Positions 1 through 64,000 of a stretch of DNA of 64,000 bases are shown here, in pieces. The first letter of the stretch is position 1, and the number at the start of each line of letters is the position of its first letter. The notes below the pieces were generated by a model. The model worked only from the letters and a program-made list of their open reading frames with translations, was not told the origin of the DNA and did not search any database. The stretch comes from Achromobacter seleniivolatilans. Its GTDB lineage: Bacteria; Pseudomonadota; Gammaproteobacteria; Burkholderiales; Burkholderiaceae_B. The stretch spans positions 3,534,001 to 3,598,000 of the forward strand of contig NZ_CP132976.1 of assembly GCF_030864005.1 (NCBI RefSeq). The letters are read 5' to 3'. Made by a program: the position numbers and the translations under genes.

Positions 1-185
1 CCGCTGAAATGAACCGCTACCTGACCCAACCCATCCTGCTTTCCGATGCCCGGCTGGCGCGCTTGCGCATAGCGGGTGTCTTCAGCGTTGATGACCCCAG
101 CGCGTTTCTGACCTCCCTGCCCGCCATGGCGCCCGTTGAGGTCTTGCGCGGCGCGGACGGCGCAATTCTTATCCGGCCGCGCTGA
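1..185 (+). CDS. FecR family anti-sigma factor, C-terminal fragment
   Basis: Reading from base 3 gives about 60 residues that end in a stop at 183-185. The rest of the gene lies before the window. The pattern (NRY, then FSVDDPSAFL, then PVEVLRGADGAILIRPR) matches the C-terminal domain of FecR-type periplasmic anti-sigma regulators, which touches the N-terminal signalling domain of a partner TonB receptor. The receptor gene at 411 follows on the same strand, so the two probably form one cell-surface signalling unit whose FecI sigma gene would lie upstream, outside the window. The family call is fairly secure because the same closing motif occurs in the other FecR proteins here; the pairing is inferred from position. 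Confidence 0.75.
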   Translation, partial: AEMNRYLTQPILLSDARLARLRIAGVFSVDDPSAFLTSLPAMAPVEVLRGADGAILIRPR

Positions 186-272
186 CTCAAGGGTCTTGCG
201 GCCAGCGCCTATGCCGCTTCAGGCACGGGTGGGTCATGGCCTGGCCACCCCACTGCTCACATTTAGTTTCAA

Positions 273-291
273 ATTAGCAATCATTTTCATT
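273..291 (+). promoter_or_regulatory. Fur box-like site upstream of siderophore receptor
   Basis: The 19-mer ATTAGCAATCATTTTCATT lies between the fecR fragment and the receptor at 411. Its reverse complement, AATGAAAATGATTGCTAAT, keeps most positions of the Fur pattern AATGAtAATnATTaTCATT by eye. Iron-replete Fur binding here would repress the receptor. The match was scored by eye only. Confidence 0.5.
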
Positions 292-364
292 ACGGACTTT
301 GGCGCGCTTTCCACTCTGGACAGTAGTGAGCGCGCGTCGAGATTTCCGCCGCGCCCTCAAAACA

Positions 365-378
365 CCTTTGGCCAAAGG
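365..378. promoter_or_regulatory. Perfect 14-bp palindrome in receptor leader
   Basis: CCTTTGGCCAAAGG is a perfect inverted repeat 32 bp before the receptor start at 411. It could be an operator or a small mRNA hairpin. Nothing else in the window shows the same sequence, so its role is unknown. Confidence 0.3.
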
Positions 379-410
379 GGAACCGGCGCACGGCGCCTGC
401 ACGTCTCGAC

Positions 411-2942
411 ATGGAAAGAAGGATCGTGAGCATCATCACCGCGCGCACGCGCAAAGCTGGACAGCCCCACCCCGCCCATTGGCGCGCTTGGATCGGCGCC
501 CTTAGCCTGGCCGCCAGTCTTGGCTCGCTGCCTGGCCCTGCCGCGGCGCAGAATCCAGCGGCCGCCATCAGAATCAACATTCCGGCGCAGACCTTGAACC
601 AGGCGCTGTTGCAGCTTGGCCAGCAGGCTCCCGTACAGATTTATTTCGTACCCGACCTGGTCGCAGGGATGAACGCCCGCCAAGTCAGCGGTGTCATGAC
701 GCCCGAGCAGGCGCTGGATCAGTTGCTCCAGGGAACCGGCATTCAATACACGCGCAATGGCGACAGCATCACGCTGCTATCCGGCCCTGGCGCAGTGCAA
801 CTCGCCCCCGTTACCGTGACTGGCGCCTACGACGCCACGTCCGAAAATACGAACTCCTATGCCGCGCAGGCCGTGACCTTGGGCAAGACCGCGGAATCGC
901 TGCGGGAGACCCCGCAGTCGGTCACGGTGATCACGTCGCGCCAGATCGAAGACCGTGGCATGACCACGCTGGCAGACGCCATGACTGCGGCTACCGGCAT
1001 CACGGTAGTGCCGGATGAATACGTGACCGGCGGCAAATACTTTTCGCGAGGATTCCAGATCACGGACATACGCGTGGATGGCGGCGCCGTTGCCGCGCTG
1101 GGCAAGAATGACTTCATCGCGGACCCGGATCTGGTCAAGTACGACCGTATCGAAGTTCTGCGCGGCGCGGATGGCCTGTATTCCGGGGCCGGCGAACCGG
1201 GCGGCACGATCAACCTGGTTCGCAAGCGTCCACTGGACCGCTTCCAGGCCAAAGGCAGTGTCTCGGCCGGCAGTTGGGACAACTACCGGGCGGTTGCCGA
1301 TCTGAGCTCGCCATTGGTGGAAAACGGCAAGTTGCGCGGCCGCATTGTGGCCGCCGCCGACACCAAACACTACTTCTACGACACCGCCAAATCCGCGGGC
1401 CAAACCTTCTATGGCGTACTGGAAGCGGATGTCGCCCCCCGCACCACCGTCATGCTGGGCGCAAGCTACGACAAGCGCCGCGAAACGCCTTGGTACTACG
1501 GCCTGCCCCGCTACAACAACGGTGACGACATCGGCTTTACGCGCAGCACCAGCCTGGCGGCGGACTGGAGCGCCAAGCACCACGAAGCCTGGGACGTATT
1601 CGGCGATTTGAAGCACACGTTTTCCAACGGCTGGAAGTTCTCGGTTTCAGCCACTCACTCGCAGCAGCGCTACAACGACAAGTACGGCTATCTGAGCGGC
1701 GCGGTGGACCCGGCGACCGGCGACGGCATGGCGTACAGCGGCTCGTACTTCCGGTCCGCTGGCTACCAGAACCAGCTGGACACCAATGTGGCCGGCAGCT
1801 TCGATTTGTTTGGCCGTTCGCACGATTTCATCATCGGCGCCGACTACAGCAAGCACAAAGCGAATGCCAAACGCGCTGACCTGACGGGCGGCGGCGCCGT
1901 CAACCTGGCCGATCTGTCCAACGCGTCTTGGGCGGAACCCGAAACACCGCGGTTTGGCGCAGGCACCCCGTATATCGACTTCCCGTATTACGGCGAAGAG
2001 CGCTCGGGCGCCTATGCCCGCTTGCGCCTGTCTCTGGCGGACCCGCTGCATGTCATTGGCGGCCTGCGCTACAGCAACTACAAACAGTTCCTGGAACGCT
2101 CCGGCATGGCCGACGACGGCACGGCGAATTGGACTGAGCGCTACAACTTCAAGGACAACGACGTGATCACGCCCTTCGGCGCGATTACCTATGACCTGAA
2201 CGACACCTGGACCACCTACCTGAGCTACGCTGAAATCTACAAGCCGCAAGCGGGATATCTGTCTGGCCCGCAACCCGGCAAGCCTCTGGACCCCATCACG
2301 GGGCGCACCTATGAATGGGGCGTCAAGGGTTCGCATATGGGCGGCAAGCTCAACACGTCGGCCGCGCTCTATTACACGGAACGCAACGGCGAAGCCGCGC
2401 CAGACGGCCGTTATCCCAGCGACTCCAACCCCGATGACGGCAGCGCATGCTGCTACATCGCGCAGGGCAAGGTGGTCAGCCGCGGCATAGACCTGGAAGC
2501 CAGCGGCGAACTCGCGGCAGGCTGGCAGGTGTACGCAGGCTATACCTTCAATCACAACAAGGATCGCCAGGGCAACCAGCGTTATGCGAAGAACACGCCG
2601 GCGCATCTGTTCAAACTGTGGTCGACCTACCGGCTGCCCGGCCAGTTCAACAAGTGGATGGTGGGCGGCGGCGTCACCATGCAGAGCAAGAGCTCGGTCA
2701 GCGGCCAGGAATGGGTGCAATCCGGAGGCGATTGGAATCAGGTGGGCTACACCACCAATCAGGGCGGCTACACCTTGGCCAACGCGCTGGTGCAGTACGA
2801 CATCAACAAGTCGATGAGCGCCACCTTGAACATCAACAATCTGTTCGACAAGCGCTATTACTCGGGCCTGGGTTCCAACAGCAAGAACAACTACTACGGA
2901 ACGCCGCGCAACGTCATGCTGACAATGCGCGCCACGTTCTAA
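411..2942 (+). CDS. TonB-dependent siderophore receptor with signalling domain
   Basis: An outer-membrane ferric-siderophore receptor of 843 residues, FpvA/FoxA-like in layout. A Sec signal peptide ends near residue 47 (AAAQN). An STN signalling domain follows at about 53-125, then the plug from about 163 with the ETPQSVTVITSRQ signature and the GGTINLVRKR plug end near 270. The beta-barrel runs to a terminal Phe, as expected for BAM-inserted porins. The STN domain means that substrate binding is probably reported to the FecR protein just upstream. A Fur-like box lies at 273-291. The ATG at 411 has a poor Shine-Dalgarno sequence; an in-frame GTG at 426 is an alternative. The siderophore cannot be told from sequence. 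Confidence 0.92.
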   Translation: MERRIVSIITARTRKAGQPHPAHWRAWIGALSLAASLGSLPGPAAAQNPAAAIRINIPAQTLNQALLQLGQQAPVQIYFVPDLVAGMNARQVSGVMTPEQALDQLLQGTGIQYTRNGDSITLLSGPGAVQLAPVTVTGAYDATSENTNSYAAQAVTLGKTAESLRETPQSVTVITSRQIEDRGMTTLADAMTAATGITVVPDEYVTGGKYFSRGFQITDIRVDGGAVAALGKNDFIADPDLVKYDRIEVLRGADGLYSGAGEPGGTINLVRKRPLDRFQAKGSVSAGSWDNYRAVADLSSPLVENGKLRGRIVAAADTKHYFYDTAKSAGQTFYGVLEADVAPRTTVMLGASYDKRRETPWYYGLPRYNNGDDIGFTRSTSLAADWSAKHHEAWDVFGDLKHTFSNGWKFSVSATHSQQRYNDKYGYLSGAVDPATGDGMAYSGSYFRSAGYQNQLDTNVAGSFDLFGRSHDFIIGADYSKHKANAKRADLTGGGAVNLADLSNASWAEPETPRFGAGTPYIDFPYYGEERSGAYARLRLSLADPLHVIGGLRYSNYKQFLERSGMADDGTANWTERYNFKDNDVITPFGAITYDLNDTWTTYLSYAEIYKPQAGYLSGPQPGKPLDPITGRTYEWGVKGSHMGGKLNTSAALYYTERNGEAAPDGRYPSDSNPDDGSACCYIAQGKVVSRGIDLEASGELAAGWQVYAGYTFNHNKDRQGNQRYAKNTPAHLFKLWSTYRLPGQFNKWMVGGGVTMQSKSSVSGQEWVQSGGDWNQVGYTTNQGGYTLANALVQYDINKSMSATLNINNLFDKRYYSGLGSNSKNNYYGTPRNVMLTMRATF

Positions 2943-2949
2943 GCGCAAA

Positions 2950-2983
2950 CCGGACCCGCCGGCGATAACGCCCGTGGGTCCGG
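2950..2983. terminator. Hairpin between convergent genes
   Basis: CCGGACCC and GGGTCCGG form an 8-bp stem, with an inner GGCG-ATAA-CGCC stem, between the converging receptor and binding-protein genes. It has no T run, so it may be a weak bidirectional terminator or an RNA 3'-end stabiliser. Confidence 0.5.
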
Positions 2984-3005
2984 CTGCACAAGGTAGCGCC
3001 GCGCT

Positions 3006-4559
3006 TTAATTCGCGATTTTGGTTTCCCACGCCCGCGGCTTGCCTTCCCATACCGAGAAGCCCTGCACACGCTTGTTGCTGGCCCACGCGTCCGCGCCGT
3101 TGTACAGCATCAGCATCGGCGTTTGCTCCAGCATCAGCGCATGCAGTTGGTCGAACAGCGCCTGGCGCTTGACCGGATCGGATTCCAGGAAACTTTCGTC
3201 GATCAGTTTCTGCGCAACAGGATCATCCCAGACCTTGCGCGGCTGCTTTTCCTTGTCGCCAGCGAATTGTTCAAAGCTCAACGACGGGTCCAGACGCGAC
3301 GAGAACGAGAACGAGCTGATCTGGTATTTGCCTGTGTTGTAGCGATCCAGCTGCGTCGCCCATTCCAGCACTTCGATCTTGGCGTTGATGCCCACCGACT
3401 GCATCATGGCCTGCGCAATGACCGCGACCTGATAGCTGGGCACGTGCGCCCGCTTGTTCGCGTAGATCACGACGGGTTCGCCTTTGTAGCCGGCTTCTTT
3501 CAGCAGTTGCTGCGCGCGCGCCGGGTCGTACTTGTAGCTGCGTTTTTCGGCGTCTTTGTAATAGGCCGATTGGGCGTACACCGCCGAATTATTCAGCTGG
3601 CCCAAGCCCTCGGATGCCGCGGCCACCACTTGCGGGATATCCAGCGATGCCGCGATGGCCTGGCGGATCTTTACGTTCTTCAGCACCGGATCATTGGTCT
3701 GGAACAGCAGCACGTGCTTGACGGCGTCATGCGGGCTGAACACCGACAGGGTTTTCACGCTTTTGAGTTCACCGACATCCGTGTTGGTGATCTGGCTGGC
3801 GTCGATGGCGCCCGACATCAGGCCGGCTTTCGACGTGGACGGATCGGGCACCACCAGAAACTTCACCTCTTCCACCAACGGGCGCTTGGACCCTACGTAG
3901 CCGTCGGCCTTGTCGCCTTCGGGCGAGACGTAGTCTTTAAACGCCGACATCAGGGTGTATTCGCCGCGCTTCCATTCCTTGAACATATAGGGGCCGGTGC
4001 CCACAGGCTTGATCCACGAACCATCCGCCGCAACCGAATCCTTGGCAATGATGGCGGTCATGCCGCAATCGGTACGCGCCAGCGAATCCAGGAACACCGC
4101 CGACTTGCGATCCACCTTCATCACTACCGTTTTCGCGTCTGGCGCGGATACGTCCGTCACCTTCAGGCCATTGCGGCCATCGAAATCACTGCGGCAGCGC
4201 CAGTCCGTCTTCGCGTCCATGTACCGCTGCCAGTTCCAGATCACATCGGCAGAGGTGAGCGTGGCGCCGTTGTGAAACTTGACGCCCTCGCGCAGTGTGA
4301 AGGTGTAGGTCAGGCCATCCGCCGATGTATCCACCGATTTAGCCAACAACGGGCCGACGGTGCCATCTTCACGGTAGCCGACCAGCCCTTCAACCATGTT
4401 CAGCACGACGCCGTCGGTGGTGTTGTCGCGGTTGACGCCAGGATTGGTGGAGCGGATGTCAGCCGGCTGCGCAATGGTCAGTACCGCGGCGTGGGCCGGA
4501 CCAACGGCGGCAAGCGCCAGGGAGAGCGCAAGCGCTCTGGGAACGAAATGGTGGTGCAT
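3006..4559 (-). CDS. ABC transporter substrate-binding protein, SBP_bac_5 family
   Basis: A periplasmic binding protein of 517 residues, typical for the dipeptide/oligopeptide/nickel (DppA/OppA) family. The signal peptide is the first 25 or so residues (ends GPAHA|AVL). Family landmarks include the DGVVLNMVEGL segment, the TFTLREGVKFHNG motif and GTGPYMFKEWKRGEY. It should deliver substrate to the two permeases and double ATPase encoded upstream on the same strand (5458-8872). It has its own leader containing the operator-like palindrome at 4594-4620, so it is probably a separate unit controlled by the adjacent GntR protein. The substrate is unknown; peptides are the family default, but the linked hydrolase suggests an ester- or amide-containing compound. 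Confidence 0.9.
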   Translation of the reverse strand: MHHHFVPRALALSLALAAVGPAHAAVLTIAQPADIRSTNPGVNRDNTTDGVVLNMVEGLVGYREDGTVGPLLAKSVDTSADGLTYTFTLREGVKFHNGATLTSADVIWNWQRYMDAKTDWRCRSDFDGRNGLKVTDVSAPDAKTVVMKVDRKSAVFLDSLARTDCGMTAIIAKDSVAADGSWIKPVGTGPYMFKEWKRGEYTLMSAFKDYVSPEGDKADGYVGSKRPLVEEVKFLVVPDPSTSKAGLMSGAIDASQITNTDVGELKSVKTLSVFSPHDAVKHVLLFQTNDPVLKNVKIRQAIAASLDIPQVVAAASEGLGQLNNSAVYAQSAYYKDAEKRSYKYDPARAQQLLKEAGYKGEPVVIYANKRAHVPSYQVAVIAQAMMQSVGINAKIEVLEWATQLDRYNTGKYQISSFSFSSRLDPSLSFEQFAGDKEKQPRKVWDDPVAQKLIDESFLESDPVKRQALFDQLHALMLEQTPMLMLYNGADAWASNKRVQGFSVWEGKPRAWETKIAN

Positions 4560-4593
4560 GCAAAAACTCCCCGGCGTGCGGCGCAGATTTCAC

Positions 4594-4620
4594 GCATTTA
4601 AATTGGCGCCAAAATAATGC
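4594..4620. promoter_or_regulatory. Operator-like palindrome (TTGGCGCCAA) before binding-protein gene
   Basis: The core TTGGCGCCAA (4603-4612) is flanked by GCATT and AATGC half-sites, about 35-60 bp before the start at 4559. The same core with AAATT arms occurs at 9871-9893, ahead of the hydrolase. Two copies before the two units of one operon set make it the probable site of the local GntR/FCD regulator. Confidence 0.65.
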
Positions 4621-4687
4621 GCTAATTATGGCGACTATGGCACGGACCGCCATCGGGGGTATCCCTGAAGCGGACGCCCAAATGCAA

Positions 4688-4717
4688 CGCGGCGGCTCTT
4701 GTGCAAGAACCGCCGCG
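4688..4717 (-). terminator. Hairpin after the GntR gene
   Basis: CGCGGCGG/CCGCCGCG stems enclose a TCTTG/CAAGA inner stem with one mismatch, starting about 27 bp past the GntR stop. There is no clear T run. It probably separates the regulator transcript from the binding-protein promoter. Confidence 0.5.
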
Positions 4718-4743
4718 AGGGCAATGCGCAAACCGGCCGGACG

Positions 4744-5364
4744 TCAGGAAATATCTTGCCCTACATGTTGGGCAATGATTTTTTGCAGGCGCTTCACGTC
4801 GCGCGCTTCCAGGGCCTCGACCATATCAAAGTGCTCACGCGCCGAAATCTCGATGCGCGATCGTGTGACCCATTCCTTGGCTGGCGCCGCCGGGCCGCGG
4901 GCTCGGGTTTCCTGGATCAATGCGGTCAATTCACGATTGCGGCACATGTCGTACATGCCTGCGTGAAAGGCCAGGTTCACCTCGTACTGTTCCAGCAAGG
5001 TGCCGTCTTGCAGGAGCTTGTCGAAGCGCTCGGCCAGAGTGCGCAACGCGCGGACCTTGGCGGCCGTGACATTAGGCATCAAATCCGCTGCCGCGCCTGT
5101 TTCCAACAGGATGCGGATGTCCCGGATCTGCAGATGCTGATCGGGGTCCATGGCGTACACGTGATAACCCCGGTTGGGGATGTGCGCAATCAGCCGCTTG
5201 GCGGCCAATTGGTCAAGCGCCCGCCGGACGTCCAGACGCTTGGCGTCATAACGCTCTTGCAGGTCGATCTGTTTCAACCAGGCGCCGGGACCATACATAC
5301 CCGCCTGAATATCATGGGCAATACGGTCAACCAGGCCGGGCTGAGTCGCCGCCGCTTTGGGCAT
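4744..5364 (-). CDS. GntR family transcriptional regulator, FCD subgroup
   Basis: A DNA-binding repressor or activator of about 206 residues. The winged helix comes first (DRIAHDIQAGMYGPGAWLKQ, then LDVRRALDQLAAKRLI), followed by an all-helical FCD ligand domain with the metal-site pattern (LETGAAADL, the Asn and His of NLAFHAGMYDMCRN, and ARDVKRLQKIIAQHV). The ATG at 5364 has GGGGAG seven bases upstream and is preferred; an in-frame ATG at 5409 has no good ribosome site. It is the last gene of the hydrolase-transporter run and sits just before the binding-protein gene. It probably senses the imported substrate and acts at the two palindromes at 4594-4620 and 9871-9893. Confidence 0.85.
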   Translation of the reverse strand: MPKAAATQPGLVDRIAHDIQAGMYGPGAWLKQIDLQERYDAKRLDVRRALDQLAAKRLIAHIPNRGYHVYAMDPDQHLQIRDIRILLETGAAADLMPNVTAAKVRALRTLAERFDKLLQDGTLLEQYEVNLAFHAGMYDMCRNRELTALIQETRARGPAAPAKEWVTRSRIEISAREHFDMVEALEARDVKRLQKIIAQHVGQDIS

Positions 5365-5457
5365 GGGCCACTCCCCGTCAATCAAAACCAAAGCGCGTAT
5401 TTTAGGCATAACTTGTTGCCCGGATAGCGCGGGGGTCCCCTTGGGAACCCCATGAGC

Positions 5458-7113
5458 TTATGCGCGCGCCCGCAAGGGCTCCTGTCCGTCCAGCCGCCAG
5501 CGCAAGCGCACGCCGCCCGTTTCGGTCGATTCCAGGGCCGGAATCGCCTGCAACAGGCTACGCGTGTAGTCCTCTTGCGGCTGGTCAAACACCGCATCCC
5601 GAGATCCTTGTTCAACAATGCCGCCGTCGCGCATGACCACCACCCGGTCGGCCACCTGCTCCACCACGCCCAGGTCGTGGCTGATAAACAGGCAGGAAAA
5701 CCCGTGGCGTTCCTGCAAGTCGGCAAACAGATCAAGCACTTGCGCCCGCACGGTCACATCCAGCGCGGACACCGGTTCGTCCGCAATCACAAACGAAGGC
5801 CGGCGCACGATGGCCCGGGCAATCGCCACCCGTTGACGCTGGCCGCCCGACATCTCGTGCGGATAGCGCTTGGCGTATTCGGAGCCCAGGCCCACTTCGG
5901 CCAGCACCTCGTCAACGCGGCGCCGCTTGTCGGCCGCAGGCATGTCGCCCAGCATGCGCAGACCTTCGCCTACCAGCTCGCCGATGGTCATACGCGGGTC
6001 CAGTGACGAATATGGGTCCTGAAACACCATCTGGCAATTCAGCCGGTAGTCACGCCAGGCGGCCGAGCGGCGGTTCACGGGCTGATTGCGGAACAGGATC
6101 TGCCCGGACGTGGGCGCCAGCAAGCCCGCGATGGCCCGGCCCAATGTCGTCTTGCCCGACCCCGAACCGCCCACCACGGCAACCACTTCACGCGGTTTGA
6201 CGTGCAGATCGATGCCATTCAAGGCGCGCTTGGCGCCCGTCTTGGAAAACAGACGCTGATGGCCGGCGTAGTCGACCACCAGATTCTTGACCTCGACAAT
6301 CGGAGCCTCGTTCGTCAGCTTGCGGGCCGGCAGCCGGCGCGGCATGGCGTCCAACAGCTTGCGCGTGTAGGGATGCTGGGGCCGCTCCAGAATGCCGGCG
6401 GTGGTACCCGTTTCCAGTACCTTGCCATGCTGCATCACGACCATACGCTCGGTGTAACGCGCCACCATGGGCAGGTCGTGGCTGATCATCAACACGGCCG
6501 TGTGATGTTCACGCGTCAAATCCACCATCAATTCCAGCACGTCGCGCTGCACCACGGCGTCCAGCGCCGTGGTGGGTTCGTCTGCAATCAGCAGCGCGGG
6601 TTCCAGCAGCATGACGGAGGCCAGCATCATGCGCTGGCGCATGCCGCCAGAAAACTCATGCGGCCAGGCTTCCATGGCCGCCTTGGGATCACGGATGCCC
6701 ACCCGGCGCAGCATTTCCAGGATGCGTTCACGGCGCTGGGCGGTGGACAGATCCCGGCGATGCAGCTTCAGGCCTTCGTCCAGCTGGCGTCCGATGGGCA
6801 TGGACGGGTTCAGGGACGTCATCGGTTCCTGGAACACCATGCCGATGCGCGCGCCGCGCAGCTTGCGCAGCACGGGCGGGGCGGCCCGGGTCACGTCCAC
6901 GCCTTCAAACAGGATGGCGCCGCCCGCCACCACCAGCGGCGGCGGAGTCAGGCCCATGATGGCGCGCGCGGCCTGAGTCTTGCCGCTGCCGGACTCTCCT
7001 ACGATGCCGACCATCTCGCCCGGCGCTACCTCGAAAGACACACCGCTCACGATCTCGCGGCCGCCAGCGCCCACCGTCAGGGACAGGTTTGATACGGATA
7101 CCAGTGCGCTCAT
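5458..7113 (-). CDS. ABC transporter ATP-binding protein with two ATPase domains (DppD-DppF type fusion)
   Basis: A single 551-residue chain carries both ATPases of a peptide-type importer. Domain 1 has Walker A GESGSGKTQ, signature FSGGMRQR and Walker B LLIADEPTTALD. Domain 2 has Walker A GGSGSGKTT, signature MSGGQRQR and FVIADEPVSALD. The layout is that of the fused GsiA/YejF-like family. Reading could continue further upstream in frame, but the start at 7113 overlaps the permease stop in an ATGA junction, so translation is coupled and that start is preferred. It should power the permeases at 7110-8872. Confidence 0.9.
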   Translation of the reverse strand: MSALVSVSNLSLTVGAGGREIVSGVSFEVAPGEMVGIVGESGSGKTQAARAIMGLTPPPLVVAGGAILFEGVDVTRAAPPVLRKLRGARIGMVFQEPMTSLNPSMPIGRQLDEGLKLHRRDLSTAQRRERILEMLRRVGIRDPKAAMEAWPHEFSGGMRQRMMLASVMLLEPALLIADEPTTALDAVVQRDVLELMVDLTREHHTAVLMISHDLPMVARYTERMVVMQHGKVLETGTTAGILERPQHPYTRKLLDAMPRRLPARKLTNEAPIVEVKNLVVDYAGHQRLFSKTGAKRALNGIDLHVKPREVVAVVGGSGSGKTTLGRAIAGLLAPTSGQILFRNQPVNRRSAAWRDYRLNCQMVFQDPYSSLDPRMTIGELVGEGLRMLGDMPAADKRRRVDEVLAEVGLGSEYAKRYPHEMSGGQRQRVAIARAIVRRPSFVIADEPVSALDVTVRAQVLDLFADLQERHGFSCLFISHDLGVVEQVADRVVVMRDGGIVEQGSRDAVFDQPQEDYTRSLLQAIPALESTETGGVRLRWRLDGQEPLRARA

Positions 7114-7931
7114 TGCACGCCCCTCATGCGGGGATCGAAACGGTCTCGCACCGCATCGCCCAGCAGGTTGATTCCCAGCAGCGCGAGCGCAATGGCCAGG
7201 CCGGGAAGAATGGAAAGATAGGACGCCTGCGCCATGAACGGGCGCGCCGCGGCCAGCATATTGCCCCAGGTCGGCGCCGGCGGCGGCACGCCAAGGCCAA
7301 GGAAGGACAGCGCGCTTTCCGCCAGGATCACCCAGCCGAACATAGAGGTGGCCAGCACGGTCAGGGGCGCCACGCAGTTGGGCAGCACGTGCCGGAACAT
7401 CGTGTAGAGCTCTGAATTGCCCAGCACTCGGGACGATTCGATGAACTCCTTCTCGCGCAGCGACAACACCGTACCGCGCACAATGCGCGTCACCGATGGC
7501 GTATAGGCCAGGCCCAGCGCCAGGATGATGCCGTACTTGTTCGCGCCCACCACGGCCAGCAGGCCAAGCGCCAGCAGCAAGCCGGGAAAGGCCAGCAGCG
7601 CGTTGTTGAAGGCCATGATGATGCGGTCGGTCCAACCCCGCACAAACCCCGTCAGCGTGCCGATGGCCGTGCCGACGACGATGGCAAACGTCACCGTCAG
7701 CAGGCTGATCCACACGCTGCTGGATGCGCCGGCCAGAAGGCGCGACAGCTCGTCGCGGCCAAACTCGTCGGTGCCCAGCAGGAAGGCTCCGCCTGGCGGT
7801 TTGAGGCGCGAGACAAAGTTGATCTTGAGCGGATCATGCGGCGTCCAGACCGCGCCCATGATGGCCGCGATCAGCACCACGGCGACAAGAATGCCGCCAA
7901 GAAGCGCGTTGGCTGGAATTCGCTTTTTCAT
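7110..7931 (-). CDS. ABC transporter permease, DppC/OppC type
   Basis: An inner-membrane permease of 273 residues. An N-terminal membrane helix (LLGGILVAVVLIAAIMGAVW) precedes the usual cytoplasmic/periplasmic segment with GTDEFGRDELSRLLAGA, the DppC/OppC signature. The EAA loop reads SSRVLGNSELYTMFRHVLPN and the protein ends GDAVRDRFDPRMRGVQ. The start (MKKRIPANALLG) overlaps the stop of the preceding permease by four bases (ATGA), and its own stop overlaps the ATPase start the same way, so the three genes are one translationally coupled unit. It pairs with the DppB-type permease to form the channel. Confidence 0.92.
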   Translation of the reverse strand: MKKRIPANALLGGILVAVVLIAAIMGAVWTPHDPLKINFVSRLKPPGGAFLLGTDEFGRDELSRLLAGASSSVWISLLTVTFAIVVGTAIGTLTGFVRGWTDRIIMAFNNALLAFPGLLLALGLLAVVGANKYGIILALGLAYTPSVTRIVRGTVLSLREKEFIESSRVLGNSELYTMFRHVLPNCVAPLTVLATSMFGWVILAESALSFLGLGVPPPAPTWGNMLAAARPFMAQASYLSILPGLAIALALLGINLLGDAVRDRFDPRMRGVQ

Positions 7932-8872
7932 TCGGCGGTCACTCTCGGGTCGAAGATGGGATAACACAGATCGATCAGCAGATTCACGATCACATAGACC
8001 ACGCCCACAAACAGCAGGCAGCCCTGAATCACCGGGTAGTCGCGGGCAAAGATCGAGTCCACCAGCAGACGGCCCAGGCCGGGAATGGTGAACACCGTTT
8101 CCACCACGGCAATGCCGCCAAGCAGGTTGCCCAGCACCAGACCGATCAGCGTCCATGTCGGGCCGAAGGCATTGCGGAAGGCGTGGCGCATCAGCACGGC
8201 CGATTCCGACAGGCCTTTGGCGCGCGCGTGAGTGATGTAGTCCAGCCGCAGCACTTCCAGCGTGCTGGCGCGCGCCATGCGCATCAGCACCCCGATCTCA
8301 TGCAGGAACAGCGTCAGGATAGGCATGGCCAGATACAGCAGGCCGGCCTTCCAGTCTTCGCCGATGGACACATATCCCACTACGGGCAGCCATTGCAGCT
8401 TCAAGCCAAAGAAGATCAGCAGCAGCAGGCCCAGCCAGAAGGTCGGGATCGACACCAGCAGCGTCGCCGTGCCCACCAGGAACAGATCGGGCGCCTTGTT
8501 CTGTTTCCACGCCGCGATCATGCCGGCAGGCACCGCCACCAGCGCGGCGAACAACACCGCTACGAGCACGACGCGGCCGCTGATCAGGAAGCGGTCCCAC
8601 ACCAGTGGCAGCACGGGCTGGCCGGTGTTGATGGACGAGCCCAGATCGCCATGCAGCATGTTGCCGAACCAGATGCCGAACTGAGCAGCCCACGTCTGGT
8701 CCAGGCCCAGCCGCGCGCGCAGATCCGCCAGGGCGGCCGGCGTCGCCAGATCGCCCAGCAGCAACTGGGCGGGGTCGCCCGGAATGAGCCGGATCATCAC
8801 AAACACCGCCACAGCCACAATCAGCAGCGTGGGGATGGCCATGACAATACGGGATAGCGCGAAACGCAGCAT
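7928..8872 (-). CDS. ABC transporter permease, DppB/OppB type
   Basis: An inner-membrane permease of 314 residues. It starts with the classical DppB helix (MLRFALSRIVMAIPTLLIV) and RLIPGDPAQLLLGD, the conserved motif of this half of peptide, nickel and opine importers. The EAA loop is YITHARAKGLSESAVLMRHA. Six membrane segments are visible. It lies 67 bp after the hydrolase stop and overlaps the next permease by ATGA. It forms the channel together with the DppC-type partner. Confidence 0.92.
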   Translation of the reverse strand: MLRFALSRIVMAIPTLLIVAVAVFVMIRLIPGDPAQLLLGDLATPAALADLRARLGLDQTWAAQFGIWFGNMLHGDLGSSINTGQPVLPLVWDRFLISGRVVLVAVLFAALVAVPAGMIAAWKQNKAPDLFLVGTATLLVSIPTFWLGLLLLIFFGLKLQWLPVVGYVSIGEDWKAGLLYLAMPILTLFLHEIGVLMRMARASTLEVLRLDYITHARAKGLSESAVLMRHAFRNAFGPTWTLIGLVLGNLLGGIAVVETVFTIPGLGRLLVDSIFARDYPVIQGCLLFVGVVYVIVNLLIDLCYPIFDPRVTAE

Positions 8873-8939
8873 GGCCCTCTCCTATTGCGCGGCGCGCACG
8901 CAGATGCGTGCGAGCGGTGCGCCCTTCTCGGTTTCAGTG

Positions 8940-9803
8940 TTATGCATTGCGCAGGCGGACCAACGCGTCGGCCAGGAAGTCCTGCACCTGGCCCACGCAC
9001 TTCAGACCGTCGTGCGGCACGTTATCCACCACGTCCAGCACCACGTTCACACCAGCCGCTTCGAACGAACGGCGCAGCGATTCCAGACGCTCCGGGCGAT
9101 TCCGCCCTGCCTCATTGGCGCCCGGCATGAAGAACTTGCCCCCTTCGCGGTGGGTGATTTCCCAAGTTTCCAAATCGGCCTTGCCCACGATCATGTGGAC
9201 GGCGACCTGCTTCAAGGCATCCACGTCAACGCCCTTGCCGAAGCGGGTTTCTGCATCGCGCACGCCCACCCACCAGTCCTGGCTGGGGTCCAGCAGCGTC
9301 ACCGAACCCGGGGCGCCGATCGACACGGCCCACAGGCTTTCCGGGTGCAGCAGCGCAAAGCGGTTCACGAACTGGCCGCCGCCGGAATAACCGAACAGGC
9401 CGAACTTCTTGAAGTCGCGGCCGAACTTTTCACCGACTTCCGCCACCATATCCAGCAGGATTTGGTCATAGCGGATGTCGCCTTCACGCAATTGCTTGAA
9501 GCCGTCGCGGTTGCCATCGCCCAAGGGGCTGACGGGAAATAGCGGGCACAGCACGATGCAATCGTTCCACCGCGCAAACTCGGCGAAGGCATCGCGGTAT
9601 TCCACGAACGCGCGGCCGGTGCCGTGCATGATCACAACCAGTTCCATCGGATGCTTGGCCGTGTCGATGTGCGGGGGCACATACATGCAATAGGAAAAAC
9701 GCGGGTCCGTGCGCGCCGCAAAGATGGTGCTGTGGCCCAGGTCGTAGATAGCCCGGGCGCGGGCGGCGTCGGGAGAAATGGCGAGTGCTGCGTTGGACTG
9801 CAT
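8940..9803 (-). CDS. Alpha/beta hydrolase, first gene of the transporter operon
   Basis: A probable cytoplasmic serine hydrolase of 287 residues with no signal peptide. The oxyanion strand is VVIMHGTGR, the nucleophile elbow GYSGGGQ, and the likely catalytic His is in DNVPHDGL near the C-terminus; the acid is probably in VGKADLE. GAGGTAATC precedes the ATG at 9803 at good spacing, so longer upstream reading is rejected. It is promoter-proximal in the importer operon, which suggests that the imported compound is an ester, lactone or amide that this enzyme opens. The palindrome at 9871-9893 sits about 70 bp upstream. The substrate is unknown; polyester or plant esters and siderophore esters are all possible. 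Confidence 0.82.
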   Translation of the reverse strand: MQSNAALAISPDAARARAIYDLGHSTIFAARTDPRFSYCMYVPPHIDTAKHPMELVVIMHGTGRAFVEYRDAFAEFARWNDCIVLCPLFPVSPLGDGNRDGFKQLREGDIRYDQILLDMVAEVGEKFGRDFKKFGLFGYSGGGQFVNRFALLHPESLWAVSIGAPGSVTLLDPSQDWWVGVRDAETRFGKGVDVDALKQVAVHMIVGKADLETWEITHREGGKFFMPGANEAGRNRPERLESLRRSFEAAGVNVVLDVVDNVPHDGLKCVGQVQDFLADALVRLRNA

Positions 9804-9870
9804 GATTACCTCGTTTCCATGGCCGCATCGGCGGGCGCATGGTCTATGCCGGTGGTCGAAACAATAATTA

Positions 9871-9893
9871 CCTAAATTGGCGCCAATTTTAGG
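9871..9893. promoter_or_regulatory. Operator-like palindrome (AAATTGGCGCCAATTT) before hydrolase operon
   Basis: There is a perfect 16-bp inverted repeat at 9874-9889, extended to CCTAAA/TTTAGG with one extra base. It shares its core with 4594-4620. It lies between the hydrolase operon on the minus strand and the sigma gene on the plus strand, nearer the operon. Confidence 0.65.
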
Positions 9894-9987
9894 CGCATGC
9901 GTTTCCAGTGAACAAGGCAGGGGATTCCCTAGGCGGACCCGCACGGCCGTTGTTCTGACGCCACCTTCGCGCCAGCATTGCTCATAT

Positions 9988-10006
9988 ACAATTGGGAATC
10001 ATTATC
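9988..10006 (+). promoter_or_regulatory. Fur box-like site upstream of FecI-type sigma gene
   Basis: The tract ACAATTGGGAATCATTATC matches GATAATGATAATCATTATC closely over its last ten bases (AATCATTATC) and partly before them. It stands about 50 bp before the sigma start at 10054, as expected for iron-repressed control of a FecI operon. Confidence 0.6.
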
Positions 10007-10053
10007 AATATAGATGCGTGCGGGCAGGCCCCGGCGTGTAAGGGGTCCCCGCC

Positions 10054-10551
10054 ATGGATGTCGTCCAGACACTCTATGCAGGCCATCATGGATGGCTGCG
10101 AAACTGGCTGAACAAACGCTTGGGCAATACGGCCGATGCCGCCGACCTGGCCCAGGACACGTTCACGCGCATTCTTGAAGCTCGCCGCAGGTCTGGCGCG
10201 CTGGAACTCAAGCTGCTGGAACCCCGCGCCTATCTGACCACCGTGGCCAAGCACGTCTTGTGCAACTTCCACCGCCGCCAATCACTGGAGCGCGCCTGGC
10301 AGGAAGCCCTGGCGCTGATGCCCGAAGCCACCACGCCATCTCCCGAACAACGGCTGCTGATCCTGGAAACCCTGAATCAGATCGACGCCATGCTGGACGG
10401 GTTGCCCGCGAAGGCGCGCACAGCCTTCCTGATGGCTCAACTGGATGGACTGACCTATCGGCAAATTGCGGAAGCCATGGGCATTACAGACCGCACCGTG
10501 CGACGCTATATGGCGCAGGCGTTTGAACAATGCCTGTTGTTGGCAGCGTGA
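10054..10551 (+). CDS. ECF sigma factor, FecI-like
   Basis: An extracytoplasmic-function sigma factor of 165 residues. Region 2 carries DAADLAQDTFTRILEARR; region 4 carries LPAKARTAFLMAQLDGLTYRQIAEAMGITDRTVRRYM as the -35-reading helix-turn-helix. AAGGGG precedes the ATG at 10054. It overlaps the FecR gene by one base (TGATG), and a receptor with an STN domain follows, so it should transcribe that receptor once the FecR protein releases it. A Fur-like box lies just upstream, making the module iron-repressed by inference. Confidence 0.92.
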   Translation: MDVVQTLYAGHHGWLRNWLNKRLGNTADAADLAQDTFTRILEARRRSGALELKLLEPRAYLTTVAKHVLCNFHRRQSLERAWQEALALMPEATTPSPEQRLLILETLNQIDAMLDGLPAKARTAFLMAQLDGLTYRQIAEAMGITDRTVRRYMAQAFEQCLLLAA

Positions 10552-11546
10552 TGGCTCGCGCTCAGGAAGCCCCGCTGGACCGCTCCACGCTGCGCGAGGC
10601 GGCGCAATGGCTGATGCGGCTGCATGCGGCGGCCGAACCTGCGCCCGAAGCCTTTCGGCAGTGGGAACAGTGGCGAGCCCTGCACCCGGACAACGAACGC
10701 GCCTGGCAGCGTGCGCAGCAGTTCAACACGCAATTTGGCACAGAGCTTGGCGCCTTGCCGCCCGGTCTTGCACACTCCACCCTGAACCGCAAAATGCCCC
10801 GGCGCAAGGCGCTGGCCGCCATCGGCGGCTTGGCCGTGGGCCTGCCAGCCGCCTGGACCGCGTGGCGGATGGCGCCCATCGCTGCCTGGGCCGCCGAATA
10901 CCGCACAGCGACGGGCGGCCGCCGCGACATCCGCCTGGCCGACGGCAGCACCGTGCAAATGAACACGTCCAGCGCGCTGGATGTGGCCTTTGACGCCACC
11001 GTGCGCCGTATCATCCTGCGGTCTGGCGAAATCCTGGTTCGCACGGCTGGCGATACCGCCCATCCGGCCGTGGCGCGCCCCTTCCTGGTGTCCACCGACG
11101 CAGGCGTCATCCGCACGCTGGACGCGCGCTTTACCGTGCGGCAAACAGACGGCGATTGCCGCGTGTCCGTCCTGGACGGCTCGGTTGACGTCACGCCGGC
11201 TGGCAACCCAGGCCAGCGCTTGCGCGTCGGGGCGGGCCTGTGCGTGCGCTTTACCCGCGCTAGCGCCGGTCCCGTGCAGCCTGTGCTTGGCGGTACAGGC
11301 GAATGGGCTCGCGGCGTACTGGTGGCCGACAACATGCGCTTGGCGGATTTCCTGGACGAATTGGCCCGTTATCGTCCCGGCATCGTGCGTTGCGACCCAG
11401 CAGTGGCGGATCTGCGCCTGTCCGGCGGCTTCCAGTTGCAGGACACTGACCGGGTGCTGTCCCTGCTGCCCGCCACCCTGCCCGTGCAGGTTGTGACCCG
11501 CACCCGATATTGGGTCATGGTCCAGCCGCGCACCGGCACGGTCTGA
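10551..11546 (+). CDS. FecR family anti-sigma regulator
   Basis: A 331-residue inner-membrane regulator partnered with the sigma factor just upstream. The N-terminal DUF4880-type cytoplasmic domain (REAAQWLMRLHAA, QWEQWRALHPDNERAWQRAQ) should bind the sigma factor. A single hydrophobic segment around residues 85-105 crosses the membrane. The periplasmic FecR domain follows (RDIRLADGSTVQMNTSSAL). The C-terminal part, LADFLDELARYRPGIVRC, resembles an STN-like fold. The start at 10551 overlaps the sigma stop; an in-frame ATG at 10530 is an alternative. A signal from the receptor at 11668 would trigger its cleavage. Confidence 0.92.
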   Translation: MARAQEAPLDRSTLREAAQWLMRLHAAAEPAPEAFRQWEQWRALHPDNERAWQRAQQFNTQFGTELGALPPGLAHSTLNRKMPRRKALAAIGGLAVGLPAAWTAWRMAPIAAWAAEYRTATGGRRDIRLADGSTVQMNTSSALDVAFDATVRRIILRSGEILVRTAGDTAHPAVARPFLVSTDAGVIRTLDARFTVRQTDGDCRVSVLDGSVDVTPAGNPGQRLRVGAGLCVRFTRASAGPVQPVLGGTGEWARGVLVADNMRLADFLDELARYRPGIVRCDPAVADLRLSGGFQLQDTDRVLSLLPATLPVQVVTRTRYWVMVQPRTGTV

Positions 11547-11667
11547 GCACTGGCCTTAACGCGCTCTGCGCCGTTACAAATAAGTGCGTTGCCGCATGTC
11601 CGCTTTTCTCCGTTCGCGTGTCAACAACCCCAGCAACACCACAACACGCATCCCAACGGAGAATCCC

Positions 11668-14148
11668 ATGGCGCATCGCCGTCCTGGCCGCAAGCCAGCC
11701 CTGCCCCGCACGTCCCCCCTGTTGCACGTTCAGCGTCTGCCCCGCGCCATTCACGGCGCCTTGCTGGCTTTGGCTCTGACTGGCGCCGCGGGCGCTGTCC
11801 AGGCGCAAGCCGCACCCGCGGCGCAAGGCGTGCGCAGCTATGCAATACCGGCGGGTCCGCTGGGCCCGGCCTTGTCGCGCTACGCCGGCGAATCTGGGAT
11901 CAACCTGGCAATCGACCCGGCGCTGGTGGCAGGCCGATCCACGCAAGGCCTGTCCGGCGACTTCGGCGCGCGCGCGGGTCTGGAACGCCTGCTGCAGGGC
12001 TCTGGCCTGGCGGGTCAGCCTGCGGGCGCAGATGGGTATGTGCTGCGCCCGGCCAACGCCCCCGACGCCACCACGCTGTCTGAAGTGAAGGTCAGCGGCG
12101 ACGCGCTGCGCGATGGCAAAACGGAAGACACCCATTCCTATACCGGCTCCACCAGCGCCACCAAACTGAATCTGTCGCTGCGCGAAACGCCGCAATCGGT
12201 CAGCGTGATCACGCGCCAGCAAATGGACGACCAAGGCCTGAACACCGTACAGGACGTGCTGGCCCAGACACCGGGTATCTCTGTCGACAAGAGCACCGCC
12301 ACGCAGGAATACACGCAGGTCTATTCACGCGGATTCACGGTCGACACCTATATGTTCGACGGCATCCCGACGTCGAGCCAGCTGGAAGGCATCACGTTCG
12401 ACACGGCGATTTATGACCGCGTGGAAGTGGTGCGCGGCGCGACCGGTCTGGTCAGCGGCACGGGCAGCCCGGCCGCTGCGGTCAACCTGGTGCGCAAGCG
12501 CCCTACGCGCGATTTTTCGGGTTCCGTGTCAGCCAGCGCGGGCTCGTGGGACCGCTATCGCGCAGAAGCGGACCTGTCCGGATCACTGGTCGACAACGGC
12601 CGCATCCGCGGGCGCATCGTGGCGGCGCATCAGGACTATGGCTCGTACATCAGCCGCGTCAAACAGCAAAAAGACCTGTTCTACGGCGTGCTGGAGGCAG
12701 ACCTGACCGATTCCACGCTGCTGACGGCAGGCATCGCCTACCAGGACGATCGCACTGACAACGCCAGCCGCGGTTTCCCCACGTTCTTCAGCGACGGCAG
12801 CGTCACGAACTTTTCACGCCGCATGAATGGCGCAGCGGATTGGAGCTACTACAACCGCAAGCAGACCGCCGTCTTCGGCAGCCTGGAACACACTTTTGCC
12901 AATGAGTGGATGGCGAAGGCCGTCGTCAACTACACGCAAAACGACTACGACGCCTTGCAAGGGTATGCGCAGAACGGCTACCCCGACCGTGACACCGGCG
13001 CGGGCGCTGGCCTGTGGCTGGCTAACTGGCATGGCAGGCCCAAGCAGACAGCGGTGGACTTGTACGCCACCGGGCCGTTCAAACTGTTTGGCCGCAAGCA
13101 CGAGCTGGTCTTCGGCGTCAGCGCGTCTCGCTTTGAGGAAGGCGGCGCCACCTATCCCAGCTGGCGGCTGCCGGGGTTTGATGCGTCGATCCCCGACATC
13201 TTCAACTGGAACGGCCATTCGCCCAAGCCGCAATATGCCGGCACGCAGACCGGCAACACCAAGACCCGCGAAGAAGAACTGGGCATCTACGCCACTGCCC
13301 GCCTGCGGCCCACGGACCGGTTTTCCGTCATCCTGGGCGGCCGCTACACCGACTGGAAACGAGACATCGACAGCCAGTATTTCGACGGCACCAACATCAG
13401 CGACCGCTTGCGCGAAAAAGGCAAGGTCACCCCGTTCGCCGGCGTGGTCTACGATCTGAACGACAACTGGTCCGTCTACGCCAGCTACACCAGCATCTTC
13501 AAGCCACAGGCGTACCGCGACCGCAACAACGGCTTCCTGCCGCCGCTGGAAGGCGACAACTACGAGCTGGGCGTCAAGGGCGAGTTCTTCAATGGCGCGC
13601 TGAACGCTAGCGCGGCAGTCTTTGAACTGAAGCAGGACAATCTGGCCGAAATGGACCCGGACAACATCTGGGTCGCGGGCGGCGGCGGCGGTTCATACGC
13701 CTACCGCACCGTGCAGGGCGTAACGTCGCGCGGCTTTGAAATGGAAATTTCCGGTGAGTTGCAGCCTGGCTGGCAGATGATTGCCGGCTACAGCTACCGG
13801 CAGTTGAAAGACGGCGACGGGCGCAGCGTTGACACCTGGCAACCCAACAGCCTGTTCCGGCTCTGGACCACCTATCGCCTGCCCGGCGCCTGGCACCCGC
13901 TGACGGTGGGCGGCGGCGTCACCTGGCAGAGCAAGATCAAGCAGGCCGACTACGGTCCCAACAACGAGACCTTCAAGCAGGACGCCTACGCGCTGGTCGG
14001 ATTGATGGCGCGCTACGACATCAACCGCAACCTGTCCGCCACGCTGAACGTCAACAACCTGCTGGACAAGAAGTACTACTCAACGGGTTTTGGCGGCTTC
14101 TATGGCGACCCGCGCAACGCCATGCTGACGATGAAATACCGCTTCTAG
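11668..14148 (+). CDS. TonB-dependent siderophore receptor with signalling domain
   Basis: An outer-membrane ferric-siderophore receptor of 826 residues. The start at 11668 has ACGGAGA before it; reading can be extended to 11584 but lacks a ribosome site. The signal peptide ends near AVQAQA. The STN domain spans about residues 54-125 (YAIPAGPLGPALSRYAGES). The plug begins near 168 (RETPQSVSVITRQQMDDQG) and its end is marked by NLVRKRPTRDF. The barrel ends in YRF. It is the third gene of a sigma, FecR, receptor module, so it is probably both transporter and sensor. The 121-bp gap after fecR may hold the promoter read by the linked sigma factor. Confidence 0.93.
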   Translation: MAHRRPGRKPALPRTSPLLHVQRLPRAIHGALLALALTGAAGAVQAQAAPAAQGVRSYAIPAGPLGPALSRYAGESGINLAIDPALVAGRSTQGLSGDFGARAGLERLLQGSGLAGQPAGADGYVLRPANAPDATTLSEVKVSGDALRDGKTEDTHSYTGSTSATKLNLSLRETPQSVSVITRQQMDDQGLNTVQDVLAQTPGISVDKSTATQEYTQVYSRGFTVDTYMFDGIPTSSQLEGITFDTAIYDRVEVVRGATGLVSGTGSPAAAVNLVRKRPTRDFSGSVSASAGSWDRYRAEADLSGSLVDNGRIRGRIVAAHQDYGSYISRVKQQKDLFYGVLEADLTDSTLLTAGIAYQDDRTDNASRGFPTFFSDGSVTNFSRRMNGAADWSYYNRKQTAVFGSLEHTFANEWMAKAVVNYTQNDYDALQGYAQNGYPDRDTGAGAGLWLANWHGRPKQTAVDLYATGPFKLFGRKHELVFGVSASRFEEGGATYPSWRLPGFDASIPDIFNWNGHSPKPQYAGTQTGNTKTREEELGIYATARLRPTDRFSVILGGRYTDWKRDIDSQYFDGTNISDRLREKGKVTPFAGVVYDLNDNWSVYASYTSIFKPQAYRDRNNGFLPPLEGDNYELGVKGEFFNGALNASAAVFELKQDNLAEMDPDNIWVAGGGGGSYAYRTVQGVTSRGFEMEISGELQPGWQMIAGYSYRQLKDGDGRSVDTWQPNSLFRLWTTYRLPGAWHPLTVGGGVTWQSKIKQADYGPNNETFKQDAYALVGLMARYDINRNLSATLNVNNLLDKKYYSTGFGGFYGDPRNAMLTMKYRF

Positions 14149-14160
14149 CAAGCGGCTGCC

Positions 14161-15078
14161 TCAGCTTTTCTTGAACAGGCGCTTGACCCCGCTGACCACG
14201 CCCAGCACCACGGCGCCCGCAACGATGCCGAACAGGGCGTTCAGCAAGGTCGACACCAGCGCCTGGACCACGCCGCCGCCGCCCACAGCGGCAGCGGCGT
14301 GTTCAATCGCGGCATACACCGGCGCAATGCCGTGAGTCAGGATGGCGCCGCCCACCATGAACATGGCGGCGGTGCCCACGACCGACAGCGTCTTCATCAG
14401 ATAGGGTGCAGCCCCGACGATCCGTTTACCCAGCCAAGCCACCGCCTGCGTGCGCTTCTGGCTCAGATACAGACCCAGATCATCCAGCTTGACGATGCCC
14501 GCCACCAGGCCATAGACGCCAACCGTCATGGCGATGGCGATGATCGACAACACGCTGACCTGCCGCGTGAAATCAGCGCCTGCCACCGCCCCGAGACTGA
14601 TGACGATGATTTCCGCCGACAAGATGAAGTCCGTCCGGATCGCGCCTTTGATTTTGTCGCGCTCGAACGCCACCATGTCTATTGAGGGATCTTGCAGGGC
14701 TTCGGCGCGCGCGGCGTGATTGCCTGCGTCCGAGTCGCCGTGCGGCAGGAACTTGTGGGCCAGTTTTTCCACGCCTTCGTAGCACAGGAACGCACCGCCC
14801 AGCATCAGCAGCGGTGTCACGGCCCATGGCGCGAATGCGCTGATCAGCAAGGCCGCAGGCACGAGGATCAGCTTGTTGATGAACGAGCCTTTCGCCACCG
14901 CCCACACCACAGGCAGTTCGCGATTGACGGGCACGCCCGAGACCTGCTGCGCGTTCAGCGCAAGATCGTCGCCCAGCACGCCGGCGGTCTTCTTGGCGGC
15001 AACCTTGGTCATGACGGACACGTCATCCAGGATGGTCGCGATATCGTCGAACAATGCGAAGAAGCTGCTTCCGGCCAT
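14161..15078 (-). CDS. DUF808 family membrane protein (YedI-like)
   Basis: A conserved inner-membrane protein of 305 residues of unknown function, like E. coli YedI. It begins [21 protein letters not shown] and then [19 protein letters not shown], the highly conserved family start. Several hydrophobic stretches follow ([48 protein letters not shown]). AGGGGA lies six bases before the ATG at 15078. It runs convergently with the receptor gene, only 12 bp away, so it is likely a single-gene unit. Role unknown. Confidence 0.88.
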
Positions 15079-15248
15079 CAAGAATCCCCTGCGCCAAATA
15101 AGGTGATCCGAGTGTACAGGCGGCAGCCCGCGGATTCATGAATCCAGATTGGCCGTTTTCATTCCTTTTGTGTCCGTATCGGGCGTAGCATGACACCCGC
15201 TTGGCCGCCTACGCTGGCGATAAATCGCCCCCGCCTTCAGGAGAATTC

Positions 15249-15557
15249 ATGCTTGCGCTACGCCCCACTTGCGAACATTGCGACACCGCCCTTCCTCCGG
15301 CTGCGGGCAACGCCCGGATATGCAGCTTTGAGTGCACCTTTTGCGCGGACTGCGTGGATACGCTGCTGGGCAATGTCTGCCCGAATTGCGGCGGCGGCTT
15401 CGCTCCGCGCCCTATCCGGCCAGCCAGCGACCGCAAGAGCGGCAACTATCTGGGCAACTACCCTGCCAGCGCCGAACGCAAACATCGGCCCGTGGACCTG
15501 ACGGCGCATGAGGCGTTTTGCCGGACGCTTGGCGCTATCCCGCCGCAAGAGCGCTAG
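15249..15557 (+). CDS. DUF1272 small cysteine-rich protein
   Basis: A 102-residue protein starting MLALRPTCEHCDTALPP. Cysteine pairs (CEHC, CSFECTFCADC and CPNCGG) suggest a small zinc ribbon, typical of DUF1272. AGGAGA sits six bases before the ATG at 15249. The tail after residue 60 is polar and probably flexible. Function unknown; the gene ends 45 bp before the convergent ytfE gene. Confidence 0.85.
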   Translation: MLALRPTCEHCDTALPPAAGNARICSFECTFCADCVDTLLGNVCPNCGGGFAPRPIRPASDRKSGNYLGNYPASAERKHRPVDLTAHEAFCRTLGAIPPQER

Positions 15558-15566
15558 GCAACAAAC

Positions 15567-15591
15567 CCGGCGGGGCCAGCAGCCCCGCCGG
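15567..15591. terminator. Strong GC hairpin between convergent genes
   Basis: The 10-bp stem CCGGCGGGGC/GCCCCGCCGG with a five-base loop lies between the DUF1272 gene and ytfE, which converge. It has no T run; it is probably a shared 3' end. Confidence 0.6.
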
Positions 15592-15602
15592 CGTCACACC
15601 CC

Positions 15603-16283
15603 TTAGTTCCGCGGATGAACCGCCGCGGCCGCAGCGTCTTCGAACAGAATATTGTTCTCCAGATGGATGTGCGCCATCAGGTCTTCCTTGAACGTGCGGA
15701 TGCCCAGATATAGCGCGCGCCACGTATTGCAGGCGGCGCGCGGCAGGGTGAGATCGTTGGTCAGTGCCAGCAGGCGCTCAAGCGCCACGCCGTGGTCGTC
15801 GTGCTCCATGCGCATTACCGTGATCGGCATGGCCGCCATGGCGCCGTGCCCCCGCGCCAATATCGGGAACAGCACCTGCTCTTCCTTTTGCATATGGCTT
15901 TCCAGCTCCTGCTGCATCGTGCGCAGATGATCGGCCACGCCCGTCGGGCAATCCGGACTGTCCGCGTGCACCTGCTCAACCTTTAACGCCAGCCGGATCA
16001 GTTCAGGCAGTTGCTGGCGATGCACCTCGTGATAACGCGCCAGAATGTGGTCGATCAATTCCGCGGGTGATGCCTGGCCCCAATCGATTTCCTGCGGCGC
16101 GTGTTGCGCCAGCGCGATCAAACGCGCTTCGATCTGCCCGGCGTCCAGCGAACGCTGTGCCGCCGCTTCGCCCAAGCTCTTCTTGCCGCCACAGCAGAAA
16201 TCCAGGTCGAACTCATGAAATACCTGGGTCGCGCCAGGAATGCTGCGGGCCAGTTGGCCCAGAGATTGCTGAATCATGCTCAT
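15603..16283 (-). CDS. ytfE: Iron-sulfur cluster repair di-iron protein (YtfE/ScdA/NorA)
   Basis: A 226-residue cytoplasmic di-iron protein of the RIC family, which repairs iron-sulfur clusters damaged by nitric oxide. The N-terminal ScdA motif is DLDFCCGGKKSL. The hemerythrin-like part has the expected histidines and acidic ligands (IDHILARYHEVHRQQ, HMQKEEQVLFP, MEHDDHG, HIHLENNILFE). GGAGAGACGCA precedes the ATG at 16283. It is divergent from norR, with a sigma54-type promoter at 16325-16340 and three NorR-type sites beyond it, so it is almost certainly induced by nitric oxide. The arrangement resembles norA/norR of Ralstonia. No nitric oxide reductase gene follows it here. Confidence 0.93.
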   Translation of the reverse strand: MSMIQQSLGQLARSIPGATQVFHEFDLDFCCGGKKSLGEAAAQRSLDAGQIEARLIALAQHAPQEIDWGQASPAELIDHILARYHEVHRQQLPELIRLALKVEQVHADSPDCPTGVADHLRTMQQELESHMQKEEQVLFPILARGHGAMAAMPITVMRMEHDDHGVALERLLALTNDLTLPRAACNTWRALYLGIRTFKEDLMAHIHLENNILFEDAAAAAVHPRN

Positions 16284-16324
16284 TGCGTCTCTCCATTGAT
16301 CAGGACGGTTGGTGCAGGAATAAA

Positions 16325-16340
16325 AGCGAAAACCGTGCCA
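16325..16340 (-). promoter_or_regulatory. Sigma54 (-24/-12) promoter of ytfE
   Basis: On the minus strand TGGCACGGTTTTCGCT matches TGGCACGnnnnTTGCw with one mismatch in the -12 element. It ends 42 bp before the ytfE start and is followed upstream by three GGT-N7-ACC sites, as expected for NorR activation. Confidence 0.75.
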
Positions 16341-16378
16341 GAAAAAACTTGCGCAATATCAATAACTTGAAAAATAAA

Positions 16379-16393
16379 GGGTAGATATCACCC
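16379..16393. promoter_or_regulatory. NorR enhancer site 1 (GGT-N7-ACC)
   Basis: GGGTAGATATCACCC is a near-perfect palindrome fitting the GGT-N7-ACC pattern described for NorR of Ralstonia. It is the nearest of three sites to the sigma54 promoter. Confidence 0.7.
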
Positions 16394-16404
16394 ATCGAAT
16401 CGAG

Positions 16405-16417
16405 GGTTTAAATGACC
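16405..16417. promoter_or_regulatory. NorR enhancer site 2 (GGT-N7-ACC)
   Basis: GGTTTAAATGACC fits GGT-N7-ACC exactly, 25 bp from site 1. Confidence 0.7.
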
Positions 16418-16424
16418 TTCGAAA

Positions 16425-16437
16425 GGTAAAATCCACC
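16425..16437. promoter_or_regulatory. NorR enhancer site 3 (GGT-N7-ACC)
   Basis: GGTAAAATCCACC fits GGT-N7-ACC, 20 bp from site 2, and ends two bases before the norR ATG. Occupation here should also limit norR expression (autorepression). Confidence 0.65.
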
Positions 16438-16439
16438 TC

Positions 16440-17969
16440 ATGCAAAACCTCTTGCTTGCCGACTTGGTGGCAGACCTGCCCCCCGCTATCCGCCTGCAAC
16501 GGCTGGTCTCCAGCCTGTGCGCGCACTTTCGCTGCGGCGCGGTCGCGCTGCTTCAACTGGAAGGGGATCACCTGCGTCCGGTCGCGGTCGACGGGCTGAC
16601 GCAGGACGCGTTGGGACGCCGCTTCGCCGTACAGCAGCATCCCCGTCTGGCCGCTATCCTGGGCCGCCGCGGCGTTACCTGCTTTCACCATGACAGCAAC
16701 CTGCCCGATCCCTACGACGGGCTGATCAACGGCATGGCGGGCGAACCGCTGCCCGTGCATGACTGCATGGGCACCAGTCTGCATGTGGAAGGCAATATCT
16801 GGGGCGTGCTGACGCTGGATGCGCTGGAAGTCGGCACCTTTGACATGCAGGCCCAATCCGACCTGCGCGACGTCATCGTGCTGGTCGAGGCGGCAGTGCG
16901 GACGACGCGGCTGGAATCCGAGATACGCGCGCTGCGCGTGGCCAGGGGGCAGGCACCGGCCGATAGCGCGGTGCCCGATAACAACGAAATCCTGGGTCAA
17001 AGCGAATCCATCGGCCGCCTGCTGCACGAGATTGAAGTCGTGGCCGATTCAGAATTGCCTATCTTGCTGCTCGGCGAAACTGGCGTTGGCAAAGAATTGT
17101 TCGCGCATCGCGTGCATCGCCAATCACGCCGCCGCAATCAGCCACTGGTACATGTGAACTGCGCCGCGCTGCCAGAATCCCTGGCCGAAAGCGAATTATT
17201 CGGTCACGCCAAAGGTGCGTTTTCCGGCGCCATCACCGACCGCCCCGGTCGCTTTGAAGCCGCCAATGGCGGCACCCTGTTTCTGGATGAAGTGGGCGAA
17301 CTGCCGCTGCTGGTGCAGGCCAAGCTGTTGCGCACCTTGCAAAATGGCGAGATCCAGCGTCTGGGCGATGACCGGCCGCGCACGGTAGACGTGCGCATCC
17401 TGGCCGCCACCAACCGCAGTCTGCGCGACCTGGTGCGCGCGGGCGACTTCCGGGCCGATCTTTACCACCGGCTGTCGGTCTATCCGATTCCAATTCCGCC
17501 GCTGCGCGAACGCGGCAACGACATCCTGCTGCTGGCTGGCCGCTACCTGGAGCTGAACCGGGCTCGGCTGGGCTTGCGCAGTCTGCGCCTGTCGGCGGAT
17601 GCCGAAGAAATGCTGCGGCGCTACTCGTGGCCCGGCAATGTGCGCGAGCTGGAACACGTCATCAGCCGCGCCGCCATCAAGGCAGTGAGCCACGGCGCCA
17701 ATCGCAACGACATCGTCACGCTCGGTGTGAACCTGCTGGACTTGTCAGACCGCGATTTGCCGCAAGCCGCCTTGGATGATCCGGCGCCGGATACAGACGA
17801 GGCCCCTCCCCCGCAGTCGTTGCGCGACGCCGTAGATGCCTGCCAGCGCCAAGCCATACGCCGGGCGCTGGACACCCATCAAGGCAACTGGGCCCATGCC
17901 GCGCGCGCTTTGGATGTGGATGCAAGCAACCTCCACAAGCTGGCGCGCCGCATCGGGCTCAAGCCTTGA
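16440..17969 (+). CDS. norR: Nitric oxide-responsive sigma54 activator NorR
   Basis: A 509-residue enhancer-binding protein. The N-terminal GAF domain keeps the iron-nitrosyl ligand pattern (HDC, and LTLDAL). The central AAA+ domain has Walker A GETGVGKE, Walker [13 protein letters not shown] and arginine-finger region sequences. The sigma54-contact loop reads GAFSGA near residue 259 instead of the usual GAFTGA. The C-terminal Fis-type helix-turn-helix contains [20 protein letters not shown]. The gene is divergent from ytfE; its ATG touches the third of three NorR-type sites, so it likely represses itself. No clear Shine-Dalgarno sequence is seen. Confidence 0.94.
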
Positions 17970-17982
17970 TGCGCCCGGCGCT

Positions 17983-20406
17983 TCACATGGTGTAGCGCAC
18001 GTTCAGCATCACGCTGCGCGGCTCGCCGTAGTAGTTCGAGCCATAGGCCGCCCACACGCGCTGGTAGTACACCTTGTCGAACAGGTTGTTCACGGTCAGC
18101 GTGGTTTCCACGTGCTTGTTAAAGCGGTAACCGGCTTGCGCAGACACGGTGGTGTAGGGGCGCTGTTCGAACTTCACCGGACCATTCAGCCGGTACATGC
18201 TGCTGACGCTGCGCACGCCTGCACCCAACGAAAGCCCTTCCAGCGCGCCCGTGGCAAACGAATACTTGGTCCACAGATTGAAGGTATGGCGCGGCGTGAT
18301 GAAGACGTACTGCTGCGACTTCTGATCTTCGGTGCCTTTCAGCGTTTTTGTCGTGGTGTAGGCATAACCTGCGGTGATGTCCCAGCCCGGTGCCGGGCTG
18401 CCGCTGACTTCCGCTTCAAAACCCTGGCTGCGCATCTTGCCTGCCGCCATCGAAAACAGCGGATTGTCCGGGTCGGTCATCGCGCGGTTTTCGTCTTCCA
18501 TGCGGAACAAGGCCGCGTGGCCGATCAGGCGCTTGTCCATGAATTCGCCCTTCAGCCCGATCTCGACCTGCTTGCCCGTGCGCGCATCCAGCGGCTGGCC
18601 ATTTACGTCGGTCGTGGTCTGCGGCGAGAAGATGCTGGTGTAGCTGGCATAAGCCGACAGTTGTTCATTCAGGTCCACCACCAAACCCAGGTACGGCGTG
18701 AATTTGCCGTTGATACTGGTCTTGGTGTTAGTGAACTGATTGAAGTAGGCGTTCCGGTTCGCGGTCTTGTTGTCCCACCACGTCAGGCGGCTGCCAGCGA
18801 TAAAGGTCGCCGCATCCGTCACACGCAGGTTGGCGCGCGCATACAAGCCGTATTGCTGGGTCTTGCCATCGTTGCCGTTGGTGTATTCGTAGTCGGGTTT
18901 CGGAACGTTGTTATCCGGGTGGTAGAGATTGATGTTGGCGTTGTCGCCGCCCCCGTACTGAAAGTTCTTGTGCACGTTGCGGTAGTCGGCGCCGACGGTC
19001 AGCTCATGCTTGCGGCCAAAGGCCTCGAACGGCGTGGCGACAAAGGCGTCCAGGCCGTAGGTTTTCCAATGACTGCGGTACTTCCAGCTGACCAGGCAGG
19101 TATCGCCCGTGACCGGGTCCACCGCGCAATCCGACCAGCCGAATTCGCGGCTGGGCTCGTCTTGTTCGCGGTAGATGCCGCTGACTTTGATGCGGCCGCC
19201 ATTGGACAGCCGGTGCTCGACGTCGGCAAAGTACTCCGTGACTTCTTCGGTAATGTGGTTCCAGCTGGGGTCCAGATTGGTGGACCGGCGCACGTCCAGT
19301 AATTTCCCGTCGGTATAACCGGGCAGGCCAAAGAACGGACGGCCTTTGTATTGCTGATAGGTGGCCCCGGCGGTCAGCGTGGTGTCCGGCGTCAAGTCGA
19401 ATCCCAGGGTGCCGTAGAACAACGGTTTCTTGGTATAGACGCCATCCACGAACGAGCGGCGATCGTCGTAGGACGCGACCAGACGCCCGCGCAACCGGCC
19501 ATCTTTGTCGAGCGGACCGGTGATATCGGCTTCGGTGTAATAGCGGTCCCAAGACCCGACCATTGCCTGCCCGCTGAACGCAAACTCCTTTTGCGCCCGC
19601 TTGCGCACCAGGTTCACCGTGCCGCCCGGGTCGCCCGCGCCCTGATACAGCCCGGATGGGCCGCGCAGCACTTCGATGCGGTCGTAAATGGCCAGGCCAA
19701 ATCCCGCGGACAGATCGTTGCCCGTGCTGGCAGGCGTATTGACGCCATCTACTTGAATCGTGTCCAGCGCATAGCCGCGCGAATAGAAGTTGCCATGGTT
19801 GCCGCCTATGCTGCCGGCTTCGACGGTAACGCCCGTCACCGTGCGCATGGCGTCGTCCAGGTTCACCAGATTCTGATCGTCCAGCAGTTGGCGCGTCACC
19901 ACAGAAATGGACTGCGGGATCTCGCGCACGCTTTGCGCGTTCTTGCCGATGGTGACGGCTGCTGGCGCGTATGACCCGGTGCCTTCAGTGGTGGCCAGAT
20001 CGCGGCCGGTGACCGTCACCGGCGCCAACGTAGCCGCATCCGTGGCGGACTGGGCCGCCGGGGAGCGCACAACGAAACCAGAGCCGCTAGGCACTGCCAC
20101 CAGCCCGCTTTGGGCCAGCAGCCGGCTCAACGCTGCTTGCGGCGTCAGGCGCCCCGACACGGCGGGGGCATTCAAACCGGCCACAGACCCCGGACTGAAC
20201 AGAATCTGCACTTGCGCCTGGCGGCCCAAAGCCGTCAGCGAATCCGCCAGACTCGCGGCAGGCAGCTCGATGGCAATCACGGCTGCGCTTTGCGCATGAA
20301 CCGCACGCGGCGCGATAACACCCGCCCCCAGAAGCGGGACCGACAGCGCGCACAGAAACACATAACGGCCGGCAGTCAGCCGGCGGTGAGAATGGCATGA
20401 CGCCAT
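17983..20406 (-). CDS. TonB-dependent siderophore receptor with signalling domain
   Basis: An outer-membrane receptor of 807 residues. The signal peptide ends near AVHAQS; the STN domain spans about residues 43-115 (IELPAASLADSLTALGRQAQVQ); the plug carries REIPQSISVVTRQLLDDQN near 162 and GGTVNLVRKR. The barrel ends YTM, so the last residue is Met instead of the usual Phe, although a Tyr stands two before it. GGGGAAAGTCC precedes the ATG. It follows the fecI and fecR genes on the same strand after a 124-bp gap, whose AT-rich AATAATTATT (20485-20494) may be promoter or a weak Fur site. It is the third complete sensor-receptor in the window. Confidence 0.92.
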   Translation of the reverse strand: MASCHSHRRLTAGRYVFLCALSVPLLGAGVIAPRAVHAQSAAVIAIELPAASLADSLTALGRQAQVQILFSPGSVAGLNAPAVSGRLTPQAALSRLLAQSGLVAVPSGSGFVVRSPAAQSATDAATLAPVTVTGRDLATTEGTGSYAPAAVTIGKNAQSVREIPQSISVVTRQLLDDQNLVNLDDAMRTVTGVTVEAGSIGGNHGNFYSRGYALDTIQVDGVNTPASTGNDLSAGFGLAIYDRIEVLRGPSGLYQGAGDPGGTVNLVRKRAQKEFAFSGQAMVGSWDRYYTEADITGPLDKDGRLRGRLVASYDDRRSFVDGVYTKKPLFYGTLGFDLTPDTTLTAGATYQQYKGRPFFGLPGYTDGKLLDVRRSTNLDPSWNHITEEVTEYFADVEHRLSNGGRIKVSGIYREQDEPSREFGWSDCAVDPVTGDTCLVSWKYRSHWKTYGLDAFVATPFEAFGRKHELTVGADYRNVHKNFQYGGGDNANINLYHPDNNVPKPDYEYTNGNDGKTQQYGLYARANLRVTDAATFIAGSRLTWWDNKTANRNAYFNQFTNTKTSINGKFTPYLGLVVDLNEQLSAYASYTSIFSPQTTTDVNGQPLDARTGKQVEIGLKGEFMDKRLIGHAALFRMEDENRAMTDPDNPLFSMAAGKMRSQGFEAEVSGSPAPGWDITAGYAYTTTKTLKGTEDQKSQQYVFITPRHTFNLWTKYSFATGALEGLSLGAGVRSVSSMYRLNGPVKFEQRPYTTVSAQAGYRFNKHVETTLTVNNLFDKVYYQRVWAAYGSNYYGEPRSVMLNVRYTM

Positions 20407-20530
20407 GGACTTTCCCCAGTAAAGAAAACGGATCTTTCACAGGGGAAGACGCGCGAGCGGCCAGAACCCGAACGTGTCCGGAAAAATAATTATTCGCACT
20501 ACGGAATCGCAGGCACGCAGTGGTTGGACC

Positions 20531-21496
20531 CTAGCGGCTGGACAGTACCGCCGCCCCGTCAGGTTGACGCGTCAAGGCCACCGGCAACAGGCTAGGCAGC
20601 ATTTCCAGGAAGACATCCGGTTGCCGCAGATCCAGCGTGCCCGACAGCCGCAGATTGCGCGCGCGGGCATCGGCAAAGCGCAATGGGGCGTCGCGGTACA
20701 GCCCCAGATACCCGGCCAACTGCTGCAAGGTGACGTCATGGACCACAACCACGCCCTCCTGCCACGCGCCGACTTCGGTCACCGGCACCTTCAAGCGCCG
20801 CGATATCCGGCCGTCCGCACGCGTCATCAACACGGTATCGCCGGCCTGTAGCGTCTGCCTGGCCGACGTGTCCGCCCCGCCCGCGTCCAGCAGCACCTGG
20901 CCGCTGCGCACACCCACTTGCAGCGTGTCCGGCAGCAACAGAACGTTGAATTGGGTGCCGATGTCGCGCAGTTGCGCTTCACCGGCGCTGACGATCAGCG
21001 GCCGGCGGTCCGGGGCGGCATCGATGTAGACCTCGCCCCCGTCGATGCTGATGTGGCGTTCCGCCAAGGTGTAGCGCACGCTGACGCGCGTGCCCACATT
21101 GGCATGAATGCGAGTGCCATCCGGCAGATCCAGATTGCGCGTTTGCGTGTACGCATTGGCCACGGATTCATAGCTGACTGGCAGATATTGATAGGCCGCA
21201 GCCAACGTCAGCAATAGCGCGGCAAATACGCCCCCCCATTTCAGAAAGACCGGACGCCGGGCGCGGCTTGCAGAGCGTTGCCGCACAGCGTCGGCACGCA
21301 TCGCCGGACGCGGCAACGCCGCCATGTCGTCCCACACCCCGGCCAGACGCTCATATTCCTGCTTATGCAGTGGGGACTGCGCAAGCCAGGTCTGAAACGC
21401 ATTTTCAGCGTCTGCATCGGACGCGCGCGCACGGCGCCGCATGAACCATGCAGCCGCGGCCTCTTCAACAGCGGATAAAGGGTGGGATTGAGTCAT
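20531..21496 (-). CDS. FecR family anti-sigma regulator
   Basis: A 321-residue inner-membrane regulator. The DUF4880-type N-terminus (AAAAWFMRRRARASDADAEN, WLAQSPLHKQEYERLAGVWDD) is the sigma-binding part. One membrane helix lies near residues 88-106 (GGVFAALLLTLAAAYQYL). The periplasmic FecR domain has LDLPDGTRIHANVGTRVSV and GGEVYIDA, and the C-terminal domain ends FADARARNLRLSGTLDL and LPVALTRQ. Its ATG overlaps the sigma stop (ATGA). It should couple the receptor at 17983 to the sigma factor at 21493. Confidence 0.93.
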   Translation of the reverse strand: MTQSHPLSAVEEAAAAWFMRRRARASDADAENAFQTWLAQSPLHKQEYERLAGVWDDMAALPRPAMRADAVRQRSASRARRPVFLKWGGVFAALLLTLAAAYQYLPVSYESVANAYTQTRNLDLPDGTRIHANVGTRVSVRYTLAERHISIDGGEVYIDAAPDRRPLIVSAGEAQLRDIGTQFNVLLLPDTLQVGVRSGQVLLDAGGADTSARQTLQAGDTVLMTRADGRISRRLKVPVTEVGAWQEGVVVVHDVTLQQLAGYLGLYRDAPLRFADARARNLRLSGTLDLRQPDVFLEMLPSLLPVALTRQPDGAAVLSSR

Positions 21497-22038
21497 GACG
21501 CTTCGCCGTGGACCCGGCGTTTACAGTGCGCCAGAGCCAGTTGCAGATGCTTTTCCACCGCGCGCACTGAAATACCCATGCGGGCGGCGATCTCTTCGCA
21601 ACGCAGCTCATCATACCGATAAAGCAAAAAGGCTTCGCGCTGGCGCGGCGGCATCTCATCGATGGCAGCTTGCAGCAGTTGCAGGCGTTGATTCACATCG
21701 GCACGCGCTTCAGGTTGAAGCCCGGCGTGCGCCGTCAGGCTCCCGGCCGGCGGCTCGAACCCCTGGTCGTCCAGGCTGGCCACCACATGTTCACCACGCA
21801 CATTCTCGCGGCGCCAATGGTCGCGCAGCAGATTACGCGCGATTTCGTACAGATAGGCGCGGGGCTTCTCTGGCGGATTGGCGCTGTTGCTGGCCGCCAG
21901 CCATTTGGCGAAGGTCTCCTGCGCCAGATCCCGAGCGGTGTCTGGCGAACGCTTTAGCTGCCGGTTGAGAAACCCCACCAGCTCCGTGTTCCAGGATTTG
22001 TACGCCTCGGCGATTACGCCGAAGAACCGCTCCCCCAT
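21493..22038 (-). CDS. ECF sigma factor, FecI-like
   Basis: A 181-residue ECF sigma factor. Region 2 reads RDLAQETFAKWLAASNS with PRAYLYEIARNLLRDHWRR; region 4 reads MPPRQREAFLLYRYDELRCEEIAARMGISVRAVEKHLQLAL. It is the first gene of a minus-strand module with fecR (4-bp overlap) and a receptor. A Fur-like box is at 22109-22127, about 70 bp upstream. Its sequence differs clearly from the sigma factor at 10054, so the modules are probably independent acquisitions, not a recent duplication. Confidence 0.92.
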   Translation of the reverse strand: MGERFFGVIAEAYKSWNTELVGFLNRQLKRSPDTARDLAQETFAKWLAASNSANPPEKPRAYLYEIARNLLRDHWRRENVRGEHVVASLDDQGFEPPAGSLTAHAGLQPEARADVNQRLQLLQAAIDEMPPRQREAFLLYRYDELRCEEIAARMGISVRAVEKHLQLALAHCKRRVHGEAS

Positions 22039-22108
22039 GATGCCCCTAAGTGCAGTACCGTCGCGCGGTTACGGCAACCTGGCGCGTGTTCAGGGCGAGA
22101 TATTAGAT

Positions 22109-22127
22109 GTTAATGATTCTTATTGCA
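22109..22127 (-). promoter_or_regulatory. Fur box-like site upstream of FecI-type sigma gene
   Basis: The minus strand reads TGCAATAAGAATCATTAAC, matching about 13 of 19 positions of GATAATGATAATCATTATC by eye. The position about 70 bp before the sigma start supports iron repression of the module. Confidence 0.5.
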
Positions 22128-22193
22128 TCATTTTCTTGAAGCACCGCCCAAGTGCTGCTAAATCGCAACGGGCGTTGCTGTGCAAAGCGTGCT

Positions 22194-22550
22194 TTACGCC
22201 TTGATATACACCCAGGCATGAACGCCGGACTTGAGCAGCACCGACACCCGCTTGTAGTCAGCCACTTCATAGGCGTCCGCCGCGTGCAGTTCGTTCTGGC
22301 TGACCTCGAATACGGTGCCAAGTACTTCGTCTTTGGGGTCGTAGCTGGCGTACACGATGGGATGCTGGGCCTTGCCGCTGGTCTTGAGGACCTCGGGGTC
22401 GGTGATGTCTACCCAGTTCTGCACATAACCCGTCATGGCGTCAGGCCGGCCAGTGAGTTCGCGGCCGAAATTGGCGAGCTGCACGGCCTTGTCTTGCAGG
22501 GTCCCGTAGGAAAAAAGCAGGATCGACGTTTCTTGAGATTCAGGCACCAT
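22194..22550 (-). CDS. Gamma-glutamylcyclotransferase-like (AIG2 family) protein
   Basis: A 118-residue small enzyme fold. The substrate loop YGTLQ occurs near the N-terminus (LLFSYGTLQDKAVQ), as in gamma-glutamyl cyclotransferases that release 5-oxoproline. The likely catalytic Glu is in DAYEVADYKR. AAAGGACACG precedes the ATG at 22550. It stands alone between the third FecIR module and the Vre-like operon and is transcribed away from the latter. The exact substrate is unknown. Confidence 0.85.
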   Translation of the reverse strand: MVPESQETSILLFSYGTLQDKAVQLANFGRELTGRPDAMTGYVQNWVDITDPEVLKTSGKAQHPIVYASYDPKDEVLGTVFEVSQNELHAADAYEVADYKRVSVLLKSGVHAWVYIKA

Positions 22551-22744
22551 CGTGTCCTTTAGGAAAAATAAGCGCGATCGATGACTTTACACCAGCGTGT
22601 ACGGCCCGCCGTCTAACGGTCATGGTTGCGCAACAAAAGTTTAATCTTCGCGCCTTACGATGGCCGTCTCTGGCTGCCTGACGGTGGTCTGCGTTGGACT
22701 TTCTCTGCGCGTATGCCTTGCTTCGCTGATTCCCCTGCCCTGCG

Positions 22745-23425
22745 TTGCCCGCCGCCGATGTGCGCACCGGGCTGAGGCGTTTGCGCAATATGCTTGCCAC
22801 TCTGGCCGTCGGCGTCGCCGTTGCCTCGTCGGCCCCAACGGCTGCCGCAACGGCTGATCCCGCCCCCGTCTATGCATTCGACTGGCCGCGCCAGCCGCTG
22901 CACAACGCATTGCAGCAATACAGCCAGCTGACGGGCGACTCTGTCCTTTATGACTCTGGCCAGACTTCGGGCAAAACCGCACCCGCGCTGTCTGGACGTT
23001 ACACAGCCCGCGAAGCGCTGGCCCGGCTGCTGGCCGGGACGGATCTGCAAGCACGCTACACCGCCCCCCAAGCGCTGATGCTGATGCCGCGGGTCTTGAC
23101 CCCGCCGGCCCCGGCTGCCGCGCCTTCTTCAGCCGACCGCCAGCAATATTACGGCCGCCTTCAGTCCAAAGTGCTGGCCGCGCTCTGTGCGCAGCCGGAC
23201 TTGCACTTGGGCGAATACCGCATCGCGTTACGGGTGAACCTGAACCGCGCCTACGCGCTGTCCGACGTGCAGGCCCACGCAACGGGCCGCCCCGACATGG
23301 AACCCGCCCTGCGCGGCACGCTGGACGGCCTGCCTATCGGTGCACCGCCGCCCGGCTTCGGCCTGCCCGCCACCCTGTTGATCACCCCAGAAGCCGCACG
23401 CCGTTACGGAGGCTGCAAACCATGA
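22745..23425 (+). CDS. VreA-like signalling protein: STN domain plus TonB-like C-terminus, no barrel
   Basis: A periplasmic signalling protein of 211-226 residues. The start is uncertain: TTG 22745, GTG 22760 and TTG 22781 are possible, and ATG 22790 gives MLATLAVGVAVASS, but the RRLRN residues just before it look like a signal-peptide n-region. After the signal peptide (ends TAAA) comes an STN domain (FDWPRQPLHNALQQYSQLTG, then REALARLLAGTDL). The second half (YYGRLQSKVLAALCAQPDL through LRVNLNRAYALSDVQA) resembles a TonB C-terminal domain. There is no plug or barrel. Its stop overlaps the sigma gene by ATGA. The architecture and context match VreA of the P. aeruginosa PUMA3 (VreARI) system, recalled from the literature. 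Confidence 0.78.
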   Translation: MPAADVRTGLRRLRNMLATLAVGVAVASSAPTAAATADPAPVYAFDWPRQPLHNALQQYSQLTGDSVLYDSGQTSGKTAPALSGRYTAREALARLLAGTDLQARYTAPQALMLMPRVLTPPAPAAAPSSADRQQYYGRLQSKVLAALCAQPDLHLGEYRIALRVNLNRAYALSDVQAHATGRPDMEPALRGTLDGLPIGAPPPGFGLPATLLITPEAARRYGGCKP

Positions 23426-23937
23426 GCGGCGCCGGCCTGGCAGCGTTGCGCCGTTTGATCTCCGACCGGTACGAGGCCATCAAGCACCAGGTCGCGCGAC
23501 GGCTGGGCGGTGCGTCCGACATGGCCGGCGACGCGCTGCACGATGCTTATATGCGCCTGTCTGTAAGAGACGACCTGGACGCCGTGCGCCACCCGCAATC
23601 CTATCTGGTCAACACGGCGGTGCATGTGGCCATTGACCGCATCCGGCAAGACGTGCGGCTGCTGAGTGAAAGCGAAGTCAGTGAATTCTTTGACGTGGCG
23701 GACACGAGTCCAGGGCCGGAAGCGGTGACGCAGTCGCGCTCTGACCTGGCCCAGATGTTCGACGCGCTGGACGGGCTGACTCCGCGTCAGCGCGACATTC
23801 TGCTGGCTGCCCGGGTTGAGGGCTTATCGCGCCCCGACCTGGCCAAACGCTGGGGCATATCGGTGCGTCTGGTGGGACGCGAGCTGCAAACCGCCCACGA
23901 GCATTGCGTGCGGGCAATGGCGCGTACGGAGAGTTAA
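23422..23937 (+). CDS. ECF sigma factor, VreI-like
   Basis: A 171-residue sigma factor. Region 2 is AGDALHDAYMRLSVRDD with VRHPQSYLVNTAVHVAIDRIRQD; region 4 is LTPRQRDILLAARVEGLSRPDLAKRWGISVRLVGRELQTA. The linker between them is acidic. It overlaps the VreA-like gene by four bases. A 104-bp gap containing eight consecutive Ts follows before the FecR-like gene. It should direct transcription of the linked exoprotein gene and perhaps other secretion genes, by analogy with VreI. Confidence 0.88.
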   Translation: MSGAGLAALRRLISDRYEAIKHQVARRLGGASDMAGDALHDAYMRLSVRDDLDAVRHPQSYLVNTAVHVAIDRIRQDVRLLSESEVSEFFDVADTSPGPEAVTQSRSDLAQMFDALDGLTPRQRDILLAARVEGLSRPDLAKRWGISVRLVGRELQTAHEHCVRAMARTES

Positions 23938-24041
23938 TTGCAAGAAAGTGTTTTTTTTCGCCCGTTCCCGTTCCGTTCCGGCCGTCTGGAAACGTCTAGG
24001 TATCAAGACGGCAGACAGCGCCGCGATTAAGAACGACCCCC

Positions 24042-25019
24042 ATGACTTCCGACCTTACCCCCGGCCCCCTCTCTGATTCCGCTATCGAGCGCGAGGCCCA
24101 TGCCTGGGCGCGCGCCTTGGCGACCGGGGCGCCCACCACGCAAGATGGCGACGCTTTCAAAGCCTGGCGCGCCCAAAGCCCTGCGCATGAACGGGCTTGG
24201 GTCCAGGCGGCGCGCGCCTGGCGCGAGCTGGGACAGATTGCCCAAGCCTATGCGGCACGTCACCCGGCCTCGCCCCCACGCCGCGCTCCTGTCAGCGCCA
24301 GTAGAAGATGGTTCCTGGCTGGCGGAGCTGGCGCCTTTGCCAGCATGGCGGTAGCGGGCGTGTTGCGCCCGCCCTTCGGTCTGTGGCCGTCCTGGGCCCA
24401 AGCCAGCGCCGACTATCGCACCGTCACGGGCGAACAGCGCAACGTCACGTTCGGCGATCAGCAGTTGAAACTGGCGCTGAACACACAGACCAGCATCAAT
24501 GTGTCGATCAGCGGCACGCAGCCCAGGATTGAACTGGTGTCAGGCGAAGCCGCCATCCAGGCCAACCGCCAGCAACCCTGCGCGGTACTGGCGGGCGCGG
24601 CGCGCATGGAATTGGCGACGGGAGACATCGAGGTCCGCCATCTGAACGACGACCGGGTCCACGTGCGCTGCATCGGCGGACAGGTAGCGGTGGTGCACCC
24701 GCGCGCGACAAGATTGCTGCTTGCTGGGCAACAACTCGGCTACGACACAGAGAGCTTGGATACGCCGGCCGCATTGGCCGACATGGACTCGGACTGGCGC
24801 TCGGGCATTGTCAGTTTTCACGACCTGCCGCTCAACCAGGCGGTTGAAGAAATCAACCGCTACCGGCCCGGCCGTGTGGTGCTGATGAACGACGCATTGG
24901 CCCGGCACCGGCTGAGTGCCCGGTACGAGGTCAAGAACCTGGACCAGGCCATCACGCAGATACAGCAGTTGTATGGCGCATCGGTACGTCGCGTGGGCGA
25001 TATGGTGTTTCTAAGCTGA
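24042..25019 (+). CDS. FecR family anti-sigma regulator, VreR-like
   Basis: A 325-residue regulator. The N-terminal sigma-binding part contains EREAHAWARALATGAPTTQD and FKAWRAQSPAHERAWVQAARAW. A membrane segment lies near residues 88-107 (WFLAGGAGAFASMAVAGVL). The periplasmic FecR domain has YRTVTGEQRNVTFGDQQLKLALN, and the C-terminal part (FHDLPLNQAVEEINRYRPGRVVLMND) is the STN-like segment. It is the third gene after the VreA- and VreI-like genes and directly precedes the giant exoprotein gene. Confidence 0.9.
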   Translation: MTSDLTPGPLSDSAIEREAHAWARALATGAPTTQDGDAFKAWRAQSPAHERAWVQAARAWRELGQIAQAYAARHPASPPRRAPVSASRRWFLAGGAGAFASMAVAGVLRPPFGLWPSWAQASADYRTVTGEQRNVTFGDQQLKLALNTQTSINVSISGTQPRIELVSGEAAIQANRQQPCAVLAGAARMELATGDIEVRHLNDDRVHVRCIGGQVAVVHPRATRLLLAGQQLGYDTESLDTPAALADMDSDWRSGIVSFHDLPLNQAVEEINRYRPGRVVLMNDALARHRLSARYEVKNLDQAITQIQQLYGASVRRVGDMVFLS

Positions 25020-25042
25020 AGCGCAGCGCATGAATCCGCAGC

Positions 25043-25067
25043 TGTCATAAAAAATTCACGCGGAAAT
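25043..25067 (+). promoter_or_regulatory. Possible ECF-type promoter before exoprotein gene
   Basis: The 80-bp gap before 25100 holds TGTCATAAAAAATTCACGCG followed by GGAAAT (25062-25067), which resembles the FecI-type -35 GGAAAT. It is a plausible target of the linked sigma factor, but the recognition sequence of this sigma factor is not known to me. Confidence 0.25.
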
Positions 25068-25099
25068 CCATGCCGAGTTCAGTCGCGTCGTTCGACTAG

Positions 25100-28000
25100 A
25101 TGAGTAAGCGGGCACGGTGGCTTTGTCACTGCCGCCCTTCATCGACATCCTTGAATCACGCCATGTCCTCGTCTACGTCCGCTACGTCCCCCGCTCTGCC
25201 TTCATCGCGCCAACGCGCAGCCCCGCTCCGATTCAGCCGCCGCGGCCATCGTCCCGCCTGGCGCCTGAGTCCGCTTTCACAAGCGGTAGCAGCGCTGGCC
25301 ATTGCGGGTAGCGCCAGCGGCCCGGCGCAAGCCCAGGCGCGGGCGTTCAGCCCGGGGTGGTTCTCGGACAAGAACGCCGTGCAGTCCACGGCGCAGCGCA
25401 CCGGCCGCATGCCGGATGGCAGCCTGGCAGGTATCGGACAAAGCGCCCGGCAACAGGCGCAGTCGCGCCAGCAATTGCAAAAGTCGCTGGACAACCTGAA
25501 CCGCACTGCTGCGGCGGTGGCTGCTCAGCAGGCCGCGCAAGCGGCCGCCCGTGCAGCCGCTGCCGCCGGCGGCAACGATGTACCGGACGGCCGGGTAGAA
25601 GGCGGTTTGTGGGAAGCGCAAGGCGCCTTGGCCAAATGGGAAGGCGCCAGCGCTGCCGTCGCCGCATCGCAGAACGGCAAGCACACCGTCACGATCGAAC
25701 AAACGCAATCGCGGGCCATCCTGAACTGGGACACGTTCAACGTGGGCCGCAACACCACGGTGCAATTCAAACAAGCCGCCAGCGACGCCGTGCTCAACCG
25801 CGTCGTGGGCGCCAGCGCCAAACCCAGTCAGATCCAGGGCGCAATCAAAGCCGACGGCACCGTGCTGGTCGTGAACCAGAACGGCGTGATTTTCACCGGC
25901 AGCAGTCAGGTCAACACGCGCAATCTGGTCGTGGCTGCGGCCACGATCACCGACGCGCAATTCCGCGACAAGGGTTTGTTCGTGGACACCGATGGCACGC
26001 AAGCCACCTTCAAAGATGCGCTGGGCCAAGTGCAGGTGCAGGCAGGCGCGCGCATCGATACAGCGGTGCCCGCCACCGCCACCAAGGGCGGGGGTTATGT
26101 GCTGCTGCTGGGCAGCGAGGCCCATAACGCGGGCGCGATCACCACGCCGCGCGGCCAGACGGTACTTGCCGCCGGAGACGACTTCGTCATCCGCCGCGGT
26201 TACGGCACCGATGGCAATCCTAAATCCACCACCACCGGCAACGAAGTCAGTGCCCTACGCAAGTCCGGCAGTCAGGCTGGCCTGGTACGCAATACCGGCT
26301 TGATCAGCGCGCCCACCGGCGACATCACTCTGACCGGACACGACGTGCGGCAGGACGGCGTGCTGGTCGCCACCACCGACATCGGCACACGCGGCGCCAT
26401 CCATCTGCTGAACCGGGCAAGCGACGCCACGGGCAGCGTGACCCTGGGCGCGGGCAGTGTCACCGCCGTCGTGCTGGAGGCGTCGGCCGTCACGGGATTG
26501 GACAGCCAGCGCGACGCCGCCATCAAAGCGTTGGATGGCACCGCCACCAACAAGGCAAGCGGCAATTTCGATCACCTGAGCACCGTTGCTGACCGCCAGG
26601 ACCTGTCGCGAATCGAGGTCGTGACAGGCAATCTGGCGACGTTCCAAGGCGGTTCGACCACAGTCGCCACGGGCGGCCAGATCGTGGTGTCAGCCAAGAA
26701 GCAGACCGTGCTGGAAAGCGGAGCGGAACTGGACGTAGCCGGCGCAATCGGCGTGCGGGTGTCGATGGAATCGAACAACCTGCAGATCAACGTGCAGGGC
26801 AACGAGCAGCGCGACGCCCCCATCAATCGCGACAGCAAGCTGTTGAACAACAGCGATGTCTGGGTAGACCGCCGCACTCTGGTCAAAGTGGCCAGCGGCA
26901 CCAACGGCTACAGAGGCGACCGCTGGTACACCAGCGGCGGCCTGCTGGAAGTGGGCGGCTATCTGGTCAACGATGGACGCGGCGCGGGCCAATGGCTGGC
27001 TCAAGGCGGCAGCGCCACGTTTACGGGCGGTGAACTTGTCACCCGCGCGGGATCGGGCATCAACCTGTCGGGCGGCACGCTGGACGTGCAGGACGGCATC
27101 ATCCGCCAAAGCTGGCTGCGCGGCGCGGACGGCCGTCTGTACGAGGTCTCCCGCGCGCCCGGCGACTTGCTTTACACGGGCCTGTACAAGGGCTACGAAC
27201 AGACTCACGAGCGTTGGGGCGAAAAGGCCACGCGCACGTTCTACAACCCGCTGATCGCCCCCCGCGAACGCTTTGAAAGCGGCTACACCGTCGGCCGCGA
27301 TGCAGGCCAGCTGATTGTGTCGACCGCCGCCGCCCAACTCGCGGGCACGCTGACTGGTGAGGTCTATCAGGGCGGCCGCCAAGTCGACGCGCCGCAGTGG
27401 GACGCAGACGGCTACTACCAGAGCCAGACCGCCGTCGCGCGCCGCGCGCAATTGGTCGTCGGCCGGTACACGCCGATCTTCGACGCCACAACCAACATGT
27501 TGGCCTGGACGCTGACCGGTGTTGCCGGGCAGGTTACGGCCGGCACAGGCGAGGCAGGCGCAGGCGAAATTCGCCTGGACGCGGCATGGCTGAATGCGGC
27601 CGGGTTGGGCGGTATCCGGCTGGCTGGCACTGAACACGTCGCGATCAACGAGGCTCTGAGCCTTACATCCGGCGCGGGCGTCGTGTTGTATGCGCCGCAG
27701 GTCGACATCAACGCGGGCATCAGCGCGGCCGGCGGAAAGATACTGGCCGGCAACATACTCAAGCAATGGAACGCGAATGGCCGCAACGAAGACACAGCCG
27801 TATCCGCTCCCACCGGTAAACCAACAGGCGTCACGCTGGGTGCGGGCGCAGTGCTGGACGCAAGCGGACTGTGGACGAACCTGAGCACCGAACCGCAATC
27901 GTCCGCCGGGTTGGCTTACCGCAATGGCGGCAGCGTGGCGCTGCGCAGCACCAATACTGTGGCAATGGCCGCGGACAGCACCGTCGACGTCAGCGGCGGC

Positions 28001-31000
28001 GCGGCCATGCTGGCTACAGGCAAGACTCGCAATGGCAAGGGTGGAGACGTCACGCTGGCTGCCGGCGTCAATGCGGAGGGCGGCGTGCTGACCCTGGACG
28101 GCGCGATAGCAGGCCAGGGCGTGGACGGCGGCGGCAAACTCACGCTGCAAGCGGCCAATGTGCGCATCGTGGCCGCGGACCAAACCGCTGCGATCGCCGC
28201 TGCGGCACGCGCCGGCGGACAAGACGTTTCGATTCTGTCGGACGGCGCCTTCGGACTGGGGTTTTCTCAATACGAAGTCATCGGTTTTCACGGACTGGAA
28301 GTTGCCGACGGTGCGCAAATGCGCGTCACGATGCCGGTGCAGCGCTATGCTCCCAGCGCACGTGCGGCGCAGGACAAAGCCCAGGCTTTGCAGATCTGGA
28401 TGCCACCGCTGTATCAGGAAGACCCGGTCAAAAGCGCCCTGACCCAACGCAAAGGCGCCAGTCTGGCCTTGCAGGCAGGTACGGCGCTGGCAAACGTAGC
28501 CGCGCTGGACACGACCCCGTTGCGCATCGGCGTAGGGGCGTTGATCGAAGTGGACCCGGGCCAGAAAATTGATCTGACCGGCATTGGCCAGATCACGGTG
28601 AACGGCACACTGAATGCGTGGGGCGGAGCCATCGCGGTGCGTGCGCTACGCACAGGTCTGTCGGACGACGCAATCGCCGCCGGCCACGGACGGTCCATCT
28701 GGCTGGGCGAGCGCGCGGTGCTGGACGTTGCCGGGCGCGCAACCACGGCGATCAATCATCAAGGCCAAACCTATGGCCGCGTGCAGGATGGCGGCGCCAT
28801 CATGTTGGGCAGCCAGCTTGACGATGCGCTGGGTGTTGTCGTGGCGCCGGATCTCTTTGTGGTGTTGCGTCCGGGCAGCCGCCTGGATGCCTCTGGCAGC
28901 GCGGCCACCGTGCTCTCCAACGGCGCGCCCGCCTACCTGGCTGGCGCGGGCGGCAATATCGCCATCAGCTCGGGCAACGGCCTGTATCTGGACGGCCAGA
29001 TGAATGCCCGCGCCGGTGGCGCAGGCGCAGCTGGCGGCACGCTATCCATCGCCTTGGACGCTCCGGCCTACCGCATTGCAGCGCTGGGCGCCCGCGCAAA
29101 CAGAAGCCGGGATCTGTTCATCTCGCAACAGACCCTGGCCGACGCACTGGCCAGCTTTACTGGCGCCGACGGCGCAGCAGACGCGCTGGTGTACGGCCAT
29201 GGCGCATTAAGCGTTGAACAAGTCGAATCGGGCGGCTTTGGCAGCTTGAGCCTGCTGAGCAACGGCGCGATCAGTTTCGCGGGCGATGTCAGTCTGCGCA
29301 TGAACCAAAGCCTGCGGCTCTTCAGTGGCTCGATCAACATGATGGAAACGGCGGCATCCAATTCCCGCGTGTTGCTTGCCGCGCCATATGTGATGCTGGC
29401 GGGCGCCACCGACAATGGCGCAAAGGACGGCTACACGCGACCGTCGCACGCCCGGCCCCCTTCCACTCGCGTGAGCGAATCCGTGCTGACCACGGAAGCG
29501 GGTTTCATAGACCTGCGCGACTCGGTCCTGCTGGGCGAGCTGACCGTCAAACACGCGCCAGACGGCGCCGTCAGCTATATCGGCATGGGATTCGCGCAAA
29601 CTGACCTGCGCAGCCAGGGCGACATCCGCCTTCTGGGCGGCCGGGGCACGCAAGTCTCGTTGTCCAATCAGCCCTTCACCACGCAACTCTCCGTACCCGG
29701 CAACCTGAGCCTGACCGCCGCGCAGATCTATCCCGACACGGGCGCCGTCACGCGCATCGTGGCCGGTCTGGGCGGCAAACGCGACGGCATTTTGGGTTAC
29801 GAGGAAGGCAGCACCATCACCATCCGCCGCAGCACGGATACGCTGCCGCCCATGCCGTACACCGCGTTCGGCAGCCTGCGGCTGGGCGCCGACATCATCG
29901 AACAAGGCGGCGTGCTGCGCGCGCCGCTGGGTCTGCTGGAAGTGGGTGTGTCGGACACAACCGGCACCACATCCCGCGCCACCCTGCTGCCCGGCAGCGT
30001 CACATCGGTAAGCGGCCGCGGGCTGGTGATGCCTTATGGCGGCACCGTCGACGGCGTGAGCTACCAGTATGCCGGGGAGAACGCCGCGCTGACCGGCATG
30101 GGCGCGGCCACGATAACGGGTGAACTGCGGGCGGGTCTTCAACTGGCCGGAGAAGAAGTTCGTGTGAGCCAGGACGCGACACTGGATCTGTCAGGGGGAG
30201 GCCAATTGCTGGGTGCAGGGTTTGTGACGGGCCGTGGCGGCTCGACCGACGCCCGCTTCAGCCCGCTGGTGCAGATCAACGCCAAGGGCCAGGGATTCAC
30301 CCTTCCCGGCCTGTCCACCAATCCCGTCTACGCGCTGGTCCCTGGCGTACAAACAACCGTCGCGCCCATTGCGGCGGACGCACGCCAGAACTCACCGCAA
30401 ATCGGTCAACAGGTCACGATAGGCAGCGGCGTGCCCGGCCTGCCCGTCGGCACCTACACGCTGATGCCGTCGACCTACGCCTTGATGCCCGGCGCCTTCC
30501 GCGTGGAAATCAACGGCGCTGCAACGGGCGCCGCGGCCAACGGCGCGATGCAATTGCGCAATGGCTCGTGGGCATTGGCAGGGCGCATGGGCGTGGCCGG
30601 CACGGGCATCGGCAGCGCCGTACCCAAGCAACTATTGATTACCCCGGCGGCGGTGCTGCGGCAGATGTCGCAGTACAACGAAATGGACTATGCCGCCTTC
30701 GTGCAAGCCGACGCCGCACGACGCGGCCTGCCACGCGCCATGCTGCCAGCGGATGCGCGCACGCTCAGGCTCAAATTGAATCCGGGCCCTGAAGGCCAGG
30801 CGTTCGCGTACGCGGGGCGCGCCGACTTCTCCGCTGCGGCGGGCGGCTATGGCGGCACGTTCGCCGTGACCAGCACCAATTCCGGAACTGGCCATACGGA
30901 AATCACGGCGCCTGGCGCGGGGCGGAGCGCGGGATTTGATGGGTTATCCCTGGATTCCGCCCAGATGAGCGCGGTGGGCGCCCCGCGTCTCGTACTGGGC

Positions 31001-34000
31001 GCGCTGCCGAACGTGGACTACTACTCCAACGCCAATACGGTTGACTTCGGGTACGCCGGCACGCACTTCAACTCCCTGGTCTTGCGCGACGGCGCTACGC
31101 TGTCCGCCGCCGAAGTGTTCATGGTCACCAGCGGTCTGACGACCGGCATCACCATCGAAAGCGGCGCTGTCATCAACACCATCGGCCGTGGAAAATCGCC
31201 GTTCGACTCCACTGCCGGTTTCAACTATGGCGCGAGCGCCAGCAGTTTTCTGGCCCTGTCCAACGGCTGGATCAACATGCTCCCGCCCACGGCAGACCAG
31301 GAACCCAATGGCGCCGGCCCCATCCGTATCGGCGTCTGCGCCACGGCTTGCTCGGGAGAGTCGCTGCTCTACACCGAAGGCACGCTGGCCGCGGTGACCA
31401 ACAAAGTCTTCGATCTGGGTACGAACGTCAGCTACGGTGCGCGTTATCTGAACCTGTCGGTGGGCACCGTCAACGCGGGCGGCGAACAGGCGCTGGCCGA
31501 GGCGGCAGCCCGCGGCGCGCTTGCTGACGGCCTGGCGCTGAACCAGACCTTGTTGAACCGTTTGATGGCGGGCGACCGGCGGTTTGGCGCGCCAGCGCTG
31601 GAGATGCTGACGCTGGCCGTCAGCGACTCATTCAATTTCTTCGGCAACGTGACGCTGGACACTATCGACGCGGCCACGGGAAAATCACGCCTGCAAACCC
31701 TCGCGCTGACGGCTCCCGCCATCTATGGTTATGGGCAAGCCGGTGACGTGGCCACGCTACGCGCAGGGAACCTGATCTGGAACGGATCGATAACGCCGCC
31801 CGCAGGCGTCATCGACCATGGCGCGGGCACTGGCAGCGGAACGCTGGATATCCAGGCCGAACGCATCGAATTCGGCTACGGACCCTACACACAACCTTTG
31901 GGCCAGAACGACAACGGCCGCCTGGCTTTGGGATTTTCCGAGGTCAACCTGACGGCCAGCGACCGCATCACCGCCAATCATCGCGGCGCGCTGGAGGTCT
32001 ATCAATCACGCGGCGCGTTCGACGCCGTAAAGGGGTGGCAATATTCCGGCGGCACGCTCAATCTCAATACGCCGCTACTGACGGGCGAAGCCGGGTCCGT
32101 CAACCGCCTCAAGGCGGGCGCAGCCATCAACATCAACGGGCCCGCGGCGGCGCCAGTCAACGCCAACGCAAACGGCTTGGGCGCCGAGCTCTCGCTTGAT
32201 GCCGGCACGCTGAACATCAACGGCCGCATTGCCGTGCCCACTGGCAAACTCAGCTTAAGCGCCGACAACGCGTTGATCCTGGGCGCCAATGCGCAATTGG
32301 ACGTGGCCGGGCGCCCCGTCCCATTCCATGACATCACCAAGTACAGCTGGGGCGGCGATATCAATCTGGAAAGCCGTCACGGCGACATCACTCAGGCTGC
32401 GGGCAGCACCATTGATCTGTCGGCACAGAACAACCGGGCCGGCCGTTTGACGGCCGTAGCGCTGGACGACAACGCTGGCCGCGTGGATCTGCAAGGCCGT
32501 ATCCTGGGCGCGGCTTCTGGCACCTACGACGCGGGCGGCACGCAAGTGCCTTATGCCTTCGGCGAGGTGGACATCCGTGCACAGCTGGTGGACTTTGCCG
32601 GGCTGAACCAGCGCTTGAATGATGGCCAGGTCTTTGGCGGCCGCAGCTTTCAGATCAAACGCGGCAGTCTGGTCGTCGGTGACGAGGTGCGTGCGCGCTT
32701 TGTGAACCTTTCGGTGGATGCCGGAAGCCTGACCGTGGCGGGCCGTATAGACGCCAGCGGAGCAGGCGTGGGCAGCATTCGTCTGGCCGCTCGCGACGGG
32801 TTGCGTCTGGCCTCCAGCGCCGTGCTGGATACCCACGGCACAACGCTGCGCGTGGACAGCTACGGCAAGATCATTGACGCGCCCAACCGCGCCATAGTCG
32901 AGTTGAATTCCGGCCAGGGTTTGCTGCAACTGGATGCTGGCGCAATCATTGATCTGCGCGCGGGCACCGCAGCCCTGAACCACGATGGCCTGCCGCGAGG
33001 CACGCTGGATCTGAACGCGCCGCGTCTGGGCGGCATCAGCGGCGGCGACATCAACATCGACGCGCGCGGCCCGCTGGACATCCGCGGCGCGCGCAGTATT
33101 GCAGTCAATGGCGTATGGATCTACACCGACGCCACGGCCGGTACTGAAACCACAGCAGACGGCAAGCCCTATCAAGTCATCGATCAGGCCTATCTGAAGC
33201 GGCTGCATGATGAAAGCACTGACTTCATCGACAATGCGCGGGCCAACGGCAATCTGATCAACACCAAGCTGGCTGGCTTGCGCGCCTATGGCGACGCGCT
33301 GCATTTGCGCCCGGGCGTTGAGATTCGCAGCGCCACGCCTGACGGCAATCTGGTGGTGCAAGGCGACCTGGATCTGTCCGGCTTCCGCTACGCCAGCATC
33401 AACCCCCATACGCCGCTGCGGCCGGGCGTCCTGGGCTCGGGCGAAGTCGGCAATCTGGTCATACGCGCAGGCGGCGACCTGCAAATTCATGGCAGCATCA
33501 ATGACGGCTTCGCCCCTCCGCCTGTCGTCACACAGGATCTGAACGGCTGGCGTCTGCTGCCGGGCCTGGACTTTACCGGCGCCGACCTGATCACGCCGCA
33601 TGCCGGTGTGGTGCTGACCGCAGGTACCGCATTCCCGGGCGGCGTCGCCTTGAACTACGACGTTGCCTTGCAGGGCGGCACGCTGTCCGAGAATGTGGTG
33701 TTGCCGGTCACGGCGCCGTTGGCTCGCGAATTGGTACTGCCTGCCGGCACAGTGCTATCGGCCCCTATCCTCAACCCCGATGGCAGTGTCGCCCACGCCG
33801 CTGGCACGGTGCTGCGGCAAGCGCTGACCTTGCCCGCAGGCATGCAACTGGGCGCTGGCACGCGCCTGTTGACCAAGACCTTTATCGGCGCCGTCACTTG
33901 GCCTGCGGGCATTCCGCTACCCAATAACGCGAACCCGGAAAACGGCAATGTATTCAACGAGGTCAAACTGGCCAGTGAAGTCACCCTGCCGCGCGGCGCG

Positions 34001-37000
34001 CTGATCCCTGCGGGCACCAAGGTGCAATTGCGGGCAGGTGTGGAATACATCGACTTGCGCCCGGTCGTCGACGGCGCTCAAGGTCAGGTGTGGGCGGTAG
34101 CCCCCATGTTGCCCGAAGGTTCGCAATCGTGGTCGATGCGGCTGGCGGGCGGCGCCGACCTGAACGCGGCCGATACCCGGGCCACGCAATTCACCACGAA
34201 GGACGGTGTCAAACGCGGCGATGTCGTGCTGGCCGACAATCACTACGGCATGTACGGCTTTGATGGCCCTCGCCCCTTCATCTGGACCCAGATGGTCGGT
34301 GACGTGATCGGTATGCCGGAACTGATAGGCCAACCGGTAGACGATGATTTCGTTCGCGACAATTTCGGCTATGCGGATGCCGTCGCGCTTTGCAACGACA
34401 ACCCCGAATTCTGCACGCCCACTGGGGACAGAACTTTCGTCGCCCGCCCGGGCACCGCGCGATTCAGCGTACTGCGCACCGGCACCGGCGATCTGGACCT
34501 GCTGGCCGCTGGCGATCTGCGCATGCAATCGCTCTATGGCGTCTATACGGCGGGTACGTCCTCGGCGGGCACCTACGCTGGCGATCCGTACAATCAGCCG
34601 CGGCTGATCAACGCCGACGGCACGGTGCTGCGCGACCCCAGCAAAGGCTTCGAGGCCTTTGTGGACGGCAGCGCGCAAAGCGTCTACCGCGCCTGGTACC
34701 CGGACGGCGGCGGCAACGTGACGCTGCGCGCAGGCGTCAGTCTGACCGGTGATCTGTTGAAAGCATCGCAGGGATCTGTCGGCCGGCCGCAGGTCCGTTC
34801 CACGGGCTACAACTCCGATCAAGTGGGCAACTGGTTGTGGCGCCAGGGCACTGGCGACGCGGCTATCGGCCAGGCCCAGCCCACTGCATGGTGGCTCAAC
34901 TTCGGTACCTATACCTCGTCTGCTGCCAGTCTGGCTGACGAGCTTGTCGGTTTCACGGGTTTTGGCGCCTTGGGCGGCGGCAACCTGGACATCGATGTGC
35001 GCGGCGACGCGGGCATCATCACGGCGCGCCCTATCAGCTACATGGAGCGCTACATCAACCCGCACAGCCAGGGTCTGGTGCTGGCCGTGGGCAGCACGGG
35101 ACGGGTCATGGCTGACGGCACGCTGGCGCTGACAGGCGGTGGTGACATTTCTCTGCGCGTGGGCGGTAGCTTGAATCCCACGCTGCCCAGTCCCTTCGAA
35201 TCGACAGGCGCCATTACCAACTTGCGCGGCCAGACCCTGCTGCAAGCCGCATCGGTTGGCCGGCTGGACCCTCTGTACAACGTTCTGGCCGCGCGCGACA
35301 CCCGTGCGCTGGACCGGTTCCAGCCGTCCAGCTTCGACGCCACCGGAGGCCTCACGCTGACGCCGGGCGACAGCGCTTTCCAGCTGCAAAGTCTGGGCGA
35401 TCTGGTCGCGCTGAACGCCAGAGATCCAGGCCGCGTGTTCTTGCCGGCAGCCATGCCTTATACGCAGGCAGACGGCACATTGGGCGTGCACGGATCAAGC
35501 AGCTGGTTCTCGCTGTGGACGCCGCATACCGCCATCGATCTGTTCAGCGCAGGCGGAAATCTGTCGCCTGCCGGCGCCGCATCCATCGACAGCGACGGGG
35601 TCAACATTTACCCCTCGCAATTCTCAGCGGTCGCTGCCCACGGCAGCATTCAGTACATCAGGGATGTCGCGCTGGCGCCCGGCGCACTGGCCCGGCTGGA
35701 CCTGCTGGCAGGAGATTCCATCTTCGGCAGCGACTCCACGTTCGGACGCACCAGCGCCAGCACAAGCGCTTTGGCGTCGATCTTCCGGCCAGCGTTTGTC
35801 GGAATGGTGCAAGCGCCCACCAGCAACGCCATCATCTGGGGCCCGAACACGCTGTCGCCCGATGGTACGTATCAAAGCCTCGCTTTATTCACGTTTGAAT
35901 CCATGTCGGCAAGCACGTCCGGCGTCGTTGCGCCCTCTCGCATCTACGCCAGAGACGGCGATCTGGTCGGCGTCAGCAGCGGCCGGTTGATACAACCCAC
36001 CAGCAATGGTGGAACCCCCACCGGCACGAACTGGTATGTGGCCGGCGGCCCGGTGCGCATGATGGCCGGCCGCGACATCGTCGGCAGTGGGAGCCCGCTG
36101 GGCATCAAAAACGGTCTCTCCGGCCCCTATCCGCACGACTACAGCAATAACTACTTCGTCCATGGCGATGCGACCGATGTGTCCGTCGTGCAAGCTGGCC
36201 GCGACATTCTGTATAGCAACTTCACCGTGGCAGGCCCTGGCACGCTGGAAGTCAGCGCGGGCCGCAATATCCTGATGGAAGACAAGGCTGCCGTGGTCAG
36301 CCTGGGCCCTGTCGTGCCGGGCGACACACGCCCTGGCGCCAGCATTGTGCTGCAGGCGGGCCTGGGCGCGGCAGGCGCCGACTATGCAGGTTTCCTGCGC
36401 CGCTATCTGGATGCCGGGAACCTCGCGGACCCCAGCCTGCCGCTGACCGACCAGGGCAAGCCGTTCAAGACCTATGAAACTGAACTGCTGCTGTGGCTGA
36501 CACAACGGTATGCCTTTGCCGGCAACACCGACGATGCACGCGCCTTCTTCAACGCCCTGGCGCCTGAGCAGCAACGCGTCTTTGCGCGCCAGATCTACTT
36601 CGCCGAACTGCGCGCGGGCGGCCGGGAATACAACGACAAGACCAGCCCCCGGGACGGCAGCTATCTGCGCGGCCGGCAAGCCATTGCGGCGCTGTTTCCC
36701 ATCAATAATATTGAAGGCCAGGCACAGACCTACAAGGGCAGCGTCACGATGTATGGCGGCGCAGGCCTGCAAACCCGAAGCGGCGGCGACGTCCAGGTGC
36801 TGACGCCGGGCGGCGCGCAAGTCTATGGCGTCGAAGGCGCCGCGCCTCCGGGTTCGGCGGGCGTGCTGACCCAAGGCCAAGGCAACATCCAGTTGTATGC
36901 GCAGGACAGCATCCTGCTGGGTCAGAGCCGCGTCATGACGACATTTGGCGGCGACATCCTGGCGTGGTCGGCGCAAGGCGATATCAACGCAGGCCGCGGT

Positions 37001-37597
37001 TCCAAAACTACGGTGGTCTACACCCCGCCGCGCCGGGTCTATGACAGCGTAGGCAACATCACCTTGTCGCCCGCCGCGCCGTCCAGCGGGGCCGGCATCG
37101 CCACCTTGGCGCCGTTGGCCGAAGTGCCCGCTGGCGACGTCGATCTGTACGCGCCTCTGGGCACGATTGATGCAGGTGAGGCCGGCATCCGCGTATCAGG
37201 CAATGTGTACATAGGCGCACAGACCGTATTGAACGCGGCCAACATCAAGTCTGAAGGCGATAGCATCGGTGTCCCGGTGGCGGCCAGCGTCAACACTGGC
37301 GCGCTGACCTCCGCCAGCGCCGCAGCAAGCTCTGCCGTGAATGCCGCCCAGGATTCGGCACAGCGCGCGCAAAACCAAGCCCGCCAAAATCAGCCATCCA
37401 TCATCAATGTGCAGATCCTGGGATTTGGCGCAGAACCCGTATCGGGAACGCCAAGCCCGCAAGGCAAGGACGGTCAAGCAAACAATGGGGCGGCCTACCG
37501 GCCTAACAACATGGTGCAAGTCGTGGGCGATGGTGCGTTAACGCCTGCGCAACTGGCCAAACTGAGCAGCGAGGAAAAACAAGCTTTCGGCCTGTAG
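25100..37597 (+). CDS. Giant filamentous-haemagglutinin-like exoprotein (TpsA type, VreARI-associated, DUF3739-like C-terminus)
   Basis: A secreted protein of 4165 residues, 12.5 kb with no break. An extended signal peptide ends near residue 80 (SGPAQAQA). A Gln/Ala-rich coiled stretch follows (about 113-155), then a TPS-type domain at about 160-300 with the NQNGVIF motif at residue 259, which would bind a TpsB outer-membrane transporter. The rest is repetitive beta-helix-like sequence rich in Gly, Ala, Asp and Asn. The last 300 residues match DUF3739, which is linked to VreARI signalling (SILLGQSR, GDILAWSAQGDINAGRGSKTT, YTPPRRVYDS, AGIRVSGNV). RGD occurs at residues 605-607 and 3039-3041. 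The ATG at 25100 is chosen; 25163 is possible. No TpsB gene or toxin tail is seen. Confidence 0.9.
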   Translation: MSKRARWLCHCRPSSTSLNHAMSSSTSATSPALPSSRQRAAPLRFSRRGHRPAWRLSPLSQAVAALAIAGSASGPAQAQARAFSPGWFSDKNAVQSTAQRTGRMPDGSLAGIGQSARQQAQSRQQLQKSLDNLNRTAAAVAAQQAAQAAARAAAAAGGNDVPDGRVEGGLWEAQGALAKWEGASAAVAASQNGKHTVTIEQTQSRAILNWDTFNVGRNTTVQFKQAASDAVLNRVVGASAKPSQIQGAIKADGTVLVVNQNGVIFTGSSQVNTRNLVVAAATITDAQFRDKGLFVDTDGTQATFKDALGQVQVQAGARIDTAVPATATKGGGYVLLLGSEAHNAGAITTPRGQTVLAAGDDFVIRRGYGTDGNPKSTTTGNEVSALRKSGSQAGLVRNTGLISAPTGDITLTGHDVRQDGVLVATTDIGTRGAIHLLNRASDATGSVTLGAGSVTAVVLEASAVTGLDSQRDAAIKALDGTATNKASGNFDHLSTVADRQDLSRIEVVTGNLATFQGGSTTVATGGQIVVSAKKQTVLESGAELDVAGAIGVRVSMESNNLQINVQGNEQRDAPINRDSKLLNNSDVWVDRRTLVKVASGTNGYRGDRWYTSGGLLEVGGYLVNDGRGAGQWLAQGGSATFTGGELVTRAGSGINLSGGTLDVQDGIIRQSWLRGADGRLYEVSRAPGDLLYTGLYKGYEQTHERWGEKATRTFYNPLIAPRERFESGYTVGRDAGQLIVSTAAAQLAGTLTGEVYQGGRQVDAPQWDADGYYQSQTAVARRAQLVVGRYTPIFDATTNMLAWTLTGVAGQVTAGTGEAGAGEIRLDAAWLNAAGLGGIRLAGTEHVAINEALSLTSGAGVVLYAPQVDINAGISAAGGKILAGNILKQWNANGRNEDTAVSAPTGKPTGVTLGAGAVLDASGLWTNLSTEPQSSAGLAYRNGGSVALRSTNTVAMAADSTVDVSGGAAMLATGKTRNGKGGDVTLAAGVNAEGGVLTLDGAIAGQGVDGGGKLTLQAANVRIVAADQTAAIAAAARAGGQDVSILSDGAFGLGFSQYEVIGFHGLEVADGAQMRVTMPVQRYAPSARAAQDKAQALQIWMPPLYQEDPVKSALTQRKGASLALQAGTALANVAALDTTPLRIGVGALIEVDPGQKIDLTGIGQITVNGTLNAWGGAIAVRALRTGLSDDAIAAGHGRSIWLGERAVLDVAGRATTAINHQGQTYGRVQDGGAIMLGSQLDDALGVVVAPDLFVVLRPGSRLDASGSAATVLSNGAPAYLAGAGGNIAISSGNGLYLDGQMNARAGGAGAAGGTLSIALDAPAYRIAALGARANRSRDLFISQQTLADALASFTGADGAADALVYGHGALSVEQVESGGFGSLSLLSNGAISFAGDVSLRMNQSLRLFSGSINMMETAASNSRVLLAAPYVMLAGATDNGAKDGYTRPSHARPPSTRVSESVLTTEAGFIDLRDSVLLGELTVKHAPDGAVSYIGMGFAQTDLRSQGDIRLLGGRGTQVSLSNQPFTTQLSVPGNLSLTAAQIYPDTGAVTRIVAGLGGKRDGILGYEEGSTITIRRSTDTLPPMPYTAFGSLRLGADIIEQGGVLRAPLGLLEVGVSDTTGTTSRATLLPGSVTSVSGRGLVMPYGGTVDGVSYQYAGENAALTGMGAATITGELRAGLQLAGEEVRVSQDATLDLSGGGQLLGAGFVTGRGGSTDARFSPLVQINAKGQGFTLPGLSTNPVYALVPGVQTTVAPIAADARQNSPQIGQQVTIGSGVPGLPVGTYTLMPSTYALMPGAFRVEINGAATGAAANGAMQLRNGSWALAGRMGVAGTGIGSAVPKQLLITPAAVLRQMSQYNEMDYAAFVQADAARRGLPRAMLPADARTLRLKLNPGPEGQAFAYAGRADFSAAAGGYGGTFAVTSTNSGTGHTEITAPGAGRSAGFDGLSLDSAQMSAVGAPRLVLGALPNVDYYSNANTVDFGYAGTHFNSLVLRDGATLSAAEVFMVTSGLTTGITIESGAVINTIGRGKSPFDSTAGFNYGASASSFLALSNGWINMLPPTADQEPNGAGPIRIGVCATACSGESLLYTEGTLAAVTNKVFDLGTNVSYGARYLNLSVGTVNAGGEQALAEAAARGALADGLALNQTLLNRLMAGDRRFGAPALEMLTLAVSDSFNFFGNVTLDTIDAATGKSRLQTLALTAPAIYGYGQAGDVATLRAGNLIWNGSITPPAGVIDHGAGTGSGTLDIQAERIEFGYGPYTQPLGQNDNGRLALGFSEVNLTASDRITANHRGALEVYQSRGAFDAVKGWQYSGGTLNLNTPLLTGEAGSVNRLKAGAAININGPAAAPVNANANGLGAELSLDAGTLNINGRIAVPTGKLSLSADNALILGANAQLDVAGRPVPFHDITKYSWGGDINLESRHGDITQAAGSTIDLSAQNNRAGRLTAVALDDNAGRVDLQGRILGAASGTYDAGGTQVPYAFGEVDIRAQLVDFAGLNQRLNDGQVFGGRSFQIKRGSLVVGDEVRARFVNLSVDAGSLTVAGRIDASGAGVGSIRLAARDGLRLASSAVLDTHGTTLRVDSYGKIIDAPNRAIVELNSGQGLLQLDAGAIIDLRAGTAALNHDGLPRGTLDLNAPRLGGISGGDINIDARGPLDIRGARSIAVNGVWIYTDATAGTETTADGKPYQVIDQAYLKRLHDESTDFIDNARANGNLINTKLAGLRAYGDALHLRPGVEIRSATPDGNLVVQGDLDLSGFRYASINPHTPLRPGVLGSGEVGNLVIRAGGDLQIHGSINDGFAPPPVVTQDLNGWRLLPGLDFTGADLITPHAGVVLTAGTAFPGGVALNYDVALQGGTLSENVVLPVTAPLARELVLPAGTVLSAPILNPDGSVAHAAGTVLRQALTLPAGMQLGAGTRLLTKTFIGAVTWPAGIPLPNNANPENGNVFNEVKLASEVTLPRGALIPAGTKVQLRAGVEYIDLRPVVDGAQGQVWAVAPMLPEGSQSWSMRLAGGADLNAADTRATQFTTKDGVKRGDVVLADNHYGMYGFDGPRPFIWTQMVGDVIGMPELIGQPVDDDFVRDNFGYADAVALCNDNPEFCTPTGDRTFVARPGTARFSVLRTGTGDLDLLAAGDLRMQSLYGVYTAGTSSAGTYAGDPYNQPRLINADGTVLRDPSKGFEAFVDGSAQSVYRAWYPDGGGNVTLRAGVSLTGDLLKASQGSVGRPQVRSTGYNSDQVGNWLWRQGTGDAAIGQAQPTAWWLNFGTYTSSAASLADELVGFTGFGALGGGNLDIDVRGDAGIITARPISYMERYINPHSQGLVLAVGSTGRVMADGTLALTGGGDISLRVGGSLNPTLPSPFESTGAITNLRGQTLLQAASVGRLDPLYNVLAARDTRALDRFQPSSFDATGGLTLTPGDSAFQLQSLGDLVALNARDPGRVFLPAAMPYTQADGTLGVHGSSSWFSLWTPHTAIDLFSAGGNLSPAGAASIDSDGVNIYPSQFSAVAAHGSIQYIRDVALAPGALARLDLLAGDSIFGSDSTFGRTSASTSALASIFRPAFVGMVQAPTSNAIIWGPNTLSPDGTYQSLALFTFESMSASTSGVVAPSRIYARDGDLVGVSSGRLIQPTSNGGTPTGTNWYVAGGPVRMMAGRDIVGSGSPLGIKNGLSGPYPHDYSNNYFVHGDATDVSVVQAGRDILYSNFTVAGPGTLEVSAGRNILMEDKAAVVSLGPVVPGDTRPGASIVLQAGLGAAGADYAGFLRRYLDAGNLADPSLPLTDQGKPFKTYETELLLWLTQRYAFAGNTDDARAFFNALAPEQQRVFARQIYFAELRAGGREYNDKTSPRDGSYLRGRQAIAALFPINNIEGQAQTYKGSVTMYGGAGLQTRSGGDVQVLTPGGAQVYGVEGAAPPGSAGVLTQGQGNIQLYAQDSILLGQSRVMTTFGGDILAWSAQGDINAGRGSKTTVVYTPPRRVYDSVGNITLSPAAPSSGAGIATLAPLAEVPAGDVDLYAPLGTIDAGEAGIRVSGNVYIGAQTVLNAANIKSEGDSIGVPVAASVNTGALTSASAAASSAVNAAQDSAQRAQNQARQNQPSIINVQILGFGAEPVSGTPSPQGKDGQANNGAAYRPNNMVQVVGDGALTPAQLAKLSSEEKQAFGL

Positions 37598-37599
37598 AA

Positions 37600-37632
37600 A
37601 AAGCCTGCCGGCGCGCAACGCCGGCAGGCTTT
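37600..37632. terminator. Bidirectional terminator
   Basis: The 12-bp stem AAGCCTGCCGGC/GCCGGCAGGCTT is flanked by an A run on the left, which reads as Ts on the other strand, and TT on the right. It lies right after the exoprotein stop and before the convergent gene at 37658, and is the clearest factor-independent terminator in the window. Confidence 0.85.
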
Positions 37633-37639
37633 CACCCCC

Positions 37640-37666
37640 AAGGTCATACCCAGAAGGTCATACCCA
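37640..37666. repeat. Two copies of a 13-bp direct repeat
   Basis: AAGGTCATACCCA occurs at 37640-37652 and again at 37654-37666. The second copy overlaps the stop codon of the gene at 37658 (minus strand). It looks like a local slippage duplication. Confidence 0.6.
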
Positions 37667-38194
37667 AGATATCGGCCAACGCGCCAGCCGCGTCACCAAA
37701 CCTTCCACATCCTCGTAAACCGCCAACACCCCGCGCTTGTTTCTCAGCACGACAACGCGCTTGCCCTCGAATTCGTTGATATGGCTGTAGTGCGCGGGTT
37801 CGCCCGCGCCGCCATCCTGCTTGTACGCGGTTTTAGCGCGATCAACAAAATCTTCATCATCGCGCCCCACTCGGGTAATGCCCGGACGCATAGGAATAGG
37901 ACGTTTGTCTTTGCGCGGTTCGTTGCCATCGCTGGCAAGCAACTGAGCAATGCGCGCCTTGACCATCGATTCATCAAATATGCCCTGCACAGCATCGCCA
38001 TTCAAGATACGTTGCCGCGTATCCAGTGGAATTTCATTCCAACGGCTTAATACAGACGAGCCAAGATAAGCCAATATTCGCTGCTCGGAAGCGTCGAATT
38101 GCTCAATCGCGAAAGACGTGGCCAACGCTGCAATTTTCACATCGCCTTCGCTGTCCACGCGCTCGTTGCCTGCCCCACTGTTTGAGTTCGTCAT
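37658..38194 (-). CDS. Hypothetical protein
   Basis: A 178-residue soluble protein of unrecognised family. GGGAGATTCGC precedes the ATG at 38194. The first 25 residues are polar and Asn/Ser-rich. The middle is helical (LSRWNEIPLDTRQRILNGD, MVKARIAQLLASDGNEP). A basic segment with RDDEDFVDRAKTAYKQ leads to a compact C-terminal stretch of alternating hydrophobic residues (KRVVVLRNKRGVLAVYEDVE), probably a small beta sheet. No signal peptide or membrane segment. It converges with the exoprotein gene; no functional link is evident. Confidence 0.65.
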   Translation of the reverse strand: MTNSNSGAGNERVDSEGDVKIAALATSFAIEQFDASEQRILAYLGSSVLSRWNEIPLDTRQRILNGDAVQGIFDESMVKARIAQLLASDGNEPRKDKRPIPMRPGITRVGRDDEDFVDRAKTAYKQDGGAGEPAHYSHINEFEGKRVVVLRNKRGVLAVYEDVEGLVTRLARWPISWV

Positions 38195-38339
38195 GCGAAT
38201 CTCCCGGGCGTTTTGATTCAGTCAGTGTAGGCCTGCTGACAGACTATTGTTTGTTGCAATTGAGGCTTAGGGAAACCCATATCCGGAGGCTACCGTGGGG
38301 TAGCGGCTTATCGCTGCAATAACCCAAGAGGTGCTCATC

Positions 38340-38516
38340 ATGGCTTTCCCCACCCGCTTCGGCGCATCGTCCAATCAAGCCGATCAGAATCAGGCTTCCA
38401 ATCAGCAGCAAGAACAGCAGGGCGAACAAACGCAGCAGCAAAAGGAAGACGCCGCGCGCAAGCAAGCTCAGACGGCAGGAAACAAGCCCGGCGCCGCAGA
38501 AACCCAGCCCGAGTGA
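38340..38516 (+). CDS. Small Gln-rich disordered protein
   Basis: A 58-residue protein starting MAFPTRFGASSNQADQ. AAGAGG lies about eight bases before the ATG at 38340. About a quarter of the residues are Gln and it also has many Glu, Asn, Ala and Lys; there is no hydrophobic core, so it is predicted to be disordered. A GTG at 38331 is an alternative start. Family and role unknown. Confidence 0.5.
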   Translation: MAFPTRFGASSNQADQNQASNQQQEQQGEQTQQQKEDAARKQAQTAGNKPGAAETQPE

Positions 38517-38605
38517 ACACTGATTTGCTTCACCGTGCGTTATCAACGTCAACCGCCCCTACGCGGGCCGGTGTAATCCAACGCGGTTAGCTTCGCCGCT
38601 GAAAT

Positions 38606-38631
38606 AAAAAGGCCGCCCACATAGGGCGGCC
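38606..38631 (-). terminator. Rho-independent terminator
   Basis: On the minus strand GGCCGCCC-TATGT-GGGCGGCC is followed by TTTTT. It lies about 35 bp past the stop of the gene at 38668 and is a textbook intrinsic terminator. Confidence 0.85.
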
Positions 38632-38667
38632 CGGTCTGGCAGAAGTGCAGCGTCAGGCTGCGAAGAA

Positions 38668-38925
38668 TCAAGCAGGCCTGGCATGTGCATCAACCACAAG
38701 GCGACCATGATTGATAGCGGCATCTACCGCCATTCCCGGACTGGACACAAATCCGCCGGATGCAAATAAAGGCACAGCGTGATGTTCGTTAAGTTTGTCT
38801 AAATCTGCCGCAAGCTCTACTGCCACGGTTGCGGTGAAGGCGGGCCGGCCGCTGCCCCCGACTGAAATGCGGGAAACACTTGCGGTAAGCCGATAGCCCT
38901 TGTAGACCATATTGTTGTGAAACAT
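38668..38925 (-). CDS. Hypothetical small protein downstream of cold-shock gene
   Basis: An 85-residue protein starting MFHNNMVYKGYRLTASVSR. GGGGGG lies before the ATG at 38925; an ATG at 38946 is possible but overlaps the upstream hairpin. The pattern (YKGYRLTASV, FTATVAVELAA, then AVDAAINHGRLVVDAH) looks like a small beta-alpha fold similar to short proteins often found beside cold-shock genes in Burkholderiales. It is followed by a strong terminator and may be co-transcribed with the cold-shock gene by read-through. Role unknown. Confidence 0.6.
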   Translation of the reverse strand: MFHNNMVYKGYRLTASVSRISVGGSGRPAFTATVAVELAADLDKLNEHHAVPLFASGGFVSSPGMAVDAAINHGRLVVDAHARPA

Positions 38926-38944
38926 GAACCCCCCAAATTTGATC

Positions 38945-38963
38945 AAAAGGCCCTAGGGCCTTT
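38945..38963 (-). terminator. Palindromic hairpin after cold-shock gene
   Basis: AAAGGCCCTAGGGCCTTT is a perfect palindrome starting two bases after the cold-shock stop. On the minus strand it ends in four Ts. It is probably a terminator or attenuator before the small gene at 38925. Confidence 0.65.
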
Positions 38964-38965
38964 AT

Positions 38966-39169
38966 TCACAAAGTGCGGATTTGCGTGGCGTGCGGGCCTT
39001 TGGCGCCCTGCGCAGTCACGTAACTGACGCGTTGGTTTTCAAGCAAGACCTTGTGGCCATCGCTCATGATTTCAGAGAAGTGGGCAAACAAATCCTTGCC
39101 GCCGTTCTCGGGCATGATGAAACCAAAACCCTTTGCATCGTTGAACCACTTAACAATTCCGGTTTCCAT
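38966..39169 (-). CDS. cspA: Cold-shock protein, CspA family
   Basis: A 67-residue single-stranded nucleic-acid-binding OB fold. It has RNP1 KGFGFIMP and RNP2 DLFAHFS with the family start METGIVKWFNDAKG. It should act as an RNA chaperone. The ATG at 39169 is chosen; upstream reading would be leader. A sigma70-like promoter at 39300-39328 gives an untranslated leader of roughly 120 bases, typical of cspA genes whose leader folds in a temperature-dependent way. Which of the several cold-shock paralogues it is cannot be said. Confidence 0.93.
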   Translation of the reverse strand: METGIVKWFNDAKGFGFIMPENGGKDLFAHFSEIMSDGHKVLLENQRVSYVTAQGAKGPHATQIRTL

Positions 39170-39491
39170 AATCTCATTCCTTTTAATGCGAGCACCGCCC
39201 GCGAAGATGAGCCTGTCAAGGAAAGGACTGCGAACAATTAAGCGCCCCAGAGGGTGCAAGACCGGACGAAAATCACGATGCTCGAAAAGCTTCTAACCCA
39301 CTATGGGCGCAGGGTCGCTTAAAGTCAATTGGCGTTTCCAATTACCACGTAACGGGGATTTTCTTGCAGATTCCCTGCTGGTTAACGACAAAAGCGGCCA
39401 TTTAGGGCCATGCTCGATAGGTCGCGCACGATATATTGAGTAACCATCACTGCTTTTGAGTAAAGCAGCAACATAAAGCGCGTATCCTCAA
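39170..39491. other. Intergenic region: cspA leader and promoter
   Basis: This 322-bp stretch carries the cspA promoter and long leader on the minus strand. The part nearest 39491 holds no feature I can support. Confidence 0.6.
39300..39328 (-). promoter_or_regulatory. Sigma70-like promoter of cspA
   Basis: The minus strand has TTGACT (39323-39328), a 17-bp spacer and CATAGT (39300-39305), matching the -35 well and four of six -10 positions. Confidence 0.6.
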
Positions 39492-40073
39492 GTGATGGTG
39501 CTTGAACGTGCGTCGCCTCGCCGTATCGCCATACAGGAGTATGGCAATGGACAAACACCGCAAGCCAATGGCGCAAGACCGCGCTGGCGCACACATCTCG
39601 ATAAAAGCGCACGCGCTGATTGCAGACGCTGCGTGAGCGCGATCAGAAGGTCTATCGCCCGATTCGCCAACGCCTGCGTCAAACTCCTTCCATCGGCATC
39701 CCTGCCCCCCAGCGGCGGAGAACCCAAACGCGAGACTCGGCGTGAACATGCCGCGATCTCGTCGCCATGGCGCATTTATCGCATCTATGCACGGCCCGGC
39801 CACCTGTTGCTGCGCAACGAACAAGGTCGAATCCTGGACCTGGGCGTGATGAAAGGCGTTGAACCCAACCTGACCTACCGGCTTTTTGCCCGCGATTTGC
39901 AAGGCAAAGGCTTTGCCACACGCACACTGCTGCTTGATGACATCGCGCGCCGCATTGAAGCGGGCGAGGTCAGCAAAGAGCTGGCCAACCTGCCTGAATG
40001 GACAGAACCCCTGGGTGCGGACCTTGACCGCGGGACACACACGGATGTGTCGATGAAGTTGTCAGGCCGCTAG
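39492..40073 (+). CDS. Hypothetical protein, start uncertain
   Basis: The last 105 residues look convincingly coded (SSPWRIYRIYARPGHLLLR, then ILDLGVMKGVEPNLTYRLF and DDIARRIEAGEVSKEL). The first 85 or so are Arg-rich and do not look like real protein. AGGAGT at 39535-39540 with ATGs at 39541 and 39547 opens another frame (MDKHRKPMAQDRAG) that stops at 39636, so the true gene may begin there and be frameshifted, or begin later at a rare start. The N-terminal boundary should not be trusted. Family unknown. It is followed by another hypothetical gene 20 bp on. Confidence 0.4.
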   Translation: MMVLERASPRRIAIQEYGNGQTPQANGARPRWRTHLDKSARADCRRCVSAIRRSIARFANACVKLLPSASLPPSGGEPKRETRREHAAISSPWRIYRIYARPGHLLLRNEQGRILDLGVMKGVEPNLTYRLFARDLQGKGFATRTLLLDDIARRIEAGEVSKELANLPEWTEPLGADLDRGTHTDVSMKLSGR

Positions 40074-40093
40074 CGCGTAAGTTCGTATCGGAT

Positions 40094-41422
40094 ATGCTCT
40101 CGGCTGCATATCTTCAGGGCTTGCTCATGCAAAACGCCGCCGGGATTCTGGACACGTACGAACGCCTTGGGTGGAAGAACAACGACCCCATGGCGCAGAT
40201 GCTGCAACTTCGCCGTGAAAACCCCAAGGCATTGGGTGAGCTAGTCATACTAGCGCTCGGCCGGCCGCTGAAACACACAACATTCATCGACGCCGCGCTG
40301 GACCTGATGGATGACGACACCTACATCGCAACGGTCGGCGCAGCCTGGGAACGGGTTCAGCAAGGCGCAAGTTCGGACCTGCTGTCGTCAATCCTCGATT
40401 CCGCCTGCCTGCAATATCCACTGGTATACGCTTCGGATTGGGAACAACTGCTGAGCATTCTGCATACGGGCGATTCAGGCCCAGCCTATCAGGACGATCT
40501 GGCCTGGCGCGCACTGGATGCCCGCACGGTGAACGATTGGCTCACGCGGCTGGAGCACGACACCGGCGCTGGCACACTGGGCCGTAAGCGCGCCATCGCG
40601 TTGCTGCGGTCGCGGCGGCCTGACGCCGTGCAGCGCGCCCTGTCCCGCTTGTTCCCGGACCCGGCTGATGCGCAAGCCGCATCCTGGTTGCAACTGGCCG
40701 GCTATTGTGCACACGCGGACGGATTGCGCATGCTGCATGGCGCTCAGCCGCTGCATATCAGGTTTAGCGCCGAGCAGCGTATAACCATGCAAGCGGACCA
40801 ACCATCCTGGCGGCGCGCCGTGCACCAAGCGCATCCTACCTGGCAGTCCGACGCGCCCCCTCTCGCGCTAGCTCACATGGGCGGCAGCATCACCAGTACC
40901 TGCGGCTTGTGCCATCAGCCGCTACACCGCTTGCTGTCCTTGGCCCAGCCCGCATTGGCAGGTATCGCCAGCGAAACCGCGCTGGAGTTTGCAACCTGCC
41001 TGTCGTGCCAAGGGTGGGAAAGCGATGGTCCGATGTTCTACCGCCACGACGCCACAGGCATGCCCACGGCGCACCCGGGTCAGCAGCGTAGCGACGCATT
41101 GACGCCCGACTATGCCGCAGAAGCGCTGCTGGAAGCCGACGTGCAGTTGTTCACCGCGCCCGCACGCTGGACCTGGCAAGACTGGGGCGAATCAAATGGC
41201 CGCCAAAACCTGAGCCGCGTGGGTGGCCCGCCGAGCTGGGTGCAATCTGCCGACTATCCGGCCTGCCCCGATTGCCAGGAAGACATGGTCTTTACCATGC
41301 AACTGGACTCGAACCTGCCACAAGATGGCGGCGCTGAATGGCTATGGGGCAGCGGCGGCTGCAACTACACGTTCTGGTGCGCGGATTGCCGGGTCAGCGG
41401 ACAACTCTGGCAATGCACATAG
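40094..41422 (+). CDS. Hypothetical protein with zinc-ribbon, DUF1963-like C-terminus
   Basis: A 442-residue soluble protein. The N-terminal half is helical with repeat-like segments (GELVILALGRPLKHTTFIDAAL, WLTRLEHDTGAGTLGRKRAI), suggesting HEAT-type repeats. The C-terminal half has cysteine pairs (CGLCHQ, CLSCQGW, CPDCQED, CADCRVSG). The segment VGGPPSWVQSADYPACPD followed by MQLDSNLPQ resembles DUF1963/YwqG proteins. This suggests zinc binding, but no activity can be assigned. The ATG at 40094 lacks a good ribosome site; 40127 is an alternative. Confidence 0.6.
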   Translation: MLSAAYLQGLLMQNAAGILDTYERLGWKNNDPMAQMLQLRRENPKALGELVILALGRPLKHTTFIDAALDLMDDDTYIATVGAAWERVQQGASSDLLSSILDSACLQYPLVYASDWEQLLSILHTGDSGPAYQDDLAWRALDARTVNDWLTRLEHDTGAGTLGRKRAIALLRSRRPDAVQRALSRLFPDPADAQAASWLQLAGYCAHADGLRMLHGAQPLHIRFSAEQRITMQADQPSWRRAVHQAHPTWQSDAPPLALAHMGGSITSTCGLCHQPLHRLLSLAQPALAGIASETALEFATCLSCQGWESDGPMFYRHDATGMPTAHPGQQRSDALTPDYAAEALLEADVQLFTAPARWTWQDWGESNGRQNLSRVGGPPSWVQSADYPACPDCQEDMVFTMQLDSNLPQDGGAEWLWGSGGCNYTFWCADCRVSGQLWQCT

Positions 41423-41528
41423 TGGTCCAGGCGGAACGCAGTACGTCGCGCAACATTTGACAGCTAACATTGCCGCTTCATAGACCGTGTGATACAAGAC
41501 GGCCCTCTCCGCCTTGTACTGTCAGCGC

Positions 41529-42128
41529 ATGCTTTCCGCTTCGGCCACTGGCTTATTCATCATCGGTATCACTGTTGTTCTGGCCATGCCCGGCCCCACC
41601 AATACCTTATTGGCGGCCGCCGGTTTGCGGCAGGGATTCAAACCATCAGCGCGCCTGACTGGCGCGGAACTGGCGGGCTACGTGCTGTCGATCTCGATCT
41701 GGGGCCGCTTCCTGGGTCAAGCGGCACAGGTTCTGCCCTGGCTGCCCACCGTGGTGCGTGTTGCCAGCAGTCTATACATTGCCTATCTCGCCTGGCGCAT
41801 GTGGCACGCAGCCAATGCCGTGCCGTCGGCCGCCCAGCAGTTGATCGGCATGCGTACGCTGTTTGTCGCGACGCTGCTGAATCCCAAAGGCATCCTGTTC
41901 GCCAGCGCCATCTTCCCAACTGCCGCTTTCCAGGACCTTGCCCAATATCTCCTGTCCATGGCGATCTTCGCGCTGCTGTTGGTTCCCATCGGCCTGATGT
42001 GGGTCTTGTTCGGCGCGACCCTGGGCGGCGACCGGCTCAAATGGCTCGACCCCGCAAAGATGCAGCGCGGCGCGTCAATTGTTCTTGGCCTTTTTTCTGT
42101 GACGTTGGCATGGTCTGTGTTTCGCTAG
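41529..42128 (+). CDS. LysE/RhtB family translocator
   Basis: An inner-membrane amino-acid or metabolite exporter of 199 residues. The family motif in the first helix is GITVVLAMPGPTNTLLAAAGLRQGF. Six membrane helices are visible, including LYIAYLAWRMW and the MRTLFVATLLNPKG motif in the middle, then MAIFALLLVPIGLMWVLFG. The ATG at 41529 is preferred; an in-frame ATG at 41514 adds five residues. The substrate is unknown. It lies alone between a hypothetical gene and a toxin-antitoxin pair. Confidence 0.88.
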   Translation: MLSASATGLFIIGITVVLAMPGPTNTLLAAAGLRQGFKPSARLTGAELAGYVLSISIWGRFLGQAAQVLPWLPTVVRVASSLYIAYLAWRMWHAANAVPSAAQQLIGMRTLFVATLLNPKGILFASAIFPTAAFQDLAQYLLSMAIFALLLVPIGLMWVLFGATLGGDRLKWLDPAKMQRGASIVLGLFSVTLAWSVFR

Positions 42129-42254
42129 ATAACGGGAAGCGTCCTATAAACAAGCGGAATGCTTGATACGGTGGTCGCTCGGGGGCTAGAACACGACGGG
42201 AGCCCCCGTCCCGTTGAACCCAGAATAGAGGCAGTAAGCGATGGCGGGCTTGTA

Positions 42255-42278
42255 AAGCTATATAGCTTAGGCTATAAA
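42255..42278 (+). promoter_or_regulatory. Palindrome and -10 element of toxin-antitoxin operon
   Basis: AAGCTATATAGCTT (42255-42268) is a perfect 14-bp palindrome overlapping the promoter. TATAAA at 42273-42278 would place the first transcribed base at or next to the toxin ATG (42286), so the mRNA may be leaderless. The palindrome is a likely autorepression operator. Confidence 0.5.
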
Positions 42279-42285
42279 AATACGG

Positions 42286-42558
42286 ATGCCGCCACGCATG
42301 TTTTCGATCAACTGGGCCAAAAGGGCGGTCAGACAATGGCTCAAGATTCCTAAAACAGACCGGAATCGCATTACAGCCGAGGTCGCAAAGTTGAAGTCGT
42401 TTCCCCATACGCCCAACATCAGGGCTTTGGTGAACCACGAGTTTGGCTATCGGCTACGAGTCGGCCAGTACCGGATTATTTTCGATGTCCACTCTGTGAT
42501 CCGCATCATCGAAATCCAAGAGGTGAAAAAGCGCGATGACAGCACCTATCGAACTTAA
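42286..42558 (+). CDS. RelE/ParE-type toxin
   Basis: A 90-residue basic protein with the RelE-like fold pattern: FSINWAKRAVRQWLKIPKTD, then ITAEVAKLKSFPHTPNIRAL, and the C-terminal YRLRVGQYRIIFDVHSVIRIIEIQEVKKRDDSTYR. The last strands hold the Arg and Lys residues typical of ribosome-dependent mRNA interferases, or of ParE gyrase toxins. It precedes and overlaps its antitoxin by 23 bases (42536-42558). The start may be 42298 instead. The predicted promoter puts the mRNA start at the ATG. Activity is unproven. Confidence 0.82.
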   Translation: MPPRMFSINWAKRAVRQWLKIPKTDRNRITAEVAKLKSFPHTPNIRALVNHEFGYRLRVGQYRIIFDVHSVIRIIEIQEVKKRDDSTYRT

Positions 42559-42928
42559 GCGCAGAACAAACATAAGTCTGCATCCGACCATCATCGAAAG
42601 CCATGGCAAGCCCGCCTTCGTCGTACTTCCGTACGCGGAATACCTTGCGCTGGCTGGCGGGAAGCCTCCTTCCCCGTCCCCTTCCCGCATCCCCTTGGAC
42701 GGCACCATTCCCCATGAAGTGGTGGCGTTGATGTCCCAAAATGACTGGGGCATCATCCGCGCCTGGCGAGAGTACCTGGGCCTGACTCAAATTGAGATGG
42801 CCTCGCGCTTGGGCATACGCCAGCCTAGCTATGCCGCGATGGAGGCTCCGGGCGCGAAACCCAAGAAAAACACCCGCGAACGAATCGCTGCCGCGCTGGG
42901 CGTACAGTTTGATCAAATTGATGTCTGA
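42536..42928 (+). CDS. XRE-type antitoxin with Phd-like N-terminus
   Basis: A 130-residue protein. The N-terminal 45 residues (TIIESHGKPAFVVLPYAEYLAL) resemble Phd/YefM antitoxins, which fold onto a toxin. The C-terminal half is an XRE helix-turn-helix (WREYLGLTQIEMASRLGIRQPSYAAM, TRERIAAALGV). It overlaps the toxin gene, so it is the antitoxin of the pair. Its DNA-binding domain suggests autoregulation at the palindrome at 42255. The toxin-first order is that of higBA systems; the Phd-like N-terminus is less usual there. Confidence 0.82.
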   Translation: MTAPIELKRRTNISLHPTIIESHGKPAFVVLPYAEYLALAGGKPPSPSPSRIPLDGTIPHEVVALMSQNDWGIIRAWREYLGLTQIEMASRLGIRQPSYAAMEAPGAKPKKNTRERIAAALGVQFDQIDV

Positions 42929-42997
42929 TTTGCATCCGCGTCGGACCCCGTATGCCGAATTACAATCCAGCCCCATCAGTATCCCGCAACCATTCTC

Positions 42998-43402
42998 ATG
43001 ACCACTGAACATACGTCCGCCCACCCCATCGCCATCGACCCCGAACAAGTCGGGGAATATCCTGCTCTGACCAAATCAGGCGGCGGCTATTTTTACGATG
43101 ATGTGCTGGAATACCGTGTGTGGGTCCATCCCCATGCTGGTGGCGAAGACTTGCACGAAGGCGACGATTATTACTACGCATTCGCCACATTTGAAGAAGC
43201 CGCGGAATGTTCGGATGAAACACTTGGCGCCGAAAAGCCGCTGGTGCTGGTCCGGCAGTTTGAATCCATCAACGAGGCCGTGCCCGGCCAGTTTGAACAC
43301 GTGATCGCCGAACGGATCACGGAATGGCGCGTGGAGTGGCTGGCGGACAGCAAGCGCACCGCCACGTCCATTCCCGACTTTTTGAAAAGCCGCGCGCACT
43401 GA
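42998..43402 (+). CDS. Hypothetical acidic protein
   Basis: A 134-residue soluble acidic protein starting MTTEHTSAHPIAIDPEQVG. Its centre is aromatic and acidic (GGYFYDDVLEYRVWVHP, GDDYYYAFATFEEAAE) and it ends in a helical ERITEWRVEWLADSKR. Similar short proteins are sometimes automatically labelled acetyltransferases, but no GNAT cofactor motif is visible, so I do not assign that activity. It lies 69 bp after the antitoxin and is probably its own unit. Confidence 0.65.
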   Translation: MTTEHTSAHPIAIDPEQVGEYPALTKSGGGYFYDDVLEYRVWVHPHAGGEDLHEGDDYYYAFATFEEAAECSDETLGAEKPLVLVRQFESINEAVPGQFEHVIAERITEWRVEWLADSKRTATSIPDFLKSRAH

Positions 43403-43457
43403 CTGCGCGTGATGCGTCATGGGGCAGGCATCAGCGCCGCCCCAAGACGCAAAAGCA

Positions 43458-44198
43458 TCAGCTCATGTAGACGCCGCCGTTGATGGCGTAGTTGGCACCC
43501 GTCACAAAGGCCGCGTCGTCCGACGCCAGCCAGGCGCATAGCCCCGCCAGATCTTTGGCTGTACCCAGCCTGCCCACCGGCACGCTCTCAATAATGCGAT
43601 CCAGCAGCGCGGGCGGAAACGCCTTGACCGTGTCGTCAGCAATAAAGCCCGGCGACACCAGATTCACTGTCACGCCGCGCGCCGCCACTTCCTGCGCCAG
43701 CGACCGGGTAAAACCGATTACTGCGCCCTTGGCCGTGGCGTAGTTGATCTGGCCGATCTGGCCTTTCTCGGCGGCCACCGAGCCAATGTTGATAATGCGG
43801 CCCCAGCCCCGGTCGGCCATGCTGTCCACCACCTGCTTGGTGCTGTTGAATAGCGTATCCAGATTACTGCGCAATACCGCCGACCAATCGGCATAAGCCA
43901 TCTGGCGAAAGCGCATGTCCAGCATGGAACCGGCATTATTGACCAGTACATCGATCTCGCCGACTTCACGGCGGACCTTGGCGAAAGCCGCTTCGGTGGA
44001 TACCCAATCCGTCGCGTCGCCTTCTGACGCCACAAAGTCATAACCCAAAGACTTTTGTTCTTTTAACCAGGCATCACGGCGCGACGAGCGCGGTCCGCAT
44101 CCTGCCACCACGCGATGCCCGGTATGGTGCAGGGCCTGGCAAATCGCGGTGCCCGTATGGCCCATTCCGCTGGTAACGTAAGCAATGCGCAAAGCCAT
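43458..44198 (-). CDS. phaB: Acetoacetyl-CoA reductase-like short-chain dehydrogenase (PhaB type)
   Basis: A 246-residue SDR, the usual PhaB length. Much of it reads like PhaB of Ralstonia: HRVVAGCGPRSSRRDAWL, ASEGDATDW, VLVNNAG and GRIINIGSV, then the SDR Ser and Tyr-x3-Lys spaced as in PhaB (YATAK). It would reduce acetoacetyl-CoA to 3-hydroxybutyryl-CoA with NADPH for polyhydroxybutyrate. Odd: the cofactor loop reads TSGMGHTG where TGGMGGIG is expected, so two of three glycines are gone. AAAGGA precedes the ATG at 44198. No PHA synthase is adjacent, so the role may have shifted. Confidence 0.85.
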   Translation of the reverse strand: MALRIAYVTSGMGHTGTAICQALHHTGHRVVAGCGPRSSRRDAWLKEQKSLGYDFVASEGDATDWVSTEAAFAKVRREVGEIDVLVNNAGSMLDMRFRQMAYADWSAVLRSNLDTLFNSTKQVVDSMADRGWGRIINIGSVAAEKGQIGQINYATAKGAVIGFTRSLAQEVAARGVTVNLVSPGFIADDTVKAFPPALLDRIIESVPVGRLGTAKDLAGLCAWLASDDAAFVTGANYAINGGVYMS

Positions 44199-44236
44199 GA
44201 ACATTCCTTTATCTATAGTGCGGTGTGCGCCGCGAA

Positions 44237-45577
44237 TCAGGTGACCGCCCCAACCAGCGGGAACAGGCCAAACGCCAAGGCAGCCGCCAGCATCACCATG
44301 CAGACCATCGTGGCCCACTTCAGCGCATAGCGCTGGTGATCCCCGAATTCCACGCCTGCCAGACCCACCAGCAGATACGTCGACGGAACCAAGGGGCTAA
44401 GCAAGTGCACGGGCTGGCCAATCAACGACGCGCGCGCCATCTCAACGGGGGAAATGCCATACCCCGCAGCGGCTTCGCTCAGAATGGGCAGCACGCCAAA
44501 GTAGAAGGCGTCGTTCGACATGAAGAACGTGAACGGCAGGCTGACCAACGCCGTAATGCCGGCCAGATACGGGCCCATTGCGTCTGGAATCACGGCCAGC
44601 AGGCTGCGCGACATCGCTTCGACCATGCCTGTGCCGGACAAGATGCCGGTGAAGATGCCCGCCGCAAAAATCAGCGACACCACCGACAGCACATTGCCCG
44701 CATGCTGCGCCACGCGGCGGCGCTGTTCGGCCAGATTGGGATAGTTGATGATCAGCGCAATAGCGAACGCAATCATGAACAACACGGGCAGCGGCAACAC
44801 GCCCAGCACCAGGCTGACCATCAGCGCCAAGGTCAGGCCCGCATTCACCCACAACAGCTTGGGGCGGCGCAGGTCGTGATCGACCTCGATTTCGGGCAGG
44901 TTCTTGGGGCCGTCTTCGTCATAGCCGGCATGCAGCGACGCGCCATCCGGCAGCGACAGCACGCCCAGACGGCGGCGTTCACGCAGGCCCAAAAAGAACG
45001 CCAGCACCAGAATCGACACAATTGCCACGCCCATTACCGGGACCAGCGGCACGAAGATATCGCCCGCATCCACGTGCAGAGCGCTGGCTGCGCGCGCCGT
45101 CGGTCCACCCCAGGGGGTCAGGTTCATGACGCCGCTGGCCAGCATCGCCAGGCAAGTCATCGACAACGCATTCATCTTCAGGCGGCGGTATAGCGGCAGC
45201 ATCGACGCCACTACGATCATGTAGGTGGTCGAACCGTCGCCGTCCAGCGAAATAACCAGCGCGAGCACGGTGGTGCCCACCACGATTTTCAGCGGATCAC
45301 CCTTCACGGCGCGCAGGATGCGGCCCACGACCGGGTCAAACAGGCCCGCGTCGATCATTACCCCGAAATACAGGATGGCGAACATCAGCATCACGCCCGT
45401 GGGGGCAATCTTGCGAATGCCGTCCAGCATCATCTTGTCGATGCCAGAGCCGAAGCCGCCCAACAAGGCAAAAATAATGGGGACAAGGATGAGCGCAACG
45501 AGTGGCGACAGGCGCTTGGTCATGATCAGCGTCATGAACGTGATCACCATGCCGAAGCCAAGCAAGGTCAAAAGCAT
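44237..45577 (-). CDS. CitMHS family metal-citrate/H+ symporter
   Basis: A 446-residue inner-membrane transporter with about a dozen hydrophobic segments, the usual CitM length. Family features include an N-terminal LLGFGMVITFMTLIMTKRLSP, the loop GGFGSGIDKMMLDGIRKIAP, and VVVASMLPLYRRLKMNALSM with LTPWGGPTARAA. It should import citrate or a related tricarboxylate complexed with a divalent metal. GGAGATAACCCCTC precedes the ATG. A response regulator and kinase diverge from it 148 bp away and probably control it. Confidence 0.9.
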   Translation of the reverse strand: MLLTLLGFGMVITFMTLIMTKRLSPLVALILVPIIFALLGGFGSGIDKMMLDGIRKIAPTGVMLMFAILYFGVMIDAGLFDPVVGRILRAVKGDPLKIVVGTTVLALVISLDGDGSTTYMIVVASMLPLYRRLKMNALSMTCLAMLASGVMNLTPWGGPTARAASALHVDAGDIFVPLVPVMGVAIVSILVLAFFLGLRERRRLGVLSLPDGASLHAGYDEDGPKNLPEIEVDHDLRRPKLLWVNAGLTLALMVSLVLGVLPLPVLFMIAFAIALIINYPNLAEQRRRVAQHAGNVLSVVSLIFAAGIFTGILSGTGMVEAMSRSLLAVIPDAMGPYLAGITALVSLPFTFFMSNDAFYFGVLPILSEAAAGYGISPVEMARASLIGQPVHLLSPLVPSTYLLVGLAGVEFGDHQRYALKWATMVCMVMLAAALAFGLFPLVGAVT

Positions 45578-45725
45578 GAGGGGTTATCTCCGACAAGTCG
45601 TTGTTATGGGTGTGAACCTGCCGCCGGCGGGGGAAGCAGGAACCGAAGACTAGGAACAAAAGCTGTCTGGAACCTGTCGTTTTTGTGAAAGGCAGAGCCA
45701 TCTGGCCGCGCACTACAATTGCCGG
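45578..45725. promoter_or_regulatory. Divergent promoter region, transporter and two-component operon
   Basis: A 148-bp gap between the CitMHS gene (minus) and the response regulator gene (plus). Promoters for both must lie here and it is the likely binding area of the response regulator, though no exact repeat was picked out. Confidence 0.5.
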
Positions 45726-46421
45726 ATGCGCATATTGGTGATCGAAGACGATGAAGACCTGGGCGACGCACTCGTGCGCCGGCTGCGCCGTCTCGGCCAT
45801 GCGGTTGACCTGCAATCCGACGGCCTGAGCGCCGACGGCGTGCTGCAGTACGAAACCTTCGACCTGGTCATCCTGGACATCGGCCTGCCCCGGATGTCTG
45901 GCTTTGACATCCTGCACCGCCTGCGCGACCGGGGAAGCAAGACCCCCGTACTGGCGCTGACCGCCCGCATCGACATCGAAGACCGTGTCCATGCCCTGGA
46001 TACGGGCGCTGACGACTATCTGGCCAAACCCTTTGATTTCCGCGAACTGGAAGCCCGCTGCCGCGCCCTGCTGCGCCGGCCCACTGCCCAGTCGGCAGGC
46101 GTCCAGCGCTTTGGCGAACTGATCATCGACAGCGCCGCCCGGCAGGTCACCCTGGCCGGCCAGCGCATCGACCTGCCCAAACGCGAATACAGCCTGCTGG
46201 AAATCCTGCTGGCCGGCATGAACCGCGCCGTCAGCAAATCTGAAATCGCCAACAAGCTGTTCGCCTTCGATGACGACGCCGCCCCCAACGCGATCGAGGT
46301 CTACATCGCCCGGCTTCGCCGCAAGCTGGAAGGGTCGCCACTGCGCATCGAAACGCAACGCGGCACCGGCTACCTGCTGACCTCTACCGATGACCCGGCT
46401 TCCGGCTCCGAACGCGAATAG
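45726..46421 (+). CDS. OmpR-family response regulator (TctD-like)
   Basis: A 231-residue two-domain regulator. The receiver has acidic DDEDLG near the start, phospho-acceptor Asp at about residue 51 (LVILDIGLPRMSG) and the conserved Lys in DYLAKPFDF. The C-terminal winged helix shows LPKREYSLLEILLAGMNRAVSK and IEVYIARLRRKLEG. It overlaps the kinase gene by about 32 bases. The neighbouring CitMHS transporter suggests tricarboxylate sensing, as in TctDE and BctDE, but this is inferred from position. Confidence 0.92.
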   Translation: MRILVIEDDEDLGDALVRRLRRLGHAVDLQSDGLSADGVLQYETFDLVILDIGLPRMSGFDILHRLRDRGSKTPVLALTARIDIEDRVHALDTGADDYLAKPFDFRELEARCRALLRRPTAQSAGVQRFGELIIDSAARQVTLAGQRIDLPKREYSLLEILLAGMNRAVSKSEIANKLFAFDDDAAPNAIEVYIARLRRKLEGSPLRIETQRGTGYLLTSTDDPASGSERE

Positions 46422-47838
46422 CGGCACCCTGCGGCTCCACCAGCCGCGCCGCATCTCAATACGCCGCCGCCTGCTGGCCATGCTGCTGGCGTTGTTTGTG
46501 ATTGGTTTGGGCGCGCTGTATCTGCTGGTGCGCGGCTACGCCCAACAAACTGCCGACACCACCTACGACCAGCTGCTGCGCGCATCCGTGCTGTCCATGG
46601 CTGACAGCCTGCAACTGGTTCAGAACGAATGGCAGATGGATATGCCATATGCCGCGCTGGCGCTTTTGGAACAGGCGCCGCGAGACCGCGTCTTCTACCG
46701 CGTAGCGACAGGCGACGCCAGCCTGATCTCGGGCTACGCGGATCTGCCTGCCCCGCCTGAACGCGGCGCAGCCGCAAGCCCGCAGTTGTACGACGCCGCG
46801 TACCTGGGCCAACCCGTGCGCGTGGCCTGGATGGAACGCAAGATTGCCGGCCCGCAGAACACCCAGACCGCGACCATTCAAGTGGCGCAGACCCGCGAAG
46901 CGCGCAACGCCCTGTCCGCCGATATCCTCTGGCGCGGCACCTTGACGCTGATGGCGTTTACCGCCGCCGCGCTGGCGCTGGCGTACTGGGGCCTGCGCCG
47001 TTCGCTATCGCCTATTCAGCGCATTGAACGTGAACTGGCGGCGCGCAGCGCATCCGATCTGCACCCCATCAACGCCCCCGTGCCAGAAGAGCTGGACACG
47101 CTGGTGCATTCGCTGGACGGTTTCATGGGGCGTCTGTCGGACAACCTGGACACCTTGCGTCTGTTCATCGCCGAAGCCGCGCACCAGCTGCGTACCCCGC
47201 TCGCCGCGCTGCACGCGCAAATGGAAGTGGCGCTGGACGAAGAAGATCCCGCAGAACAGCGCCGCAGTCTGCTGGCCGTACTGCGCAACGCCGAGAAATT
47301 GTCGCGCCTGGTCAATCAGCTGTTAAGCGACGCCAGTGTCATTCACCGCAGCAACCTCAAGCATTTCCAAGCCGTAAATCTGGCCGAACTACTGAGCCAG
47401 GCGGTCTACGACACGGTGCCTCAAGCCGATCCCCAGCCCGACGTGCGGCTGCACCTGCCTGCCACGGCTGCGAAAGATCCTCCAGAAGTCATCGGCGACA
47501 GCCTGATGCTGCGTGAAGCCTTCAAGAACCTGATCGACAATGCCCTGCGCCACGGCGCGTCGGATGACGGCCACATCAGCATCCGGTTGGACCGCCACGA
47601 CGGCGACTGGCGCATCACGGTATCCGACCACGGGCCAGGCATTCCCCCGGCGCTGGCCCAAGCCGCCTTCGAACGCTTTGTGCGCGGCCCCAACCCGCGC
47701 GCGCCCGGCGCTGGCCTGGGCATGTCCATCATCAAGCGCGTCGTCGATATCCATCAAGGCAGGCTCAGCCTGAGCAATCGCGTTGGCGGCGGCCTGGATG
47801 CCGTCGTCACCTTACCTGCCCACCGCCATGATGCGTAA
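46390..47838 (+). CDS. Sensor histidine kinase (TctE-like)
   Basis: A 482-residue membrane kinase. The first membrane helix is near residues 25-45 (LLAMLLALFVIGLGALYLL) and the second near 180-197. The periplasmic sensor between them (about 46-178) is of the 2CSK_N type of TctE. A HAMP linker follows, then the His box EAAHQLRTPLAALHAQ (His near 264), N box FKNLIDNALRHG, and ATP-lid motifs DHGPGIP and GAGLGMSII. It overlaps both the regulator gene before it and the binding-protein gene after it, so the three are made together. Confidence 0.93.
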   Translation: MTRLPAPNANSGTLRLHQPRRISIRRRLLAMLLALFVIGLGALYLLVRGYAQQTADTTYDQLLRASVLSMADSLQLVQNEWQMDMPYAALALLEQAPRDRVFYRVATGDASLISGYADLPAPPERGAAASPQLYDAAYLGQPVRVAWMERKIAGPQNTQTATIQVAQTREARNALSADILWRGTLTLMAFTAAALALAYWGLRRSLSPIQRIERELAARSASDLHPINAPVPEELDTLVHSLDGFMGRLSDNLDTLRLFIAEAAHQLRTPLAALHAQMEVALDEEDPAEQRRSLLAVLRNAEKLSRLVNQLLSDASVIHRSNLKHFQAVNLAELLSQAVYDTVPQADPQPDVRLHLPATAAKDPPEVIGDSLMLREAFKNLIDNALRHGASDDGHISIRLDRHDGDWRITVSDHGPGIPPALAQAAFERFVRGPNPRAPGAGLGMSIIKRVVDIHQGRLSLSNRVGGGLDAVVTLPAHRHDA

Positions 47839-48931
47839 CGCCCTGTCTACCCTGCGATGGTTTGCCGCAACGGCCGCGTTGCTGCTGGCCACGACCGGCC
47901 ACGCTCAGGAAGTCAGTAGCAGCGGACTCACGCTGGGTCCAGCGGACGCCAGGAACGTGCTGGTCTTGCATGCGTCAAACAGCGTGCAGGTGTTTAAAGG
48001 CGTGCTGGAGGACTTCAGCAAACTGAATCCCGCGATACGCCTGGAGTACACCGAGCTGACCACGCAGGAGCTCTATAGCGAAACCATAACCCGCGCACGA
48101 ACGGAGCCAGCGGCGAAATCCGGCCCGGACCTGATCATCAGCAGTGCCATGGATCTGCAAATGAAGCTGGTCAATGATGGCCACGCGCAAGTCCATATCT
48201 CGGCCGAAACGCGGGCGCTGCCCGCCTGGGCCAACTGGCGGGATGAGGTCTTCAGCATCGGCACCGACCCGATCGTCATGGTCTACAACACGCAAAAGCT
48301 TGACCCCGCCCGCGTGCCTCACACCCGCCGTGAACTGCTGTCTTTGCTGCAAGCGCCCGACCAGCCTCTGGCCGGCAAGATATCGACCTATGACGTGCAG
48401 GGCAGCGGCATCGGATACTTGGCCGCCACGCAAGACACGCGGTTGGACAGCATGGCAGGCGCCCTTCTGGCCGCATTCGGCCGCAACGGCGTCACCGTGC
48501 ATGCGTCAACCGAAGACGCGCTGGACAAGCTGCAACGCGGCGACGTCACGCTGGCCTACAACCTGCTGGAGTCTTATACCCAGCACCGCATCGACCAGGG
48601 TGCGCCGCTAGCCATCATTTATCCGCAGGACTACACGCTGATGCTGTCGCGCTCGGCGATCATTCCGAAACAGGCGCCGCGCGGGGATCTGGGCGCGCTG
48701 CTGCTGGATTACCTGCTGTCCCCAAGAGGCCAGGACATGTTGGCCAAACAGTCGGGCATGCGGCCTGTCGGCGCGTCCGATGTACCCGCCGCAGGCATAC
48801 GTCCGATGAGTCTGGGCGTGGGCCTGTTGGTGTATCTGGACCCGTTGAAGAAACGTCACTTCCTGGATTTATGGCGTGCGGCCGTGCTTCCCGCCGTTCC
48901 TCTGTCCAGCCCGGCCAGTGTCCCGCACTGA
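47828..48931 (+). CDS. Periplasmic iron-type substrate-binding protein coupled to the kinase
   Basis: A 367-residue protein. A signal peptide ends near TTGHAQE. The rest resembles the iron/sulfate-type binding proteins (VLVLHASNSVQVFKGVLEDFS, then PDLIISSAMDLQMKL and PIVMVYNTQKLDPARVP), including PgtC, the periplasmic partner of the PgtB sensor in Salmonella. It overlaps the kinase stop (ATG 47828, or 47831). There are no permease or ATPase genes beside it, so it is more likely a sensor partner of the kinase than part of a pump. The ligand is unknown; the CitMHS neighbour suggests a carboxylate or a phospho-compound. Confidence 0.85.
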   Translation: MMRNALSTLRWFAATAALLLATTGHAQEVSSSGLTLGPADARNVLVLHASNSVQVFKGVLEDFSKLNPAIRLEYTELTTQELYSETITRARTEPAAKSGPDLIISSAMDLQMKLVNDGHAQVHISAETRALPAWANWRDEVFSIGTDPIVMVYNTQKLDPARVPHTRRELLSLLQAPDQPLAGKISTYDVQGSGIGYLAATQDTRLDSMAGALLAAFGRNGVTVHASTEDALDKLQRGDVTLAYNLLESYTQHRIDQGAPLAIIYPQDYTLMLSRSAIIPKQAPRGDLGALLLDYLLSPRGQDMLAKQSGMRPVGASDVPAAGIRPMSLGVGLLVYLDPLKKRHFLDLWRAAVLPAVPLSSPASVPH

Positions 48932-49033
48932 AGTGGTTCTGGCCCGAGGCTGCGTGTTTCGCTTCGGGTAGCATACGGCCCACTCTTACCCACAAGCGCT
49001 CAGCGGCTGGCAGCCGCAGCGCTCTAAAGCACC

Positions 49034-50734
49034 ATGACCTCTGATACTTCCGGCGCGATCGGCCTGCATCACAAGACGGCCCAGCAGATGCGCGACGAAA
49101 CACTGGCCGCCATACACGGTTGGTTCGAACAGCTGGAAAACCGCCAGGACGCGGACGGCACGGTGCGCCGGACGACGCTGCAAGCGGGCATCTACAAAGA
49201 GGTTCTGCTGGAATACGACCCGTCTCGCATCGTATTTGACGTGATGCCAGACTGGCACCCGAATAGCCAGGATGGGCTGCGCTCCCAAGGCCGCAATGGG
49301 CCGGTCAGCCCCGAACAGGTGCAGGAAGAGTTTGTGCCCGTACTGGCCGAGGCCGTGCGTGAACGTGTAGCCCGGCTGGCGGGCAAGCCGCAACTCGACT
49401 ACCGCTTCCGCTTTCGCGCGCAGTTTCCCACTACCGGCGGAAGGCTGAGGCTGACGCTGCTCGATCACACTGACGACGCCAAACAGCAATCGCTACGCCA
49501 GCGTGTGCAAACGTATGTGGATCAGACGTTGCTGCAAGGCAGCGCTCCCACCGCGCGCCTGGACATTACCTTTCTGTGCCGCCACCTGTTGGACCCGCAA
49601 CTTTTTCCCGAACCGGACGCCGCGTGGCTGATCCATATTTTCCAACGCGTGCTGGAACTGAATGCTGGCCAGCCGTCTCTGGCCGAGCAGCGCGGCGCCA
49701 TCATTTACGCGCTGCGCGTCTGGAGCGAGCAGCACTACCTGCCGCGTTATTTCAATATTGACCGCAACGCCTTCCGCAAGAACACCTATGAGCCAAAGCC
49801 CGGCGCCGCCCTGGCGCCGGACGACAGCGATATCGGCCTGCTGCTCTATACCGCCACACTGATCCTGCGGCACGAGCCAGGTTACGCGCGTCCTACAGGC
49901 CTGGGCTTCCTGGAGCTGGCAAAAGAACTGGGCAGTGAACGCGCCGCCGGCATGCTGACCGAAGGCAGCGGCGCGCACCCGGTTGAACATACGCGCCTGT
50001 CCAACACCGAAGTGGACTGCGCCGCCAACGATGTCCTGTCCACGATCACGCTACACATCCGTCAAGAAACTGCCACGGCCTATATCCAGGCCTTGAACTT
50101 CGTCACGCGATTGCTGCAAGAAGGTTTTCCGCCCGGCTACCAGTTTCGAGTCAAGAGCAAGGTCAAACACTACCTGTCCGTAAAGGGCCTGGCCAAGTCC
50201 GACACGCATCGGTTCTTTGCCAACGCCGCACAGCACCCGGCTGCGCTCGACGCGTTGGAAGCTTACGCTCGTGCCGCCATCAAGCCCTTTGAGTGGTACA
50301 CCGATGCCGAAGCCGAAAAGAACTGCCTGACTGGCAGTTACGCCACCTTTGCGCTGGGCTTGGCCGATGCCCGCTATTTCCCGCTGGTGCGGCACTACAT
50401 GGAATTGGTCGACGACGAACACCAATCCGCGCAAGACCGGTTCACTGCCCTGTTCATTGAACACCATGGCTTGACGCCAGCAACCGTAGACACGATCGTC
50501 GCCTGCCTGTGCTGCTGCACAGACAACTTCAGACTGCCCAAGAAACCCGCTCTGGACGACAGCGCCACCCTGGAAGCGCTGATTCAAGCGATGGCCACGC
50601 TGCAGGAGCATGACGTACCGCTGGTACGCGAACGCCTCTGCGGCCCGGACAAGAAACTGGCGATCGAGGCCCGCAAAGCGGAAGGTGAGCGCAAGACGCT
50701 GCTGCTGCGATTGCTGGGTCTGAACGGCCAATAG
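49034..50734 (+). CDS. Hypothetical protein, 566 residues
   Basis: A large soluble protein I cannot place in a family with confidence. The N-terminal 150 residues form an alpha/beta-looking segment (HGWFEQLENRQDADGTVRR, FRFRAQFPTTGGRLRLTLLD). The middle and end are mostly helical, with ILRHEPGYARPTGLGFLEL, EKNCLTGSYATFALGLADA and a cysteine cluster ACLCCCTDNFRLPKK. No signal peptide, membrane helix, Walker motif or nuclease motif was seen. It has normal local codon use and stands alone. DUF6138-like proteins have a similar size, but I could not confirm that identity. Confidence 0.6.
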   Translation: MTSDTSGAIGLHHKTAQQMRDETLAAIHGWFEQLENRQDADGTVRRTTLQAGIYKEVLLEYDPSRIVFDVMPDWHPNSQDGLRSQGRNGPVSPEQVQEEFVPVLAEAVRERVARLAGKPQLDYRFRFRAQFPTTGGRLRLTLLDHTDDAKQQSLRQRVQTYVDQTLLQGSAPTARLDITFLCRHLLDPQLFPEPDAAWLIHIFQRVLELNAGQPSLAEQRGAIIYALRVWSEQHYLPRYFNIDRNAFRKNTYEPKPGAALAPDDSDIGLLLYTATLILRHEPGYARPTGLGFLELAKELGSERAAGMLTEGSGAHPVEHTRLSNTEVDCAANDVLSTITLHIRQETATAYIQALNFVTRLLQEGFPPGYQFRVKSKVKHYLSVKGLAKSDTHRFFANAAQHPAALDALEAYARAAIKPFEWYTDAEAEKNCLTGSYATFALGLADARYFPLVRHYMELVDDEHQSAQDRFTALFIEHHGLTPATVDTIVACLCCCTDNFRLPKKPALDDSATLEALIQAMATLQEHDVPLVRERLCGPDKKLAIEARKAEGERKTLLLRLLGLNGQ

Positions 50735-51053
50735 GCCCACCGTCGCCTCCCCTGCCTGGCTCTGGCGCCGCAGCCAAAACCGATTTAACTATCCCGGTAT
50801 TTCCGTATCAGCCCCTAATTAGCGCACCATTTCTCTCATCATCCGACAGTAAGGATTTTGTCCTTCATCCCGATTTTGCGAGGATAATTTCCGCTTGAGC
50901 CCGCGGCGGCCGATCTCCATGCGCCCTCTACCGCCCGCTCATCCGCTCTGATTTGCAGCAGCCGAGCACCGCTTTTGGCTCCCAGAGGCCGAAGCGACCA
51001 CCACCTGAGACACGTAGCAGCGATTACGTTTGAACCAGCGCTGGAGGCACACC
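50735..51053. other. Intergenic region upstream of LuxR-type gene
   Basis: A 319-bp stretch without a gene I can support. It must contain the promoter for the LuxR-type regulator. A short inverted repeat AAGGAT-tttg-TCCTT lies near 50852. Nothing else stands out. Confidence 0.5.
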
Positions 51054-52139
51054 ATGGCCGAGCATCAGATTGTTTTGCGGCGCGCAATTGACGCCGTGCA
51101 TCACCTGACCGATCCCGAACCGCCCTGGCAAGACATCTTGCGCACTGCGCGGGATCTGGTTGGCGCCGACAGCGGCACGCTGATCGTCTTTGATGCCCGC
51201 AACGAGCTGCTGAATCTGTCTGCCATTGGTTTTTCGGATGCGTGTTTTTCCGACTACCAGGGCCACTATCACCGTTGCGACATTCTGGAACGGGACTCGC
51301 GGCAGGCCTTGGCCGGCACTTGGCTGGATACCGCGCGCATGTATAGCCCCGCGCAATTGCAGCGCACGGAGTTTTACACGGACTTCATGGTCAAACACCG
51401 CATGGCGCAGATTCTGTGCCTGATCGTTGAATCCAACTCAGTGATGCATGCATCGATCGGGTTCCAGCGCGCCAGTGTCGATCTCAACGCCAGCCAGCGC
51501 ATGCAGAGCGGCGATTTCGCCCAATACTTCCGCACGCTGCAAAGCCAGTTGGCGCAACGCGAAAAAACATTAGCCATCGGGTGGAAATCCATCGAAAGCG
51601 CATTCTCGGAAGTCGGCGAAGCCGTCGTGCTGCTGCACAAAGATGGCAGGGTTGAAAAAATGTCTGCGCTCGCGGTGGGGCATCTGGACGATGCCGACGG
51701 CTGGACGGTGCGTGGCGGACGATTGCGGCATGCTGATAGCAAGGTGCAGCGGCTGTTCGACACCCATTGCGCGGCCGCCATCCGGGACGGAAAAACGCGG
51801 TCAGTCGCCACCGCATCTGGCTGGGGGGAATTCTGCTGGATCGACATCAGCGTCGCGCCCGACACGTTGAGCCTGATCGGCGGCCCCTTGCTGCTGATTC
51901 GCCTGCGGCGTAAGAGTGCCTTCGCCATGCCCGACGTCATCAAACTGGAATCGGTGTTTTCCATCACGCACGCCGAAGCCGCCGTTCTTGCAGGTCTGGC
52001 GGCAGGGCACAGCGTGGAAGAAGTGGCGACCTTGCGCCGGGCTTCCGTACTGACCGTGCGCAAACAAGTGGCATCGTTGTTGAGCAAAATGGAATGTAAC
52101 CGCCAGTCGGAACTGGTACGGCTGGCTTCGTTGCTATAA
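51054..52139 (+). CDS. LuxR-type transcriptional regulator with GAF-like sensor domain
   Basis: A 361-residue regulator. GGAGG lies seven bases before the ATG at 51054. The first 170 residues resemble a GAF/PAS-like sensor (WQDILRTARDLVGADSGTLIVFD, HYHRCDILERDSRQ). A second small domain follows at about 190-290. The C-terminal LuxR helix-turn-helix has FSITHAEAAVLAGLAAGHSVEEVATLRRASVLTVRKQVASLLSKM. No AHL-binding signature is evident. The target genes and ligand are unknown; a palindrome at 52193 just after the gene may be a binding site. Confidence 0.85.
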   Translation: MAEHQIVLRRAIDAVHHLTDPEPPWQDILRTARDLVGADSGTLIVFDARNELLNLSAIGFSDACFSDYQGHYHRCDILERDSRQALAGTWLDTARMYSPAQLQRTEFYTDFMVKHRMAQILCLIVESNSVMHASIGFQRASVDLNASQRMQSGDFAQYFRTLQSQLAQREKTLAIGWKSIESAFSEVGEAVVLLHKDGRVEKMSALAVGHLDDADGWTVRGGRLRHADSKVQRLFDTHCAAAIRDGKTRSVATASGWGEFCWIDISVAPDTLSLIGGPLLLIRLRRKSAFAMPDVIKLESVFSITHAEAAVLAGLAAGHSVEEVATLRRASVLTVRKQVASLLSKMECNRQSELVRLASLL

Positions 52140-52192
52140 GCCGGACGGCGCCTGGCGTACGACTGGCGCCATCCCATGCGGCGCCACCGGCG

Positions 52193-52208
52193 TACTCAAT
52201 TTTGAGTA
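52193..52208. promoter_or_regulatory. 16-bp palindrome TACTCAATTTTGAGTA
   Basis: TACTCAA and TTGAGTA flank a two-base centre. It lies 54 bp after the LuxR-type gene and about 150 bp before the DUF4148 gene. It may be a LuxR-type operator or a weak terminator. Confidence 0.35.
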
Positions 52209-52361
52209 TGCCGCACCCACCCATGCGGCCCTACGATAAGCCGGAAGCCATCAGAGAGGGGGCATCCCAGTCCCGCAGCGGTCCTTGTCCAATCGGCCAC
52301 ATCGCATGGAGCACGGACTCAGGATAACGCTGCGGTCACGCTTATCCTCAAGGAGTACTTC

Positions 52362-52682
52362 ATGAAGCCCATTCTGACCCTCCGCGCCATCATCCCTGCC
52401 ACGCTGGCGGCCCTTGCGCTGCTGTCTGGAACCGCTGCCGCCCAAATGGGAGCCGCCCCAACCACCGCCGCGCCCGAACCTAATGTCGTCCTAAGCCGCG
52501 ATGACGTTATGCGCGATCTGGCCGCCTGGAAGCAATCCGGCGTTGAAAAAAATTGGAACAGCGACAACACACCGGATATCAACAGCCCGGAATACGTCAA
52601 CAGCTATAAAAAGTATGTGGACACAGTAAGGCCCGGCACCGCCGCGCCGCAGATGCAATCGCAGAACCCCGGCAAGTGGTGA
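52362..52682 (+). CDS. DUF4148 family small periplasmic protein
   Basis: A 106-residue secreted protein. The signal peptide (MKPILTLRAIIPATLAALAL, ends GTAAAQ) is followed by DDVMRDLAAWKQSGVEKNW and NSPEYVNSYKKYVDT, the short conserved motif of the DUF4148 proteins that are abundant in Burkholderiales. AAGGAG lies shortly before the ATG. Function unknown. Confidence 0.85.
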   Translation: MKPILTLRAIIPATLAALALLSGTAAAQMGAAPTTAAPEPNVVLSRDDVMRDLAAWKQSGVEKNWNSDNTPDINSPEYVNSYKKYVDTVRPGTAAPQMQSQNPGKW

Positions 52683-52856
52683 CGCGCTTGCCGCGTGCAT
52701 GACATGCGTAACTCGGGGCGTAAAGAGATGAGCCCAGGCGCTTTCTTGCGCCCCGATGTCCGTCGTAAGAAATTCAGCAAAATATTCGTATTTTGAAACC
52801 GCGCCCGGGCATTCCCCCTTTATCCTTCAGCGCTAGCCTATTTGGAGCGCGAAGCG

Positions 52857-53312
52857 ATGACCAACACCCACTCTCCCCAAGACGTGGAAGAACGCCTGGC
52901 CCAATCCCATCCCAGTGAACTCTACGTCCACGCCCTGCAATTATTCGAACAGGGCCGCAAGGACGAAGCCGTCAAATGGTTCTTTGCCGGGCAGCTGCGA
53001 TTTCGCTACCTGCTGATCGCCAACCCTGGCCTGCCGGAAGATGACGAGCCAGCCGCCATGGATGCGCTGAACGCCACCGTCGGCTCCAGCATCAACGAGT
53101 GGGCAGCCGGTGAACCGAACGACTGGGCCGACGCCATGCAGGCCGCGCTGGACTGGGATGCCCGCTATCCCAACCCCACCACCCCCAAAGACAAATACGC
53201 CCACGCGCTGGAAGAAACGCGCGCAGGTCTGGCATCGCTGATCCAGCAGATCCGCGACAACGTGGATATGATCCGCGAACAGCGCACAGAAGCCGGACTG
53301 GAAAACCGATAA
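52857..53312 (+). CDS. Hypothetical protein, first gene of NADAR operon
   Basis: A 151-residue acidic soluble protein. GGAG lies nine bases before the ATG at 52857. It begins MTNTHSPQDVEERLAQSHP; a TPR-like segment (ELYVHALQLFEQGRKDEAVKWFFAGQLRFRYLL) follows, then NEWAAGEPNDWADAMQAALDW and a helical end. It is seven bases before the NADAR gene, which overlaps the third gene, so all three are probably one operon. The function is unknown; the TPR-like part suggests a partner-binding role. Confidence 0.7.
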   Translation: MTNTHSPQDVEERLAQSHPSELYVHALQLFEQGRKDEAVKWFFAGQLRFRYLLIANPGLPEDDEPAAMDALNATVGSSINEWAAGEPNDWADAMQAALDWDARYPNPTTPKDKYAHALEETRAGLASLIQQIRDNVDMIREQRTEAGLENR

Positions 53313-53319
53313 TTCTCAA

Positions 53320-53877
53320 ATGACCGACACCCGCTTTCTAGATGAATTGCGCCGCCGCTACAACACCGGCGCCAAGCTCAAATACGTATATTTCTGGGGC
53401 CACCAGGCCAGCAAGCACGGCGTCACAGCCTCGTGCTTCAGCCAGTGGTATGGCGCGCCATTTGAAGTCGACAGCCAGCGCTACCCCAGCGCAGAGCACT
53501 ACATGATGGCCGAAAAGGCGCGGCTGTTCGGTGACGAAACCACGCGCGCCCTGGTGTTCAAAGCGCCAAACCCAGGCGCCGCCAAAGCGCTGGGCCGCCA
53601 GGTGCTGGGATTCAAGGAAAACGTCTGGCTGGCTGAACGCTACAACATCGTTGTACGCGCCAATCAGGCCAAATTCGGCCAAAACCCGGAACTGCGCGAT
53701 TTTCTGGCCCAGACAGGCAAACGCGTCATCGTCGAAGCCAGCCCGGTGGACCGCATTTGGGGCATCGGCATGGCGCAAGATGACGAACATATCGCCAACC
53801 CTAATCTGTGGCGCGGCCTGAACCTGCTTGGCTTCGCACTGATGCAGGTGCGCGACGAACTGGACGCCGCCAAATGA
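53320..53877 (+). CDS. NADAR family protein (YbiA-like)
   Basis: A 185-residue protein of the NADAR (DUF1768) fold. It shows FSQWYGAPFEVDSQRYPSAEHYMM and KARLFGDET near the N-terminus, then GFKENVWLAERYNIVVRANQAKF and the C-terminal RIWGIGMAQDDE with LWRGLNLLGFALM. Members act on ADP-ribose-linked or riboflavin-pathway compounds, and some remove ADP-ribose from guanine in toxin-antitoxin or phage contexts. The glutamate in the SAEHYMM helix and the R-WGIG loop are kept, so it is probably active. It is the middle gene of a three-gene operon and overlaps the next by ATGA. Confidence 0.9.
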   Translation: MTDTRFLDELRRRYNTGAKLKYVYFWGHQASKHGVTASCFSQWYGAPFEVDSQRYPSAEHYMMAEKARLFGDETTRALVFKAPNPGAAKALGRQVLGFKENVWLAERYNIVVRANQAKFGQNPELRDFLAQTGKRVIVEASPVDRIWGIGMAQDDEHIANPNLWRGLNLLGFALMQVRDELDAAK

Positions 53878-54692
53878 CCGCCATCAGCCATGCACAGGCG
53901 CTGAAGAAACTGGCCGCCGGCACCTTGGTGCAGACGCTGGACGAAGACCTGTCCCGGCTGCTGACCCGCACGATGGCAAGAGCCCGGCACGATCCTGCCA
54001 TTGCCGCCAATCCGGGTGCAGCGGCGTTGCCGCAATTGCTGCGGCGCTGGAACTGCGTGCTGCAAGCGGGTGACGATGCCGTCTCTGAGCTATACCGCCA
54101 AAAGACCGTCGTAGCGCTCGTGATCCTGCTGCACAAATACGGTATCGCCGACAGCGCCCTGACGGCGAGCGCCGATACGGCCATTGATGCAATCAACGAT
54201 GCCGTCGCGCTCAGCGACGACTTTCACCGCAAGACCAACGACATCAAGAAGGCGTTCTTACGCACGCCGCCCGCCGCCCTGAAACGCGCGCCGGGCCTGC
54301 CCGACAGCCTGACCTTCTACCGGGCGGGCGATGTGGTTTCCTACCAGTTGGACGGCCGCTATTACGCCGCGTACGTGCATCGCTGCGCCGGGATCAATGA
54401 AAGCCCCATCATCGAGTTCTACGATGCGGTTTTCGATCACGTCCCGGCGATCGAAGAGCTACAGGGTAAAGCCGCCCGGGGCCGCCGCTACAACGACGGC
54501 AGCATACATATCGAGCTGATGTCGGTCGCGGGCATGAAGTTCATGCCCGATCCCGCCGGACAGATCGTGCTGGTGAAGGCTTGCGTGGAAACACCGCCCG
54601 GCAACAGCCATCTGGGCGAGCGCATCGGACTGTACGTGGTGTCGGATGTTTTTGAGATTCAAGAAAGCGTGGACAGGATGTTTGAAGCCTGA
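53874..54692 (+). CDS. Hypothetical protein, last gene of NADAR operon
   Basis: A 272-residue protein of no family I recognise. The ATG at 53874 overlaps the NADAR stop (ATGA), which fixes the start despite possible longer reading. The N-terminal half is helical (AQALKKLAAGTLVQTLDEDLSRLL, then RQKTVVALVILLHKYGI); the second half looks like a beta-rich domain with DGRYYAAYVHRCAGINESPIIEFYDAVF and LGERIGLYVVSDVFEIQESVD. The coupling to NADAR suggests a shared pathway. Confidence 0.72.
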   Translation: MTAISHAQALKKLAAGTLVQTLDEDLSRLLTRTMARARHDPAIAANPGAAALPQLLRRWNCVLQAGDDAVSELYRQKTVVALVILLHKYGIADSALTASADTAIDAINDAVALSDDFHRKTNDIKKAFLRTPPAALKRAPGLPDSLTFYRAGDVVSYQLDGRYYAAYVHRCAGINESPIIEFYDAVFDHVPAIEELQGKAARGRRYNDGSIHIELMSVAGMKFMPDPAGQIVLVKACVETPPGNSHLGERIGLYVVSDVFEIQESVDRMFEA

Positions 54693-54698
54693 CGCCCG

Positions 54699-55064
54699 TC
54701 AACTGACGCTGCGGCGCCCCGCCAGCACCGCTTCGCTTGCGCTGCGGGCCTCCACTTGCCGAACGAGTCTGTAGCCAGCGCGACGGTACCGTTCGCGAAT
54801 CAGATCATTGCCGTGCGAACCTAAAAAAACGGCGGCCACGGCCCCCATCAAGCACAGCCAAACATGCAGCATGTGCGCGAGCGGCGCGCTTTGGTTGGCC
54901 GACAGCACGAAAACCATCAGCCCGAGCGCATATGCGCCAGCAATCTTCCAATGCTGCTGACGAACCGCCCAGAACCCGCCATACAGAAAGGCAGGCCAAT
55001 TCCAGCCCGCTGCAACCGCCAACAGCCGGCCTTTCCTGTCGCAGTAGATGTAGTAACTGTGCAT
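54699..55064 (-). CDS. DUF2628 family membrane protein
   Basis: A 121-residue inner-membrane protein. The start MHSYYIYCDRKGRLLAV at 55064 is preferred; the longer in-frame start at 55118 adds 18 residues without support. The WNWPAFLYGGFWAVRQQHWK segment is the DUF2628 hallmark. Two hydrophobic stretches follow (AYALGLMVFVLSA and WLCLMGAVAAVFLG). It converges with the third gene of the NADAR operon only six bases away. Function unknown. Confidence 0.8.
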   Translation of the reverse strand: MHSYYIYCDRKGRLLAVAAGWNWPAFLYGGFWAVRQQHWKIAGAYALGLMVFVLSANQSAPLAHMLHVWLCLMGAVAAVFLGSHGNDLIRERYRRAGYRLVRQVEARSASEAVLAGRRSVS

Positions 55065-55121
55065 GCTGCACGGCGCCGCGATGCGTGCTGCGCGTGGCGC
55101 GGCAAGCGGGCTTGTCATAGG

Positions 55122-55159
55122 CTGATCCGGCAGTTGAGACCGGCTTACTGCCGGATCAG
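55122..55159. terminator. Perfect 13-bp inverted repeat hairpin
   Basis: CTGATCCGGCAGT and ACTGCCGGATCAG flank a 12-base loop. It lies 154 bp after the stop at 55313 and 58 bp upstream of the DUF2628 start, so it could be a terminator for the former or a leader element of the latter. It has no T run. Confidence 0.55.
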
Positions 55160-55312
55160 TCAGATCATTGGAATGCGATGTCGTAAAGCCCCCGAGTCAA
55201 TATGCCGGACCAAGCGGCAGGGAAAATTCTCGTGGGCATGCTACGCGCCAGCCCGGGCCAAGGGCATAGTAGAAATTTGAATTCCGGCAATTCAATGTTT
55301 ATTGCGCTTGCC

Positions 55313-56368
55313 TCACGTCAGATAAGACGTCACTTCTTCCGGCGTCAGATAGCGCCTGAACGTCATGGCCGGTTGCTGCGCCGCGTGAATGATGCCGTTA
55401 AAGCCCGACCAATTGCGCTTCGTGCCCTCGTCCGTCTCCAGCGCAATCAATACCCGCTTGCCGTGCTTGGACATATTGTGGCGAAGCGCAGCTTCCCCCC
55501 ATGCCCACAGCATCGCATTGACCAGTTCGCCATTGGCATAGGCGCCAATCTGCAACCATTGAAAATCCGCAGTGTCGCCATCCATATCTGGCTCGCGCTG
55601 GGCAATCTCCCGCTTGACGCCCAACGCCTGCGCGTGCTCGCCGATCATGATCTGCAACAACGTGAACGCGTGGAAGGTATTGTTGATCGCATGCGCGTCG
55701 GCCACAAAACCCGTTTTGGATGTGGGCAGCACCACCACCAATTCGTGCTCGTAACTGACCTGCGCCGCCATCCACAAATAATGCAGCTGCTCAAACGGCA
55801 AGCTATCGTTATTGGTCGCCATGGGGTGCAGCAGCGCCATTAGCTCCTGATCCGAAACAAAGCCTTGGTGATTGCCTTGATCACGCATCAGCATCGTCAT
55901 CATGGGCAACACCAGAACATCCACGGCCTCTTGCAAGGCTTCGATTTCCCAACGCTTATCTTGTGGGAGCGCAGCCATTTTTCCCTGAGCATCGATCCAG
56001 ACCTGGCGGTCGGCCTCTTCGACTTCTTCGTCGTCTTCTTCAACCTCTTGCGCGCAATACGGGCGCAGCGTGTGCAACCAAACTCGCAACAGCGTTTGCA
56101 GCGTGGGAAAAAGAATAGCGGGATCGGCGTCGTCTTCCACCAGCGAGCCGCACATCAACGCCAAGGCGCTGGCGCGGTTTGGATGCAGAGCAGGCAGCAA
56201 CTCGGCACAAAACACGAGACTGGGATTGTCCTGGCCCGGCTCCTGGGCATGGGCGTAAAACGCGCTGACTTCCGGCCGTTGGAAGAATTGCTCCAAGGGG
56301 TCCAGGTCGTCCGGCTTGGTAACCGGGGAACGGAGCGTATCGGCAAGATCGGCGTGGCAGGTGGTCAT
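55313..56368 (-). CDS. Hypothetical protein, 351 residues
   Basis: A soluble acidic protein I cannot place in a family. It starts MTTCHADLADTLRSPVTKP and holds an acidic stretch VEEDDEEVEEADRQV near residue 115. The C-terminal half has EHELVVVLPTSKTGFVADAHA, FHAFTLLQIMIGEHAQALGV and NRNWSGFNGI-type segments. ATG 56368 is preferred over TTG 56413, although neither has a strong ribosome site. No signal peptide, nucleotide-binding or nuclease motif was found. It is a single gene, with the broken kinase upstream. Confidence 0.6.
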   Translation of the reverse strand: MTTCHADLADTLRSPVTKPDDLDPLEQFFQRPEVSAFYAHAQEPGQDNPSLVFCAELLPALHPNRASALALMCGSLVEDDADPAILFPTLQTLLRVWLHTLRPYCAQEVEEDDEEVEEADRQVWIDAQGKMAALPQDKRWEIEALQEAVDVLVLPMMTMLMRDQGNHQGFVSDQELMALLHPMATNNDSLPFEQLHYLWMAAQVSYEHELVVVLPTSKTGFVADAHAINNTFHAFTLLQIMIGEHAQALGVKREIAQREPDMDGDTADFQWLQIGAYANGELVNAMLWAWGEAALRHNMSKHGKRVLIALETDEGTKRNWSGFNGIIHAAQQPAMTFRRYLTPEEVTSYLT

Positions 56369-56526
56369 GGAGGCAAAGGCAAGATAGCTGAGGACTGACG
56401 CCCAACCAGGCAAGAAAATCCAGGCGGCGACTACTGATCGAGGAGTTTACTGAAACGCAGCGTGCGGGACTTGGGTAAACAAGGCTGCTGGTCTCTGTGG
56501 GCGGCGCTAAATACGACCAGTTCCGT

Positions 56527-57056
56527 CTATCGACTAAGTTGCGCCGATCGATAAAAGCGCCCAAGTTCCGCCGTTGTAGCCAATCTCAGTTTGGGCAGGC
56601 GTATGTCTTCGTACATCTCTGCATAGCGCCGCCGATTGGCGGGAGTCACAACAGCGATGTGATGAATCATCCGCCATTTCACAGAATCTCTACCCCCTTC
56701 CAACCCGCCGCGCCGGTCGCGTTCAAACCAACTGCGGCGAATGTAGCGGAATAGGCTGGCAGCGGTAGACAAGTCCAGCAGGATGAATCCGGTTGCTCGC
56801 TCCAATCGTTGAGCAAGCGTGAGCGTGTAGTTGCCCTCCATGACCCATTGATCTTGCTGTATCGCAAGATCATGCAAGCGAACAAATTCCGCTTCAGGCC
56901 GGGGCCGCCAATCCGTATTGGGCGCGTGAAACAGCTGATCAAGATGAATCGCCGGAATGCCACGCTTGCGCGCTATAGCCTCTGCCAGCGTGGATTACCA
57001 CTGTTGGAAGGCCCCAGCAGGCAGATTCGCGGGCCGAGCTCGTCAAGCATGTTCAT
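56527..57056 (-). pseudogene. P-loop kinase-like protein, frameshifted in Walker A
   Basis: The minus strand from ATG 57056 reads MNMLDELGPRICLLGPSNSG and then breaks; the expected continuation K-S-T-L-A-E-A-I-A-R-K-R-G is in the next frame. Exactly one A is missing from the AAA lysine codon of the P-loop GPSNSGKST, near 56995. Downstream the other frame continues smoothly to the stop at 56527 (IHLDQLFHAPNTDW, QWVMEGNYTLTL, LDLSTAASLFRYIRRS). It is a small adenylate-kinase-like ATPase of about 176 residues. Either the gene is dead or the base is a sequencing error. The later part alone (from 56877) looks intact and could be annotated as a separate gene. Confidence 0.8.
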
Positions 57057-57110
57057 AGGTGAGTTCGGACTCATGCCGGATGCGGCAACGTTGGCGAGTA
57101 AGACCTGACG

Positions 57111-57250
57111 CTAGTTGGCTGCGGCGATGTGGGCTTGGGTGACCTCGGGCACCAGTTACGCAAGGGCTTGCGGCGCTCGAATATCGCAGCGACGACATAG
57201 CGTTCTTCGTTAAAAGAATCGGTCAACTCCCGCCCGATCGTTTCAGAGCC
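57111..57250 (-). pseudogene. Remnant of a small gene, frameshifted
   Basis: Just past the stop of the receiver gene the minus strand reads GSETIGRELTDSFNEERYVV and then AAIFERRKPLRN in one frame, continuing only in another frame as LVPEVTQAHIAAAN with a stop at 57111. The shift, near 57155, could be one missing C. There is no clear start codon. The piece looks like the 3' end of a lost gene. Identity unknown. Confidence 0.4.
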
Positions 57251-57253
57251 GCT

Positions 57254-57703
57254 TTATACCGCCGGGACTGGAATGCACGCCGAGCCGATTCCAATTGGGC
57301 TCAGAAGGCCATCCAACTTGGTCCGATGGTGCAACTGCCGCGCCGGAGCGGGCGTCAAGCGGCGGACGGTTTCCAGCACATCCAGCGGCTCGGCAGGTTT
57401 ACGCATGTAGGCCGCATACCCTTCGCAGACCTCGCCAATTTCGTATTCCGGACGGCCGCTCAACACGAGCACAGGCGTTTCATTCAGATAGGCGTTGTCG
57501 CGCATGGCGGTGAGCAATGCTCCGCCATTCATGCCCGGCATGGAAAAGTCCGTGATCACGAGGTCCGGACGCAAGGCAATCATCTGCTGCAACGCGGTGA
57601 GTCCATCCGTGTGCGCCGTGACGTCATACCCCTCGCCAATCAGGAACTCGCTCAACATTTCGATCAACATCGGCTGATCGTCGACCAAAAGAATTTTTGT
57701 CAT
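57254..57703 (-). CDS. Stand-alone response regulator receiver protein
   Basis: A 149-residue CheY-like protein with no output domain. The acid pocket has DDQP, phospho-acceptor Asp52 in DLVITDFSMPG, and the conserved Lys102 in YMRKPAEP. The final 35 residues are a non-conserved tail. No kinase gene lies nearby, so it is an orphan; it may serve a phosphorelay. A possible -10 TACAAT on the minus strand in the upstream gap may belong to its promoter. Confidence 0.85.
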   Translation of the reverse strand: MTKILLVDDQPMLIEMLSEFLIGEGYDVTAHTDGLTALQQMIALRPDLVITDFSMPGMNGGALLTAMRDNAYLNETPVLVLSGRPEYEIGEVCEGYAAYMRKPAEPLDVLETVRRLTPAPARQLHHRTKLDGLLSPIGIGSACIPVPAV

Positions 57704-58029
57704 GGTGATTCAGTGCCACGTACTGCACATGGGTGTGGTTCTGGTTGCCGTAGCGGAAAGCCGCATGCTAGGGCATGCACGCGGTTCCAGTGTGTAGTAA
57801 TTGTATCGGGACGAAACCCGACACAAACAACGGGCCGTCAGCCAAGCATTTCTGATGCTCTGCCGCACACGCAACGATGAGAAGAGCTGTTGGCTATCAC
57901 GTCGTGCGCGCCCCGGGGTAAAGATGGGAGGGCGATGTCGCCACCAACGCAACCTGTCATAAATGTTGTTTTAGTGGCCATAAAAGTACTTCTATGAAGG
58001 TACCCCGCGTCGCACGCCCCCCGCGTTAC
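57704..58029. other. Intergenic region upstream of receiver gene
   Basis: A 326-bp stretch with a possible receiver-gene promoter (TACAAT on the minus strand near 57805) and a GCATGC-GCATGC inverted repeat near 57765. I see no gene in it. Confidence 0.5.
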
Positions 58030-58839
58030 CTACTTCCGCCCAGCGTCCTGCTCCACCACCATATCCAGCACATACACCTTGGACGGCGCATCTGCGGGCG
58101 GGTTCTTCCAGTCGTACCGCTTCACGCGCAGTACAGTCCGCACGCCATCCTTGTGCTCAAACCCCTCAATCGACTGATACAGCGGATGCCACTTGTCCTG
58201 CGTAGGCTGTTGAATGCCAGCCTCGTTATAGCGGCGTTCACGCACCATCAGGCACTGGTAGTTGGGAATCATCGGGTGGCTGCATTCTGCTTTTTTTGCC
58301 GCCACTTCCAAGAACATGATTTCGCCCGTGCTGCCGTACAGGGTTTCCGGCGTCGGTTCTCCAACAAACTTCAGAACGCTGCCGTCCTTGGCAATCAGCT
58401 CCAGGCCGGGTTCGGCCGTATCGCCGGATAAAGTCGCGCGCAAATCGCCTTTGAGGCGTTGGCCTATCTCGGCGTCCAGCTGCATCAGACTCTGGTCGCA
58501 AGCCTTCATCGTCGATGCCAGGTTCTCCACATGCAGCACGCCGTTCTTGAAGCTATAGCCGCCAAACTGCGCATTGCAGCCGCCGCGAATGTTCAAGGCG
58601 TCTTTCGAGAAGGTCAGGCGCAGTTGATGTTCGATACCGGTCTGCAAAGCCGGAATGGACTTACCCGACGCATCGGCCGCGGACGTCAGGCGCCAGTAGT
58701 AGGCGGGCAGCGTCAATTGGCTGGCAGGCGCGGTGGTGGTGGTCGGCATGGAGGACGATCCTTCGCTAGGAGAGGAAACGGGCGCGCAGGCCTGAAGCAG
58801 CGCGGCGCAAGCGGACGCAAGGAGGATTATTTTTTTCAT
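58030..58839 (-). CDS. META and DUF4377 domain lipoprotein
   Basis: A 269-residue secreted lipoprotein. The start MKKIILLASACAALLQAC at 58839 has AGGAACG before it and gives a lipobox (LLQAC). The META domain occupies about 50-165 (YYWRLTSAADASGKS, RGGCNAQFGGYSFKNG, LASTMKACDQSLMQLD). DUF4377 follows (LMVRERRYNEAGIQQ, FYQSIEGFEH-like end). Members of the META family are heat-shock or stress-linked (HslJ in E. coli), with an unclear biochemical role. It is a single-gene unit. Confidence 0.88.
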   Translation of the reverse strand: MKKIILLASACAALLQACAPVSSPSEGSSSMPTTTTAPASQLTLPAYYWRLTSAADASGKSIPALQTGIEHQLRLTFSKDALNIRGGCNAQFGGYSFKNGVLHVENLASTMKACDQSLMQLDAEIGQRLKGDLRATLSGDTAEPGLELIAKDGSVLKFVGEPTPETLYGSTGEIMFLEVAAKKAECSHPMIPNYQCLMVRERRYNEAGIQQPTQDKWHPLYQSIEGFEHKDGVRTVLRVKRYDWKNPPADAPSKVYVLDMVVEQDAGRK

Positions 58840-59124
58840 GGTTCGTTCCTGTAAGCCGGATGGCGCTGATGAAAAGCGGCATTCTACGTCCGTAGCGTGG
58901 ACGATTTTAGCGAACAGGCATCCATACAGTTTCAAAATCTTGCGGCAGCGTCGCCAAAATCCAAGGCATGGCGCCGGCTGACAAGCAGCCGGTTTCATAC
59001 GGAATGCGCCGGCGTTATCCAGGCGCCCACCCTGCCGCCAGCCTGAAGTTCGTTATTACAGACTGACACTCAACACGCCTCATTCCTGCACCCGCACGGC
59101 GCAACCCGCAGCACGGGCAATGCC

Positions 59125-62100
59125 TTACACGACCCGCAACATTCCCATCTCTTCACGCAGCACACCACGGGCAGTCAGTTCAGAGACCGCGAGTCCGACC
59201 CGGGTTTCCGCATCCGCCAAAGTCCGCGCCATTCCCAGCATCCGGCATACGGACTTGATGACGTCGGACGTGGGTGCATTGCCCGTCGTGGCCATGACGT
59301 GCAGCACGCCGTTGGCCAGTTCACGCACGCTGACATCGTCGACCCGGCGCCGCGTGGCGTCATCGTCGCCCGCAGGCCGGAAATCGCTCCATTCTTCGGG
59401 CCTCACATTCGCGGGCCAATAAAACGTGGCATTGCCTTCCTCGGTCTGCCCCACGTCTGCCGGGGTCAAGGTACGCAATCTTTCCACGATCCGGACGCCC
59501 GTCCGCTCCAGGCCCCAGGCCCGTGCCACTTTGCGATGGAGCACCGTTTCGGCAATCGGCCCCTCTGTTTCTATCACTACGCGCAGTTGTTCAGCCAACT
59601 GATCATTGTTGCTGCGGCTGTAGAACGCCTCTGAGTCACCGCCGCTCAGGTCCGCCAACTGATACGCCGTCAAGCCGCCAGTGGTTCCGGTGGATGCCCA
59701 AGCGCCCTCTTCGGTCGTGATCGAAAACTCCACGGCCCCGCTGACGTCCGAAGCATCCCCGTCCTGCGCCGTCGCATCGGCCTCTGGCTCGGCTTCGATC
59801 TCGCGTTCCAGTTCGGCATTCAAGCGCGTCAGCAACTTCTCGACTTCCCGCTCCGGATTGATCCACCAGTCGGTGGACCACACACGATGCAGCTTCCATC
59901 CCAAGCCTTCCAGCACCACCTGCCGCAAGCGGTCTCGATCGCGCGCCGTGGCGCCAGAGTGATACGCCCTGCCATCGCACTCCACCCCCAGCAAATACCG
60001 GCCCGGCGCGCGCGGATCGACCACGCCCATATCCAGGCGATAACCCGAGCAACCCACTTGCGGATGCACGACCCAACCGCGCTCGCGCAGCACCTTGATG
60101 ACCTGCGTCTCGAACGGGCTGTCCGGTTCGCGGCCGGTGGGCAACGACTGTTCGACCAAGGCGCGCGGCCCTTTCAGCGCAAATTCCAGGTAGTGCTTCA
60201 AGTCCCGCACGCCTGCCGCGCGCACGCGCGACAGATCAATCTGTTCCGGCATGAGGGTGCTGTAGATCACGACGCCTTCACGCGCGCGGGAGATCGCGAC
60301 GTTCAAGCGGCGGTGTCCGCCCTCGCCGTTCAACGGCCCGAAGTTCATCGTCATCTTGCCGGCCGCATCGGGGCCGAAGGTGATCGAAAAATAGATCACG
60401 TCGCGCTCGTCGCCCTGCACGTTTTCCAGGTTCTTGATGAACAAGGGTTCGCGCGACTGCGCAGATATCGCCTTGTCCAATTCCGCGTTGGCGCGGCGGC
60501 GCGCGTCCAGCAGCGTTTCAATCAACGACTGCTGGGGCTGGTTGAAGGTAACGACCCCCAGCGTTTGACGGCGGCGGTTCTTATCCAGATAGTGCTGCTC
60601 GATGCCCTGCACAATGGCTTCGGCTTCACGGCGGTTGGTTCGGCTGCCGCCGCGGTCGTATATACCCGCGACCTTCTCCAGCCGCACAGCCACATCGTCC
60701 GTCACGGGCGACGGGAAGGTGATCAATTGCGAGTCATAGTAGGTGACGTTGCTGAAGGTGATCAGGCTTTCGTGTTTGCTGCGATAGTGCCATTGCAAGC
60801 GCAGACGGTTCATGTCGGCGCCCAGGCACTCGTCCAGAATGCTTTCCAGGTCTTCAACCTGGCCATCGTCGCCCGCGCCATCTTCTTCGACGGTAGATTT
60901 GCTGAAGAAGCTGGTTGGCGGCAGTTGCTTGGTGTCGCCCACCACCACCAGTTGCTGGCCACGGGCAATGGCGCCCACGGAATCCCACACGGGTATTTGC
61001 GAAGCTTCGTCGAAGACAACCACGTCGAACTGAGTATGCCCCGCATCCAGGTACTGGGCCACGGACAGCGGCGACATCAGCAGGCACGGTTTCAGTTTGG
61101 GCAACAGCGACGGCAGCCGCTGCATTAACTGGCGCACCGGAACGTGACGCGTCTTCTTTTGCAATTCGCGGCGCAGCAGGCCCAGTTCACTATCGGGGCT
61201 GACCAGGATGCCATTGCCAGCGGGCACCTTGCCTGCCAGCACCGCAGCAATATAGGCGGACGTCAGTTGCTGGAAGCGGTCATCGGCCTGGCGGAATTCA
61301 CGAATCTTACGTTCGTGATCGGCGCTGGAAAAAGAGCGCAGCACAGGCGAGTGGTCAATGATCTTCTTCACCCACCAATTGCGGTAGCTGAACTCAAAAT
61401 GGGCCTCGATCTGCGCCAACGGCACGCTGCCTTGCTCCAGCGACGTGACCACACCTTGCAATTGCAGCTGCATCGCCTGTTCACGGGCCTGACGCCAGAC
61501 GCACCACGGCATCAGGAACTGCTTGTTGTGGCGCCACCCTGCGATGACGCCCTGGATACGTTCCAGCGCGCCATTGACGTCCAAACCTCCAGAAAGCGGC
61601 TGCGTGGGTTTGGCCAACATGTCCACTTCAGCCTGCTTATCTTGCAGCACACGCCAGGCGTTACGAGTTTCCAGCAGGCTCTTGCCCAGTGCTGCGCCGG
61701 GCATCAAGAAGGCGCGGTTCTCGCCCACTAGCGGTTGCAGGCGCGTGCGCAGGTCCGCCGCCGTTGCTGGGTCGCCCGCCATCAACGTGACGGCATCAGC
61801 AAAACGCTGCGCCCATTGCTCATGACGCTGCACTTGTTCCCAATCCGTCGTCAGGCCCGTATAGGAATCTTGCAGCAGCCGTTGGGCGTCAGTCTTCAGA
61901 ACCGCCAATTCACGGTCTTCAATATTGACCAAGGCCAACGGGGTCAGCACCGCGCTGATCGCGGCATCGTCCGGGCGTTGCGCATCTGCGCGATAGGCCG
62001 CCAGGCGTTTACGGATGCCGCCTTTGGCGAACACAGACTTGGGCCACCACGACGAGCAGGCGGACAGCCACTCGGCCTTTAGCGTGTTGGCATCCAGTTC

Positions 62101-64000
62101 CGCCAGTTGCGCATTCCACTGCGCGCCCACCTGCGCCCAGTGCGCATTACGCGCCAGGCCGTGCCTGGCCATGGCCTGCACCTGGAATCGGGTTGCGGAA
62201 TCGTGCGCTTGCGCCGCCAGGCCCGCAGGCACTTGAGGGGCAGCCAGCAGCACATCGATCAACGCGTCCAGCTTCGCGTAGGCCGCCATGCTCAGACCCG
62301 CGCCCGGCAATCCCAACCCCTCGCCGGCGGTAGCGGCCAGCGCCTTGAATGCGGCAATCGCCTGATCCAGCCCCTGAGCGGCAACCAGCAGAGCATCCTG
62401 CCAACTTGGGCTCCATTCGGCCATGCCGATGTGCGCCAGCGGGTGGCCATGCAGCTTGCCCAGCTCACCAGACAAGGTAGACATGCGCCTTGCGGTCTCG
62501 CGCAGTTGGGCCAGATCCTTGCGGGCGTGCGCCTGCGCATCGGGCCACGTCATCGGCGACGGTTCCAGGCCGGCATACTCGATGCAAGTGCCAATGGCGT
62601 CGTAAACGGTCAGGCCGTTAGGATGCTCGTGATGCAGGGCATCAACCAATCCATTCAATTCCTGGCGCAACACGCTCAGATGTTCGGCTTCGCGGGCCCA
62701 ATCGTCGCTGGTGCGCTGACCGCTGTGATCCAGCGCCTTGCCCAACTGCTGCAAGACTTCAGATTTGCGCGCTTTGGATGAGTGCAGTTCCAAACAGAAT
62801 GGACCCAGGCCGATGTTGGCCAGACGCCGATGCACGACTTCCAGCGCAGCCATTTTCTCGGACACGAACAACACCGTCTTGCCACGCGCCAGCAGGTGCG
62901 CGATCAGATTGGTGATGGTCTGGCTTTTGCCCGTTCCGGGCGGCCCTTCCAGCACCAGATCCCGTCCTGCGTCCACGGCGCAGATCGCTTTGAGCTGCGA
63001 CGAATCGGACAACAGAGGTGTCAACAGGTCTTCGGGTTTGTAGCTGTCATCCAGCCGATCAAAACGTTCGTCAAAGGGTTCTTTGGCAAAAGCCTGTCCG
63101 GGGTGATCGATCAGATGCTGGACGACGCGATTGGCTTTGAGCTGCTCGGTGCGGTCCTGCAAGTCTTTCCACATCAGGTACTTGGTGAACGAGAAGATGC
63201 CCAGATGCACCTGTTCCAGCACCTCCCACCCAGCAATTTCCCGCACGGCAAGCCGAAACGCTTGCAGCACGCGGGCCACGTCCACGCCTTTGTCGTCGGC
63301 AGGCAAAATATCCAGGCCCGGAATGCGCAGTTCGTAGTTGTTGCGCAGCATTTGCAGCAACGTGGGGTTGATGATGGTCTCGTCATCGTGACGCACCAGC
63401 CGGAAGCCGCTGCGCACCGATTGACGCTGCAAGGACACAGGCACCAAAATCAGCGGCGCCATATGCGCGCTTTCCGCGCCAGGGCTTTCGGTCCAGCGCA
63501 ACATGCCCATCGCCAGGTAAAGCGTATTCGCGCCGCCTTCTTCCAGGCCCGTACGCGCCGCGCTAAATATCGTCAGCAGGTTGGCGTCCAACGCTTCTTG
63601 CGTCACACGGGCAATCAGCTCCTTGTTGCCTAACGCTTCCAGCGCCATATCGTCCAGCGGCGGCCGCCCGCCCCGGCTCACATGCACTTCGGACATACGC
63701 GGATCATTGCCTTCCATCAAGGCAGCGGGCAAGGGGCGAATGCGGAACTCGCTGCCGTCCACGATCGCGTCTTCCAACCGCGCCAGATCGGGCGCGACCA
63801 GTGGCAACGTCGACTTGGTCAGTTTGAAGTTAAGCAAGCGATTACGCAGCGTCAGGTCGAGCAGGCGCGACTTCCATTTGGCCAGACGGCCCTCCGGCGT
63901 GTCGTCGACAGGTTCCAGGCTGATGACGAACTCTGGATCCAGCGGCGGCAGGTCGGGCGTGGGCTCGATGGCGGCCGGCCGTTCGGTGGATTCCGTATCG
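59125..64000 (-). CDS. DUF4011-helicase-nuclease-DUF3320 protein, N-terminus outside window
   Basis: At least 1625 residues are visible and reading stays open to the window edge, so the real start lies beyond 64000; the codon at 63837 is internal. Near the edge, KSRLLDLTLRNRLLNFKL is the DUF4011 signature. Then comes an SF1 helicase/ATPase: Walker A EGPPGTGKSQTITNL (near 62950), and FDEASQIPVWD. Further motifs are GDTKQLPPTSF and DVIYFSITFG. The region ending YRLDMGVVDP and GVECDGRAYHSG is a Vsr/DUF559-like PD-(D/E)xK nuclease, followed by a DUF3320-like C-terminus (VIVDG-type end, RVGLAVSELTARGVL). Such single-gene fusions are candidates for phage defence (Hhe-type, by recollection). Confidence 0.85.
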   Translation of the reverse strand, partial: DTESTERPAAIEPTPDLPPLDPEFVISLEPVDDTPEGRLAKWKSRLLDLTLRNRLLNFKLTKSTLPLVAPDLARLEDAIVDGSEFRIRPLPAALMEGNDPRMSEVHVSRGGRPPLDDMALEALGNKELIARVTQEALDANLLTIFSAARTGLEEGGANTLYLAMGMLRWTESPGAESAHMAPLILVPVSLQRQSVRSGFRLVRHDDETIINPTLLQMLRNNYELRIPGLDILPADDKGVDVARVLQAFRLAVREIAGWEVLEQVHLGIFSFTKYLMWKDLQDRTEQLKANRVVQHLIDHPGQAFAKEPFDERFDRLDDSYKPEDLLTPLLSDSSQLKAICAVDAGRDLVLEGPPGTGKSQTITNLIAHLLARGKTVLFVSEKMAALEVVHRRLANIGLGPFCLELHSSKARKSEVLQQLGKALDHSGQRTSDDWAREAEHLSVLRQELNGLVDALHHEHPNGLTVYDAIGTCIEYAGLEPSPMTWPDAQAHARKDLAQLRETARRMSTLSGELGKLHGHPLAHIGMAEWSPSWQDALLVAAQGLDQAIAAFKALAATAGEGLGLPGAGLSMAAYAKLDALIDVLLAAPQVPAGLAAQAHDSATRFQVQAMARHGLARNAHWAQVGAQWNAQLAELDANTLKAEWLSACSSWWPKSVFAKGGIRKRLAAYRADAQRPDDAAISAVLTPLALVNIEDRELAVLKTDAQRLLQDSYTGLTTDWEQVQRHEQWAQRFADAVTLMAGDPATAADLRTRLQPLVGENRAFLMPGAALGKSLLETRNAWRVLQDKQAEVDMLAKPTQPLSGGLDVNGALERIQGVIAGWRHNKQFLMPWCVWRQAREQAMQLQLQGVVTSLEQGSVPLAQIEAHFEFSYRNWWVKKIIDHSPVLRSFSSADHERKIREFRQADDRFQQLTSAYIAAVLAGKVPAGNGILVSPDSELGLLRRELQKKTRHVPVRQLMQRLPSLLPKLKPCLLMSPLSVAQYLDAGHTQFDVVVFDEASQIPVWDSVGAIARGQQLVVVGDTKQLPPTSFFSKSTVEEDGAGDDGQVEDLESILDECLGADMNRLRLQWHYRSKHESLITFSNVTYYDSQLITFPSPVTDDVAVRLEKVAGIYDRGGSRTNRREAEAIVQGIEQHYLDKNRRRQTLGVVTFNQPQQSLIETLLDARRRANAELDKAISAQSREPLFIKNLENVQGDERDVIYFSITFGPDAAGKMTMNFGPLNGEGGHRRLNVAISRAREGVVIYSTLMPEQIDLSRVRAAGVRDLKHYLEFALKGPRALVEQSLPTGREPDSPFETQVIKVLRERGWVVHPQVGCSGYRLDMGVVDPRAPGRYLLGVECDGRAYHSGATARDRDRLRQVVLEGLGWKLHRVWSTDWWINPEREVEKLLTRLNAELEREIEAEPEADATAQDGDASDVSGAVEFSITTEEGAWASTGTTGGLTAYQLADLSGGDSEAFYSRSNNDQLAEQLRVVIETEGPIAETVLHRKVARAWGLERTGVRIVERLRTLTPADVGQTEEGNATFYWPANVRPEEWSDFRPAGDDDATRRRVDDVSVRELANGVLHVMATTGNAPTSDVIKSVCRMLGMARTLADAETRVGLAVSELTARGVLREEMGMLRVV

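Follow-up and report, generated by a model that had tools for sequence, protein, structure and literature searches.

The forward strand of a 64,000-nucleotide stretch of the Achromobacter seleniivolatilans genome (contig NZ_CP132976.1, positions 3,534,001 to 3,598,000; the whole stretch is hereafter called the window) carries three regulator genes followed by the gene of a giant exoprotein, which raises the question whether this exoprotein is served by a signalling set of its own and, if so, from which promoter and through which exporter. A preliminary description had likened the locus to the VreARI (PUMA3) set of Pseudomonas aeruginosa. This reading is supported by the domains, the fold of the first protein, the gene order, the recurrence of the set in relatives and a conserved promoter preceding the exoprotein gene, and the locus is presented below as a VreARI(PUMA3)-type signalling set located directly in front of a giant exoprotein.

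Genes and proteins of the locus

The locus comprises a VreA-like STN gene (22745-23425, +; 226 aa, with an uncertain TTG start), an ECF sigma factor gene of the FecI/VreI type (23422-23937, +; 171 aa), a FecR/VreR-like anti-sigma factor gene (24042-25019, +; 325 aa) and the gene of a TPS/DUF3739 exoprotein (25163-37597, +; 4144 aa from its likely start). Open reading frames and Pfam domains agree with the four genes and with the order first described (STN-TonB-like protein, ECF sigma factor, FecR, TPS/DUF3739 exoprotein): the VreA-like protein contains an STN domain (9.9e-12), the sigma factor a Sigma70_r4_2 domain (4.1e-9, with region 2 below the cut-off), the anti-sigma factor a FecR domain (5.9e-9) together with DUF4880, and the exoprotein a TPS secretion domain (25667-26338, +; PF05860, 7.8e-26) as well as a DUF3739 domain (36947-37279, +; PF12545, 9.8e-39; also profile search of the genome). 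Comparison with four orthologues indicated that the sigma gene is under purifying selection. The tight packing initially ascribed to the genes applies to the STN and sigma genes, which overlap by 4 nt, but not to the sigma and FecR genes (104-nt gap) or to the FecR and exoprotein genes (80-nt gap, counted from ATG 25100). Likewise, the 12.5-kb exoprotein frame (25100-37597; 4165 aa from ATG 25100) was confirmed as an open frame with its TPS and DUF3739 domains, but translation probably starts at ATG 25163; ATG 25100 was rejected because it lies two bases 3' of the predicted transcription start and is out of frame in the orthologue of genome G007, which has a 1-nt insertion. Canonical signalling sets are found near the module: three TonB-dependent receptors with an STN domain are encoded in the window (17983-22038 (-), 10530-14148 (+) and 411-2942 (+); open reading frames and Pfam), and two of them adjoin FecR-type genes.

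The VreA-like protein has, according to Pfam, an STN domain alone, without a match to a plug or barrel. A profile of 19 relatives matched the signalling domains of FemA, PupB, FecA and FpvA, and the predicted model (mean pLDDT 86.5) has the fold of the PupB/FecA/FpvA signalling domains, with the PupB signalling domain as its best fold match (E 8e-7). For the second half of the protein, weak evidence suggests a TonB/TolA-like character: profile matches to HasB (E 0.063) and TonB (E 0.16) were weak, TonB_2 stayed below the Pfam cut-off in the two paralogues of the window protein, and TolA C-terminal domains were weak fold matches (E 0.03-0.04) ranked under several unrelated ones. The pTM of 0.46 implies that the relative placement of the two halves is not fixed by the model. 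Two cysteines of the TonB-like half, C148 and C224, are invariant in 19 aligned relatives and may possibly form a disulfide. The same make-up, STN plus a TonB/TolA-like domain without a barrel, is reported for VreA (PMC2729926 / PMC4971064).

Distribution of the modules and of the exporter

The genome contains three DUF3739 exoproteins and three full-length STN-TonB proteins, paired one beside each, and because of this pairing the four-gene arrangement is not due to chance. The other two modules possess sigma and FecR genes in the same order as the window (the STN gene of module 3 is located at L013:4457-5173), and their exoproteins show 35-78% identity to the window exoprotein in blocks of 250 residues.

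In a survey of this genome and 36 other Achromobacter genomes (n=37), 52 DUF3739 exoproteins were found in 21 genomes, with up to five per genome. The linkage tally covered all 56 exoprotein rows and 49 STN rows, leaving aside frames of receptor size and two incomplete STN matches (G025 contigs C67 and C121). Regulators are located upstream of 38 exoproteins and downstream of eight, i.e. beside 46 of the 52 exoproteins of the genus, so that the outcome named in the preliminary description as refuting, a lack of co-occurrence in related genomes, was not obtained; five exoproteins are cut, or seemingly cut, by contig ends, and one is an orphan. In the 38 cases the STN protein lies 13.4-14.9 kb before the DUF3739 domain, i.e. 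5' of the exoprotein. Nine of the 52 exoproteins have an STN protein only on their 3' side: at one (G015:C58) the next STN protein belongs to a second module and the contig does not cover the region upstream of the exoprotein itself, while the other eight represent a second gene order, with the exoprotein first and STN-sigma-FecR behind it. Five have no STN protein in reach, namely three cut by contig ends (G015:C37, G025:C119 and G025:C121), one probably cut (G018:C284) and the orphan (G022:C3), for which the flanking stretches retrieved from its 922-kb contig contain no STN, sigma or FecR gene on either side. The two STN genes that lack an exoprotein in reach lie close to contig ends, with sigma, FecR and the beginning of an exoprotein gene behind them. 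Each of the 41 upstream-type loci examined, among them the window, has the order STN-sigma-FecR-exoprotein; in two of them FecR is split into two frames.

At L126 (G008), the sole downstream-type locus with annotated upstream genes, the exoprotein is preceded by type II secretion genes and by a gene for a periplasmic binding protein, and the same holds for the orphan exoprotein (L138); these type II secretion genes recall the Hxc genes near PUMA3. Weak PstS-family matches were located upstream of the exoprotein in G002, G007 and G008, the three downstream-type genomes among the 21 searched.

Outside Achromobacter, full-length STN-TonB proteins occur in at least three genomes (G193, G319 and G384) among 399 drawn from the order, at E 1e-18 and with at most six candidates per genome scored, a procedure that may miss copies. 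In four genomes of other families, a DUF3739 exoprotein occurs together with a TpsB (40-44% identity), and no STN-TonB protein was found at the threshold used; the linkage of STN regulators and exoprotein is not universal.

No TpsB was noticed in the list of open reading frames behind the window exoprotein, and the six POTRA_2 matches of the genome all fall outside the window. A tpsB gene is located directly behind the exoprotein of paralogous module 2 (G000:C1:56904-58652), and is followed by genes for DUF2341-ExbB, ExbD, TonB-like proteins and a porin. TpsB of this class (at least 64% identity) is present in all 21 Achromobacter genomes with a DUF3739 exoprotein and in none of the 16 without; the genus possesses 22 of them for 52 exoproteins, and only G022 has two. 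Sharing of TpsB across modules appears probable from these comparisons. Residues 51-250 of the window exoprotein cover the beginning of the TPS domain and display 78-94% identity to paralogue 2 and 76-94% to two orthologues, with identity down to 30-74% in the blocks of residues 251-650; paralogue 3 shows 46-66% in residues 51-250. One exporter common to modules 1 and 2 would fit these values, and module 3 less clearly so.

Where paralogue 2 (L225) is set against window positions 25163-25912, identity at residues 51-250 equals the orthologue level, which suggests gene conversion or a strong common constraint at the export signal. Before tpsB, a promoter-like block with CGTCTAG is conserved between this genome and five others (L011, about 1800-1930; L194-L197 and L199), and this motif resembles the exoprotein promoters. 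Two TpsB frames (G006:C9:165769-167457 and G007:C1:5894361-5896046) contain one in-frame TGA each.

Promoters, phosphate and competing explanations

The gap that had been singled out earlier as the likely control region (25020-25099) contains a promoter conserved in seven orthologues. It comprises a pho-box-like element CTGTCAT-AAAA-AATTCAC (25042-25059, +; 11/14 matches) and a promoter core CGTC...CTAG (25086-25099, +) with a predicted +1 at A25098. In this FecR-exoprotein gap, TGTCATAAAAA-TTCA and GCG-C-TTCGACTAGATGAGTAAG are common to the seven orthologues, the former without variation, while the regulator genes show differences at 46-62% of their synonymous sites. GGAAAT (25062-25067) was rejected as a conserved -35 box, the window -35 sequence not being conserved in the orthologues. 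The predicted leader, from +1 to ATG 25163, measures 65 nt, and that of pdtA 53 nt (PMC2729926 / PMC4971064).

The pho-like score was taken as the number of matches to CTGTCAY-N4-CTGTCAY anywhere in 130 nt. The window element (first half-site perfect, second 4/7) scores 11/14 with a shuffle P of 0.02, and its exact sequence occurs once in the genome. Scores of at least 11/14 were obtained for 24 of 41 exoprotein upstreams versus none of 21 receptor upstreams, where the 41 loci form few classes and are not independent, and the receptor control stretches were chosen around their most A/T-rich part, two of them being shorter than 120 nt. Within class I (n=7), three loci, the window among them, score 11 and four score 10. 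The spacing between element and core is constant within promoter classes: the box-to-CTAG distance is 35-37 in ten loci with a forward element, 38 in 16 of the 18 loci with a reversed element (the other two have no CTAG), and 30 in five loci with a weaker reversed element. The element is absent in eight of the 41 exoprotein loci, including module 3 of this genome; a pho-like site near that module (G000:C1:2298103) precedes an M81 metallopeptidase gene and was set aside.

The pdtA promoter of P. aeruginosa depends on its pho half-sites (positions -56 to -50 and -45 to -40 were disrupted), on a -35 core (-34 to -30) and on a -10 core (-11 to -5) (PMC4971064). If the first half-site of the window (25042) is aligned with pdtA -56, CGTC coincides with the -10 region and the transcription start with the A of CTAG (25098), an overlay that is a fit by eye and not an independent test.

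A candidate promoter for the STN-sigma-FecR genes (22628-22661, +) consists of a degenerate pho-box-like element (22628-22645), 10 nt and a -10-like TACGAT (22656-22661), its place and spacing being kept in seven aligned orthologues. With a score of 11, the window element does not exceed shuffled sequence (P 0.32); its aligned orthologues reach 13-14 in five of six cases, the exception being G012, which resembles the window. In most modules of the genus, a pho box upstream of the STN gene is followed after 10 nt by a -10-like hexamer, a spacing shared with the pstS promoter of this genome. A combined score of at least 14 was reached in 41 of the 49 loci scanned (40 upstream-type, eight downstream-type and the partial STN gene of G025:C121), or 41 of 50 with module 3 of this genome, which was scanned separately; spacings of 9-11 were allowed, and all 47 loci scoring at least 11 took 10. 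Among the controls, 20 receptor upstreams scored no more than 13 and coding stretches of 53 loci no more than 12. Outside the genus, where four of five full-length copies were scanned, two STN loci score 14-15 with spacing 10, and one of 13 receptor controls reaches 14, with spacing 9. Putative phosphate control of the regulators is well supported by sequence for the genus as a whole and is not supported for the window copy. Judging by the pho boxes, a link to phosphate starvation may have arisen early in PUMA3-type systems rather than being peculiar to P. aeruginosa.

We consider it likely that the locus is a VreARI-type module for one exoprotein, with a sigma-dependent start at about 25098, probable help from PhoB and export by a remote TpsB. 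Linkage and the conserved promoter point to the sigma factor as the driver of the exoprotein gene; from the observed gene content and order, genus-wide linkage, promoter conservation and exporter distribution we infer the specificity of the sigma factor, PhoB binding, export via the remote TpsB and a signal. An envelope signal would act via the VreA-like and FecR-like proteins, the TonB/TolA-like domain of the former contacting an envelope partner and its STN domain meeting the FecR/VreR-like anti-sigma factor in the periplasm, and the ECF sigma factor would be freed. The freed sigma factor would then recognize the promoter at 25042-25099 and initiate the exoprotein transcript at about 25098; at this promoter, by analogy with pdtA, PhoB on the pho-box-like element probably must help, and the product would be exported by the TpsB at G000:C1:56904-58652. 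If PhoB is needed, exoprotein expression would require phosphate starvation plus the signal. The first step, a signal via the VreA-like protein, is the least secure, because in P. aeruginosa low-phosphate expression does not require VreA and the signal is not known (PMC4971064).

Several findings count against this explanation: the window STN promoter is no better than shuffles, four of the seven class I loci score 10/14, of 41 loci, 18 have the pho-like element reversed, five have it in a weaker reversed form and eight lack it, the window -35 is not conserved, four genomes of other families are without an STN-TonB protein, the exoprotein of G022:C3 is an orphan, and the exoprotein of module 3 shares only 46-66% identity with that of the window in residues 51-250. 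Some of them bear on the alternative that survives best, in which the same module and sigma target operate without PhoB and the A/T-rich element at 25042-25059 serves only as an UP-element in a promoter of the FecI type. A-tracts, e.g. GTTACAAAATA or AAAAAATTCA, are also present in receptor promoters of this genome, for which reason the pho-like element was not accepted as proof of PhoB control and is kept as probable only; the element's reversal in those 18 loci and the window STN promoter without a good pho box favour the UP-element as well. We nevertheless regard it as unlikely, since no receptor upstream attains the score reached by 24 of 41 exoprotein upstreams, the STN promoters of most modules carry a pho box at the spacing of the pstS promoter, and the pho box is required by pdtA (PMC4971064). 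Still less probable is that the exoprotein gene is read through from the STN-sigma-FecR operon, or that the sigma factor mainly serves another target and the genes are mere neighbours: the common strand and the gaps of 104 and 80 nt would suit read-through, but the gap is filled by a conserved promoter core, and in eight loci the regulators are kept even 3' of the exoprotein, where read-through into it is impossible. Control by the neighbouring FecI-FecR-TonB receptor set (17983-22038), a canonical set about 0.7 kb away, is hardly credible, as exoproteins across the genus are accompanied by an STN-sigma-FecR set of their own and the window promoter element occurs once in the genome.

Relation to known systems

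Two-partner secretion of the FhaB/FhaC type is characterized by a TPS domain, a very large exoprotein and a ShlB-type partner; the first two recur here, together with a predicted partner of this type, and the window system differs by its DUF3739 C-terminal region, the non-adjacent position of the predicted partner and the attached sigma/anti-sigma set. With FecI-FecR-FecA it shares an STN signalling domain, FecR and an ECF sigma factor, whereas its STN protein is without receptor barrel or plug and its predicted target is an exoprotein rather than a receptor.

PUMA3 of P. aeruginosa (PMC2729926, PMC4971064) is similar in its barrel-less STN protein, whose second half is TonB/TolA-like in VreA and possibly so here, its ECF sigma factor and FecR-like protein in the same order, its TPS exoprotein, and, for PdtA, a promoter with a layout of pho box and -10 on which the pho-box-like element and core of the window can be superimposed. 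The exporter cluster of module 2 (TpsB, DUF2341-ExbB, ExbD, TonB-like, porin) recalls the P. aeruginosa genes from pdtB-exbB2D2-tonB4-PA0696 onwards. Unlike in PUMA3, the window exoprotein lies directly behind the regulators, TpsB is not beside the window copy, this genome has three modules, and the regulator promoter in the window lacks a persuasive pho box.

Repeated PUMA3 clusters were reported in 2009, four times in R. palustris and also in Janthinobacterium, three followed by a tpsA homologue and one by tpsB with exbBD (PMC2729926). Several PUMA3 clusters with tpsA behind them are thus a feature shared with Achromobacter, where, in contrast, the TpsB cluster lies behind one exoprotein module and a second order, with the exoprotein first, occurs. 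The earlier suggestion that such an arrangement is under-described in Alcaligenaceae holds at most for Achromobacter, since PUMA3 clusters with tpsA directly behind were already noted in other genera; among the papers listed for such systems, no title or opening of an abstract describes these Achromobacter modules. The present analysis adds the genus-wide distribution of TpsB and the conserved promoter elements.

More tentatively, and with more doubt than confidence, Achromobacter might be pictured as possessing a switchboard of several giant exoproteins, most with their own sigma/anti-sigma/VreA-like set and promoter class and with one common exporter (with its own ExbB-ExbD-TonB-like genes), enabled by phosphate starvation. 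If so, a cell would show different exoproteins on different signals. The PUMA3 signal being unknown in the model species, a genus with several exoproteins offers natural replicates, and makes signal specificity, the pairing of sigma factors with promoters and the sharing of one TpsB testable in Achromobacter.

Elsewhere in the window (59125-63837, -), a 1570-aa protein with DUF4011, helicase-like AAA domains, an MTES_1575 nuclease-type domain and DUF3320 (Pfam) is encoded, which is possibly the product of a defence gene.
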